Origin: Chondrosia reniformis
Lineage: Eukaryota; Porifera; Demospongiae; Chondrillida; Chondrillidae
DNA: 64,000 nucleotides
Direction of reading: 5' to 3'
Assembly: GCA_947172415.1 (NCBI GenBank)
Contig: OX359194.1
Span: 2,604,001 to 2,668,000 of the forward strand
A program made the position numbers and the translations under genes. Below, one piece after another: positions 1 to 64,000 of this stretch (positions within the stretch are counted from its first letter, which is position 1; the number at the start of each line of letters is the position of its first letter). The notes under the pieces are model-generated. The model did not search any database. It was not told where the DNA came from and saw nothing but the letters and a program-made list of their open reading frames with translations.

Positions 1-3000
1 TTACCATCTAGAAAAGGTATACAAACTTCTTCAATATCAGCATCAAATTTGTACAATTCTTAAATGTCAGTAAGGAGATTTTATTTATGATATGCTTACA
101 TACATACCATAGATACGTACGTACCTGCTATTTTCTACAGTGTCGGGAACTTTTTCCATGAATAAAGTACTCTCCTCCACAGCCAGTAAGACTTGTTCTG
201 ATAGCTGCAAATACAGGGGTTTTCCCCATGAAGGATAGGAAACACATGAATATTGCATCATTACATGCTACTGTACATTTACTTTAGAATAATGGCCTGT
301 AGGGAAGTAAACCTACGTAGTGAAAGACTTGAATGAGGATACAAGAATTTTTCCTTCTATTCTTCTTCTTCTCCTTTGTGTCACAAATACTGTAAACATG
401 CATACATAAATTATTCCTTCTTGGAATATATGTACATACGTACACATCATAAAAATATAAAAATGTAAACTCTATCTTTCTACATAGACATGTATACTGT
501 ACGTACGTACCTACATACTCATAAAACATGCATACGTACATGCAAAGATCAACAATTGCATTGCATTCACCTCTTGGTTTTCAAAGTTCATGCAAGGCAT
601 GATATCAACTTGATGAATATTTTGAATAAAAACACTCTCCTTTGAGATACTCTTCTTCGAATACCATTCCTTGAAGCTGGCAAAATCAGCCAAATTCACC
701 TACGTACGTATAACATGGAACACACAATGTCATATGGAAAAACAGTATCAACAAATCAAGCAACTGGCACTTGTATAGCAAAGTAATACCCAGCTAGTTA
801 AAGTAGGTAGCTGTATATATGTACGTACAAGCTAGGCACAGTAGACAGTTGTTGGATAACAGTCATTTTATGGCTAAGTTAAGAATGCTCTACATTACAT
901 TATATCCATCTATTTAGCACAAGTCTGTAGTTAAAATTTCTACATAAACTGTAAGTCACTCAAGATTTTATTGACAGAAAAAAAATATATATTATATTAA
1001 TGATAGGGAGTACAGTGGAATCTGTCTAAACAGGTCACCCATGGAACCCAATTTATCTGGCTGTATTAGACAGGTGGCCTCATTAGACAGGTGGCTGCAT
1101 TAGACAGGTGGCCTCATTAGACAGGTGGCCTCATTAGACAGGTGGCCTCATTAGACAGGTGGCCTCATTAGACAGGTGGCCTCATTAGACAGGTGGCCTC
1201 ATTAGACAGGCGGCCTCATTAGACAGGCGGTCGCATTAGACAGGTGGCCTCATTAGACAGGTGGCCTCATTAGACAGGTGGCCTCATTAGACAGGTGACC
1301 TCATTAGACAGGTGGCCTCATTAGACAGGTGGCCTCATTAGACAGGTGGCCTCATTAGACAAGTGGCCTCATTAGACAGGTGGCCTCATTAGACAGGTGG
1401 CCTCATTAGACAGGTGTCCTCATTAGACAGGTGGCCTCATTAGACAGGTGGCCTCATTAGACAGGTGGCCTCATTAGACAGGTGGCCGCATTAGACAGGT
1501 GGCCTCATTAGACAGGCGGCCGCATTAGACAGGTGGCCTCATTAGACAGGCGGTCGCATTAGACAGGTGGCCTCATTAGACAGGTAGCTGCATTAGACAG
1601 GTGGCCTCATTAGACAGGTGGCCTCATTAGACAGGTGGCCTCATTAGACAGGTGGCCTCATTAGACAGGTGGCCTCATTAGACAGGTGGCCTCATTAGAC
1701 AGGTGGCCTCATTAGACAGGTGGCCTCATTAGACAGGTGGCCTCATTAGACAGGCGGCCTCATTAGACAGGCGGTCGCATTAGACAGGTGGCCTCATTAG
1801 ACAGGTGGCCTCATTAGACAGGCGGTCGCATTAGACAGGTGGCCGCATTAGACAGGTGGCCTCATTAGACAGGTGGCCTCATTAGACAGGTGGCCTCATT
1901 AGACAGGTGGCCGCATTAGACAGGTGGCCTCATTAGACAGGTAGCTGCATTAGACAGGTGGCCTCATTAGACAGGTGGCCTCATTAGACAGGTGGCCTCA
2001 TTAGACAGGTGGCCTCATTAGACAGGTAGCCTCATTATTTATTATAGACATACATAGCATGGTACAATCCAACCTTCCCAAATTGTAATATTTCCCGTTC
2101 TTTTCTTTGAGCAGCAAGCTCAGAGGTTAAATCAACACTTGAACTTCTTCTCCCTTTGCTAGTTTTCTTCTTAGAAAATCCAAAGGACGATTCCTTTGAC
2201 TTCTCAGCAGTAGAGGGTCTTCCGGATGAAGGTAATTTGCCAGCTGATTCTACTACTGTTTTGAGTGCATTGTTCTCTGTTTCTAGAGCAAAAACCTGCA
2301 AAAATTAACACAAAGAGATCTTGCACAAGTAAATAATACTTACATAGATGTAACGAGAAGAAATAGGAAATTTTAAGATCCGAAGCCACTCTTAAAGTTG
2401 GTGCCTTTATTCACTGAACTTGGTTGCAAATTTAGGAACTTGTATCCTATAGGGATTATGATGCAGTGAAGCTATCTTATCACTGTACTTTAACTTGAGA
2501 TAAGCACCCCTAATTGGCATAATTGCAGCAGCAGCAATTTCATTGGTCAGTTTGAGGTATTGAATTTACATTAACTACTAGACAAGGCTTTTTATCTGGA
2601 TCTATGTACCTAGATGAATATCAGCAGCAGGGCTGTATGCAGAACTTGGGGCCAGAGGGGGCAAAATGAAAATTTTTAAAATTTAGGAGGGGGGGGCAGG
2701 TATGGTATGAGGTGTTGAAGCAGTTTATGGGGTTACCAAACATCTAGGGGGGTGAATGCCCCCGTCTATGTAGCCCTGCCTGAGCTTAAGCTTATTGCAA
2801 AATAGTGAACTATATTTGGACATTGCCTGGTGGAAAAGTGCCTGTTATACAGAGCATCTAACACCTCTGTTCCACTCACTTTTCCTCTCACATCCTCCAG
2901 ATGTTTCTCAACCTTTGCTCTTCTCTCATGCGCTCCATTGACCATCTTGTAAGCTTCTTCAAAGAGGGCAGCAGTCAGTTCATCAATTTCTCCATCCACC

Positions 3001-3503
3001 TTCTTTCGAAGCTGCTTTAGCTCTCCATTCTCATCTCGTAGCTTAGCATTCTCCTATGCAACATGATAAACATTCCATTTTTAAAACCCAAATCTTAAAG
3101 AATTTCTTAAACTGGCAAAATTAAACAAGAAAGAAGAAGGAAATACGTACTACATGAAATAAAATCAAGATGAGATGAATTTTAAGAGGGTGATTCAATT
3201 TTTAAGACTGTGATCTTGCTAAGTTTGCACAAATTAACAAAAGGTACATACGTATAATGTACAAAAATCAATCAATACCTTTCTCAGTTTTTCAAGCTCC
3301 ACTCTCATTTCTTCTATTGATACTTGCTCCAAGTCATCTTTCTCTGTTTTTGTCACATCTGCTTCTCCTGAAGAAAGGGTAGGACCCTGTTTATTAGACT
3401 CTACCTGGATATCTTCAGATGTGATTGCCAGTGAACTCTCATCAGATTCCAGGCCATTTTTCTTGTTATTAGTCTCCATGGCAACAGTCATGGAACATGC
3501 CAT
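1..3503 (-). CDS. RAB3IP: RAB3IP/Rabin8-like Rab guanine nucleotide exchange factor (Sec2 domain), 3' end outside window
   Basis: Likely a Sec2-family exchange factor, which in animals activates Rab8-type GTPases for exocytosis and ciliary traffic. Exons that join in phase 0: 3279-3503 (start; an in-frame stop lies just upstream, and an acceptor at 3518-3519 leaves a short leader), 2880-3053, 2074-2295, 571-699 and 125-204. The second exon carries the Sec2 coiled-coil core, including the motif LTAALFEEAYKMV, which closely resembles the vertebrate LTASLFEEAHKMV. The third contains ENNALKTVV followed by a Ser/Lys-rich linker. The fourth, with SFKEWYSKK and QVDIMPCMNF, matches the conserved C-terminal region of Rabin8. 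The donor of the exon at 125-204 and the next exon are not settled: a possible continuation below position 52 does not join in frame. The rest of the C-terminal domain should lie left of the window. Family assignment is strong; the last exon is tentative. Confidence 0.85.
262..380. repeat. Dispersed repeat, copies also at about 14258-14420 and 17500-17610
   Basis: The three stretches share an ordered set of motifs: a short leader ending in tactttagaataatggcct (first copy), a tract around atgaggatacaag, a pyrimidine-rich stretch, and in the two longer copies a block around gggaattccacccttcatca. No coding potential is seen. It is probably an old interspersed element. Confidence 0.55.
1023..2034. 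repeat. 17-bp minisatellite in a RAB3IP-like intron
   Basis: About 57-60 head-to-tail copies of a 17-bp unit, ttagacaggtggcctca, fill most of the phase-0 intron between the exons at 2074-2295 and 571-699. Variants (ggcggtcgca, gtagctgca) recur in the same local order, so blocks of several units have been duplicated. Nearly every unit contains the E-box CAGGTG. The left edge grades into a degenerate unit at 1023-1073. Confidence 0.95.
2628..2780. repeat. Dispersed repeat, second copy at about 28500-28640
   Basis: Both stretches begin near gggctg-atgcagaac, continue with ggggccagaggggg, an A/T tract ending aaaatttagg, a G-run, and a tail around ggtatga-ggtgtt-aagcagtt. One copy lies in a RAB3IP-like intron and one in the last NLR intron. 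The type of element is unknown. Confidence 0.6.
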
Positions 3504-5341
3504 ATTAAACAGTCAATCTGGAAAAGACCAAACATATTATATATGTACATATGTGTGTACGTACATGAACACTTTGACAGTAGGTATTCAATTGATATTG
3601 CATTTAATTTATTCATAAACGAGCAGAATTTTCCAGCATACATGTACGTATGTATTCACAAACACATTATTATGTATACAATAGTACGAAGATGTTATTT
3701 TAGAAACACAGTTTTGTCTTCATAGTCAATAATATAATTGGTTGGTTATAATATTTGTTAGGGCATGTCCCTAGTATTGGACAATGTGAAACAGAAGATT
3801 AGAAATTCAAAATATACGTATTGTCACGAACTTGTATATCATGGTGAAAGGGTTAGGGATAACAATTGATGTGACATACATAGGCAAAACTAACATTACA
3901 TAGGCAGAACTAACATTACAATTGTATATATTCTATAGGTAGGACCCGTGCCCTATTTCATAATTAAACAGGTTTAAGGAAGGAGCATCTCAATGTAAGC
4001 TTATTAAATTACATGACCATGCCCATATTAGTAATTTGATAAAAACCAGTAAATTAGGAGTTGTTAGACAAACTGGCTCCTTTTAACTCTGCAGAACATG
4101 TGTTTATGGGAAAATTAACATGATTAGTCATTCAAACTGTATGCAGTAAGTTATGGATAAAAAACCCTGCCCAGAAACAAGTGTTCAAGAAATGTCCAAA
4201 TGTTACTTCCTACATTACTAAATACCATGGCAAATGGCATGGCATTGCAGGGAGCAACTGCACACATTCTAAGCCTCACCAAAGGAACCAATCTATTTTA
4301 ATTCTGCTTCAATATATACGTACATACATAGTCACATTTTGGTTAAGCTATCTCAATCAAGTATAACTAACCACCAAATACAAACTACTGAAACAGGTAC
4401 ATACATACTTGTATCTGTTTGATATTAGAGGTATATCTGCTAATAAGGAGGCACACAAGCTTAGAAACTTATGCTTTTTCTTATCAGTAAAGTGTAGCAA
4501 ACTGTTGAACAGAAAGACCTACGTACAAACTTTTAAATAGTAATTGCTGGCAATCTTTGGTATACGTACATGCCTCTATGAGGTTGAAATATACGTCAGA
4601 GTTCATAGCAATAAATTTAATATTCTTCTTACACTTAGCCCAAATTACTGTGCTAACGATATTACATATCATATTGTTATCGAATCACACAAGTAGAGTA
4701 TATAGGGCCAATGCTTTATAGAGCACTTTGATATTTAGCAGGCTTTGTTTTAATTACACCTGAAATTTCATACTTTTTAGTTGACAAATGGAATAGCAAC
4801 TGAATACGCTGTTACATACAGTCTAATAACAACTACGTATAGTCACATGTTAAACCTCATAGTATTATTTATCGGTGAGTTACTATTTAAGGACCATCAC
4901 AAATGAATGCAACAATCCTATACCTGCATTGCTAGATAGCTAGATTTTCATAGACAGAGTGGAACCAGTCTACTGTTAAGTTGAGCTTAGTTTTATCGCC
5001 CATGATAGCCAAGAGCGGACACAATTTAGTAGACATTAGCGCTGGCATCCATACTACGAGGTGACTGACTACTTGTAGATACGTGGGTAGCTTGTGTTAA
5101 TAATAGCTTTCCATATCAGTATATAAAGCGCCTCTGTATGCGAATACATACTACATATGACTGTACTAACGTAAGTAAACTGTCAACAGTTGCTTAGTCC
5201 CTCACAACAAAAACAAATGAAAACGGCAAATATGCGTGGGCAGTAGCTGATACTGTTTCATCATTACAGGCACCTCAACTGAGAGCTCTTAATACTTAAT
5301 GTCTTGTGTTAAGAAGTACCTTAAAACTATAGAGAACTCAC

Positions 5342-5395
5342 CGCTGGATTCGGCTACAAGCAGCACACTATGACTTCAACAGAGCAGACATTTTC
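5342..5395 (-). other. Probable 5' UTR exon of the RAB3IP-like gene
   Basis: On the minus strand the sequence CCAGCG is followed by gtgagttc, a strong splice donor (exon edge at 5342). It faces the acceptor at 3518-3519, which precedes the start codon by 14 bases. The stretch 3520-5341 would then be a 5' UTR intron; I see no coding exon in it. The 5' boundary is a guess. Confidence 0.45.
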
Positions 5396-5660
5396 ATTTT
5401 CTGATGACCGTAGTCATTGTTACCGGAAGTAAACTCCAAGCACGTGACCTAGGCCTACAACATTTCAAACAGTGCGGACATTTTTTGTTACTTCATTGTT
5501 GCCGGAAGTAAACTTCGCCTTGCACGTGACCTAGAACAGTTCAAATGTCAAAGCGGATTGTGATTTAGACGAACCCAGATATTGACGGAGGCTTTTGCGC
5601 GAATGCAAGTAATTGTGACTTGAATTTAGTGTCAGAAAATAAGAAAGAGATTAAGGTAAT
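5396..5660. promoter_or_regulatory. Bidirectional promoter between RAB3IP-like and CPT1, with duplicated ETS and CACGTG sites
   Basis: Two copies of one module lie in tandem. CCGGAAGT (ETS/GABP-type) is at 5423-5430 and 5502-5509; CACGTG followed by ACCTAG is at 5441-5446 and 5523-5528. Both copies also share GGAAGTAAACT, which overlaps a forkhead-like GTAAAC. The two genes start in opposite directions from here. A likely CPT1 leader exon ends near 5655 at a donor reading AAG/gtaata, with an acceptor just upstream of the CPT1 start (about 6482). 5661-6480 holds nothing else I can identify. Confidence 0.55.
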
Positions 5661-6495
5661 ATCTCACTTTAACAGAGAACATGTAAGGTCTTTAATGCGC
5701 CGAACCCTTTGACCGTTTGTTGTATTGTTTATATCATGCCTACTACATTATGTATGTAAAATATAATGTCTATTTGAATATATCAATTTTAAGAGTCTGT
5801 TCTTAGCCAGTGTAGTCATTTGCTCCATCTTTAGAGATTTTAAAGCTTTAATCTAGCGCTGATGTTCTCTCGATAAACATTCGTTAATCCGTCTTTCCGT
5901 TGGAATGTATAAGAGGGCGTTGACCTTTCCAAAAGGTTTTTTTCTCTCTCTACAAAACCTATATGTACAAAGAAATAGGTCGAATAAAGCGTGCAGCGCT
6001 AGCATTCTTATTTAGGCTCTCCAATCCATCCGCTTGTAGTTGTTATCCTTTCTCAAGCGAATGGACCGGCTGAAATCTCTTAACCTTTATAATGTGCAAT
6101 GCTTTTAGATATAGTGCCCGCATTTTTGGGATGCGTTTCAATTAATACTCTGAGGCTCTTGTAGACACAAACAATCCTCAGTAATTAGCAACACTGAATA
6201 ATTTATACCTTTGGCGTATATATATATAAAGTTTTCGCTACTAGCCCGCCTACGTACGTATACATATACACATAATATGTAAACTATAGTCGCATGCACT
6301 TCTAATGTTTCTGACTTTTTTGCAGGATCTGTTATAAGCAACATTATTTAATCAGTTTGATCAAAGAGACAGTGGAAGCTAGCCTGGGTGGAAATTGGAG
6401 CATCAATTATTAAACTAACTTAACAAGAAGCAATAACTGTACACTATCATTGTGAATTGGGTCATTTCTACAATATAACATAGTAAAGGAGTAAA

Positions 6496-9400
6496 ATGGC
6501 TGAAGCTCGGCAAGCAGTGGCTTTTCAGTTTGCTGTGACAGATGAAGGTCACCTCTCGTTTCGTTACAACGCTGAAGCACTCAAGTAAGCCTGTTTTGAA
6601 TGCAATCCTTTATACAGCTGTGTCTACCACATTTTTACTTGTCTGATTTTTACCCCAAACATGTCAATACACGTATGCACATACGTACATGTGTTTAGCA
6701 AATGTGATATGTACAGTTAGATGTACGTATCAGTATGAAAATTATATTGATCAGCTGAATTCTGGAATCTGTAAATTTTTGGTCTCAGTTAGATGTGGAT
6801 GGCTTCAGTAGGATAATGCACATCTATGTACATGACTTCAGAATGTTTTCATTGTATCATAAAGACAAATGCTTTCAAGTTATCGATTGAATTGTTACTG
6901 AAAAGGAAATGGTTTTCTAAGGACACTTCCTTTAGCAACTACATAGCAGACTAGTATGTCTACATCATTGTGTATATATGAACTGCAACTGTTTATAACT
7001 TAAAATATATTCAACAATGAGATGAATGTATCCTCTGAAAGATTCTCGCCAAGGGGTCTGTGTTTGTTCATCTCCTGTATAGTTGTACGTATGTGGAATA
7101 ATATATAGTTGAATAATATATATGATGATGCAATCCCGATGGCCTCTAATAGTGGATGACAATCAATCAATCAATCAATCTTGTTTAAGGTGGGAAGCCT
7201 ATTAGTCAGTTCAGTTCTACTTTACAAGTGTATACCATATATAGTATATACAGAGAGAGAGAGAGAGAGAGAGAGAATGTAAAAATAGAAAATTTATTGG
7301 TTTATTAAGCACTGAGATTAGTCTGGGATAGTCACCTGTGTGTGGCATTACTACACTCACAATGCCCACATCAAGCTTTTAACTCACATCAACATGCCTA
7401 TATTATAATATGTAACTAAGGGAGTTGAACAATAGCTCATGAGGTGGGTTTTTTTGTACATACATTTATTTGAGTGGGTGTGTGACCACAACTATATGCA
7501 TGTAGCACAATACAATAGATGTGTGTATACCTATATAGGTATAATCAGGATTGTGGATAAAATTTTAATTGACCTAATGCAAATGGAATGGTCTTTCTGT
7601 CTGGCATTTTTATGGGTTCATTCTATAGCTGGTTCCACTTGAAATGGTTACTGTCTCTTATATCCTTATCTCCTTATAAAGTACAAGTCGTATATCATAT
7701 GCATATTTGTAAGTACGTATGTATGTACGTGTTTACATTCAGTACAGCATTTTTACATTTTCATTTGTATATACATATGTACATAGTTTCATTATGATAC
7801 TACTTCTTTGTACCTGTGGTATGTACGTATATATGCACTTGAGCATTTGTATAAGTAATCTAAAACATTCCTTATGTATGTCCAGTGGTACGTATGTGTA
7901 TCTCTCCTTATATTTACAATAGATATTTTATCTTAAAAAAATATCTTTCTATCATTTTTCTTCCAACTTAGCTATGTACGTATGTATTTATATCTTCTCT
8001 TTCAGTGACACTTACTATCCTTATAAGTTTGCTCCAGTCCTGCATGTAATCTTTTTTTGATCATACATTCATCTATTGTCTCTAATCCCATCCTCTTACG
8101 TATGTGAGCACACTTATTATTACTTGTATTACATATTCTTCCTCTCCTCACACACTCTCCAACTCCTTTTACATTACCCCTCCCCCTCACACTCCCCCTC
8201 TCACATTACTCTGTTCTCTGACATTCCCCCTCACACTCTCACACTCCCCTCCTCTCCTCACACGCTCTCCTCTCACATTACTCTCCCACTCCTCTCACAC
8301 TCTCACACTCTCCATCTCCTCTCACATTGTAGGAGTGTGGTTACATTGTTTGGGAAGCAGTATAGAAAGCGTTATGCCATCCTCAGGAACAGGTTCCTCA
8401 GGGAGTCCTTCCCTGCCTCTCCACTCTCTCTCATTGTCATCACATTCATGTTGATCCTGGGCTCCTTATTCGGATATGACTTCAGTCTGGGATGGGTCTG
8501 GCTGTGGGATTCCTTTCTCTTCTTTATGCCAAGGTATTTACATACGTAGCTGTTCATGGACATACGTACGTATGTACATGTACTTAATTATATGTACGTA
8601 GTCCTGACTTAGTAGATTCACAGACAGTCATTGTTACTTACATATGTACCAATAAGAATCTAGAATTACAGATACGTAATACAAGTCAACACAAAAATAA
8701 TATTGAGACTTTCTATTTTCATCCCTAAATTGTTTGTTCATAGTTGAATCTCTGTCTTACATGTAAAAAGGGTACATGTATACATACAGTACGTACTGTA
8801 TAACCAAAACACTTATTCTTTTATATGTACGTAGTCTACAAACATTAGTCTGTTATTAGTTGTCTTTGTTGACTCTTCCTATGTATTATATACTACATAC
8901 GTACGCAGTGTACATATGATAGATAGTCTTCATCACTTATTACAGTATATACATATACGTACAACATTGCACTCAGTTGAATATTCATAACCTTAACTCA
9001 TCTTGTCCACAGACAGTCATTGTTATTTACCTCTAAGAGTCTAGACATACAGACATACGTACAAGTCAATGTAAAAATATTGGAACTTTCTTATTTACAT
9101 TCCTTTGATCTTAATATATCTTCCCTGTAAAAAGGATAAAGACTCATTGTCTCTTATTCTACGTACAAGCATTTTGTCTGTTATCACTTACGTATCTTTG
9201 TTGACTCAACCTATATACGTACGTATATACGTACTATGTATTATACTGCATATACGTACGTATACGTACGTAATTTGAATGTCTTCTTAACTTGTTACTT
9301 ACGTACATACAACTTTGCAATTTAAATGTTAATCATTTACGCATGTACGTAGTTTCATAATATGTATAACTACACTTTTAGCAAAAATATACGTAACATT

Positions 9401-12400
9401 ACAATAAATGTTTGCTAGCTAGTTATTTGAAAAGCTGTTAGACTGTTTGACAAGTGGCAGAGTTTGGCCTGACTTTCATTTCTGCTCTTTTAAGAGAATA
9501 ATAATCACCTTTCCAAGGCAACCACTGAACTCCAATCCATCTTTCTACTCTGCTACTTGTGGAGTATGGCCCATTGAGGTGAGAGGAATAGCATTTATTA
9601 AACCACCATGCTCCAGAGTTATATATGGCACAGTTACCAGTTTCATGTAGATCATTATCTCTGTCACGAGTTGTAAACTTTCTTCCATTGTGCCATATCA
9701 GTGCATTAGGTGCACTTCCTGAGTGTCCATCTATAAAAAGTGCATAACTAGAACTGGCACCTCCGATCCAGAATGACTGATATTTAGCATAAACTGTGTT
9801 TCCTTCCCAGTCCCAGAGATCAACTCTTAGCTCATGAGGTGCTATCTTCCATTTAGTGAGTTGATGAATGTTGTCTAGTCCCAACCAAAAGCTACCACAC
9901 ACAGTGCCAAATCCATTTTTATAGTACTCCCAATCTCTATAAAAGTCAGCAGTGTCAATTCTCCTCTGAAAGACTGTCCATCCTCCTCCATCAGTGTCCA
10001 TATCACAACAGACAGTAAAAGGAGGCAGTGAAGTGTCAGGTTGTACAGCATAAGGACCAGACACAGTGTAGCCTCTTAACTTTGCTTCATAACAGTCTCT
10101 TGGATAAGAGGGAGCACCTGAGTATAAAGATATTATGTTAGATTTATCTGCATTTGTTTTTTTTAAATGATTGTGTATACGTATGTTCAAATGAATGGCT
10201 AAAGTGATTTAAAAATAAGTTTAAGTCATGGAGCAATTAAAAGCTGTTATAGTGAACCCTAAATATATAGGAAACGTTTTATTTGGAACCAAGTAGGCTT
10301 GTTATACTGAGATTCAACTGTGTTTGTATACCTGCACATATTGTAACCATGCATTGAGAGTAGTAAACTTTTATTTATAAGTGCATGTATTGTATGTACA
10401 TACAGTAGATAAGTTTAGCCATGACTCGTTCACTACTTAGTGAGAATATAGGTGTTTGTATGTATACGTACGTATCATGAAGGGTTTAATACCAGATGGA
10501 TAATCACTGAAACATTTTACTTTAACAAAACCTGACCAACTTAATGACTTATATTTATATCTTGGATGGTTACCAAAGTATATTAAATGGCAATCAGTGA
10601 TTACCTCCCAGTCAATCAAGATGAAAAACAATCAAAGAACCACAAGTAGTGATTTTTTCTTCATTATGAGGTTCACTTGAGTTAAAGAATTGCAGGATGA
10701 TTTATGTATCTTAATCCATCACAAGTGAAACACTTGTGGTTCTGTATAGAAAAGGGGGAGGCTACCATCTTCTTATACTTGAGTTCTTAAGACTAAAAGC
10801 TTTCTAATGATCGTCAAATCGTATTTTGAGAAGTGTGTAACATAAGAGAAGTGTAGAAATGTGATATTGTATAAAATAAGTCTGACCTCTGTTTTCAGCT
10901 CCAAGTAATTTTGCAGTGATACTCCTCAGTCTAGTAACTTTACTCTGTAGTGTAGCTACTTGACTCTGCAGTGCAGTCACTTGATCCAGTAACTGCTGAT
11001 AGTTTGGTTCATCACTAGACTGTCTCTTGGCAATACTAGTACCCTCACTGACACCAATTAGTAGAAAAGTTAACAATACTATTAACTGGCACATATTGAC
11101 AGAATCAATGTTACCTATAATTCTGTCTGACTGTACTCTATTGCTTGTCAATCCCTTTTATATACAGATCTTTTTTATTCTATTTGTAAGTCTATGAATA
11201 TCATTTAACACAGACATACTACATACGTATATACGTACATAGCTATTATATTGTATGTTAGATTTCTAGTGCAAGGTACAGTTTTTGCAGACAGAGGCAA
11301 ATATGTAAACGTTGTGAATTCAGTTCACTCCCCAATTTTTACCAAAACATCCTGTTTACTGTTTACTTGTATTTGGGAGTGAAAGATGATAAAAAAATGA
11401 TTTTACTATCAAGAATCCTGCAGGTACCCAGTACCTATAATTTTACTAAAGTTATATACTAATGATTGTTAAATACATAGCTTTACTCCTGTTGGATTTC
11501 ATGTCTTACAATAGTGTACATCTTTCTTGTTTACCAACTTTGTATGAACATGGTTTTATTTACTCTTAATTTTGCAGGATTTTACCCAATTTTATCTGGA
11601 ATTTCTTTTTGCAAGTATTGTCTGCATTAACCATTTGGTATTTAATGTCATTAGTATTGAGGCAAACCCTTAAATTATTACTCTCCTATCAAGGATGGAT
11701 GCTGGAACGACATAAGTTAGTAAACAGTACATTTTATTACAATACGTACTTTTGACACCATTTTTATATATTACGTATATTGACGCATGTATGTATACAC
11801 ACATCAGTGTATGTAAAGTGTGTACCAATGTACAAGTGTTGTACATGTACGTAGTTACTGTAGGTGACTGAGTATATTAAATATGTACGTATGTATACAA
11901 TATGTTTGTGTATTGGCCTTCCTATAGCCTGTGCCAATGTTTAGCTTAGTTTAATAAGTAGCTTGGTATCTATTGTAAAGTATGTACAGCTTTGAAGTTT
12001 TTGTTATTTATTCTTGCTGCAATAGACTGTCTACACACGTATATTTTGTAACATTTAGAATATATGTAAGTCAGGTTTATTTGCAAATGTTTTGCCCTTT
12101 TGCAGGGAAACTTCATTGAAGACAAAATTATGGGCTGTAAGTATAATTTGTGTGACTGTATGCATGTTACGTATATCCATACACATTTATGTAATGTTTA
12201 AGCCGGGAGCCTACGTAGACCTTTCATGTCAGGACGAATGGTATACGTACGTATATGTACCTATGGAGATGACCCACTATTTAGCATTAACTCAGTACAT
12301 ATTATAGAGTTACGTATAGCCATTTCAATGGGAAATCTATCAAATTATTACATTGTAAGTACGTACATTTGTTATAATGATACATCTCATTTCTCTTACA

Positions 12401-13520
12401 CTTTCAAGGTGGCAGTAAAGTTTGTGTCAGGGCAATTCTTCCTAAGACCAATGTTAAACAGCTATCAGACATCCCTACCATCACTACCTGTACCTAAACT
12501 GGCGGACACACTAGATAGGGTTAGTAGAGCACAAAAAGCTTTCTCTTCATTCATGATATGTTGAAGGATGCAAGTATGTACATAAATGTGTCTAGATATT
12601 TATCCATGTACAGTACGTACCTACGTACGTATGATTGAGGTCTGTTTGGCACGTACATACTGTATGTTTGTGTTTGCAGTACTTGGCAAGTGTGAGGCCC
12701 CTCCTGGGAGATGAGGAGTTCCAGGAAATGGCCAAACTGACTAAAGAGTTCAAGGTAATTGTCCAATCAGACAAGCACTCTTGTTCACTACAACTGATTG
12801 GTTGACACAGTTATAAAGTTGTTTTTCAATTACTTTTAATATTCATTTTATTCATTTTAATAGATATTCCAATTGTTTTGGTCTCATCAATTTAGGTAGT
12901 TTAGGCAATTGAAAGGCTTGTTACTCTTGTTGTTTAGCAACTAATAGTCATATATTGTAATAAATTATATACTCATCTGAGCACTGCTAATAGAAAATGG
13001 CGGCCACTGTCATAGTATGAGTTCTCTAGAGTTCACTACAACTGATTGGTTGAGACAACTACTATGTATATTGTTTCTCAATAGATATTCCAATTGATGT
13101 ACGTACTTACACGTATATGTATGTATGTACGTACATTACGTATAAGAAGCCAAATTCAGTATGATAGCTTAAATCAATCAGCAATAGTACTAGAAAGATA
13201 CATACGTAGGTAGTTTCCCATGCACCAAAACCTCATCCTCTACTCCTTCCCTCAGTCTGGACCTGGTAAGAAGCTTCAGTGGTACTTGTACCTCAAGTCC
13301 TGGTGGTCCAGCAACTATGTGACTGATTGGTGGGAGAGCTACGTGTACCTGTATGGGCGGAGTCCTATCATGATAAACAGCAACTATTATGCATGTGACT
13401 GTCAGACCAGCCCCTTAACACACAAGCAGTCAGCAAGAGCAGCCTTTCTGATGAACTTCATGATGATTCTGAAGAAAAATATTGAGACAGAGAAGCTTCG
13501 ACCAGTATGTTTAATGTGTG

Positions 13521-13552
<32 letters not shown>

Positions 13553-16500
13553 TGTGTGTGTACGAACATGTAACCTTCTCAAAGTAGTATCTAAAACATT
13601 CTGTCTTTAGTATTTGCACATATTTATATATATTTATATATATTTTTCCTTCAAATGACCAGTCATTTCATTCAATTGTCGAAAAAAATTGCTGCAATTT
13701 CCTGTGGGGACTATGAATTTGTTAATTTTAAAATGGTAGTGTTAAACTTTTGTGAAGTTTAATTGAAATGTACGTATTTTGAAGTTCAGTGTGTACATGG
13801 AAACATTTAACTGTCTATATGATGTACGCACATGTTAACCTCAAACTTGCAGCCTTTTAAATGTACATACATACGTATGTGCATACGTACTTTAAATATG
13901 TGAATACATTAAAATGTTCTTAAAGTAGTTTATCATTTGCTTGTTGTAGCTGGTTATACGGAATTTGGTTCCACTTTGCTCTAATCAATATGAACGGCTA
14001 TTTGGTACAACAAGGCTACCAGGAAAGGAATCAGGTTTGAAAGATTAATAGAGATCGGATCAATAGTGTGCTCATATCAAAGAGTATGATAGTACTCTCT
14101 AAGTAGGGATAGCCAAAAGTGTATATACGTATATATACGTATGTACGTACATACATGCCAGTGAACCTGATTTATCCTTATAGAACTACGTATGTAGTTA
14201 GTTTAATTCTATCCTGATACATGAATAATCTAATGCACCATTTTCTTACGTACGTACATGCTACATCTACTTTAGAGTAAAAGGCCTATAGGGAGCTACG
14301 TAAACCTAGTGTGAGCTTTGGATGAGGATACAAGAGTTTTCTCCTTCTCCTTCTCTTCTTCTCCACTGGGCAAGACAGCTGTATCTGGGAATTCCACCCT
14401 TCATCAGTGATCTTGGGAATACATACAATGCACATATACAGGAAATACCTATTAGTTTAGAGGAAGTATCCATTCCAAAGTCTGTTTAGTTTTGTTATTT
14501 TGAAAAAGAGACAAAATAGAAGCTTTTCCTCTTCCAATGTACAGATTCCCTGCATCACTTTGCTGGATCAGCATCCAACTATGTTGTTATTTATAAGAAT
14601 GGATTGTATTACAAGTTGAACTTGTACTATAAAGGACACCTTTTAACTCCAGCAGAGATACAGAAGTACGTACTTTATTTTTACTTATGATTGCTAGCTA
14701 TTTAATTGTTAAATTATTTTGACATTAAAAGAAAATGGAGAGGTACAGTGACTCCAAAAACTGATGTACATACATGTATATAACTGAAGTCAAGAAACTT
14801 GGAACATTCGTACCCCTGACTTGTAAATATGTATATTGAGAATGCATAAACAATTTAACATAATGTACGTACGTATGTATGGACATAAGTATAAGAAATG
14901 CTACAGTGTACGTATGTACGTATGTCCACAACTGACTTGGTACAGGTCTATCATAATATGTACGTACGTACTTGTACTTGTACGTACATGTAGGCAGATT
15001 GAGTACATACAGAATAATGATGCATCACCTGGACCAGGGGAAGAGAAACTGCCTGCTCTAACTGCAGAAAACAGAACAACCTGGTCCAACTTTTACCAAA
15101 AGCACTTGAAAACTGGAGAAAATGCACAAACAATGGATATTCTAACTAAAGTACGTATGTATGTACCTACGTATGTCTGTTCTTATCCAATACCTTTAGT
15201 CCTTCAGACTTGCAGCCATATATGTACCATTTAACAATGTAAAATTTGTCGATTTTAGGCTGCATTCTTTGTTGTGCTGGAAGATGGCGAGCCTCAGTTG
15301 GAGGTAGTGGATGGTAACAGTGAGCCATTGTCGGACTACACTGCTAAGCTGCTTCATGGAAATGGGTACAACAGGTGGTTTGATAAGTCATACACATTAA
15401 TCTTCTTCAAAAATGGAAAAGTGAGATGTTTTTATATTTAAACCTGTCACATATATATATATATATATGTGTATGTCAGCACAGCCTAAAACAATGAGAG
15501 CTCTAATGTATGTAGTAGTTATACCACACTTGAGTGTGGTATAATTAATATATATCACGTATGACTTGAAGCAATTGTAAAGGTGATGATAAGTAAACAC
15601 CAGTAGGCCTACTGGTGATACAACATTTATCACTAATTCAAGTGTGAAATATAAGGTTTCTAACACCCCAGATATCACCCTGTTGCCCTGGTAACGTGAT
15701 ATATATACATATACGTACGTACATACATATTGCCATACTTATGTACGTACATATTTTGAAAATCCCATCTTCAAAATTATTGCAAATTTTTAAATATTCA
15801 GTTTTGTATAACATGACTTGTTGTACTACGTACGTATGTACGCATGTACGTATATACGAATGTGTGTACTTGCTGTTACCAGGAGGCCATATACTTATTA
15901 CTATTACTATATACTTTGCATTTTATTTTATGTTTTATAACCACATTTATTTTCTAATGAGTGTGTTTAGCCAATTTAATCATTTGATCCATTCACAGAT
16001 GGGAGTAAATGCAGAGCACTCGTGGGCTGATGCTCCCATTGTTGGTCACCTGCTGGAGTATGGCGCCAATCTGGAATTCCAGCCCGGACAGTACACTGAG
16101 GAGGGTGATGCAGCCGGAACCATCAGAGAAGATATTCCCTTGCCCAAAAGACTAAGATGGGAGTTTACAGAGGAGGTACGTAAGTGCACATGTACGTACA
16201 CATGTGATTATGACTATTCCAGGAGCATCAGTAACACTTGTTTAATTTTAGATCATATGGTTTTGTCAACTATACTATATTCGTACGTACATATGTACGT
16301 ACTTTATTTAAGCATACGTATGTACCATATACATATATTGGTTTAAGTATGTAATATCCCAATCATTGCTATTTCCAACTGAACTAATGAAATCTTATGA
16401 GATGTACGTACATACATATGTAGAGCTTAAAATGACGATTTATATGTATTGTTTCCATTGAGCCTTGAAGCTTCAATCATTAAACCAGACTGTTTAAATT

Positions 16501-19040
16501 TTAATTGACTAATCAGATGTTATAAATGAAAAGATAGTCCTCCATCACTAAGTAATGATATCACTTTGTAGGCAGTGGAAGTCATTGATGCTGCAGTTGT
16601 TTCAGCTAAAGAGAGGATTAACGATCTGGATCTTTATGTTATGGAACACAGCTCATTTGGAAAGGGTTCCATCAAGAAGTTTAAAATGAGTCCAGATTCC
16701 TATATACAGCTCGCCCTTCAGCTTGCCTTTTACAGAGTAAGTTGACTAAATATGTACACTTGTGTACATACAAATGTAACTTTACCATACACAATGCTTC
16801 TGTGTTCAGATGTATCTTTTTTAGCTGAAATAGGGATATTTAAAGGGTTAACCTGTAATACGTACATTTAAAAGGGTGGCCATGTTTTTTGGGCCATCAC
16901 TACTTGGAGAATACTATTGTACTCTCTTGATAGTGATTTTCCTAATTATTGACTTTTAATGATCTCCTTATTTACAGGATTATGGGAGATTTTGCTTAAC
17001 TTATGAGGCATCAATGACCAGGTTGTTTCTTCACGGGAGAACTGAGACAGTGAGATCGTGTACTATTGAAAGTGCTAACTTTGTGAAGGCCTTTGAGGAC
17101 CCCAGCATACCAGTGAGTAGCATTAAATTGGAACAATCTAGAACACGATAAAATAAGGATTCCTTCTAACTGCGTCAAACTTATCTCTTGGATGGTTCAT
17201 CCTTTGACTATTTTGAGTGTCTAGAGATGCAGTTTTGTTATTAAACTTTAGTCAGACATTTCTACCCTGGGGGTCTTCTTCAGTTAGATAATCTAGAACA
17301 CCATATTTCATCAAATTATGATTAATATGTCTAAGAGGATAGACTGAAAAACACAATTTTCTTAGGCTATGTAGACTTAAAATATTATTAGACTCGTGTA
17401 AAATACAATTTTCTTAGGCTATGTAGACTTAAAATATTATTAGACTCGTGTAAAATACAATTTTCTTACACTACACTTAAAACGCATTTTCTTAGACTAG
17501 TTAATTAGGACACCTTAAGAACCTTGCATGAGGATATCATTGGGCTTCTTCTCTTTCTTCCCCCATTGGGCCAGACAGGGAATTCCACCCTTCATCATTG
17601 ACCTTGGGAGTCTTTGTATTCTTGTTGGCTGTCTGTAAGTAAAAGCATATATGTACGTATGAGTCGCATTGCCAGTTTTCCTGTACCATATTTAATGGAT
17701 GAATATGTTTTTGGACAAATTTCTTTTGCTTGGCATACTTTGTTACTGTTGAGGTTAACTCTTTTGACTTCTTCTGATTGCAGAAGGAGGAGAAACTCGG
17801 CTTGCTTAGAACAGCTGCTGAAAAGCATGTCTCTATGTACATGAATGCCATGATGGGAAAAGGTATGCATGTCCATTGACTAAGACAGTGCATGTTGATT
17901 TGCGTGTGCTTTACAACTTTGTTCCTGTTTCCCATCTCTTCAGGAGTTGACAGACACTTGTTTTGCTTATATGTCTTATCACGGTACTTTGATATCAAGT
18001 CACCATTCCTTGACAAAGTGAGTCATTGTGGATTTATTGTTCCATTATAATACAGACTAAATTTAGAAAAATGTCAACTAATATATATACATACGTATAA
18101 AACATGAGGACTTTAAGATCTGGAGCTGATCTTAAAGTTGTGATGTCTCATCAATTGACTCTGGATTTTACCCCACCCACTCATGTCTCCTGAGGAGCAT
18201 GATGAGCAAAGATCGAAACTGAAGTTTGCTTAATGGAAACTGGAGTCTACGTACGTATCCTACTGTTATAAAAATAACACCAAAGTAAATTCTAGCCAAA
18301 TATTTGATTGTTAGTTATTCGAATCTTCACACATTAGGTCCTTGGTGAGCCATGGAGACTGTCAACAAGCCAAGTAAGTAAAGGTTCTGTGAATATCATT
18401 ATTAGCAGTCACTGTTTTACTTACGTACGTACGTACGTAGGTGTACAGTTTTATGTGATATTTTCATGGTATATACATACGTCCATACGTATGCATTATA
18501 TACGTACGTACGTACGTACGTACATACGTATGTAGCAAGTATGTATGTAATTTGTATTAAAATACAAGCACAGTTAAGGCATTAGGTACTTGTAGAATAG
18601 TGTGAATGGTACATTTTCAGGTAACCTTTCATTGTTACATTGTGTGGTTCACCATCATCAACGTTATATGTCCATCATCACTGACTTTGCAGACACCAAC
18701 CCAACAGACTGGTTTTGTGAACTTTAATAAGGAGCCTTGGAAGATATCCTCAGGAGGAGGGTTTGGTCCAGTAACAAAGGACGGATATGGAGTGTCGTAT
18801 ATCATACCTGGTGATAGTGTCATCTACTTTCATGTGTCAAGCTTCAAAAGTTCCTCGGTCACTGTAAGTAACCACCTTTGTAATTCTGTTTATTAACAGA
18901 ACTGTTGACACATTGCTTTGGAGTACATAAAGTTGAATATTGACCTTAAAAATTATCCCTGTATATAGGACTCTCGCCGCTTTGCTGCAAATATTGCTAA
19001 GGCAATGAAAGACCTCAAAGATCTTTGTGAATCCAAATAG
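6496..19040 (+). CDS. CPT1: Carnitine O-palmitoyltransferase 1, complete, 19 coding exons, 775 aa
   Basis: Transfers long-chain acyl groups from CoA to carnitine at the mitochondrial outer membrane, the committed step of fatty-acid import for beta-oxidation. Exons: 6496-6584, 8333-8533, 11578-11715, 12106-12136, 12409-12519, 12680-12754, 13256-13504, 13950-14034, 14545-14665, 14994-15150, 15259-15420, 15999-16175, 16572-16736, 16978-17112, 17784-17862, 17944-18017, 18338-18373, 18693-18863, 18969-19040. All joints are GT..AG and in phase; the sum is 2,328 bases. The protein starts [12 protein letters not shown], almost the vertebrate N-terminal regulatory segment. Two membrane spans lie near residues 61-80 and 100-122. 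The catalytic His is at about residue 480 in [10 protein letters not shown]; the carnitine-site LSTSQ and the motif SSGGGFGPV follow. Length matches vertebrate CPT1 (about 773 aa). Intron 2 contains FReD1 in antisense. Confidence 0.97.
7160..7275. repeat. Microsatellites in CPT1 intron 1: (CAAT)n and (GA)n
   Basis: A short caat run lies near 7162-7181 and a GA run at about 7251-7275. The rest of intron 1 (6585-8332) is AT-rich with scattered TACGTA and has no gene I can support. Confidence 0.85.
8140..8331 (+). repeat. Extended CT/CTCACA pyrimidine array abutting the CPT1 exon 2 acceptor
   Basis: Nearly 190 bases of almost uninterrupted C/T with recurring ctcacac and cctctc motifs run directly into the 3' splice site of exon 2 (AG at 8331-8332). 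It acts as a very long polypyrimidine tract and is partly tandemly repetitive. It is open in two frames only because it lacks purine-rich stop codons. Confidence 0.8.
8620..9300. repeat. Local tandem duplication in CPT1 intron 2
   Basis: Two diverged copies (about 8620-8935 and 9005-9300) share the motifs cacagacagtcattgtta, agtctag/aatctag, acaagtca, aaaaata, ctttgttgactc and a tail of TACGTA clusters. They lie between CPT1 exon 2 and the 3' end of FReD1. No coding content is seen. Confidence 0.6.
9438..11094 (-). CDS. FReD1: secreted coiled-coil protein with fibrinogen C-terminal domain, 295 aa
   Basis: Two exons, 10887-11094 and 9438-10117, join in phase 1 (888 bases). Exon 1 encodes a signal peptide ([18 protein letters not shown]), then [17 protein letters not shown] and a short heptad-like coiled coil. 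Exon 2 is a fibrinogen-related domain with [26 protein letters not shown] and the calcium-type motif [12 protein letters not shown], ending GAWWFNKC. Such proteins often act as secreted lectins or pattern-recognition molecules; the ligand here is unknown. Start choice: a TATA box at 11156-11165 lies about 60 bp above the Met at 11094, whereas a Met at 11151 would be too close to it. The whole gene lies antisense inside CPT1 intron 2 (8534-11577). Confidence 0.93.
11156..11165 (-). promoter_or_regulatory. TATA box of FReD1
   Basis: The minus strand reads TATATAAAAG about 62 bp upstream of the FReD1 start codon. The same spacing recurs at FReD2 and FReD3. Confidence 0.7.
12790..13100. repeat. 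Short diverged direct repeat in CPT1 intron 6
   Basis: gttcactacaactgattggt occurs twice (about 12784-12803 and 13030-13049). Each copy is followed by a related tract with gagaca/gacaca and a later ttctcaatagatattccaat-like or similar A/T-rich segment. No coding content is visible. Confidence 0.4.
13513..13562. repeat. (GT)n/(GTGC)n microsatellite in CPT1 intron 7
   Basis: Alternating gt and gtgc units lie immediately after the exon that ends at 13504. Z-DNA-type alternating purine-pyrimidine. Confidence 0.85.
17350..17470. repeat. Tandem duplication of about 59 bp in CPT1 intron 14
   Basis: Two near-perfect copies of a 59-bp unit start with caattttcttaggctatgta and end actcgtgtaaaata. A third degenerate start follows at about 17458. 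Confidence 0.8.
18421..18536. repeat. (ACGT)n clusters in CPT1 intron 17
   Basis: Two runs of tandem ACGT at about 18421-18440 and 18501-18534 are the longest pure examples of the TACGTA pattern seen throughout the window. They lie directly left of the segmental duplication. Confidence 0.85.
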
Positions 19041-19536
19041 CCCTACTAATCCACCTTGCAACTTTCAAGAACTCAAAACTCTAATTTTATAGATCCTCTT
19101 AAGCCTCCATTGTAACATATACGTATGTATGTACGTACCTTTAATGCATATAATATTATTAGTATCTTTAATTGTATATAAATATATATTCTGTTATTTG
19201 GAGTATATGTTACATATGCATACGTATACATACGTATGTGTAATAACCTACATATGTATGTATATATACGTATATACATAATATAAAGATTTTGTGATAA
19301 AATTAAACTAGAAAAGTAAACTTTTAAAGTTGCTTTATACTTATATATGCTACCCAATATTCAATGAAGTTTTACAAACACATCATTTGTCATTGAACAA
19401 TGTGATAAGTACATGTTTTGTAAAATGTTTGCTGTATCTTTAACTGTGTCTAAGGTTCAATATTAAATCTAGTGTACTATAGAAGATGTAAGTTACAGTA
19501 TATTCCTTTCACAGTTCATCTTTGACAGGTTTGTTT

Positions 19537-21186
19537 TCAAGGACACGCACATGTACATGTTCCAGGGTTTGGTCTGATCTTCATTTCAGCTCTCTTCAAG
19601 GAATACGTGTAGGACTTCCAATCATACCACATGACACCTTGCCAATTTGCAGGAACTGAACTACTAGATTGATAAGGTCCATTCAATTGCGAGTGTATAC
19701 AGTTGTTAAACCACCATCCACCATTAAATACATCAGCACAATTAATACTACTGAGATCATTGTCATTATCATAAGTACTGAACCTCATATTGTTAAGTGG
19801 TAGAGATGTAAACGAGTCACCAGCTGTACCTGAGTATCCGTCAATATAGAGCCTAAATTCATTGCTGGCATCTCCAATCCAGAATGACTGATATTTAGCA
19901 TGAGCTGTGTTTCCTTCCCAGTCCCAGAGATCAACTCTTAGCTCATGAGGTGCTATCTTCCATTTAGTGAGTTGATGAATGTTATCTAGTCCCAACCAAA
20001 AGCTACCACACACAGTACCAAATCCAAGTCTGTAGACTTGCCAGTTATGATCAAAGTTGGTAGTGTCAATTCTCCTCTGAAAAACTGTCCATCCTCCTCC
20101 ATCAGTGTCCATGTCACAACAGACAGTAATAGGAGGCAGTGAAGTATCAGGTTGTACAGCATAAGGACCAGAAACAGTGTAGCCTCTTAACTTTGCTTCA
20201 TAACAGTCTCTTGGATAAGAAGGAGCACCTGAGTATAAAGATATGTTAGTAGCATGTATAAAATATATGTAATAAATTACTTAATATACATACACTTCAT
20301 ATACTTTTACTGATGATTATTCGTAGTCGAAACGTTCAATTACTTGTATATATAAAAATACTGATGCAGATGCTAGCTTATATGGAATCCACTGACCTTA
20401 TAAGTACATGTGTATATACATACAGTCAATTTTTAAACTTCAGTATAATGAACCCTATAGCTGGCTATACAACAAACCTAAATGTGGGAAAGTGTTTCTT
20501 TCTATACAATTTACCCAATTATTATGACCATGCACTTTATAGAGTTCAGATAATTCTAATTCTGGCTAATGGATGTCTTTGCTTTTGAGAACATGGTGGC
20601 TAAGTGAGGATAATTTCATAAAGACAAAAAACATTCATCTTGGACTTAGGCTCAAACGACTTTAAGCATTTTAAAACAGCGTAAAATTAAAGTTCAAGTC
20701 AACAAAAGTTATTATAACATTGAAAACTGTTGTACACCCTCATATGTACGTATATATATATATATAGCAAATGTTTTGTTTGGAATTGATCAGGTGAAGG
20801 AATTGTGCATGTGTTTGTTCCCCATCCTAATCCATTACAGTAAAACACTTGTGGTTCTGTATAGAAAAGGGGGAGACCACCATCTTATACTTGAGTGCTT
20901 TAGGCTAAAATATATACAAAATTTTCTAGTGACTGTCAATGCTTATTATACAGAGAAGTGTAGACATGTAACATTGTATAAAAAAAGGGGTAAGTCTGAC
21001 CTCTGTTTCAGCTCCAAGTAATTTTGCAGTGATACTCCTCAGTCTAGTTATATTATTTTTTAGTATAATCACTTGATCCAGCAACTGCTGATAGTTTGGT
21101 TCATCACTAGACTGTCTCTTGGCAATACTAGAACCCTCACTGACACCAATTAGTAGAAGGGTAAACAAAAGTATTAACTGGCACAT
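19537..21186 (-). pseudogene. FReD2: fibrinogen-domain gene with a frameshift at the end of exon 1
   Basis: Same two-exon plan as FReD1: signal peptide ([18 protein letters not shown]), [17 protein letters not shown] and a coiled coil in exon 1 (21001-21186), then a fibrinogen-related domain in exon 2 (19537-20228) with [10 protein letters not shown], a DNDNDL calcium-type motif and GGWWFNNC. Exon 1 has lost one T of a four-T run (plus strand, near 21005-21008: gtttc where FReD1 and FReD3 read gttttc). The spliced length is 878, one base short of a whole number of codons, so exon 2 would be read out of frame and stop after 13 codons. The exon 2 frame itself is intact, so the break may be recent, or a sequence error. 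Confidence 0.72.
20303..20345 (+). ncRNA. Hammerhead-like core in the FReD2 intron (sister copy at 24018-24060)
   Basis: CTGATGA at 20310-20316 is followed by a short stem-loop (ATTA/TAGT around TTCG) and CGAAAC at 20328-20333, the conserved order of a hammerhead ribozyme catalytic core. The duplicate copy keeps CTGATGA and GTCGAAACG but changes the stem to ATTA/TGGT, which still pairs through G-U. A stem III (ACG/UGU) and cleavage site can be drawn downstream; stem I is weak. Candidate only. Confidence 0.3.
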
Positions 21187-21244
21187 ATTGACAGAATCAA
21201 GGTTACCTATATTCTCATTAGACTATATTCTGTTGCTTGTCAAA

Positions 21245-21255
21245 CCCTTTATAAT
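21245..21255 (-). promoter_or_regulatory. Altered TATA box of FReD2
   Basis: Minus strand ATTATAAAGGG stands where FReD3 has TATATATAAAGGG. It is about 62 bp above the FReD2 start codon. Confidence 0.5.
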
Positions 21256-22084
21256 ACATGAGCTTTTATTCTATTTTATAAGTCTATGAATATCATTAAC
21301 ACGTCATGCACCATACCCTCCCCGTGACATCTATATATGCATTTATGTATACCATTGATCATGAACACAACAAATATGCATTTAATTACATATTGTTTAC
21401 GTCACCTTCCTGCGGCAGCCCCTTATAATTGTTTTCATTTGCCGATTACGTTGTATGGCTTCATGTTAGGGAAAGATTATAGACCGATATACATATAATA
21501 CGTGTTCATACGCAACTATTATAACACTTAATTTATACGTCGATACATCGTTTTGCAAATGGCAGAGTTCAGGAAGCTTTAGTTATCGAAGCTTTTCCAT
21601 CGTTATTTATAAAGTTCAGGACACTTAAGTGTCCTCAATCGCTTATTTATATTAAATCCCAACGAAGTAGACAGTTTTTAAAGTCGAACTACTTGTTCCT
21701 TTAATTTGGTACAATGTGTACCCTGTAAAGTATGTAGCCCCTCCCTGGCTAAGTGGTTCTTTCCCATTTAAATAAGTTTTAAATTTAATTCAATTCTATT
21801 TGCTGAGCAAGATAAATTGTGGTTGGCTGCCCAGAGTCTAAAGTCTTGTTTATAGGTCTTTTGTGGTTTTGCTGATAAAAATGAATTTATTGTTTACACA
21901 AAAAAATCAGTTAAGTTTTATACCACATCTGTATATTAAATTGTTAATGAATTGGTTGTCTTTCCATCTAAGTTGCTTATAAGTATACTGTATATGCTTA
22001 TTTGATTTGATGGAATTTCTTAAAATTCCATCTTATCCATAAACACTGTCATATATGTATGTACATATGATATATGAAATTTAT

Positions 22085-22150
22085 TGAGCAACAGCAACAT
22101 TAAATCTTTGGAATAGAACGTTTCAACCCATAGGTCTTCATCAGCAATCA
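22085..22150 (-). repeat. Dispersed repeat with a hammerhead-like core (relative at 38580-38640)
   Basis: The minus strand reads GCTGATGAAGACC, a 4-base loop, GGGTTGAAACG. The relative at 38580-38640 reads GCTGATGAAGACC, loop, GGGTCGAAGCG. Both share the neighbouring phrase cagcaacat. Such cores are known at the ends of Penelope-like and other retroelements; the family here is not identified. Confidence 0.4.
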
Positions 22151-22329
22151 TACATATATCATCATGATCGTGACAAATAAACCCTGTCACTTCGTATGTA
22201 CATATGTATGTACATGAATACATGGAATATTGTATATGTTATACGTATAAGTAAGTATGTATGTAGACACTTTGTATTAAAATGAGCACAGTGAAGATAT
22301 TACTTATAGAATGGTTTATATGGTACATT

Positions 22330-22725
22330 TTCAGGTAACCTTTCATTGTTCATTGTGTGGTTCACCATCATCAACATTATATGTCAATCATCACTGACTT
22401 TGCAGACACCAACCCAACAGACCAGTTATGTGAACTTTAATAAGGAGCCTTGGAAGATATCCTCAGGAGGAGGATTTGGTCCAGTAACAAAGGACGGATA
22501 TGGAGTGTCGTATATCATACCTGGTGATAGTGTCATTTACTTTCATGTGTCATACTTCAAAAGTTCCTCGGTCATTGTAAGTAACCACCTTTGTAATTCT
22601 GTTTATTAACAGGAACTAGACGTACGTACTGTATGTGTGAATTCAGAATTGAAATTTAAAAATCTAAATAGCCCTACTAATACACCTTACAACTTTCATA
22701 AACTCAAAAATCTAATATTGTAGTT
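22330..22725 (+). pseudogene. CPT1 3'-end fragment: exon 18 copy plus a remnant of exon 19
   Basis: A duplicate of CPT1 exon 18 keeps its reading frame, its acceptor (tttgcag) and its donor: [26 protein letters not shown] and GDSVIYFHV are all present, with a few substitutions (for example GF to SY and T to I before the donor). Exon 19 is almost entirely deleted: only the last bases around tctaaatagccctactaat and the 3' flank remain. No other CPT1 exon is present here, so it cannot make an acyltransferase. It arose as the leading part of segmental unit 2. Confidence 0.9.
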
Positions 22726-23225
22726 TTATATACATGTACCTTTAATATTATTAATATCTTCAAATGTAAATAGTTGATCATGACATCTCCACCTTGCCTC
22801 TCACATATTCAAATTTGTGAGAAAGCTCCACCCATACTACCTCACTGACCTCCTTCACCATCCAAACAGGTCCCATACATACAATACTAGAGGAGCAGCC
22901 ATGGAACTTTACCTGCTGCTAGTTCACGTCTCATTCGGTCAGAAGTCTCTTCATGGCATCTAAGCTCTGCAACTTTCTAACCAAATCATGCAAAACATCA
23001 AGTCATTTCAGTTTTATTTTTTTATTTTTTTCTCCTGCATATTTTGTACCTGTGAAGTAGTCCCTGACTATAGGCTCTTATATTAGCTTCCCATACAAAA
23101 TGAAATTTCAATTTGATCAATATACGTAGATAGTATATATGATCTAATAACTCCCATTTAATTGATAGTACATATATATATAGTATGTAGGTAGTAAAAT
23201 GTTTTTCTTATCATGCATTTAAGGC

Positions 23226-23231
23226 TTTATT
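23226..23231 (-). terminator. Polyadenylation signal of FReD3
   Basis: AATAAA on the minus strand about 40 bp past the stop codon. FReD4 has the same signal at 38805-38810. Confidence 0.55.
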
Positions 23232-23269
23232 TCACATATTAATCACAGTTATTTGTTATAGTCAGATGT

Positions 23270-24922
23270 TTAACAGGTTCCTTGATTTGGTCTTATCTTC
23301 ATGTCTACCATCTTCATGGAATATGTCCAACTGCGTTTCCATTGATACCAGATGATTCCTTGATTTGTTGGAACAGTAGCTTGGGTAGAGTATGGTCCAT
23401 TAAGACTTGCATATCTGCAATTCCTATGCCAAAATGCACCAAATTCCAAAACTGCACAATTTGCAGAAGTATGCAAATCATTGTCCCTATCCTTTGTAGT
23501 AAATCGCATACCACTGCTATAGGTCATTGCATCACCAGCTGTACCAGAATAGCCATTGACAAAGAGTGTATAGCGCGAGCCAGAACCTCCGATCCAGAAT
23601 GACTGATATTTAGCATGAGCTGTGTTTCCTTCCCAGTCCCAGAGATCAACTCTTAGCTCATGAGGTGCTATCTTCCATTTAGTGAGTTGATGAATGTTAT
23701 CTAGTCCCAACCAAAAGCTACCACACACAGTACCAAATCCTTCCTTGTACCACTGCCAAGTACGATCAAAGTTGGTAGTGTCCATTCTCCTCTGAAAGAC
23801 TGTCCATCCTCCTCCATCAGTGTCCATGTCACAACAGACAGTAATAGGAGGCAGTGAAGTATCAGGTTGTACAGCATAAGGACCAGACACAGTGTAGCCT
23901 CTTAACTTTGCTTCATAACAGTCTCTTGGATAAGAGGGAGCACCTGAGTATAAAGATATGTTAGTAGCATGTATAAAATATATGTAATAAATTACTTAAT
24001 ATACGTACACTTCATATACTTTTACTGATGATTATTCATGGTCGAAACGTTCAATAACTTGTATATATAAAAATACTGATGCAGATGCTAGCTCATATGG
24101 AATCCACTGATCTTACAAGTACATGTGTAAGTATATGCAGTAAAACCTCAGTATATATAATGAACCCTATAGCTGGCTATAACAAACCTAAATGTGGGAA
24201 AGTGTTTCTTTCTATACAAATTTACCCAATTATTATGACCATGCACTTTATAGAGTTCAGATAACTCTTATTCTGGCTAATGGATGTCTTTGCTTTTGAG
24301 AATATGCATGGTAGCTAAACGAGAAAGTTTAAGGATAATTTAATGAAGACAAAAACATTCATCTTGGCCTTTGGTACAAAGGACTTTAAAGGTATAAAGC
24401 ATTTTAAAATGGTGTAAAATTAAAGCTCAAGTCAACAAAAGTCATTAACATTTATTGAAAACTGTTGTAGTGAGCACCCTCATACATACGTATAGATAAT
24501 ATATAGCTAATGTTTTGTTTGAAATTGAGCAGGTGAAGGAATTGTGCATGTGTTTGTTCCCCATCCTAATCAATTACAGTAAAACACTTGTGGTTCTGTA
24601 TAGAAAAGGGGGAGACCACCATCTTATACGTACTTGAATTTAGGCTAAAATTTATGCTAAAAGTTTCTAGTGATTGTCAATTCTTATACAGAGAAGTGTA
24701 GACATGTGATATTGAATAAAATAAGGGGAAAGTCTGACCTCTGTTTTCAGCTCCAAGTAATCTTGCAGTGATACTCCTCAGTCTAGTTATATTATTTTGT
24801 AGTATAATCACTTGATCCAGCAACTGCTGATAGTTTGGTTCACTAGACTGTCTCTTGGCAATACTGGTACCCTCACTGACACCAATTAGTAGGAGAGTTA
24901 ACAATACTATTAACTGGCACAT
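23270..24922 (-). CDS. FReD3: secreted coiled-coil protein with fibrinogen C-terminal domain, 285 aa
   Basis: Exons 24739-24922 and 23270-23943 join in phase 1 to 858 bases with no break. Exon 1: signal peptide ([18 protein letters not shown]), [16 protein letters not shown] (one Asp fewer than its relatives) and a coiled coil with the N-glycosylation sequon NNIT. Exon 2: fibrinogen-related domain with [12 protein letters not shown], calcium-type DRDNDLHTSANC and a divergent GAFWHRNC where FReD1/2 have (A/G)WWFN(K/N)C; it ends NQGTC. That change sits near the usual ligand pocket, so specificity may differ. A TATA box lies at 24981-24993 and a minus-strand AATAAA at 23226-23231. Likely secreted recognition protein; function inferred from the family. 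Confidence 0.92.
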
Positions 24923-24980
24923 ATTGACAGAATCAAGGTTACCTATATTCTCATTAGACTATATTCTGTTGCTTGTCAAA

Positions 24981-24993
24981 CCCTTTATATATA
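24981..24993 (-). promoter_or_regulatory. TATA box of FReD3
   Basis: Minus strand TATATATAAAGGG, about 60 bp above the start codon; equivalent to the FReD1 and FReD2 positions. Confidence 0.7.
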
Positions 24994-25797
24994 TGAGCTT
25001 TTATTCTATTTTATAAGTCTATGAATATCATTAACACATCATGCACCATACCCTCCCTGTGACATATATATATATATACATTTATGCATACCATTAATAA
25101 TGTATATAGTTGAACACAATAAATATGTATTTAATTACGTATTATTTTACCTCACCTTCCTGCGGCAGCCCCTTATAATTGTTTTCATTTGCCGATTACG
25201 TTGTATGGCTTCATGTTATAGTCTATATATAATACGTGTTCATACACAACTATTATAACATTTAATTTATACGTGCAATTACATCGTTTTTGTAAATGGC
25301 GGCGCGTTCAGGAAGCTTAGTTAATTATCGAAGCTTTTCCATCGTTATTTATAAAGTTCTTAATCGTTAAGATTATGAATATTTATATTAAATCCCAACG
25401 AAGTGGCCAAGTAGTTCGAGTTTCTAAAGTCGAACTATACTTGTTCCTTTAGTTTGGTACAATGTGTACCCTGTAAAGTATGTAGCCCCTCCCTGGCTAA
25501 GTGGTTCTTTCCCATTTAAATAAGTTTTAAATTTAATTCAATCCTATTTGCTGAGCAAGATAAATTGTGGTAGGCTGCCCAGAGTCTAAAGTCTTGTTTA
25601 CAGGTCTTTGGTGGTTTTGCTGATAAAAATGAATTTATTGTTGACACAAAAAATAAATTTTACACCACATATGTATATATTAAAATTTTAATGAATTGGT
25701 TGTTTTTCCATCTAAGTTGCTTATAAGTATACTGTATATGCTTATTTAATTCAATGCAATTTTTTAAAATTCCATCTTATCCATGAATGCTGTCTTA

Positions 25798-26639
25798 CAT
25801 AGATGGTATAATCTCGACTGACTCGTTTGCAGAGGCGAGTGCCTTGCTTGAAAATCTTGATCGAAGGGACGTTTCTTTTGGTGTGTACCGTATATATACG
25901 TATGTAATATGAAAACTAGTACTTGCAAATAATATCACGCAGTGAATCTTAAGTTGGATCGACCTATATATATATATGACAAATGTAGTGCTACGCCTAT
26001 ATAAAGGAGGTCCAGCTGTGGGTCTGCAGTAGGGAGCATTGTGGCGTGATCAGGCATGCCTTGCATCCTCTTTGGGTGGTCAAAAAACGCCTGCAAAGCA
26101 CTTGAAGCAACCTGATAAAAGTGATAGATGATAAAGGGAGCAGATTAATCCATTGATGTATGAAACTATCTAATACTGTAGTACTGAAAGTTTACGTGTA
26201 CTGAATTTCTGCTAAAAACGTGTACCACAGTTTAGTTGCATAATATGCATCATAAGTTGTACAATAAAGTATAATACGTATGTAGTCCTTAGCAAAATTA
26301 GGTTTACATATCAAGGGTGTAGGCAAGGGGGGAATGAAGCCCCACCCAATCTTTGATAATACATAAAATTTCAATACTAAGGCATGACTATAACCTAAAT
26401 CTCAAACTTTAGAAAAGCATTGCCTTATACACTGCTATAAAGCCACCAATTCTTTGTTAAAAGAACATATTATATGTAGTGGGTGTAGATATACTGGACA
26501 GGTTAGACTATCTACGTACATATATGTAGTAGCATGAAATTTACCTAATATAAACTTGTCTAACCAAAGTGGACTTTTAACTGCACATATATGCATGTAT
26601 ACTGATTGAAATAACACATACAGTTATACTATCCACATC
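25798..26639. other. Intergenic stretch with no supported gene
   Basis: AT-rich sequence with a more mixed-composition segment at about 25800-26110 (around ggaggtccagctgtgggtct). I found no splice-consistent open frame, RNA gene or recognisable repeat in it. Confidence 0.4.
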
Positions 26640-27178
26640 ATCACTTACTGACATTTCTATTTCCTAAGAAACAGATTCTTCAGTGGAGTTCCCTGAATTA
26701 AGGAAAGGTAATACAAGACATAATTCCATGCAAGTCTGCATAAGCTACACATAAACATTTATCATCAACACAACTTGGCATATATTAGTACTGTATTTAC
26801 AGTATATAGTATGGGTCATAAAAGTACCTGTTCCATTCGTTAAGACTATGCCAGAACGACGTACCGTTTAATTTTGTCTTCATCTTCAATTCGTCCCATA
26901 GCATTTCGAGGGTGTTTCAGATTGTCCTTTTAATTAACACGAAGTGTTCTTATGTACTCTATTCCTGTCGCAGAAAGTACAGACGATCGTTTTTTAGTAA
27001 AGGGCAATCATTTTTCAAAGACGATCATTCGTAATTGTCCTCGCACCATTTGCATAGGAACAAAACTAAGTGTAAACAAAACCGAACAGATACTTTTTGA
27101 CCCCTACCGTAACAAACATTATACAAAACTTACAACCATAGAGTGTCACATACCAATGTTAATATGTACATTACTATA
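26640..27178. repeat. Degenerate duplicate of the NLR terminal-exon region
   Basis: 26640-26760 matches 27440-27546 (the 5' part of the last NLR exon and its acceptor), and 27122-27175 matches 27612-27664 (around acaaccatagagtgtcac). In this copy the exon frame is closed by a TAG after the GNSTEESVS-like start, and about 280 bp (26820-27100) of unrelated sequence separates the two parts. Confidence 0.6.
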
Positions 27179-27192
27179 AATGTGGTATTATG

Positions 27193-30100
27193 TTAATTTA
27201 TCTGTTCAATTACATCTCTAAAAGATACAATGTGTAACTCACTAATATATTGCTGTCTTTTCTCAAGTGGCTTTAAGACACATTCAACTTCACTCCAATC
27301 AAACATCCCTTCATAAGGTGAAGGCAACCTTTTCTTCAAGATATTTGCTAAAGTAAGTTCTTGGCTTAAAATTCCACCATAGTTCATTGTGAATTCAATA
27401 TTTCGAGGGTTGAGTGCAAATCCTATCAATATCCACATTATCGCTAGTACTGACATTTTTATTTCCTTAGAAATAGATTCCACTGTGGAGTTCCCCTGTA
27501 TAAAGGAAAGGTAATACAAGACATGATTCCAAGTCTGAATAAGCATATATTACTGTATGTGTATTTACAGTATACGTACGTATGTACGTACTCTTAACAA
27601 ATTAACATTACAAAACTTACAACCATAGAGTGTCACACATGAATGTTAACATGTACATTACAGTATTTGAACTGGCTAACACATACGTACATATATATGA
27701 CTGTACATACCATCAGTATTGCAGTATTCCCGATAACAAAACATCCTGATTTGAAATATATTTTGACCTTCGGGCAGCGAAAGCTACAACATATTTCACA
27801 GAACGCTTCTGGACATTCATTTGAGATAAGCTGGAAATAGTATTAGGTAAGCATTCAACAATTGATCCAGAAGAATAATTGAATAACACAATGCAAGGCT
27901 AGTGAAAAAATCTAGAAACCTGAGGTAGCTATTTCAAAGCAAGTTGGTCCATGCAGACAAGTCTGGAAGGTACTGTTGTAGAGCCTATAGCCTTATGTAA
28001 CAGACCAATTGGCTGTTAGGATAACATTTATCCCTCATAGCTACATCAAAATAACTTAGTTAGGCAGTTCCTGCATACTCCTGTGAAATGCACTCTTACA
28101 TTCATTGCATGTGTTAGAGTTCTCTGTGACTAGCAAAATTGTGCTGCTACAATTTTTCAAATAAGTAATTTAGGAACTGCAATTTGAGTTAAAAACACTG
28201 TTGCCCTCCACACTCAAATTACTTGGCTATACTTTGTTGGGCTTATATATATCCATAATCTTGACGATTTTTTTACGTAAGTATCCTCAAATTATAAAGA
28301 ACAGCAGAAATAGGATACAAAGTGTTATGATACTTGTGTATGAACCCATATTATACGTATATATCATTATATATATACCATATATACATCTTTATGAAAC
28401 GAGTATAACAATGGAAAGTAAGAATAAAAGCAATATAGGAGCTGCAACCCTTAAAAAGATTGCTAGTTTTTCAACCTTCCACATCCATTTAAGGAGATAC
28501 CAGGGCTGCATGCAGAACGTGGGGCCAGAGGGGGAATTTTTTTTTTCAAAATTTAGGGAGGGGGCAATGGTATGAGGGTGTTAAAGCAGTTAAGGGCGTT
28601 CCCAAAACTCTCCCCCCCTCGATGCATCCCTGGATACAGTACTAATGTACTTTAAATTAATAAATCTCATGAAACTTGTACCTCATTAATTCTTAAAAAA
28701 ATAGTTATCTCCTCAAATCTGTCTGCTTTCATAAAACCAGTAAATAGTTCCACCCACTCATGTACTGCAAGTTTCAGGTTCACTGCACACTTTGGGGATG
28801 AAGAGATGCTAATCTCATCAAAGTCTGTATCGTAGCTTATCTCATCCAAACCTCCAAACTCTAAAAAATATAAATTGAAAAAAGTTGTAAATGTAGAAAA
28901 TGACCTCTTACTGACCATGTATTTCAGACAAGAAAAAAATTTAAATGTGAAATTCTCATGCATATATCTACATACGTATGCATGTACATATTGCAACATG
29001 TCCATGTAATTAGAATCGACTGATGCCAAACACTATTAAATTAAAACACTTACCTTCTGTCCATTCTCTGATGTAGACTTTCATGGTATTTAAGTTGTCT
29101 AAAACGCCAAGCAACAGTGACTTTATTAGTTGATATGGCATCTTATTACTGAACAGAGTAAACCCCTTCAAACAAGGCATTTTTTGTAGTGATGTTAATA
29201 ATTTGTCGTACGCAACTTCTTCAGTAGTATCCTTAATAAAAAGACAAAATCACAATTAATTACATATATGCATGTGCCTACAAGTTACTTACGTAATTGT
29301 CTTTAAAAGGTTAAATTGTAGTGTAGGAAACCATAATCAGTGTATTAGATTAGTAGTGTAGTAGATTAGTATGTTTCAGCATACACAAAGTAATCAATTT
29401 AAAACATTAATTTCAACCTTTGAAGAATTGATACATGACAATGAAAATGATGAATACTAAGAAAAAGACAATAACTTTGTGGAACTGTTGCTGCCCAATT
29501 CCATGAGAAAAGGATCCAATACCGTATGATTACCAATAAGTGGTCACTTAATTATAAAGTGACATTAAGTTTTGACAGAGAAAAGGCATTGTACAGAGAA
29601 AGAGAGTAAACAAGTATGAATATATACATCTTCATGTTACTATGATAACTGACAACTGACAATGAAGCCAATTGCTGTACATTTTGCCATATTTATAGCT
29701 TTCGAAGAAATGATGGTTTTTGCGATCACGGAGAACAGAGGGAATTCACAGAATTAATTTTCTGAAACTGAATTAACGATACGACAGTTATAATATATTT
29801 ACTGTTAGTTAACAAGCTACGCAGCCATGAAAAGTAATGTTAAGCACAGAAATGTCCTTAAAAACAAGTATTTCGAGTTTAAAAAATTCGTGGGGCGCCA
29901 GGCGCCCCTAAGTAAACTCGAACTACTTGGCTGGTTCTTATAGATATCCGGTTAACCGATTTCCGATCGACTCTTGTTGGCTGTCAATTTTTCAAGGCTA
30001 CATCTCGTAGAAAACGTTTTTGCGCAAGCTTTATGTTACATAGTATTAGTAAGGGTGGTTTTTAAGTCCATTTCGTTCGTTCATTGTTCTACGCTAAGGA

Positions 30101-33100
30101 AGAGAAAGCTAATTTTAAGCTAGAAAACGAAAGCTAGCCGAACGTCCGCCATTTTTTGACAGATATATATATATACAAGACTACGAACAGGAAGCCATAC
30201 ATTAACATAATTTCTGAAAACAATATAGGGGCGCCTGCGGCGCCCCAATAACTGTATTCTCGCCATTAACCATAGGGATAATATATAATAAAAAGAGTTG
30301 CCATATATTGTGTAACCTCATCACCTGAATATGGAGGCTTGATAGCAGTCTATGGACTCATAAATAACTTTAAATGGTAAACATAGAGAAGTTATGACTG
30401 AAACGGAATTGAGAAAACCTTAAAATGGAAAATGCTTTTTTGAAACAGAAAATCATACGGTTCAACATTATATATATATTTAACTTTGATATTCTTTTCA
30501 GATAGACATACACTTTGGCATCATGATGCTTTAATCACAGTTCAGGAAGTAATTATGAATAACATCCTACTTCAGGAAATTAATTAAACTAAATGTCTTA
30601 TAGCATCATGATGATGGGCCTATCTGATTGATGGTATCAATTTATATAAGGATGCACACCTTCATTATCCCTGAAGGTACTTTAATCTCCTCTAATCTCT
30701 CTGATTGTGCAATTTCAATAAACAGTTCTGTCCACTCATGAACTGAAAGTTCCAGGCCATTCAATGTACACTCTAGAGATGATGAAATGGGAGTTTCTTC
30801 AGTGGCATCATACCAGGAACCAAAAAAATTTTCTACACCTGTAGTGAGGAAGTAGCTGTTTTGAGTGCACATACTACTACTGATGATAATTGGTTACTAG
30901 TGTGACATGCCATACCAGCACTGAAATGAGTAAGGATGGCCCAACTATAGCTAGTTTGGAAGATAGGATAATTAGAGTGGGGCGTGGGTGAGGGGTTTGG
31001 TGTATGCTCTAAGGTACGTATAAAATAACAAAGGGATTCATGCATAGTATACATAATATACATATATTTGCACACAAAGGTCTTTGAAATGATATTGTAC
31101 ACATGTACTTACTAAGATCAAAATACTCGGAGTCCATATTGATGTACACTTCTGTGGTGCTTTTATTGTATAAAGCACCAAGTAATAGTGACCTCATCAG
31201 TGGAAAACTTCTTACATCCCCACACAGTATACAAAATCTTTTCAGAGAAGGTAATTTCTCTAGTGCCGCTTTAATGCTTTCATGCATAATAGGATCAGCT
31301 GGCTCATTAGTTTCCTTTTAAATGAAACAGAAATTGGTCAGATATCACAACATGTAGACTTTGATCTGTACTGTAAACACAAAATTCTTCTCGCTAAAAA
31401 TATGATTGGAAACATTCAAATCTTTTTGCTATGCTAAATATAATTAAATGGATACTATTTTACACCAGCAGTCACACATTCATGTAAATAAATTCAACTG
31501 GATGACAGCTATCATGGTCCTAAATATGTATACTGCATTATTTTTCAACTGTTATATAGGTATTACTATACATAAACATACAGTACATCTATCTTATTGT
31601 AACTTGGAGCAAACTTCATGAAGTCCAAACTCTGAAATAATTGATTACTCAATTTGTAAAGTATTTGTTGTTACACAGTCCACTTTACATACCTTTTGGC
31701 AAATATTCAGACGCAATGCAACTTGTTTTAGAGGCTTCACTTGAGCAATATTACTGACAAGAACTGTCCACTGTTGTAAAGTGAGTGACAGTTCAATGAA
31801 GCACTTCTGACAATTCACAAGACACTCTTCAGGTATATTAAGAGTTAAATTGTTTTCACCTGCAATAATAAAGGTCATGCAATGCTGTGTGTCTAGGTGA
31901 AGGTACAGATGTATGGGAAAAAGTGGAGATATGGCTGTTTAAATTGAGCCATCTAGTCCTACCATACACATGTACACATCAATAAAATTGTAAAGACTCA
32001 CCAATTATAATTATAGATAAATCATTTACATATCTATTCTGCAACACTCCTGATACCATAGATTCAATTGTACTTATAGAGTCACTCCCTTCTTCTAGAT
32101 TCAGTTGTTCAACATGTAGATTCTTCATGACAATTTCTATGTCAGAGTCACCGGTATCTTCCTATAATATATGGATAATTAACATAAGCTACGTATATAC
32201 ACATAGGAAAATCAACTTTTGAATCAATGCCTATACGTACATACGTATATACATCGGATTTAACTGGGCTTACATATAAAATTAACTTCAATCTTTAGGA
32301 AGGCTCTTGGTACTTTTAATAATTTAGACACTCTACTGATGTATGCAGTTTGTATTTTCTTCTTAGTTGAAATGTTTCACCAATAAGAAAAGCAAAAATA
32401 CCAACACTTAAGATGACTCATCTTTAAGACATTGAAATTTGACAACACAATTGCAAAGTATGATTGTTATAAAACTGACATATATCTTTAAAGTATAAAT
32501 TCACTTATATAATTAATTATTTAAAATTACTTTTGTCTGAATACAACGGGACAGGTAAACTTCCTTCATTGCCTTGTCAATTCCTTTTAGAAGTTTTGCC
32601 AATTGATTTGAAGTAAGTTTCATATGTATAAGATTTAGCTTCTGACAGGACACAAGGCACTTTTCTGGTATGATAATACTGCAGTCTTCTGTGAAATAAT
32701 ATATTTATACAGTGCAAATACGTATATATGTATATATATACTGAATAGTAGAAAAATTTGATATAATTTTAACATTTAATTTGACAGTTTGGCTTTAGAA
32801 TGGGCTTTATTTCAGTCTTTAAAATTTGATTGTGTTGCAGTTCCAGTCAATCGTCATTTACATTGCCACTTGGTCAGGTTATCATAGTAGCCAGCTGTAA
32901 TTTTGTTTTATATATGCTAACATGTCTGTGGTCTGGTTATCACCAAAGTATACCACACTCATGGGCCACCAAAGTATACCACACCGATGGACCACCAAAG
33001 TATGCCACACTGATGGACCACCAAAGTATACCACATTCATGGGCCACCAAAGTATACCACACCGATGGGCCACCAAAGTATGCCACACTGATGGGCCACC

Positions 33101-36100
33101 AAAGTATGCCACACTGATGGACCACCAAAGTATACCACATTCATGGGCCACCAAAGTATACCACACTGATGGGCCACCAAAGTATACCACACTCATGGGC
33201 CACCAAAGTATACCACACTGAACCAAACTCATGGGCCACCAAAGTATGCCACACTGATGGGCCACCAAAGTATGCCACACTGATGGGCCACCAAAGTATA
33301 CCACACTCATGGGCCACCAAAGTATACCACACTCATGGGCCACCAAAGTATACCACACTGATGGGCCACCAAAGTATGCCACACTGATGGGCCACCAAAG
33401 TATGCCACACTGATGGACCACCAAAGTATACCACATTCATGGGCCACCAAAGTATACCACACTCATGGGCCACCAAAGTATACCACATTCATGGGCCACC
33501 AAAGTATACCACACTCATGGGCCACCAAAGTATACCACACTGAACCACACTCATGGGCCACCAAAGTATACCACACTGATGGGCCCTATATGAGGAGGTT
33601 GAAACAGTTGTCTATTGTCATTTGGCTGGTTTGGCATAACATCTTCCAGTGATGATCTATATTGACACTAAATCAACAGTGGTGGGGTATGGCCACCAAA
33701 AGTGGTGGTAGTACAATGGTGACTAATTTATGTTTGTACCCATAAATGTAGCTTATAGACACATATTAATAAGTACACGTAACACTCTTACCATCTACTG
33801 TAATTGTTTTAATTTCGAGTGCTGTCAAGTGCTGTTGAGACAATATTGCTGGAAGAACAAGATGAAAATGAGTCTTTACACTCTCCGATGACATAATCTT
33901 TAGTGCACGAATCTTATCATGATGTTGAAGTGTATACTGTAAAACTACAGTCTCATATGTTGAATTTATACGAAAAAATAGTTCATCTTCAATAATTTGT
34001 GGAAGACATTGTTGTGAGAGTTCCTTATTGTCAGCTTCAAAGAATGAAATCATCAAAAGCATTTTTAAATCGTTTAAATAACACTGTTCTAAAACTCTAG
34101 TGAAATTATACATAGGATCTGATATGTGAAGTGATTGGTCATCTCTGGCGGGTAGTTGAGTGTTATCCGATTGGCCATCTCTGGCAGGTAGTTGAGTGTT
34201 ATCCGATTGGCCATCTCTGGCAGGTAGTTGAGTGTTATCCGATTGGCCATCTCTGGCAGGTGGTTGAGTGTTATCCGATTGGTCATCTCTGGCAGGTAGT
34301 TGAGTGTTATCCGATTGGCCATCTCTGGCAGGTAGTTGAGTGTTATCCGATTGGCCATCTCTGGCAGGTAGTTGAGTGTTATCCGATTGGCCATCTCTGG
34401 CAGGTAGTTGAGTGTTATCCGATTGGTCATCTCTGGCAGGTAGTTGAGTGATATCCGATTGGTCATCTCTGGCAGGTAGTTGAGTGTTATCCGATTGGCC
34501 ATCTCTGGCAGGTAGTTGAGTGTTATCTGATTGGCCATCTCTGGCAGGTAGTTGAGTGTTATCCGATTGGTCATCTCTGGCGGGTAGTTGAGTGTTATCC
34601 GATTGGTCATCTCTGGCAGGTAGTTGAGTGTTATCCGATTGGTCATCTCTGGCAGGTAGTTGAGTGTTATCCGATTGGTCATCTCTGGCAGGTAGTTGAG
34701 TGTTATCCGATTGGCCATCTCTGGCAGGTAGTTGAGTGTTATCCGATTGGTCATCTCTGGCAGGTAGTTGAGTGTTATCCGATTGGTCATCTCTGGCAGG
34801 TAGTTGAGTGTTATCCGATTGGTCATCTCTGGCAGGTAGTTGAGTGTTATCCGATTGGTCATCTCTGGCAGGTAGTTGAGAGAAGACGGTGGGTAGTAGA
34901 GAGAAGACATCAATGTTTTGAAGTTTTGTGAAGTTACAGTAAAATTTCCACACTTCAGCCATTTCAGGTCTTCCGAACTGCTCACTCCAGATCCTCTGTT
35001 GTTCCAGCTTACTCTGTTTGGCAATATGGACAGCTGCTAGAGCCTCTTGGACTGTTTTGTGGACAAATGTAAACAGCTGTATAGGAAGATCCAAATCAGC
35101 TGCTGACTCAGCAAAAAGGAGCTCATAGATACTTCCTCGCTTTGCTAACTTCAACATCTCTTTCCCAAGGTCATTGTCAGAAAGAACCAGCTGCTGTATG
35201 ACACAAAATGTATAGGAGATTTGACATAATGAGGAAAACTCTGGGAAGATGTCTTCTGGGATTTCAAGAATGCTTGTCAATTTAATTTTCAAATGAGAAT
35301 CATGAAGTAACTGCCTCTTTATATACAGACTATAGATTCCACCCATGGTATGCGGTAGCCCTTTGTCCTCTAGGTATTCCTGAACTTTACAGATTATCTT
35401 CAGTACTATTGGAAGTCGACACATGCCTTTCACTAAAGGAAGGATTTGCAATTTCTTTTTCAGCCTCTCAGCCATTTCCAGACCTCCAGTCCTTTGGAAG
35501 TAATTGTCAATAAAAGAATGAATCTTCTCTTCTGTAAAACCAAGAATTTCAACATGAACACAATTGTGTTCCATTCCAGCTAGTACTTTAGGGCAAGCAA
35601 AGGGTCTTGTGGTGACAATCAAGTCACATTCATCCAAACAGCAGGAGGAAGGAGACAGCAGCTTCTTCATGAAAGAGCTTTTCATCATATCTTCACTTAT
35701 CTCATCGTAGCCATCAAGAATGAGTAGGATACCTTTGCCTCCTGTCTTCAGTAACCTATCAATGATAGAAGGCACATCACATCGGCTGGAATACTTAGCC
35801 AAGAAATGATTAAATGTTAAGTCCTCATTCTTCTTCAGGCAGTAAGTTAGTTCTCGAAGATGGAAGAGAAGGACTAATTGATAGTCATTTGGGAGAATCC
35901 CTGATGAGAGGTCCTTACAGTACTTCCTGGAGAGGGTGGTCTTACCACAGCCTGGGGGTCCACTGATGACTATTCGCTTACCAGAAACATATTTGCTTGA
36001 AGAAAGAACATCTTCATATCTGATTGATTCAGAATTTTTGTACCAATTATCAATTCCTTCTATTACAGCACAAACGAAGTCAGAGACATCTCTTTCTTTC

Positions 36101-38281
36101 TTTAATTGCACATCTGCCTTTACAACTGCTAGATCTACAAACATCAGCTCTTTAGTAGTCATTTCAGGAGGAACAACTTGGAGTCGAACATTCTTCTCCT
36201 TTATCATTTCCCAAAATGGTCTGATAATACTCTAAAAGTGGTAAACAATACACGTGTAATACATAGTGCATGGTAGTAGTATTCATACGAATGTACTCGC
36301 AGCTAAGACTATCCTGTATGCAGTAAATCATTTCTTGCTGTTGTAGTAGTAACTTTTGTAATACAACACATGGACACTTAATATATAAAGGATCTCTTCT
36401 TGTTGTTACAGAGATTGGGGGTGGAGGTGGAGGTGCATGGAGCAGCAGGAAGACATTCAAAAGACTGCATCCATATTGCAAGCGGCAGCAAAGAGGAAGG
36501 AGTAGCAAGAATGATAGAGAAGATGTGGATCAAGAGGTTCCAGTGCCAGACATAGGTACTGTCATTTTGTACTGAAATGAATTATAATGTGTGTGTTTGT
36601 TGTGTAACAGTGTTCTTTTATAACATTTTTTTTAACTTTTGCTTTCTTTATAGTGCTGCATGGGGCATACTTTCACCTTAGTGTGCAATGCACATAAAAG
36701 TTATATTGAATATTCAATATTCAATATTCAGTATATATAGCATACATAATACTTCAGAGAACTATCCTCATTTGTATTAATACATGTATACATGCTTAAG
36801 ATCATTCATCATGAATATATATCAGTTGCAGTGCTGAAAATAGCAGTCAGCCATCAGCTATTTTCCGTGCAATAATTTGTTGGTGTGGAAATTCTAGTTA
36901 ACAGTTGGCCATCTTGTCCGAGCAAAATCATGTGGCGTAGTATCAGAATGAAGAGAGGTTCTTCTGAAGCATATGCAGAAGAACCTGCGCAGAAGAAATG
37001 TTAAAGAAATGGACTTGGATCACGAGGATCATATCGTATCATAACTCGACCATATTATCTAGGTGTCCAAGCATAAACAAATAGTTATAATTATTTTCAG
37101 CACTGCAGTTCATATAATTATGGCACTTTCAAGGACTCAAGACTAAAGCTACCAGTATCCTTAGACTCTGGTTCCCTGCATGTAGATGCTTGGCTATACC
37201 TTCACTTAGAATGCTTGTATTTAAGAGGGAAGGAGGATTCACTACACCCAACCTTCCCAAGACAGAGTAAATATTGTTAAACAATTTAAAATTCATGAAA
37301 ACTTCATGGTCATCTAGATCATCCTCAGATTCTATTCCATGCAAAACCACTAATTCTTAATTAGTCTATCAACCTCTTCCTTATTGTTTGTGCCTAGCTA
37401 CAGACAGGCTTTGGGAAATTGCAGATCTAAGGCCTACTAACCCTAGTCACAGAAGACTTGCAGAAGAGATATCTGTGGTCAATATGATCAGTTCAACGTC
37501 CTACTTTACGCTCTATCAGAAAGCATGTGTACACCCTATCACAATGTACACCCTATCACAACTTAGTAAGATGAGCAATAGCCACTAAAAATCGGCACTG
37601 ACTGAATGTCACATAGTTACATAGCATTTTATTCATCCTTAAGTAATTCCACAACACTGTCACTCCCACCAAGAACAAAATTCTATATAATACTTTAAAG
37701 CTACAATTGTATGCAATTGTGATAATTTATGCAATTTTGGCCACTATACAAACATGCAATGTAAACAAAAAGGTAATAAGTTCACACCTTCGCATTATTA
37801 CCTTCTGTGTCAGCTATAAAGCGGTGAATAGGAGAGCTGTCCAAACAATGATTAAAAATTAAAATTTAGACTCTAAAATAATTGTTGAGAAATACACTCA
37901 TGTATTAATTAAAAAGCGACTAACTTCTGATTGATTTGGTAATGACTGAATGGTCACGTTATGGACTCTAAGAGCACCTTCCAAATCTAAGGCAACCTCC
38001 TCGTGGATTGCGTAACTCGAAGAAGTATCTCGAAGGACTTGGATGAACCTCTTAACTAACTCTACTGTTCCACTGTTATACAAGTGATCTATTACCGATT
38101 CGTTCGCCTCTTTGCTATTATCCTTACTTTGAATGGTCTGCTTAAGTGGCATAGTGATTATTTTATTCTCAAAAAGCTCCTCTCTGATGTCCTTCGTACA
38201 AAGGTGGTTAGTTAGCTTTGTGTAAATCGACTGAATGGCATCCTGTAAAGGAGTCGGTGAAATACGAGGTGACTGTGCCAT
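27193..38281 (-). CDS. NLR-type innate receptor: CARD-like, NACHT with 12-residue repeat array, LRR-like exons; about 1,440 aa
   Basis: Exons: 37925-38281, 33792-36231, 32531-32688, 32002-32161, 31693-31859, 31113-31314, 30660-30838, 29054-29231, 28682-28860, 27193-27495; total 4,323 bases, all in phase. Exon 1 (119 aa) resembles a CARD (DIREELFENKII and later LVKRFIQVLRDT). Exon 2 is a NACHT ATPase: Walker A GPPGCGKTT (about residues 210-218), Walker B LILDGYDE (289-296), sensor VTTRP (about 329), then a winged-helix region, then about 21 repeats of QLPARDDQSDNT (571-819). The small exons encode LRR-like modules alternating in phase. NLRs sense ligands in the cytosol and oligomerise through NACHT; the trigger here is unknown. 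The last exon is the weakest: the protein could instead end shortly after 28682, where read-through gives VQVS and a stop. Confidence 0.88.
29890..30250. repeat. Pair of GC-rich palindromes in an NLR intron
   Basis: GGGGCGCC-A-GGCGCCCC at about 29892-29908 and GGGGCGCC-TGC-GGCGCCCC at about 30228-30246 are perfect hairpins in otherwise AT-rich DNA. The first is flanked by TTCGAGTTT on one side and AAACTCGAA on the other. They may mark the ends or internal hairpins of a small non-autonomous element. Confidence 0.5.
32940..33590. repeat. 26-bp minisatellite in the NLR intron between NACHT and first LRR-like exon
   Basis: About 24-25 copies of a 26-bp unit built from ccaccaaagtataccacac plus (t/c)(g/c)atggg. 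Variants alternate tatacc/tatgcc and ctgat/ctcat/ttcat in repeating order. Two copies (near 33222 and 33542) carry the same kind of insert, actgaacca, so multi-unit blocks were duplicated. It lies wholly inside intron 2 (32689-33791). Long open frames on both strands are a by-product of the repeat. Confidence 0.93.
34131..34879 (-). repeat. 36-bp coding minisatellite inside the NACHT exon
   Basis: Twenty full units and one partial unit of 36 bp encode QLPARDDQSDNT in the NLR frame. Variation is mostly one base that switches D to G (DDQ/DGQ), plus single QPP and SDIT variants. No unit breaks the frame. It lies between the winged-helix part and the LRR-like exons. Confidence 0.95.
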
Positions 38282-38579
38282 TTTGAAGGAACTTGTGCTG
38301 GGGACCTTCGACTGAGATCACACAGCAAAAGGGTTCGGCGGCCCGGTACCGCGTTACATTTCTTCTTGTATATTCCTGTTTAAAAACGTGGTTCCGCCTA
38401 CAGGGGTCACCCCTATCTCAACCTAGGGTATAGCTATAGAGACTAGTGTCACGTGCACTAAGTGTAAACAAATATTTTTTATGTAATAATGCAGTCTAGA
38501 TTTGTTTTGATGTAAATGTATGTTGTTTGTTTGAAAGAATAAGAAGTGATCATTAAGAGAATAAAGCCTTATTGAGCAT

Positions 38580-38844
38580 CAGCAACATGGATATACTAGT
38601 TTAGGACGCTTCGACCCAGAGGTCTTCATCAGCAACATGGGTGCTTGTGAAGTAGTCCTGACTATATATAGTGTGGTCTTTCCATTTTAAATAACATTTC
38701 AATTGAATTCAATTCTATATAGCTATTGTAGAGTATATGATCCAATAATTATAACTTGCATTTACATGTACATAGTATAGATGTAATGAAACTCGTCTTT
38801 AAGCTTTATTTTATAATAATCACAGTTATTCGTTAGTCGTATGT
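38580..38844. repeat. Dispersed repeat and FReD4 3' flank (duplicate of the FReD3 3' flank)
   Basis: 38580-38640 resembles the hammerhead-like repeat at 22085-22150. 38643-38844 is colinear with about 23045-23270 downstream of FReD3 (tgtgaagtagtcc, then tttcaattgaattc-like sequence, then the polyadenylation signal and stop region). 38282-38579 holds the NLR upstream region, with nothing clear to annotate. Confidence 0.6.
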
Positions 38845-40027
38845 TTAACAAGTTCCTTGATTGGGTCTTATCTTCATGTCTACCATCTTCATGGAATATG
38901 TCCAACTGCGTTTCCAGTGATACCAAATGATTCCTTGATTTGTTGGAACAGTAGCTTGGATAGAGTATGGTCCATTAAGATTTGCATGTCTACAAATCCG
39001 ATGCCAAAATGCACCAAATTCCAAAACTGCACAATTTGCAGAAGTAAGCAAATCATTGTCTCTATCCGTTGTAGTAAATCGCATACCATTGCTATAGGTC
39101 ATTGAATCACCAGCTGTACCAGAATAGCCATTGACAAAGAGCGCATAGTGCGAGTCAGAACCTCCGATCCAGAATGACTGATATTTAGCATGAGCAGTGT
39201 TTCCTTCCCAGTCCCAGAGATCAACTCTTAGCTCATGAGGTGCTATCTTCCATTTAGTGAGTTGATGAATGTTGTCTAGTCCCAACCAAAAGCTACCGCA
39301 CACAGTACCAAATCCTTCCTTGTACCACTGCCAAGTACGATCAAAGTTGGTAGTGTCCATTCTCCTCTGAAAGACTGTCCATCCTCCTCAATCAGTGTCC
39401 ATGTCACAACAGACAGTAATAGGAGGCATTGAAGTATCAGGTTGTACAGCATAAGGACCAGACATATTGTAGCCTCTTAACTTTGCTTCATAACAGTCTC
39501 TTGGATAAGAGGGAGCACCTGAGTGTTAGTATATAATATGTATAAAATATTCTATATATAAGCTATATCTTATATCTCTATATATAACTATATCTGTATA
39601 TGTACATATTAATGTAGTAAAATGTATGTAATAAATTACTTACATATGTTACAATATATTTGCTTATCATCATATAGCCTTTGCATGGCTCAGTGCAATT
39701 AACTCCCTTATAAATTGTTATATATAAGTATGTAAAGTTACCAGCATTTAAATAGCATGCATCAAAATTACTGCAACTGTGACCTTTAACCCAGCTGCAG
39801 TTCAATATACTTATGTACTGACCATTACTCCCTTTGTGAAGTAAATTAGAAATAATGCTCTTAAACTTGTGCACTTGACTCTGTAGTGCAGTCATTTGAT
39901 CCAGCAACTGCTGATAGTTTGGTTCATCACTTGACTGTCTCTTGGCAATACTGGTACCTTCACCGGCACCAATTAGTAGGAGAGTTAGCAAAACTTTAAT
40001 CTGATCATGAGTCATATTTGAGGACAT
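38845..40027 (-). pseudogene. FReD4: fibrinogen-domain gene with a premature stop
   Basis: Exons 39823-40027 and 38845-39518 join in phase 1 to 879 bases, a whole number of codons. Exon 1 starts MSSNMTHDQIKVLLTLLLIG, a different N-terminus from the other three, then [17 protein letters not shown]. Exon 2 is closest to FReD3 (same GAFWHR variant and NQGTC end). At 39388-39390 a TGA replaces the first Gly codon of [10 protein letters not shown], so translation would end after 111 residues, before the fibrinogen core. The rest of the domain has no further break. The donor is gtcagt at 39822-39817; if the intron is retained the frame stays open to 39578. A TATA box lies at about 40073-40084. Confidence 0.78.
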
Positions 40028-40072
40028 CCACTTAATGCAAGTAATATACTGAATTAAACTGATATCCAGTGA

Positions 40073-40084
40073 CTTTATATATAG
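40073..40084 (-). promoter_or_regulatory. TATA box of FReD4
   Basis: Minus-strand TATATATAAAG about 50 bp above the start codon. The 308-bp gap to the divergent AIG1-type gene must hold both promoters. Confidence 0.55.
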
Positions 40085-40335
40085 GTTAACATGTATTTGA
40101 TTTGCAAGCTGTCACTGCAAGTGTGATGTTATTATATGTATTTGCTGAACAGGAAAACGTCAGAGTTTTAAGTCTCCAAAATTCTATAAATATCTGTCAA
40201 ATCAGCAATTATGCAAATACCCCTCCACTGACAGCTATTACTGCGTGATGCCAGGGGAATATTTATGGGATAATTGATATTCGTCACGTGATGACTTTCC
40301 AGTGAGGACCAAAAAGATTTCATAAAAAGGAAGAT

Positions 40336-41727
40336 ATGGACAAAAAGGTTGACAGTTTGTCTTCTCTTGAAAGTCTAAATGACCCCAAGTCATTGCTTTT
40401 AATCGGATCAACTGGGATGGGCAAGAGCACGCTTGGAAACTATCTGATTGATCCGTCTGATGACCACATCACTCCGGGGAAGAATCAAACTTTCAGGACA
40501 TCAACTAGTAATAATCCGGAAACTGATAAAGTTCAAGTCGCCAGGGTCAAAGAAGAAAGCTTTGGGCAAGTTACAGTGATCGATACTCCAGGACTGAACG
40601 AGACGCATGAAGGAGACCTGAGGCATATGGTCAGTCTCGTTACGGCATTGCATGACATGAAGCGTGTTACGGCATGTGCAATTGTAATCAAGTTTCAAGA
40701 AAGGATTGACCAACCTTTTATCTCGACCATTGAATACTACAGCCAGCTCTTACCCGAGCTGTTTGCCAATAACGTTTTCATTGTTATGACCGATTTCGAA
40801 GAAGGAGAAAGAGCCGCAAGACGTCGCGAGAAGATGGGTTTGTCTATCTCTTCTTATACTAACAACATTCGAGCAAAAATTCAGGAAATCGCAATGCTAC
40901 GATATCAGCCGGTAGTGTTTTTAATAGACGGCTTACCTCTAGATGAAGACGCTGCAAGGTTGAGCGAGGCCTGTCGCTGTTCCATCCTAAAGTATGTCTG
41001 TCAGTTGAGATCCACCAACACTGACAGCATTCTGGTGGCCAAAACTCCTTTCGTTAAACAAAGGGATTCTGAATTGGTGGAATCCCTGGATGGAAATTTA
41101 AGTGGTTACGTTGATCGAATAATTGAGAATAAGCAAGGAGCTGAAAGAGTGTTGAAGTTACTTTTGGAGATTGTCAAGGAACAAGGGATTAAACATAAAA
41201 GACTGGTGAATAAGCAGGGGAGACTTAATGCCATCAATACGGAGGAGCTAGTGACAGCGAAACAGTGGACTCTGGATCGACCTTGGAAATTTGGAAAAAA
41301 TGAAGAAAAGTTTGAAATAAAATGTGATTATCCCATTTGTCAGGTAGATAGGTGGGATGATGGTAACCTGACTTGGGACACTTTACAAGGTCATTATGAA
41401 GCAGGAATAGTGGCTGGTACTGTCAGTGGAATGTTTGTCAGAAAGCTTCACGCTAGTTTGACAATCAAAACTTACAACAAGTATTACCATGCTGAAGAAA
41501 TTGAGCTGTTGAAGGAAGCAATCAGTGAATTGCAGGAGGACATTGACCAATTGTCTGAAAGAAGAGAAAAAATTCAGTCAGAGGAAGAGATTTATCAAGA
41601 GCAGATTAAAGCAATTAAAGAGAAGATTGAAGAGACTAAACTGAAGAAAGAAAAGCATCTCCTTGATTACATGACTGTAGAAGAGGCAAAATTAAGATTA
41701 GAAGAATTATGGGGATGTAATAAGTAA
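40336..41727 (+). CDS. AIG1/GIMAP-type GTPase with C-terminal coiled coil, 463 aa, single exon
   Basis: Intronless in a region of many-exon genes. G1/P-loop GSTGMGKS at residues 24-31, a G2-like region near residue 50, G3 DTPG at 83-86, and IVMTDF as the likely G4 counterpart (AIG1 proteins lack a standard NKxD). This fits the AIG1/GIMAP group of septin-like GTPases tied to immunity in plants and animals. The region from about 230 to 380 is not recognised; it contains ITIKTYNKYY-like strands. Residues about 385-450 are a strong Glu/Lys-rich coiled coil, so oligomerisation is likely. The start codon is the first Met after the FReD4 promoter region. AATAAA lies at 41841-41846. No break is seen. 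Confidence 0.85.
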   Translation: MDKKVDSLSSLESLNDPKSLLLIGSTGMGKSTLGNYLIDPSDDHITPGKNQTFRTSTSNNPETDKVQVARVKEESFGQVTVIDTPGLNETHEGDLRHMVSLVTALHDMKRVTACAIVIKFQERIDQPFISTIEYYSQLLPELFANNVFIVMTDFEEGERAARRREKMGLSISSYTNNIRAKIQEIAMLRYQPVVFLIDGLPLDEDAARLSEACRCSILKYVCQLRSTNTDSILVAKTPFVKQRDSELVESLDGNLSGYVDRIIENKQGAERVLKLLLEIVKEQGIKHKRLVNKQGRLNAINTEELVTAKQWTLDRPWKFGKNEEKFEIKCDYPICQVDRWDDGNLTWDTLQGHYEAGIVAGTVSGMFVRKLHASLTIKTYNKYYHAEEIELLKEAISELQEDIDQLSERREKIQSEEEIYQEQIKAIKEKIEETKLKKEKHLLDYMTVEEAKLRLEELWGCNK

Positions 41728-41840
41728 CGGCCATATGAAATGGACTATACAGAATATAAAAAATTGTATAGTTAGTGTTTATATAGTTTTGGATTGTGTA
41801 TTAATTGCATGTATTTCAAGTCTCTGTTTGATTATGAATT

Positions 41841-41846
41841 AATAAA
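41841..41846 (+). terminator. Polyadenylation signal of the AIG1-type gene
   Basis: AATAAA about 115 bp after the stop codon in AT-rich sequence. Confidence 0.6.
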
Positions 41847-42049
41847 GTTACAAAGGTCTATAACGCAGTAGTGTTTGAATACAGCCAAATTTAATACTCT
41901 ATATTCTATAATTTTTCTATTTTATTAATTCTCTATTCTTTATGTATGACCAAAGCATAAAGAATGATGGGAGCAAATTAAAGGCAACATTCTTCTGGAG
42001 AAGATACAGAAATTACAAACATGTTAAAATTTACTATTAGTGTTATGTG

Positions 42050-45000
42050 TTAAAGGTTACTGTACTCTGTGGGTTTGGCCAGAACACCATAAGCAGGGTT
42101 CTCCTCAATCACCACTCTGTCCCTCATCTCACACTCTTCATACACTGGACCCTGCACCTGACAGGAGAGACCAGATGAAGAGAGGGGAGAGGAAACAGTT
42201 AAATAAGAGGGGTTGGGCTGGAGGTCAACCTCTTTTGAATCTACATCTTCGTAAACTGTTTCTTTATTCTGTTTTGTTTGATGTACATCTATGAATATAA
42301 TATTGTATACAAATATTATATACGTACACACAAAAGTTCAAATAACACTTTAAAATGTACATACGTACATATACACTGTTTAAGAACTAAACGTCTCTAT
42401 TCTTTCCTCCTTTAAAGTATCACATACATACCTTGAGATCTAGTCTTATGTCTCCAATACCGTCCAATAAGCAGTATGAATGTGATGGCTAGTAGAATCA
42501 CAAGAACAGCTCCTATAACTCCAACTACAATTGGTATGTAGCCTTGAGTTGCAGGTATAGCTGCAGCTGTACTGACAGCAAAATTGATACACTTACATGT
42601 ACGTATATACATTAAAGTAACATAATCTCAATTATGGCTATGTTTGGCTTAGTGTATTGGTTAATACAATAAAAAATGAAATGGATGTACAAATTTCATG
42701 CAAGAATATTAATACTTCAATCCTATGGTTCCATATTTGACATGTTATGAAATTAAAAGAATTATAATGAGCTGTAATACTTAATATTATAATGCATTAC
42801 CCAGTTATAATATTAATTTAACACCAACATTACAGTTTTCATAATTAGTTTTAAAACGTAAAACAGTATACATTCTATATATTTAATGTTCTTGCATTCA
42901 AAGGATATGTACGTATATTGTGTACGAATGTTGTCTTTTTTCCTTTGAAACAGATCACCAAACACTAAACCTCTTACCTGTTTTGTCATTTACAGTGAAG
43001 TTTGATTGAAATGAATCACTCTCTCCAACACTATTTGTAGCAGTTACTGAAATTTCAAACTTTTGTCCAAACATAAACACGAGATTTTTAATTGTCAGTT
43101 CAGTGGATAAAAGAATGTTTTCCACAAAACTATAGTTACTTCCAATAAGTACCAATACTACCTATAAAAATATGTTTACATATAAAAATAATAACCTTCT
43201 CAAAGAATAAATAGAAAATTATGTATTTAAATAAAATTGCAAATACTCACTGTATAGTTATCAACATTCTGTCCTCCATCAGTCAGTAGTACAACATCCA
43301 CTGATAGAATAGTCAGTGACAGTGCTTCAACTGATACACTCTCAATAATAGGAACTACATCACAGACAATACTTATATATCACACTATACACTACATGGA
43401 ACTACATCTCACATACCTGAGTCAGGTGTAATAAAGGTACTGGCTGCTGGAGGACTCACTCCATATTCATTTGCAGCTACTACTGTTACACTATACATTG
43501 AACTGTGCCATATTCCATCATCCATAGTTAAGGTCATTTGGGTTGATGTTGCACGAAAGGGCAAGTTGACAGTGTCATTAATCACTCTGACAGTGTAGGA
43601 GAGAGGTTGCCTGGTTCCTCCATTATCAGATGGTACTTGCCAACTTAGAGTGACACTGAATGGACCAACATCATCAAATGTGATGTCTTGTGGAACACTT
43701 GAAGGACCTTATTAGGAAAGCATTATAATTGCAAGCAAAAAATAAAAGAAATATAGAAAGCACTCACCTAACACATTCAAGTATGTTGCTATGGTAACAC
43801 TTCCTGCTTTATTGGTCACTGTACAAGTGTAGTTTCCACTATGTTCACTTCTCTTCAGAGAAGAGACATTTAAAATGGATCCACTCACTCCTTCTGTAAT
43901 GTCCACTCCATCTCTCTCAAACACATAGCTACTAGGTGGAGGGTTGGCAGCTGATGGAGTACAGTTGAATGTAAACTTGTTCCTTTGTACAATATTCAAT
44001 AAATTAGGAAGTACAGTTAAGAATTCTGGAGGATCTGTGGATGAAAAAAAATGTTCAAATTCCTTGCTGTATACTCTTAGCAATATCTCACAGTACATAC
44101 ATATACAATAGTGAAGATGTTACTATTTATTATAATTGCATAAAAGCATACAATCTCATGGTATATACACATACAGGAGGTATATACAACAGAAGAACTG
44201 GGGAGGGAGAGCAAAGAAAATTAATACATTATATAAATAATGGATTACAACTCACAGTTCACATTCAAGTCGACTACAGTTGTCCCACTTCCTGCTATTG
44301 TAGTCACATTTACTGTATAAGATCCACTGTCAGTACGTTTAATATTTTGTATTATAAAGCTAGATGCTCCATTACCAGATTCAATATTAACAGAAATTCT
44401 GCCATCTTGTACAGTAACTCCATCTTTAGTTATAGCAATATTACTACTTACTGGAAATGGATCACCAGTTATAGTTAGAGGAGTAGTGAAGGATGTTCCT
44501 TCTATAACAGTCTTGTTTGTGATGGGTGGAGTGATGGATGGAGGAACTATATATATACAGAAAAACTACATGCATGTGATTAAAAATTTCATATGTTGCT
44601 CTGAAACATGTACTAGTTAAATTACTATATATTAGTACATTCCACCCAAGCCAGAATGGAGCAACTGATGTTTTGTCAATGTTTCATAGACAGAAACTAT
44701 ATCACTTCAAGACAAAACCAGTATGCATACTGTAAGAGGATTGTAATTGTGAATAAACTCTGAAGAATCATTAATGCTTAAGTGTCACATTATAAAGTTG
44801 ACTAACTCACACCACACTGATATAATAGGAAAGGGTTCTGGCTGATTCACTATTATGGAAGGGTTCACGGCACAGTGTATAGTAGTTCCATTCCAAACTC
44901 TGTTTATGTTAGACAAAGTGAGAGGAGAACGGTAGTCACTACCAACTGTTGCCATGGTACCACCTGATAGTGTCTTGTTAATGGCAATAATTGTTTCTGT

Positions 45001-45137
45001 ACTGCCATCATTTAAGTACCAAATTACAGACAGTCTCTCTTCATCAGGTGTTGTAGTTGCTGCACAAGTAGTTGTGAGAGTGCCTCCTTCCAATATAGCT
45101 ATATTATCTCTTGGATACTCAGTAAAAGATGTTTGAC
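42050..45137 (-). CDS. Type I membrane receptor: 3 Ig + 2 FN3 domains, one membrane span, tyrosine-rich tail; first exon not found
   Basis: Exons 44811-45137 (Ig1), 44256-44546 (Ig2), 43768-44034 (Ig3), 43417-43707 (FN3-1), 43251-43354 plus 42978-43161 (FN3-2), 42432-42566 (membrane span), 42050-42288 (tail). All joints are in phase, giving 612 residues. Ig1 and Ig3 have the Cys pair and Trp or YTC motif; Ig2 lacks both canonical Cys but keeps TDSGSYTV. The span is IPIVVGVIGAVLVILLAITF, followed by basic RYWRHK. The tail of about 78 residues has five Tyr, including NPSYLTV and NPAYGVL (NPxY type) and EYSNL (YxxL type). There is no kinase domain. A signal-peptide exon ending in phase 1 must lie upstream; MPRFLWRFILLARLAPS near 45372 is hydrophobic but has no matching donor. 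Likely surface recognition or adhesion receptor. Confidence 0.85.
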
Positions 45138-45301
45138 CTATATGAAAAATCAAATCACCATATGAATTATGTTTAAATCAAAGATTTAGTTTAAGCATTT
45201 AGTTCTTTCCCCCTAAAGGAACCAAATTTTAAAGCCTATTCACTAATCCTAAATCTCATATATACGTGTATATGATTTCTGAGGTGTTAAAGTTGAGAAG
45301 A

Positions 45302-45309
45302 TGACGTCA
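45302..45309. promoter_or_regulatory. CRE-type palindrome TGACGTCA upstream of the Ig/FN3 receptor
   Basis: A perfect 8-bp CREB/ATF consensus lies about 165 bp above the first recognised receptor exon. Its role is unproven because the transcription start is unknown. Confidence 0.35.
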
Positions 45310-47199
45310 TATGTAGACATCTGAGGGCGCTAGCCGTGCTAGCAGAATGAATCGCCATAAGAACCTAGGCATGTTTGATATTGGAGAGAATGATTGGTAG
45401 AGGCCGGGGAAATTTAAGTAAACAAAGTAAAGTACGTCTGTACCTCAATGCCTATATAAATACGAATAATCAGCTTAAAAATAGCTTAAATCACTTCAAA
45501 GATACGTACGTCTCTATACAGTATTTAATAATCTACGATCCTTTACGTACTTTCACATAGTCCAATGCGGATTGCTGTTAGGAGAAGGGGCCAGTGACAA
45601 GTCGTCTTAACAATACTTACAAGGTACATGCTTGTTATATCCAAGGGAAATATCAATTATCAATAAATTGATGTGATGAGTCGATTTGGAGTACACACAG
45701 TAACTCCAAAATACGTATTTACGCGTTAGTTCGCGTTCGCACATTGTTTGTGACAAGCTGAAAGGACTTTCTAATTGAAGACTAAATTTAATTCAATTGC
45801 ACATTTTATCAGTAGTTATATGTATCCTCCATATATGAATGCAATGTTTTCAAGGTAATAAGCAAGGTATATAGTAACCTTCCACTTTTAGTTATATAGG
45901 TATGATGTATATATAGCTAGCTCATGCATGCACTCTCAACAATTATAATAATTGTTATATATAACTACAGTATATTATTATTATATATTTTTATTATTAT
46001 TTAACGTGCCACATGTACATGCATAGCACTAGGACAAACTGTCCTATGAGGCACACACCAATACATCATGACAAATAAATCAGTTCAACATTAAGTCATC
46101 AATCAAAAGGTCAACTAAATCTAGCAGTCCACATCTTCAAAATAATCTTAAGGATTGAGTGATGCTTGCATCCTTGATCCAGAATGGCAAATAGTTTATC
46201 ATCATCAGTCATCAAATCAAACCCCAGTGCTACCCGTGACAATGACTGAAAAAGGTCCACTTGTTCATCCTTCCATCTCTTGCAATCCAGCAGCCAATGT
46301 TGCACATCTTCCAGTATATAGCATCAATTTCATACAACACTTTAAATAATAATGAACTGAATGTCGTATAGTAATTATAAGCTTTGCCTAATCATTTTTC
46401 CGCAGAGCTCAAATTTAGTGATAGCTATAAAGTTGCTAGTGCTGTTGTATATAATAATCTTATTGAGTTGTACTGTTGATTTCTTTCCAATAAAGATATG
46501 TATATATAGGGCATGCCTCATAATTATATAGGTGTATATATATACCCTGTAACTAAGAAGTGTCTCCTGTAGCTAATATAATTAAGGGTGTGTCACATGT
46601 GAGTTTCAAAATGCCCTTGCCTACTAGTAATAGGTTTATCCTTTAACCAATAACTTAATTTATGGTTTACCTGTCTGAAGTAAATTACTTCTGTTTTGAA
46701 GTGTTAATTTAGGGAGTTAAAAGAAGGGTAATTCAATATATATATACATTTAATTGAATGAGACTGCAGTATACTCAATGTACTCTTTTGTCACTTGTTG
46801 TACATTTAGTGCTCCCTTATCATTTTTTATAAGTCCAAGTCCACCGTTCTCAGCTCTATTACTATATACACGTATCATTAATAAAAATATTGGGGAGAGA
46901 GGACACTCAATTGTTTATATAACACCTAACACCTTGATCAACTCCACAATAATCAGTAAATAATCTAACATTTATATACATATATAGCTTGGATTCTCTT
47001 GATGCCCCTATTGGCCCATTTTCTGCAACAAAAACCTCTGGATACATATGGAGTCTTAAAACCAATGAAGCATGTACATAAACAAAATATCCCAGGTCTT
47101 GGGTTTGCATTATTGCGCTAAGAATAAAGATGCATGTGGATGGTCAGCACAATTGTGGTTTAAAGCCATAAAGGTCGATATGAAACAATAAAGCTAAAA
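45310..47199. other. Intergenic region with no complete gene
   Basis: AT-rich sequence between the receptor gene and the satellite. Apart from the retrotransposon scrap at 46111-46312 I see no splice-consistent exons. The signal exon of the receptor may lie in the left part of this region. Confidence 0.4.
46111..46312 (-). mobile_element. 3' scrap of a non-LTR retrotransposon ORF2
   Basis: The minus strand encodes VQHWLLDCKRW followed by a short region ending in LKMWTARF. A motif of the form xHxLLxCxxW near the C-terminus is typical of the tail after the reverse transcriptase domain in non-LTR elements. No reverse transcriptase or endonuclease sequence is present nearby. Confidence 0.5.
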
Positions 47200-49051
47200 T
47201 TAGGTAGGGCAAATATCCATCAAAATTCATTGGAAATGTTTTATACATGTCTGCATACGTCGACACCAATTTGTTGCATAACAAGTTAGATATTAGTAAC
47301 TTGATTTCAGACAAATGTGATCTGTGATTTTAATTATATATATATGGTAAGATATATAGGCAATTATAAGTGAACATCAAAATTTGCAAAACTCTTTGGA
47401 TATGTTTTATGGATGTTTGTGAATGCTGTGACCAAGTTTCAGCTTGATATCAGTCCATTTGAATGAGTTGGAGCATTAAATGTACATTAGATTCTGGTAT
47501 ACAAAGTTAATGTATGGTGAGATAAATCTAGGGCAAATATAAGTGAACATCAAAATTTGCAAAACTCCTTGGATATGTTTTATGGATGTCTGTGAATGCT
47601 GTGACCAAGTTTCAGCTTGATATCTGTCCATTTGAATGAGTTGGAGCATTAAATGTACATTAGATTCTGTTATACCAAGTTAATGTATGGTGAGATATAG
47701 GGCAAATATGAGTGAACATCAAAATTTGCAAAACTCTTTGGATATGTTTTATGGATGTCTGTGAATGCTGTGACCAAGTTTCAGCTTGATATCTGTCCAT
47801 TTGAATGAGTTGGAGCATTAAATGTACATTAGATTCTGGTATAAAAAGTTAATGTATGGTGAGATATAGGGCAAATATAAGTGAACATCAAAATTTGCAA
47901 AACTCTTTGTATATGGTTAATGAATGTCTGTGAATGCTGTGACCAAGTTTCAGCTTGATATCAGTCCATTTGAATGAGCTGGAGCATTAAATGTACATTA
48001 GATTCTGGTATACAAAGTTAATGTATGGTGAGATATAGGGCAAATATGAGTGAACATCAAAATTTGCAAAACTCTTTGTATATGGTTTATGGATGTCTGT
48101 GAATGCTGTGACCAAGTTTCAGCTTGATATCAGTCCATTTAAATGAGTTGGAGCATTAAATGTACATTAGATTCTGGTATACAAAGTTAATGTATGGTGA
48201 GATATATATAGGGCAAATATGAGTGAACATCAAAATTTGCAAAACTCTTTGGATATGTTTTATGGATGTCTGTGAATGCTGTGACCAAGTTTCAGCTTGA
48301 TATCAGTCCATTTGAATGCTCGAGTTGGAGCATGAAATGTATATTAGATTCTGGTATACAAAGTTAATGTACTTATTGTGAGATATAGGGCAAATATGAG
48401 TGAACATCAAAATTTGCAAAACTCTTGGGATATGGTTTATGGATGTCTGTGAATGCTGTGACCAAGTTTCAGCTTGATATCAGTCCATTTGAATGAGTTG
48501 GAGCATTGAATGTACATTAGATTCTGGTATACAAAGTAAATGTATGGTGAGATATAGGGCAAATATAAGTGAACATCAAAATTTGCAAAACTCCTTGGAT
48601 ATGGTTTATGGATGTCTGTGAATGCTGTGACCAAGTTTCAGCTTGATATCAGTCCATTTGAATGAGTTGGAGCATTAAATGTACATTAGATTCTGGTATA
48701 AAAAGTTAATGTATGGTGAGATATAGGGCAAATATAAGTGAACATCAAAATTTGCAAAACTCTTTGTATATGGTTAATGTATGTCTGTGAATGCTGTGAC
48801 CAAGTTTCAGCTTGATATCTGTCCATTTGAACGAGCTGGAGTATTAAATGTACATTAGATTCTGGTATACAAAGTTAATATATGGTGAGATATAGGGCAA
48901 ATATGAGTGAACATCAAAATTTGCAAAACTCTTTGTATATGGTTAATGAATGTCTGTGAATGCTGTGACCAAGTTTCAGCTTGATATCTGTCCATTTGAA
49001 TGAGTTGGAGCATTAAATGTACATTAGATTCTGGTATAAAAAGTTAATGTA
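47200..49051 (+). repeat. 169-bp satellite, forward block A1
   Basis: About 10-11 tandem units with a period of 169 bp, measured between successive gggcaaat motifs at 47531, 47700, 47869 and 48038. Each unit includes gtgaacatcaaaatttgcaa, gtgaccaagtttcagcttga and tgtacattagattctggtat. The first unit (about 47200-47345) is strongly diverged, as expected at an array edge. Ends at a TACGTA joint at 49050-49055. Confidence 0.95.
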
Positions 49052-49313
49052 CGTATCTCTCACCATACATTAAATTTGTATACAAGAATATAATGTACAT
49101 TTAGTGCTGTAACTCTGTCAATTGGAAAGATGTGAAGCTGAAACTTGCTGTCAGCATTCACAGCTATCCTTAAAGCATATCCAAAGAGTTTTACAAATTT
49201 TGATGTTCACTCATATTTGCCCTATATCTCACCATACTTTAAATTTGTATACAAGAATCTAATCTACATTTAGTGCCGTAACTCTGTCAATTGGAAAGAT
49301 ATGAAGCTGAAAC

Positions 49314-50035
49314 CTCTTGGCTGTATGCACATATAGCTATACAGTATATCCTGCTAGTTTTGTAAAATTTCAAAAAAGGATACCCGAGTTACTGCAGATC
49401 GAAAAATACCCTATTCTAAAGTATTGAAGATTCGCCAACCACAAGCGTTTTCATAGGCAATTACTTTATTTAAATAGAAGATAAAACCTTATAATAGTAG
49501 GCCTACCTGGACACATCTCTATGGTGGTTGCGGTTCCCATAGAGGTTGGTAGCGCTTAGACTCTGAAGCTGTCTCCTAATCGGTTGGTGCCATAGAGACG
49601 TGCTCACCAATAATCCGGATTTCGGGGGGGTTCCACGTAATGTGGGATTGGCATCTGATATCTTAGGATTCATATGAGTCGGCCATATCGAGAAGAACTG
49701 GTTCTTCTCACGCAAGTGACACCCAAAGCTCAACTCGGCAGAGCGTTACCACCGATCCCGGCCTCTGAGCGTCGTGGATGGTAGCGTTCGGTATGGTCCA
49801 ATTTTTTTCCTTTGGAGTTTCTTTAGCAGTCGATTGACGATTTTTCACTTTAGCGACATCCATATATTATAATATGGACAGATACTACTTCAAAACAATC
49901 AAGTATTACAGAGTGAATATCCATGTGCATTAAAATCTTTAAAAGCGTTCTCGTCATTCAAATATACATATAAAAGTAACGTATTTTCAATATTCCCTCT
50001 CTAGGTCGGCCATTTATATTATTACGAAACTCCCG
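49314..50035. repeat. 722-bp embedded element, copy 1
   Basis: Starts ctcttggctgtatgc and ends gaaactcccg. It replaces about half of a satellite unit at exactly the same break in all copies. It is GC-richer than the satellite and contains stem-forming segments, including ctctatgg/ccatagag. No terminal inverted repeat or coding domain is recognised. Confidence 0.9.
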
Positions 50036-52488
50036 TACATTAAATTTCTATACAAGAATCTAATGTACATTTAGTGCTGTAACTCTGTCAATTGGAAAGA
50101 TGTGAAGCTGAAACTTGGTGTTAGCATTCACAGACATCCTTAAAGCATATCCAAAGAGTTTTACAAATTTTGATGTGTACTCATATTTGTCCTATCTCTC
50201 ACCATACATTAAATTTGTATACAAGAATCTAATGTACATTTAGTGCTGTAACTCTGTCAATTGGAAAGATATGAAGCTGAAACTTGCTGTCAGCATTCAC
50301 AGATATCCATAAAACATATCCAAAGAGTTTTACAAATTTTGATGTTCACTCATATTTGCCCTATCTCTCACCATACATTAAATTTGTATACAAGAATCTA
50401 ATGTACATTTAGTGCTGTAACTCTGTCAATTGGAAAGATATGAAGCTGAAACTTGGTGTTAGCATTCACAGACATCCTTAAAGCATATCCTAAGAGTTTT
50501 ACAAATTTTGATGTGTACTCATATTTGTCCTATCTCTCACCATACATTAAATTTGTATAGCAGAATCTAATGTACATTTAGTGCTGTAACTCTGTCAATT
50601 GGAAAGATATGAAGCTGAAACTTGCTGTCAGCATTCACAGACATCCATAATACATATCCAAAGAGTTTTACAAATTTTGATGTTCACTCATATTTGCCCT
50701 ATCTCTCACCATACATTAAATTTGTATACAAGAATCTAATGTACATTTAGTGCTGTAACTCTGTCAATTGGAAAGATGTGAAGCTGAAACTTGGTGTTAG
50801 CATTCACAGACATCCTTAAAGCATATCCAAAGAGTTTTACAAATTTTGATGTGTACTCATATTTGTCCTATCTCTCACCATACATTAAATTTGTATAGCA
50901 GAATCTAATGTACATTTAGTGCTGTAACTCTGTCAATTGGAAAGATATGAAGCTGAAACTTGCTGTCAGCATTCACAGACATCCATAAAACATATCCAAA
51001 GAGTTTTACAAATTTTGATGTTCACTCATATTTGCCCTATCTCTCACCATACATTAAATTTGTATACAAGAATCTAATGTACATTTAGTGCTGTAACTCT
51101 GTCAATTGGAAAGATGTGGAGCTGAAACTTGCTGTCAGCATTCACAGACATCCTTAAAGCATATCCAAAGAGTTTTACAAATTTTGATGTTCACTCATAT
51201 TTACCCTATCTCTCACCATACGTACATTAAATTTGTATAGCAGAATCTAATGTACATTTAGTGCTGTAACTCTGTCAATTGGAAAGATGTGGAGCTGAAA
51301 CTTGTTGTCAGCATTCACAGACATCCTTAAAGCATATCCAAAGAGTTTTACAAATTTTGATGTTCTATCATATTTGCCCTATCTCTCACCATACATTATA
51401 TTTGTATAGCAGAATCTAATGTACATTTAGTGCTGTAACTCTGTCAATTGGAAAGATGTGAAGCTGAAACTTGCTGTCAGCATTCACAGCTATCCTTAAA
51501 GCATATCCAAAGAGTTTTGAAAATTTTGATGTTCACTCATATTTGCCCTATATCTCACCATACTTTAAATTTGTATACAAGAATCTAATGTACATTTAGT
51601 GCTGTAACTCTGTCAATTGGAAAGATGTGAAGCTGAAACTTGCTGTCAGCATTCACAGACATCCATAAACTATATCCAAAGAGTTTTGCAAATTTTGATG
51701 TTCACTCATATTTGCCCTACGTATCTCTCACCATACATTAAATTTGTATACAAGAATCTAATGTACATTTAGTGGTGTAACTCTGTCAATTTGAAAGATG
51801 TGAAGCTGAAACTTCCTGTCAGCATTCACAGACATCCTTAAAGCATATCCAAAGAGTTTTACAAATTTTGATGTTCTATCATATTTGCCCTATCTCTCAC
51901 CATACATTATATTTGTATAGCAGAATCTAATGTACATTTAGTGCTGTAACTCTGTCAATTGGAAAGATGTGAAGCTGAAACTTCCTGTCAGCATTCACAG
52001 ACATCCTTAAAGCATATCCAAAGAGTTTTACAAATTTTGATGTTCTATCATATTTGCCCTATCTCTCACCATACATTATATTTGTATAGCAGAATCTAAT
52101 GTACATTTAGTGCTGTAACTCTGTCAATTGGAAAGATGTGAAGCTGAAACTTGCTGTCAGCATTCACAGACATCCTTAAAGCATATCCAAAGAGTTTTAC
52201 AAATTTTGATGTTCACTCATATTTGCCCTATCTCTCACCATACATTAAATTTGTATACAAGAATCTAATGTACATTTAGTGGTGTAACTCTGTCAATTTG
52301 AAAGATGTGAAGCTGAAACTTCCTGTCAGCATTCACAGACATCCATAAATCATATCCAAAGAGTTTTACAAATTTTGATGTTCACTCATATTTGCCCTAT
52401 ATCTCACCATACTTTAAATTTGTATACAAGAATCTAATGTACATTTAGTGGTGTAACTCTGTCAATTGGAAAGATATGAAGCTGAAAC

Positions 52489-53211
52489 CTCTTGGCTGTA
52501 TGCACATATAGCTATACAGTATATCCTGCTAGTTTTGTAAAATTTCAAAAAAGGATACCCGAGTTACTGCAGATCGAAAAATACCCTATTCTAAAGTATT
52601 GAAGATTCGCCAACCACAAGCGTTTTCATAGGCAATTACTTTATTTAAATAGAAGATAAAACCTTATAATAGTAGGCCTACCTGGACACATCTCTATGGT
52701 GGTTGCGGTTCCCATAGAGGTTGGTAGCGCTTAGACTCTGAAGCTGTCTCCTAATCGGTTGGTGCCATAGAGACGTGCTCACCAATAATCCGGATTTCGG
52801 GGGGGTTCCACGTAATGTGGGATTGGCATCTGATATCTTAGGATTCATATGAGTCGGCCATATCGAGAAGAACTGGTTCTTCTCACGCAAGTGACACCCA
52901 AAGCTCAACTCGGCAGAGCGTTACCACCGATCCCGGCCTCTGAGCGTCGTGGATGGTAGCGTTCGGTATTGTCCAATTTTTTTCCTTTGGAGTTTCTTTA
53001 GCAGTCGATTGACGATTTTTCACTTTAGCGACATCCATATATTATAATATGGACAGATACTACTTCAAAACAATCAAGTATTACAGAGTGAATATCCATG
53101 TGCATTAAAATCTTTAAAAGCGTTCTCGTCATTCAAATATACATATAAAAGTAACGTATTTTCAATATTCCCTTCTCTAGGTCGGCCATTTATATTATTA
53201 CGAAACTCCCG
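52489..53211. repeat. 722-bp embedded element, copy 2
   Basis: Nearly identical to copy 1. Differences seen: gtattgtcc for gtatggtcc near 52968 and one extra T in cccttctctagg. Confidence 0.9.
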
Positions 53212-53797
53212 TACATTAAATTTCTATACAAGAATCTAATGTACATTTAGTGCTGTAACTCTGTCAATTGGAAAGATGTGAAGCTGAAACTTCCTGTCAG
53301 CATTCACAGACATCCTTAAAGCATATCCAAAGAGTTTTACAAATTTTGATGTTCTATCATATTTGCCCTATCTCTCACCATACATTATATTTGTATAGCA
53401 GAATCTAATGTACATTTAGTGCTGTAACTCTGTCAATTGGAAAGATGTGAAGCTGAAACTTGCTGTCAGCATTCACAGACATCCTTAAAGCATATCCAAA
53501 GAGTTTTACAAATTTTGATGTTCACTCATATTTGCCCTATCTCTCACCATACATTAAATTTGTATACAAGAATCTAATGTACATTTAGTGGTGTAACTCT
53601 GTCAATTTGAAAGATGTGAAGCTGAAACTTCCTGTCAGCATTCACAGACATCCATAAATCATATCCAAAGAGTTTTACAAATTTTGATGTTCACTCATAT
53701 TTGCCCTATATCTCACCATACTTTAAATTTGTATACAAGAATCTAATGTACATTTAGTGGTGTAACTCTGTCAATTGGAAAGATATGAAGCTGAAAC

Positions 53798-54520
53798 CTC
53801 TTGGCTGTATGCACATATAGCTATACAGTATATCCTGCTAGTTTTGTAAAATTTCAAAAAAGGATACCCGAGTTACTGCAGATCGAAAAATACCCTATTC
53901 TAAAGTATTGAAGATTCGCCAACCACAAGCGTTTTCATAGGCAATTACTTTATTTAAATAGAAGATAAAACCTTATAATAGTAGGCCTACCTGGACACAT
54001 CTCTATGGTGGTTGCGGTTCCCATAGAGGTTGGTAGCGCTTAGACTCTGAAGCTGTCTCCTAATCGGTTGGTGCCATAGAGACGTGCTCACCAATAATCC
54101 GGATTTCGGGGGGGTTCCACGTAATGTGGGATTGGCATCTGATATCTTAGGATTCATATGAGTCGGCCATATCGAGAAGAACTGGTTCTTCTCACGCAAG
54201 TGACACCCAAAGCTCAACTCGGCAGAGCGTTACCACCGATCCCGGCCTCTGAGCGTCGTGGATGGTAGCGTTCGGTATTGTCCAATTTTTTTCCTTTGGA
54301 GTTTCTTTAGCAGTCGATTGACGATTTTTCACTTTAGCGACATCCATATATTATAATATGGACAGATACTACTTCAAAACAATCAAGTATTACAGAGTGA
54401 ATATCCATGTGCATTAAAATCTTTAAAAGCGTTCTCGTCATTCAAATATACATATAAAAGTAACGTATTTTCAATATTCCCTTCTCTAGGTCGGCCATTT
54501 ATATTATTACGAAACTCCCG
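53798..54520. repeat. 722-bp embedded element, copy 3
   Basis: Shares both copy 2 differences (gtattgtcc and the extra T), so copies 2 and 3 are sisters; only 586 bp of satellite separates them. Confidence 0.9.
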
Positions 54521-55279
54521 TACATTAAATTTCTATACAAGAATCTAATGTACATTTAGTGCTGTAACTCTGTCAATTGGAAAGATGTGAAGCTGAAACT
54601 TGGTGTTAGCATTCACAGACATCCTTAAAGCATATCCAAAGAGTTTTACAAATTTTGATGTGTACTCATATTTGTCCTATCTCTCACCATACATTAAATT
54701 TGTATACAAGAATCTAATGTACATTTAGTGCTGTAACTCTGTCAATTGGAAAGATATGAAGCTGAAACTTGCTGTCAGCATTCACAGATATCCATAAAAC
54801 ATATCCAAAGAGTTTTACAAATTTTGATGTTCACTCATATTTGCCCTATCTCTCACCATACGTACATTAAATTTGTATACAAGAATCTAATGTACATTTA
54901 GTGCTGTAACTCTGTCAATTGGAAAGATATGAAGCTGAAACTTGGTGTTAGCAATCACAGACATCCTTAAAGCATATCCAAAGAGTTTTACAAATTTTGA
55001 TGTGTACTCATATTTGTCCTATCTCTCACCATACATTAAATTTGTATAGCAAAATCTAATGTACATTTAGTGCTGTAACTCTGTCAATTGGAAAGATATG
55101 AAGCTGAAACTTGCTGTCAGCATTCACAGACATCCATAATACATATCCAAAGAGTTTTACAAATTTTGATGTTCACTCATATTTGCCCTATCTCTCACCA
55201 TACATTAAATTTGTATACAAGAATCTAATGTACATTTAGTGGTGTAACTCTGTCAATTGGAAAGATATGAAGCTGAAAC

Positions 55280-56002
55280 CTCTTGGCTGTATGCACATAT
55301 AGCTATACAGTATATCCTGCTAGTTTTGTAAAATTTCAAAAAAGGATACCCGAGTTACTGCAGATCGAAAAATACCCTATTCTAAAGTATTGAAGATTCG
55401 CCAACCACAAGCGTTTTCATAGGCAATTACTTTATTTAAATAGAAGATAAAACCTTATAATAGTAGGCCTACCTGGACACATCTCTATGGTGGTTGCGGT
55501 TCCCATAGAGGTTGGTAGCGCTTAGACTCTGAAGCTGTCTCCTAATCGGTTGGTGCCATAGAGACGTGCTCACCAATAATCCGGATTTCGGGGGGGTTCC
55601 ACGTAATGTGGGATTGGCATCTGATATCTTAGGATTCATATGAGTCGGCCATATCGAGAAGAACTGGTTCTTCTCACGCAAGTGACACCCAAAGCTCAAC
55701 TCGGCAGAGCGTTACCACCGATCCCGGCCTCTGAGCGTCGTGGATGGTAGCGTTCGGTATGGTCCAATTTTTTTCCTTTGGAGTTTCTTTAGCAGTCGAT
55801 TGACGATTTTTCACTTTAGCGACATCCATATATTATAATATGGACAGATACTACTTCAAAACAATCAAGTATTACAGAGTGAATATCCATGTGCATTAAA
55901 ATCTTTAAAAGCGTTCTCGTCATTCAAATATACATATAAAAGTACCGTATTTTCAATATTCCCTTCTCTAGGTCGGCCATTTATATTATTACGAAACTCC
56001 CG
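55280..56002. repeat. 722-bp embedded element, copy 4
   Basis: Has gtatggtcc like copies 1 and 5, the extra T of copies 2 and 3, and a private change, agtaccgtat for agtaacgtat. Confidence 0.9.
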
Positions 56003-59000
56003 TACATTAAATTTCTATACAAGAATCTAATGTACATTTAGTGCTGTAACTCTGTCAATTGGAAAGATGTGAAGCTGAAACTTGGTGTTAGCATTCACAG
56101 ACATCCTTAAAGCATATCCAAAGAGTTTTACAAATTTTGATGTTCTATCATATTTGTCCTATCTCTCACCATACATTAAATTTGTATAGCAGAATCTAAT
56201 GTACATTTAGTGCTGTAACTCTGTCAATTGGAAAGATATGAAGCTGAAACTTGCTGTCAGCATTCACAGACATCCATAATACATATCCAAAGAGTTTTAC
56301 AAATTTTGATGTTCACTCATATTTGCCCTATCTCTCACCATACATTAAATTTGTATACAAGAATCTAATGTACATTTAGTGCTGTAACTCTGTCAATTGG
56401 AAAGATGTGAAGCTGAAACTTGGTGTTAGCATTCACAGACATCCTTAAAGCATATCCAAAGAGTTTTACAAATTTTGATGTTCACTCATATTTGTCCTAT
56501 CTCTCACCATACATTAAATTTGTATAGCAGAATCTAATGTACATTTAGTGCTGTAACTCTGTCAATTGGAAAGATATGAAGCTGAAACTTGCTGTCAGCA
56601 TTCACAGACATCCATAAAACATATCCAAAGAGTTTTACAAATTTTGATGTGTACTCATATTTGTCCTATCTCTCACCATACATTAAATTTGTATACAAGA
56701 ATCTAATGTACATTTAGTGCTGTAACTCTGTCAATTGGAAAGATGTGAAGCTGAAACTTGGTGTTAGCATTCACAGACATCCTTAAAGCATATCCAAAGA
56801 GTTTTACAAATTTTGATGTGTACTCATATTTGTCCTATCTCTCACCATACATTAAATTTGTATAGCAGAATCTAATGTACATTTAGTGCTGTAACTCTGT
56901 CAATTGGAAAGATATGAAGCTGAAACTTGCTGTCAGCATTCACAGACATCCATAAAACATATCCAAAGAGTTTTACAAATTTTGATGTTCACTCATATTT
57001 GTCCTATCTCTCACCATACATTAAATTTGTATAGCAGAATCTAATGTACATTTAGTGCTGTAACTCTGTCAATTGGAAAGATATGAAGCTGAAACTTGCT
57101 GTCAGCATTCACAGACATCCATAAAACATATCCAAAGAGTTTTACAAATTTTGATGTTCACTCATATTTGCCCTATCTCTCACCATACATTAAATTTGTA
57201 TACAAGAATCTAATGTACATTTAGTGCTGTAACTCTGTCAATTGGAAAGATGTGGAGCTGAAACTTGCTGTCAGCATTCACAGACATCCTTAAAGCATAT
57301 CCAAAGAGTTTTACAAATTTTGATGTTCACTCATATTTGCCCTATCTCTCACCATACATTAAATTTGTATACAAGAATCTAATGTACATTTAGTGCTGTA
57401 ACTCTGTCAATTGGAAAGATGTGGAGCTGAAACTTGTTGTCAGCATTCACAGACATCCTTAAAGCATATCCAAAGAGTTTTACAAATTTTGATGTTCACT
57501 CATATTTACCCTATCTCTCACCATACGTACATTAAATTTGTATACCAGAATCTAATGTACATTTAGTGCTGTAACTCTGTCAATTGGAGAGATGTGAAGC
57601 TGAACCTTGCTGTCAGCATTCACAGACATACATAAAGCATATCCAAAGAGTTTTACAAATTTTGATGTGTACTCATATTTGTCCTATCTCTCACCATACA
57701 TTAAATTTGTATACAAGAATCTAATGTACATTTAGTGAAAAAACTCTATCAATTGGAAAGATGTGAAGCTGAAACTTGTTGTCAGCATTCACAGACATAC
57801 ATAAAGCATATCCAAAGAGTTTTACAAATTTTGATGTTCACTCATATTTGCCCTATCTCTCACCATACGTACATTAAATTTGTATAGCAGAATCTAATGT
57901 ACATTTAGTGCTGTAACTCTGTCAATTGGAAAGATGTGAAGCTGAAACTTGCTGTCAGCATTCACAGCTATCCTTAAAGCATATCCAAAGAGTTTTGAAA
58001 ATTTTGATGTTCACTCATATTTGCCCTATATCTCACCATACTTTAAATTTGTATACAAGAATCTAATGTACATTTAGTGCTGTAACTCTGTCAATTGGAG
58101 AGATGTGAAGCTGAACCTTGCTGTCAGCATTCACAGACATACATAAAGCATATCCAAAGAGTTTTACAAATTTTGATGTGTACTCATATTTGTCCTATCT
58201 CTCACTATACATTAAATTTGTATACAAGAATCTAATGTACATTTAGTGAAAAAACTCTATCAATTGGAAAGATGTGAAGCTGAAACTTGTGGTCAGCATT
58301 CACAGACATACATAAAGCATATCCAAAGAGTTTTACAAATTTTGATGTTCACTCATATTTGCCCTATCTCTCACCATACGTACATTAAATTTGTATAGCA
58401 GAATTTAATGTACATTTAGTGCTGTAACTCTGTCAATTGGAAAGATGTGAAGCTGAAACTTGCTGTCAGCATTCACAGCTATCCTTAAAGCATATCCAAA
58501 GAGTTTTGAAAATTTTGATGTTCACTCATATTTGCCCTATATCTCACAATACTTTAAATTTGTATACAAGAATCTAATGTACATTTAGTGCTGTAACTCT
58601 GTCAATTTGAAAGATGTGGAGCTGAAACTTGTTGTCAGCATTCACAGACATACATAAAGCATATCCAAAGAGTTTTACAAATTTTGATGTTCACTCATAT
58701 TTGCCCTATATCTCACAATACTTTAAATTTGTATACAAGAATCTAATGTACATTTAGTGCTGTAACTCTGTCAATTTGAAAGATGTGAAGCTGAAACTTG
58801 CTGTCAGCATTCACAGACATCCTTAAAGCATATCCAAAGAGTTTTACAAATTTTGATGTTCACTCATATTTGCCCTATCTCTCACCATACATTAAATTTG
58901 TATAGCAGAATCTAATGTACATTTAGTGCTGTAACTCTGTCAATTGGAAAGATGTGGAGCTGAAACTTGTTGTCAGCATTCACAGACATCCATAAATCAT

Positions 59001-59135
59001 ATCCAAAGAGTTTTACAAATTTTGATGTTCACTCATATTTGCCCTATATCTCACCATACTTTAAATTTGTATACAAGAATCTAATGTACATTTAGTGGTA
59101 TAACTCTGTCAATTGGAAAGATATGAAGCTGAAAC

Positions 59136-59857
59136 CTCTTGGCTGTATGCACATATAGCTATACAGTATATCCTGCTAGTTTTGTAAAATTTCAAAAAAG
59201 GATACCCGAGTTACTGCAGATCGAAAAATACCCTATTCTAAAGTATTGAAGATTCGCCAACCACAAGCGTTTTCATAGGCAATTACTTTATTTAAATAGA
59301 AGATAAAACCTTATAATAGTAGGCCTACCTGGACACATCTCTATGGTGGTTGCGGTTCCCATAGAGGTTGGTAGCGCTTAGACTCTGAAGCTGTCTCCTA
59401 ATCGGTTGGTGCCATAGAGACGTGCTCACCAATAATCCGGATTTCGGGGGGGTTCCACGTAATGTGGGATTGGCATCTGATATCTTAGGATTCATATGAG
59501 TCGGCCATATCGAGAAGAACTGGTTCTTCTCACGCAAGTGACACCCAAAGCTCAACTCGGCAGAGCGTTACCACCGATCCCGGCCTCTGAGCGTCGTGGA
59601 TGGTAGCGTTCGGTATGGTCCAATTTTTTTCCTTTGGAGTTTCTTTAGCAGTCGATTGACGATTTTTCACTTTAGCGACATCCATATATTATAATATGGA
59701 CAGATACTACTTCAAAACAATCAAGTATTACAGAGTGAATATCCATGTGCATTAAAATCTTTAAAAGCGTTCTCGTCATTCAAATATACATATAAAAGTA
59801 ACGTATTTTCAATATTCCCTCTCTAGGTCGGCCATTTATATTATTACGAAACTCCCG
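59136..59857. repeat. 722-bp embedded element, copy 5
   Basis: Matches copy 1 at both diagnostic sites (gtatggtcc, no extra T). Separated from copy 4 by about 3.1 kb of satellite. Confidence 0.9.
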
Positions 59858-60360
59858 TACATTAAATTTCTATACAAGAATCTAATGTACATTTAGTGCT
59901 GTAACTCTGTCAATTGGAAAGATGTGAAGCTGAAACTTGGTGTTAGCATTCACAGACATCCTTAAAGCATATCCAAAGAGTTTTACAAATTTTGATGTTC
60001 ACTCATATTTGCCCTATCTCTCACCATACATTAAATTTGTATAGCAGAATCTAATGTACATTTAGTGCAATAACTCTATCAATTGGAAAGATGTGAAGCT
60101 GAAACTTGATGTTAGCATTCCCAGACATACATAAAGCATATCCAAAGAGTTTAACAAATTTTGATGTTCACTCATATTTGCCCTATCTCTCACCATACGT
60201 ACATTAAATTTGTATGCAAGAATCTAATGTACATTTAGTTCAATAACTCTGTCAATTGGAAAGATGTGGAGCTGAAACTTGTTGTCAGCATTCACAGACA
60301 TCCTTAAAGCATATCCAAAGAGTTTTACAAATTTTGATGTTCACTTATATTTGCCCTACG

Positions 60361-63300
60361 TATGGTGAGATTAAATGTACATTAGATTCTGGTATACAAA
60401 GTTAATGTATGGTGAGATATAGGGCAAATATAAGTGAACATCAAAATTTGCAAAACTCTTTGTATATGGTTAATGAATGTCTGTGAATGCTGTGACCAAG
60501 TTTCAGCTTGATAACTGTCCATTTGTATGAGTTGCAGCTTTAAGTGTACATAAATTCTGGTATACAAAGTTAATGTATAGTGACAGAGTTACGTATGGTG
60601 AGAGATATAGAGCAAATTTGAGCAGATATATATCAAAAATTGCAAAACTCATTGAAAACCTTTCATACATCTCTGTGAACAATGACATAGAGTTTCAGAT
60701 TCATATCTCTTCATTTGGAAGAGTTACAACACTTATTGTATTTTAAATTACTGCTATACGAATTGAATGTACGTATAGGGCAAATATGAGTGAACATCAA
60801 AATTTTCCAAAGTCTTTGAATATGTTTTATGGATGTCTGTGAATGCTGTGACCAAGTTTCAGCTGGATATCTGTCCATTTGAATGAGTTGGAGCATTAAA
60901 TGTACATTAGATTCTGGTATACAAAGTTAATGTATGGTGAGATATAGGGCAAATATGAGTGAACATCAAAATTTGCAAAACTCTTGGGATATGGTTTATG
61001 GATGTCTGTGAATGCTGTGACCAAGTTTCAGTTTGATATCTGTCCATTTGAATGAGTTGGAGCATTAAATGTACATTAGATTCTGGTATACAAAGTTAAT
61101 GTATGGTGAGATAAATACGTATAGGGCAAATATAAGTGAACATCAAAATTTGTAAAACTCTTTGTATATGGTTAATGAATGTCTGTGAATGCTGTGACCA
61201 AGTTTCAGCTTGATATCAGTCCATTTGAATGAGTTGGAGCATTAAATGTACATTAGATTCTGGTATACAAAGTTAATGTATGTTGAGATATAGAGCAAAT
61301 ATGAGTGAACATCAAAATTGGCAAAACTCTTTGGAAATGTTTTATGGATGTCTGTGAATGCTGTGACCAAGTTTCAGCTTGATATCTGTCCATTTGAATG
61401 AGTTGGAGCATTAAATGTACATTAGATTATGGTATACAAAGTTAATGTACGTATAATGAGATATAGGGCAAATATGAGTGAACATCAAAATTTGTAAAAC
61501 TCTTTGTATATGGTTAATGAATGTCTGTGAATGCTGTGACCAAGTTTCAGCTTGATATCAGTCTATTTGAATGAGTTGCAGCATTAAATGTACAATAGAT
61601 TCTGGAATACAAAGTTAATGTATAATGAGATATAGGGCAAATATATATAAGTGAACATTAAAATTTTCAAAACTCCTTGGATATATTTTATGGATGTCTG
61701 TGAATGCTGTGACCAAGTTTCAGCTTGATATCAGTCCATTTGAATGAGTTGGAGCATTAAATGTACATTAGATTCTGGTATAAAAAGTTAATGTATGGTG
61801 AGATATAGGGTAAATATAAGTGAACATCAAAATTTGTAAAACTCTTTGTATATGGTTAATGTATGTCTGTGAATGCTGTGACCAAGTTTCAGCTTGATAT
61901 CTGTCCATTAGAGCGAGCTGGAGCATTAAATGTACATTAGATTCTGGTATACAAAGTTAATGTATGGTGAGATATAGGGCAAATATGAGTGAACATCAAA
62001 ATTTGCAAAACTCTTGGGATATGGTTTATGGATGTCTGTGAATGCTGTGACCAAGTTTCAGTTTGATATCTGTCCATTTGAATGAGTTGGAGCATTAAAT
62101 GTACATTAGATTTTGGTATACAAAGTTAATGTATGGTGAGATAAATACGTATAGGGCAAATATAAGTGAACATCAAAATTTGTAAAACTCTTTGTATATG
62201 GTTAATGAATGTCTGTGAATGCTGTGACCAAGTTTCAGCTTGATATCAGTCCATTTGAATGAGTTGCAGCATTAAATGTACATTAGATTCTGGTATATAT
62301 ACAAAGTTAATGTATGGTGAGATATAGGGCAAATATGAGTGAACATCAAAATTTGCTAAACTCTTTGGAAATGTTTTATGGATGTCTGTGAATGCTGTGA
62401 CCAAGTTTCAGCTTGATATCAGTCCATTTGAATGAGTTGGAGCATTAAATGTACATTAGATTCTGGTATACAAAGTTAATGTATGGTGAGATATAGAGCA
62501 AATATGAGTGAACATCAAAATTTGCAAAACTCTTTGGAAATGTTTTATGGATGTCTGTGAATGCTGTGACCAAGTTTCAGCTTGATATCTGTCCATTTGA
62601 ATGAGTGGGAGCATTAAATGTACATTAGATTATGGTATACAAAGTTAATGTACGTATAATGAGATATAGGGCAAATATAAGTGAACATCAAAATTTGTAA
62701 AACTCTTTGTATATGGTTAATGAATGTCTGTGAATGCTGTGACCAAGTTTCAGCTTGATATCAGTCCATTTGAATGAGTTGCAGCATTAAATGTACAATA
62801 GATTCTGGTATAAAAAGTTAATGTATGGTGAGATATAGGGCAAATATATATAAGTGAACATCAAAATTTTCAAAACTCTTTGTATATGGTTAATGTATGT
62901 CTGTGAATGCTGTGACCAAGTTTCAGCTTGATATCTGTCCATTTGAACGAGCTGGAGCATTAAATGTACATTAGATTCTGGTATACAAAGTTAATGTATT
63001 GTGAGATATTGGGCAAATATGAGTGAACATCAAAATTTGCAAAACTCTTTGTATATGGTTTATGGATGTCTGTGAATGCTGTGACCAAGTTTCAGCTTGA
63101 TATCTGTCCATTTGAATGAGTTGGAGCATTAAATGTACATTAGATTCTGGAATACAAAGTTAATGTATGGTGAGATATAGGGCAAATATAAGTGAACATC
63201 AAAATTTGTAAAACTCTTTGGAAATGTTTTATGGATGTCTGTGAATGCTGTGACCAAGTTTCAGCTTGATATCTGTCCATTTGAATGAGTTGCAGCATTA

Positions 63301-64000
63301 AATGTACATTAGATTCTGGTATAAAAAGTTAATGTATGGTGAGATATAGGGCAAATATGAGTGAACATCAAAATTTGCAAAACTCCCTTGGATATGGTTT
63401 ATGGATGTCTGTGAATGCTGTGACCAGGTTTCAGCTTGATATCTGTCCATTTGAATGAGTTGGAGCATTAAATGTACATTAGATTTTGGTATACAAAGTT
63501 AATGTATGGTGAGATATAGGGCAAATATGAGTGAACATCAAAATTTGCAAAACTCTTTGGAAATGTTTTATGGATGTCTGTGAATACTGTGACCAAGTTT
63601 CAGCTTGATATCTGTCCATTTGAATGAGTTACAGCATTAAATGTACATTAGATTCTGGTATAAAAAGTTAATGTATGGTGAGATATAGGGCAAATATGAG
63701 TGAACATCAAAATTTGCAAAACTCTTTGGATATGTTTTATGGATGTCTGTGAATGCTGTGACCAAGTTTCAGCTTGATATCTTTCCATTTGAATGAGTTG
63801 CAGCATTAAATGTACATTAGATTCTGGTATAAAAAGTTAATGTATGGTGAGATATAGGGCAAATATGATTGAACATCAAAATTTGCACAACTCCTTGGAT
63901 ATGGTTTATGGATGTCTGTGAATGCTGTGACCAAGTTTCAGCTTGATATCTGTCCATTTGAATGAGTTGGAGCATGAAATGTATATTAGATTCTGGTATA
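60361..64000 (+). repeat. 169-bp satellite, forward block A2, continuing past the window
   Basis: About 21 units in the same orientation and subfamily as block A1. The first few (60530-60780) are diverged. Several units carry extra TACGTA (61448-61453, 62651-62656) or TATA insertions. The array reaches the right edge. Confidence 0.95.

What the first reader, a model, noticed from the sequence alone, without database searches (positions are those of the whole stretch)
49050..60362. Both satellite inversion joints read TA-CG-TA
At 49050-49055 a forward unit ending ttaatgTA is joined through CG to TAtctctcaccatac of the inverted subfamily. At 60357-60362 the inverted unit ending tttgcccTA is joined through CG to TAtggtgagat of the forward subfamily. 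Two independent ends of an 11.3-kb inversion carry the same 6-base joint, and each side can be lined up with a TA in the parent unit. This looks like a scar of a TA-directed break-and-join process (transposase-like or nuclease plus repair) that leaves CG. The mechanism is inference.
Basis: partly seen in the sequence, partly recalled or inferred. Interest (0 to 1): 0.75.

Follow-up and report, generated by a model that had tools for sequence, protein, structure and literature searches.

The report
Satellite DNA switches direction at TACGTA
In a sponge genome, blocks of a 169-base tandem repeat are repeatedly joined in opposite directions at one short sequence, TACGTA, at two fixed places in the repeat, which points to a specific cutting-and-joining process rather than to random breakage.

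Summary
Both joints are exact (49050-49055, 60357-60362). By length match the window is chromosome 6 of the sponge Chondrosia reniformis. The 11.3-kb block reads better as an inverted insertion of a genome-dispersed satellite subfamily than as a local inversion. They use two TA sites (alpha, beta) flanking a 10-base spacer, in 24 diverged arm-pair classes, 17 with TACGTA, against 47 of 399 ordinary alpha and 3 of 389 ordinary beta sites. Two of six measured blocks are whole units plus 4 bases; one restores a clean empty site. Ordinary units show the same change in place: 96 of 176 small insertions are exactly 4 bases. Against a simple scar: TACGTA is common genome-wide, occurs in units that are not joints, and some switches lack it. 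TA-directed cutting and joining with CG ends is my best explanation (0.43); exchange at pre-existing TACGTA palindromes is the main rival. New variant of a known kind.

The parts
47343..49051 (+). Left outer satellite array, 169-bp units, local subfamily F
   Evidence: Tandem Repeats Finder, period 169, 10 copies, 93% matches
49050..49055 (.). Joint 1: outer palindrome side (P) of alpha | CG | beta-opened end of the inner block
   Evidence: same joint at 13 other sites, one of them TACGTACGTA
49052..60358 (-). Inner block, subfamily R, read in the opposite direction; satellite interrupted by five 722-723-bp inserts
   Evidence: the joint-adjacent R unit is up to 98.8% identical to R units of other chromosomes
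49314..50035 (+). 722-bp insert (truncated core), first copy
52489..53211 (+). 723-bp insert, second copy
   Evidence: query
53798..54520 (+). 723-bp insert, third copy
55280..56002 (+). 723-bp insert, fourth copy
59136..59857 (+). 722-bp insert, fifth copy
51219..51224 (.). In-place TACGTA at alpha in an ordinary R unit (others at 54859, 57524, 57866, 58377, 60196)
   Evidence: sampled alpha sites with TACGTA are not boundaries between unlike neighbours
51718..51723 (.). In-place TACGTA at beta in an R unit
60357..60362 (.). Joint 2: inner block opened at beta | CG | outer array at alpha
   Evidence: same joint at 11 further sites, one of them TACGTACGTA
60590..60775 (+). One unit of another subfamily (J-like) in the same direction, with TACGTA at both of its ends
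   Evidence: subfamily judged by eye
60361..64000 (+). Right outer array, subfamily F; runs to about 0.6 kb beyond the window
61116..61121 (.). In-place TACGTA in the right outer array (beta at 61116 and 62146; alpha at 61448 and 62651)

Best explanation
Whole-unit blocks of a 169-bp satellite have repeatedly been joined into other arrays of the same superfamily in opposite orientation, at two TA dinucleotides (alpha and beta) that flank a 10-base spacer, and most joints read TA-CG-TA. The most likely mechanism is a TA-directed break-and-join process whose broken ends carry a two-base CG overhang. CG is self-complementary, so such ends can rejoin in place (TA to TACGTA, a 4-base insertion), or join another alpha or beta end in either direction (inverted joints, spacer deletions, spacer duplications). 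Satellite circles of n whole units, opened at beta and inserted at alpha, would give the observed blocks. SHOWN: the joints, the site choice, the end combinations, the whole-unit block length at two of six measured loci, the clean empty site at one locus, the 4-base insertion class. INFERRED: the enzyme, the overhang, the circles, that the joints are separate events, and that CG is made at the join.
For: With the gap left free, 32 of 49 orientation-switch sites have TACGTA and 5 have TACATA/TATGTA. Among 24 arm-pair classes 17 have TACGTA and 1 a decay form; binomial 3e-11 against 12% if classes are independent. For the 14 alpha|beta joints compared, outer arms are 63-84% identical between subfamily groups while inner arms are 93-98% between groups, C10 apart; with samples of equal size, joint-adjacent inner units show no clear kinship among themselves across chromosomes. 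TACGTA occurs with P|beta-spacer, P|P, beta-spacer|beta-spacer, G|alpha-spacer and alpha-spacer|alpha-spacer, in direct spacer deletion (3 of 17) and in one spacer duplication. Blocks at C9:6.143 Mb and C9:6.720 Mb are 3x169+4 and 8x169+4, and the outer flanks of the first restore an uninterrupted unit around one TA. In 492 aligned units 96 of 176 insertions, and 28 of 51 distinct ones, are exactly 4 bases, CGTA after TA the commonest (52), against 4 of 34 deletions. At C9:6.72 Mb six of six joints carry TACGTA while 0 of 28 outer alpha, 0 of 16 inner alpha and 0 of 11 inner beta sites counted do; these six may be tandem copies of one pair.
Against: TACGTA is enriched genome-wide, sits in a 4-base TA lattice like a tetranucleotide repeat, and occurs in 47 of 399 ordinary alpha sites whose neighbours are no less alike than elsewhere (mean 0.931 v 0.921; median 0.927 v 0.933). 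12 of 49 switch sites have neither TACGTA nor a decay form; in the fetched loci 11 of 37 have none. The one G|G site reads TACATG. Only 3 of 17 direct spacer-deletion sites have TACGTA. Mean identity between joint-adjacent inner units is slightly higher than to internal units in 13 of 13 cases (by 0.001-0.010), so some common descent is possible. The ends of the moved block are not inverted repeats of each other beyond CGTA. No convincing TA-flanked element with CG ends was found in the window. Five core copies showed no excess of 4-base TA insertions. Four of six measured blocks are not whole units plus 4; three of these hold the long inserts, and the C5 block was not looked into.
Confidence: 0.43

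Rival explanations
1. Exchange at pre-existing TACGTA. Short self-complementary (TACG)n tracts arise at alpha and beta by a microsatellite-like process. Because TACGTA is a palindrome, strand exchange or template switching through it can join units in either direction; no base is added at the join.
For: TACGTA, TACGTACGTA, TACATA and TATGTA all occur in ordinary units at alpha; joints also show TACGTACGTA and decay forms; TACGTA alpha units are not block boundaries; 48% of TACGTA in the first 47 kb have a further TA four bases upstream, and 48% four bases downstream, against 10% background.
Against: Other palindromes in the units are far commoner (AAATTT 1112, TGTACA 547, CAATTG 332, GTATAC 292 v TACGTA 94) but hold few joints. 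Both partners would need it, yet beta sites carry it in 3 of 389 cases, and the C9:6.72 Mb arrays in none counted. In-place insertion is mostly CG-bearing (48 CGTA v 3 ATGT, 4 CATA and 1 TATG at alpha), not a copy of a neighbouring TATG.
Confidence: 0.33
2. Inherited cassette. One or a few ancestral outer-inner-outer arrangements with TACGTA joints were dispersed; outer arrays later diverged and inner arrays were homogenised.
For: The G-subfamily joints on C9 and C1 are clearly copies (outer arms 90-100%); joint-adjacent inner units are on average very slightly closer to each other than to internal units; conserved inversion sites and cassettes are known in Tribolium madens (PMC13081366, passages read).
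Against: Outer arms differ by 16-37% between groups while 32 joint CpGs are intact against 5 decayed; equal-size samples of internal units reach or exceed the best joint-to-joint identity in 50-95% of draws for all 13 units; C5 and C10 joints have other inner arms; several different end combinations exist.
Confidence: 0.17
3. Chance or assembly error: TACGTA is simply common, and inverted satellite joints can be misassembled.
For: TACGTA is 1.6 to about 20 times commoner than the comparisons used.
Against: Same joints on many chromosomes. Reversed control patterns gave no hit, and 2. The assembly is from HiFi reads, primary QV 69.8 (PMC12181767, passages read).
Confidence: 0.03

Closest known systems
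Motif-bounded satellite rearrangement in Meloidogyne (Box 1 CENP-B-box-like, Box 2; PMC3694981)
   Same: Junctions between diverged monomers lie in a short conserved motif; cut-and-paste related to transposition is proposed
   Different: Here the motif is the 6-base palindrome TACGTA at TA sites, it is seen at inverted joints, and no CENP-B-box-like match stands at the two joints
Macro-dyad symmetries and inversion sites of Tribolium madens satellites (PMC13081366)
   Same: Multi-kb inverted subarrays, recurrent inversion sites, one satellite embedded in another as a cassette
   Different: There the inversion sites are diverged subunits; here a 6-base joint recurs with diverged arms and several site combinations
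Tc1/mariner excision footprints (recalled)
   Same: TA + two bases + TA, a net 4-base insertion, fits the in-place insertions
   Different: No such element with CG ends found in the window scan; the joined pieces are satellite blocks without terminal inverted repeats
Cg_HINE non-autonomous Helentrons of oyster carrying satellite-like repeats (PMC7492417)
   Same: Dispersed satellite arrays next to a conserved core (722-723 bp insert and older core copies)
   Different: Helentron ends were not tested; cores and arrays here form tandem composites, and core orientation relative to the array varies

Membership tests
Tc1/mariner-type excision footprint | TA duplicated with two or three element bases between (recalled) | tested here: met
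   TA-CG-TA in place and at joints; 96 of 176 insertions exactly 4 bases
Tc1/mariner-type excision footprint | A TA-flanked element with terminal inverted repeats starting CG | tested here: inconclusive
   Scan of elements starting in the first 47 kb gave 50 pairs, 28 starting CG, all in TACG-type simple sequence or weak by eye; whole genome not scanned
Tc1/mariner-type excision footprint | A DDE/D transposase in the genome | not tested
CENP-B-box-mediated satellite rearrangement | CENP-B-box-like motif at the junction (motif recalled) | tested here: not met
   TTCGNNNNANNCGGG, up to 2 mismatches: 30 in window v 34.9 in shuffles; five in the 722-723-bp inserts, none at the joints
Motif-bounded satellite rearrangement | Junctions recur in one short motif across diverged units | tested here: met
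   17 of 24 arm-pair classes
Macro-dyad satellite organisation | Inverted subarrays with recurrent inversion sites | tested here: met
   37 switches in fetched loci; 49 sites by pattern
Helentron/HINE | Helentron end structure and insertion site | not tested
   Only the presence of a core beside arrays was seen

The most novel reading that the evidence does not exclude
A host or domesticated TA-specific recombinase in this sponge continually cuts TA sites and rejoins them with CG, in place or to another end in either direction. It makes the 4-base CGTA insertions, the genome-wide TACGTA excess and the orientation switches of satellite arrays, and spreads whole-unit satellite circles between chromosomes.
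Probability: 0.18. Interest if true: 0.85.

Novelty: new variant of a known kind. Interest (0 to 1): 0.6.

Why it matters
How satellite arrays change direction and move between chromosomes is usually hidden, because breakpoints inside repeats are hard to see. Here the breakpoint is a recognisable 6-base mark at two fixed places in the unit, so single events can be counted, dated and compared with empty sites, and the question of whether a transposase-like activity remodels satellites becomes testable.

Tried and rejected
Rejected: a simple local inversion (inner and outer units are different subfamilies). Rejected: the 722-723-bp insert as a CG-ended TA element; it reads TA|CGGGAG at alpha in its young copies, but older core copies share homology only from about base 7 and have other ends. 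Rejected: palindromic microhomology alone (commoner palindromes hold few joints). Rejected: TACGTA-bearing alpha units as hidden block joints (neighbour identity unchanged). Led nowhere: Rfam (no match at gathering scores); CENP-B-box scan; terminal-repeat scan for TA elements; 4-base insertions in the core; paper searches for TACGTA with satellites or excision footprints, satellite inversions, and sponge satellites or microsatellites, whose listings showed no earlier report of this joint; that does not prove absence.

Biases. Loci were fetched with queries that contain the joints, so 23 of 37 leans towards this joint. The free-gap patterns lean towards alpha and beta and, except, look only for inverted joints; they do not lean towards TACGTA. 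One search compared 42 rows of inverted joints (41 sites; one palindromic site, C11:5.32 Mb, appears on both strands, in two classes that each hold another site). Not all sites were fetched. Three non-TACGTA alpha|beta classes have arms that align at only 59-71% and may not be satellite joints; they are kept in the counts. One alpha|alpha site was merged with a beta|alpha class, because only arms were compared. by itself overstated independence: it took the best of 314 internal units against a few joint units; redid it with equal sample sizes, and I lowered the best explanation from 0.45 to 0.43 and raised the cassette rival from 0.15 to 0.17.
Full report
WHAT AND WHERE. The window is G000:C6:2604001-2668000. 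G000 has 117,379,552 bases in 15 contigs. [quoted passage not shown] search listing and passages read), and the other lengths seen agree with its Table 3 to about 0.01 Mb. Its longest scaffold (10,413,042) differs slightly from C1 (10,409,357). I take the window to be chromosome 6 of that kidney sponge. From 47343 to the end lies a 169-bp satellite.

THE TWO JOINTS. TACGTA is at 49050-49055 and 60357-60362 as described. The outer arrays on both sides are one subfamily (F). The block between them runs the other way, is about 86% complementary to F over its longest arms, and belongs to a subfamily (R) found on many chromosomes. It holds five copies of a 722-723-bp insert that is 99-100% identical at all 40 places scored, the best 40 of 945 candidates. 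The R unit next to joint 1 is up to 98.8% identical to R units on other chromosomes and up to 97.6% to others in its own segment. So the block is better read as R inserted in the opposite direction into an F array than as an inversion of F. The first outer unit after joint 2 is truncated.

IS TACGTA MORE THAN CHANCE? The word is common: 172 in the window against a mean of 8.5 in shuffles, 157 in the first 47 kb against 21 from a second-order model, 115,557 genome-wide against 71,100 for ATGCAT. Within the satellite it is nearly confined to two places. Alpha is the TA between a 32-base imperfect palindrome (P, TACATTA...TAATGTA) and the spacer TGGTGAGAGA. Beta is the TA between that spacer and GGGC. 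Of 96 TACGTA in or near the sampled satellite, 83 were classed on both sides as alpha or beta arms; of the 13 left, 10 fit by eye on at least one side and 3 lie elsewhere. All 15 in the window's satellite are at alpha or beta on at least one side. Ordinary alpha sites have it in 47 of 399 cases, beta in 3 of 389.

GENOME-WIDE TEST. I searched the genome for orientation switches with anchors on either side and a free gap between. P|spacer-from-beta: 14 of 18 sites have TACGTA, one of them TACGTACGTA. G|spacer-from-alpha, including alpha-spacer|alpha-spacer: 16 of 22 (23 rows, one palindromic site listed twice). P|P: 1 of 6, the other five TACATA or TATGTA, the expected CpG-decay forms (its reversed control also gave 2 hits, while the controls gave none). 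Spacer|spacer at beta: 1 of 2, the other TATATA. G|G: 0 of 1, TACATG. Together 32 of 49, plus 5 decayed, 12 neither. For contrast, direct spacer deletions have TACGTA at 3 of 17 sites. In the loci fetched, 37 switches were seen; 23 have TACGTA, 3 a decay form, 11 neither, but these loci were fetched with joint-bearing queries. Grouping 42 rows of inverted joints by both 140-base arms gives 24 classes, of which 17 have TACGTA, 1 a decay form and 6 neither. Against 12% this is 3e-11, if classes are independent.

INDEPENDENT OR COPIED? Some joints are copies: the C9 and C1 joints with subfamily G share outer arms at 90-100%. Among 14 alpha|beta joints, outer arms of the different groups (F, G, C4, C11, C3, C10) are only 63-84% alike, while inner arms are 93-98% alike between groups (C10 apart, 72-74%). 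With equal sample sizes, 13 joint-adjacent R units are not closer to each other across chromosomes than to internal R units (samples of internal units reach the best joint-to-joint value in 50-95% of draws), though the mean joint-to-joint identity is higher by 0.001-0.010 in all 13. C5 and C10 joints have quite different inner arms. Most joint CpGs are undecayed. This favours several insertions at the same site, or strong homogenisation up to the joint; a shared origin for part of them is not excluded.

SHAPE OF THE BLOCKS. In the common joints the inner block is opened at beta and the outer array at alpha. Of six two-sided blocks measured, start-to-start distances are 511 = 3x169+4 at C9:6.143 Mb and 1356 = 8x169+4 at C9:6.720 Mb; the other four are not of that form, three of them holding the long inserts and the C5 block not looked into. 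At C9:6.143 Mb the outer flanks read ...CCAAATTAATGTA and (TA)TGGTGAGAGATAGGGC..., an uninterrupted unit around one TA. The insertion is thus n whole units with a TA and a CG on each side. It can be read as a TA duplication with CG added, or as exchange between two TACGTA sites.

IN-PLACE CHANGE. Aligning 492 units to consensus gave 176 insertions: 66 of one base, 5 of two, 1 of three, 96 of four, 2 of six, 4 of eight and two longer. 28 of 51 distinct insertion events are of four bases, against 3 of 23 distinct deletions. CGTA after TA is commonest (48 at alpha in units aligned to R, 52 in all), then ATAT/TATA, CATA, TATT, ATGT and others. Many of the 48 may be copies of one change. One unit has a duplicated spacer joined by TACGTA. 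Units with TACGTA at alpha are not boundaries between unlike neighbours. In the first 47 kb, TA-NN-TA words are in excess over a second-order model for NN = CG (7.3x), TA (2.6x), TG (2.3x), GC (2.2x) and CA (2.0x), and at most 1.4x for the rest; 48% of TACGTA have a further TA four bases upstream, and 48% four bases downstream. Five core copies gave no sign of the 4-base class, in a small sample.

MECHANISM. One process would explain both in-place and joint forms: breaks at TA whose ends carry CG. CG pairs with itself, so any two such ends can join, in either direction. The pairs seen (P with beta-spacer, P with P, beta-spacer with beta-spacer, G with alpha-spacer, alpha-spacer with alpha-spacer, P with alpha-spacer in place, G with beta-spacer in place, P with G as spacer deletion, spacer with spacer as duplication) are nine of the ten that free joining of four end types would give; G with G was not found with TACGTA. 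At C9:6.72 Mb six of six joints have TACGTA while no counted alpha or beta site of the surrounding arrays has, which favours CG made at the join. Against it, TACGTA pre-exists at about an eighth of alpha sites, and a palindrome exchange needs no new bases. Simple palindrome exchange fails to explain why commoner palindromes are not used. No enzyme is shown. The two-base overhang is inferred by analogy with Tc1/mariner excision (recalled).

COMPARISON WITH THE KNOWN. Meloidogyne satellites have junctions in conserved motifs, with a transposition-like cut-and-paste proposed (PMC3694981; abstract, the junction section and the Discussion read). Tribolium madens satellites form macro-dyad symmetries with conserved inversion sites (PMC13081366; passages read). 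Oyster satellite-like arrays ride in non-autonomous Helentrons (PMC7492417; abstract and outline read). The present case is of the first two kinds, with a shorter and palindromic joint.

VERDICT. The origin of the CG is undecided and can be decided with the alternate haplotype and population data.

Noticed in passing
1-20000: Very dense TACGTA (126 in the first 20 kb), with runs of TACG; none between 32725 and 42320.
   Followed up: partly
49314-50035, 52489-53211, 53798-54520, 55280-56002, 59136-59857: A 722-723-bp sequence inside the R array, 99-100% identical at the 40 places scored in the genome, a truncated form of a roughly 1-kb core with older copies on C1, C2 and C6 and core orientation that differs relative to the array.
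   Followed up: partly
60590-60775: A single unit of another subfamily in the F array with TACGTA at both ends, in direct orientation.
   Followed up: partly
window satellite and fetched loci: Small insertions in the satellite are mostly exactly four bases (96 of 176), deletions are not (4 of 34).
   Followed up: yes
G000:C5:7736659-7744046: Another block of about 7.4 kb with TACGTA at one end and TACGTACGTA at the other, with outer and inner arms unlike those of the window; its inside was not fetched.
   Followed up: partly
1065-2037; 32941-33585; 34133-34880: Other tandem arrays (17-, 26/52/78- and 36-bp units) in the same window, without TACGTA.
   Followed up: no
G000:C1:172014-172699: An array of TACGTA words 34 bases apart (listing).
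   Followed up: no
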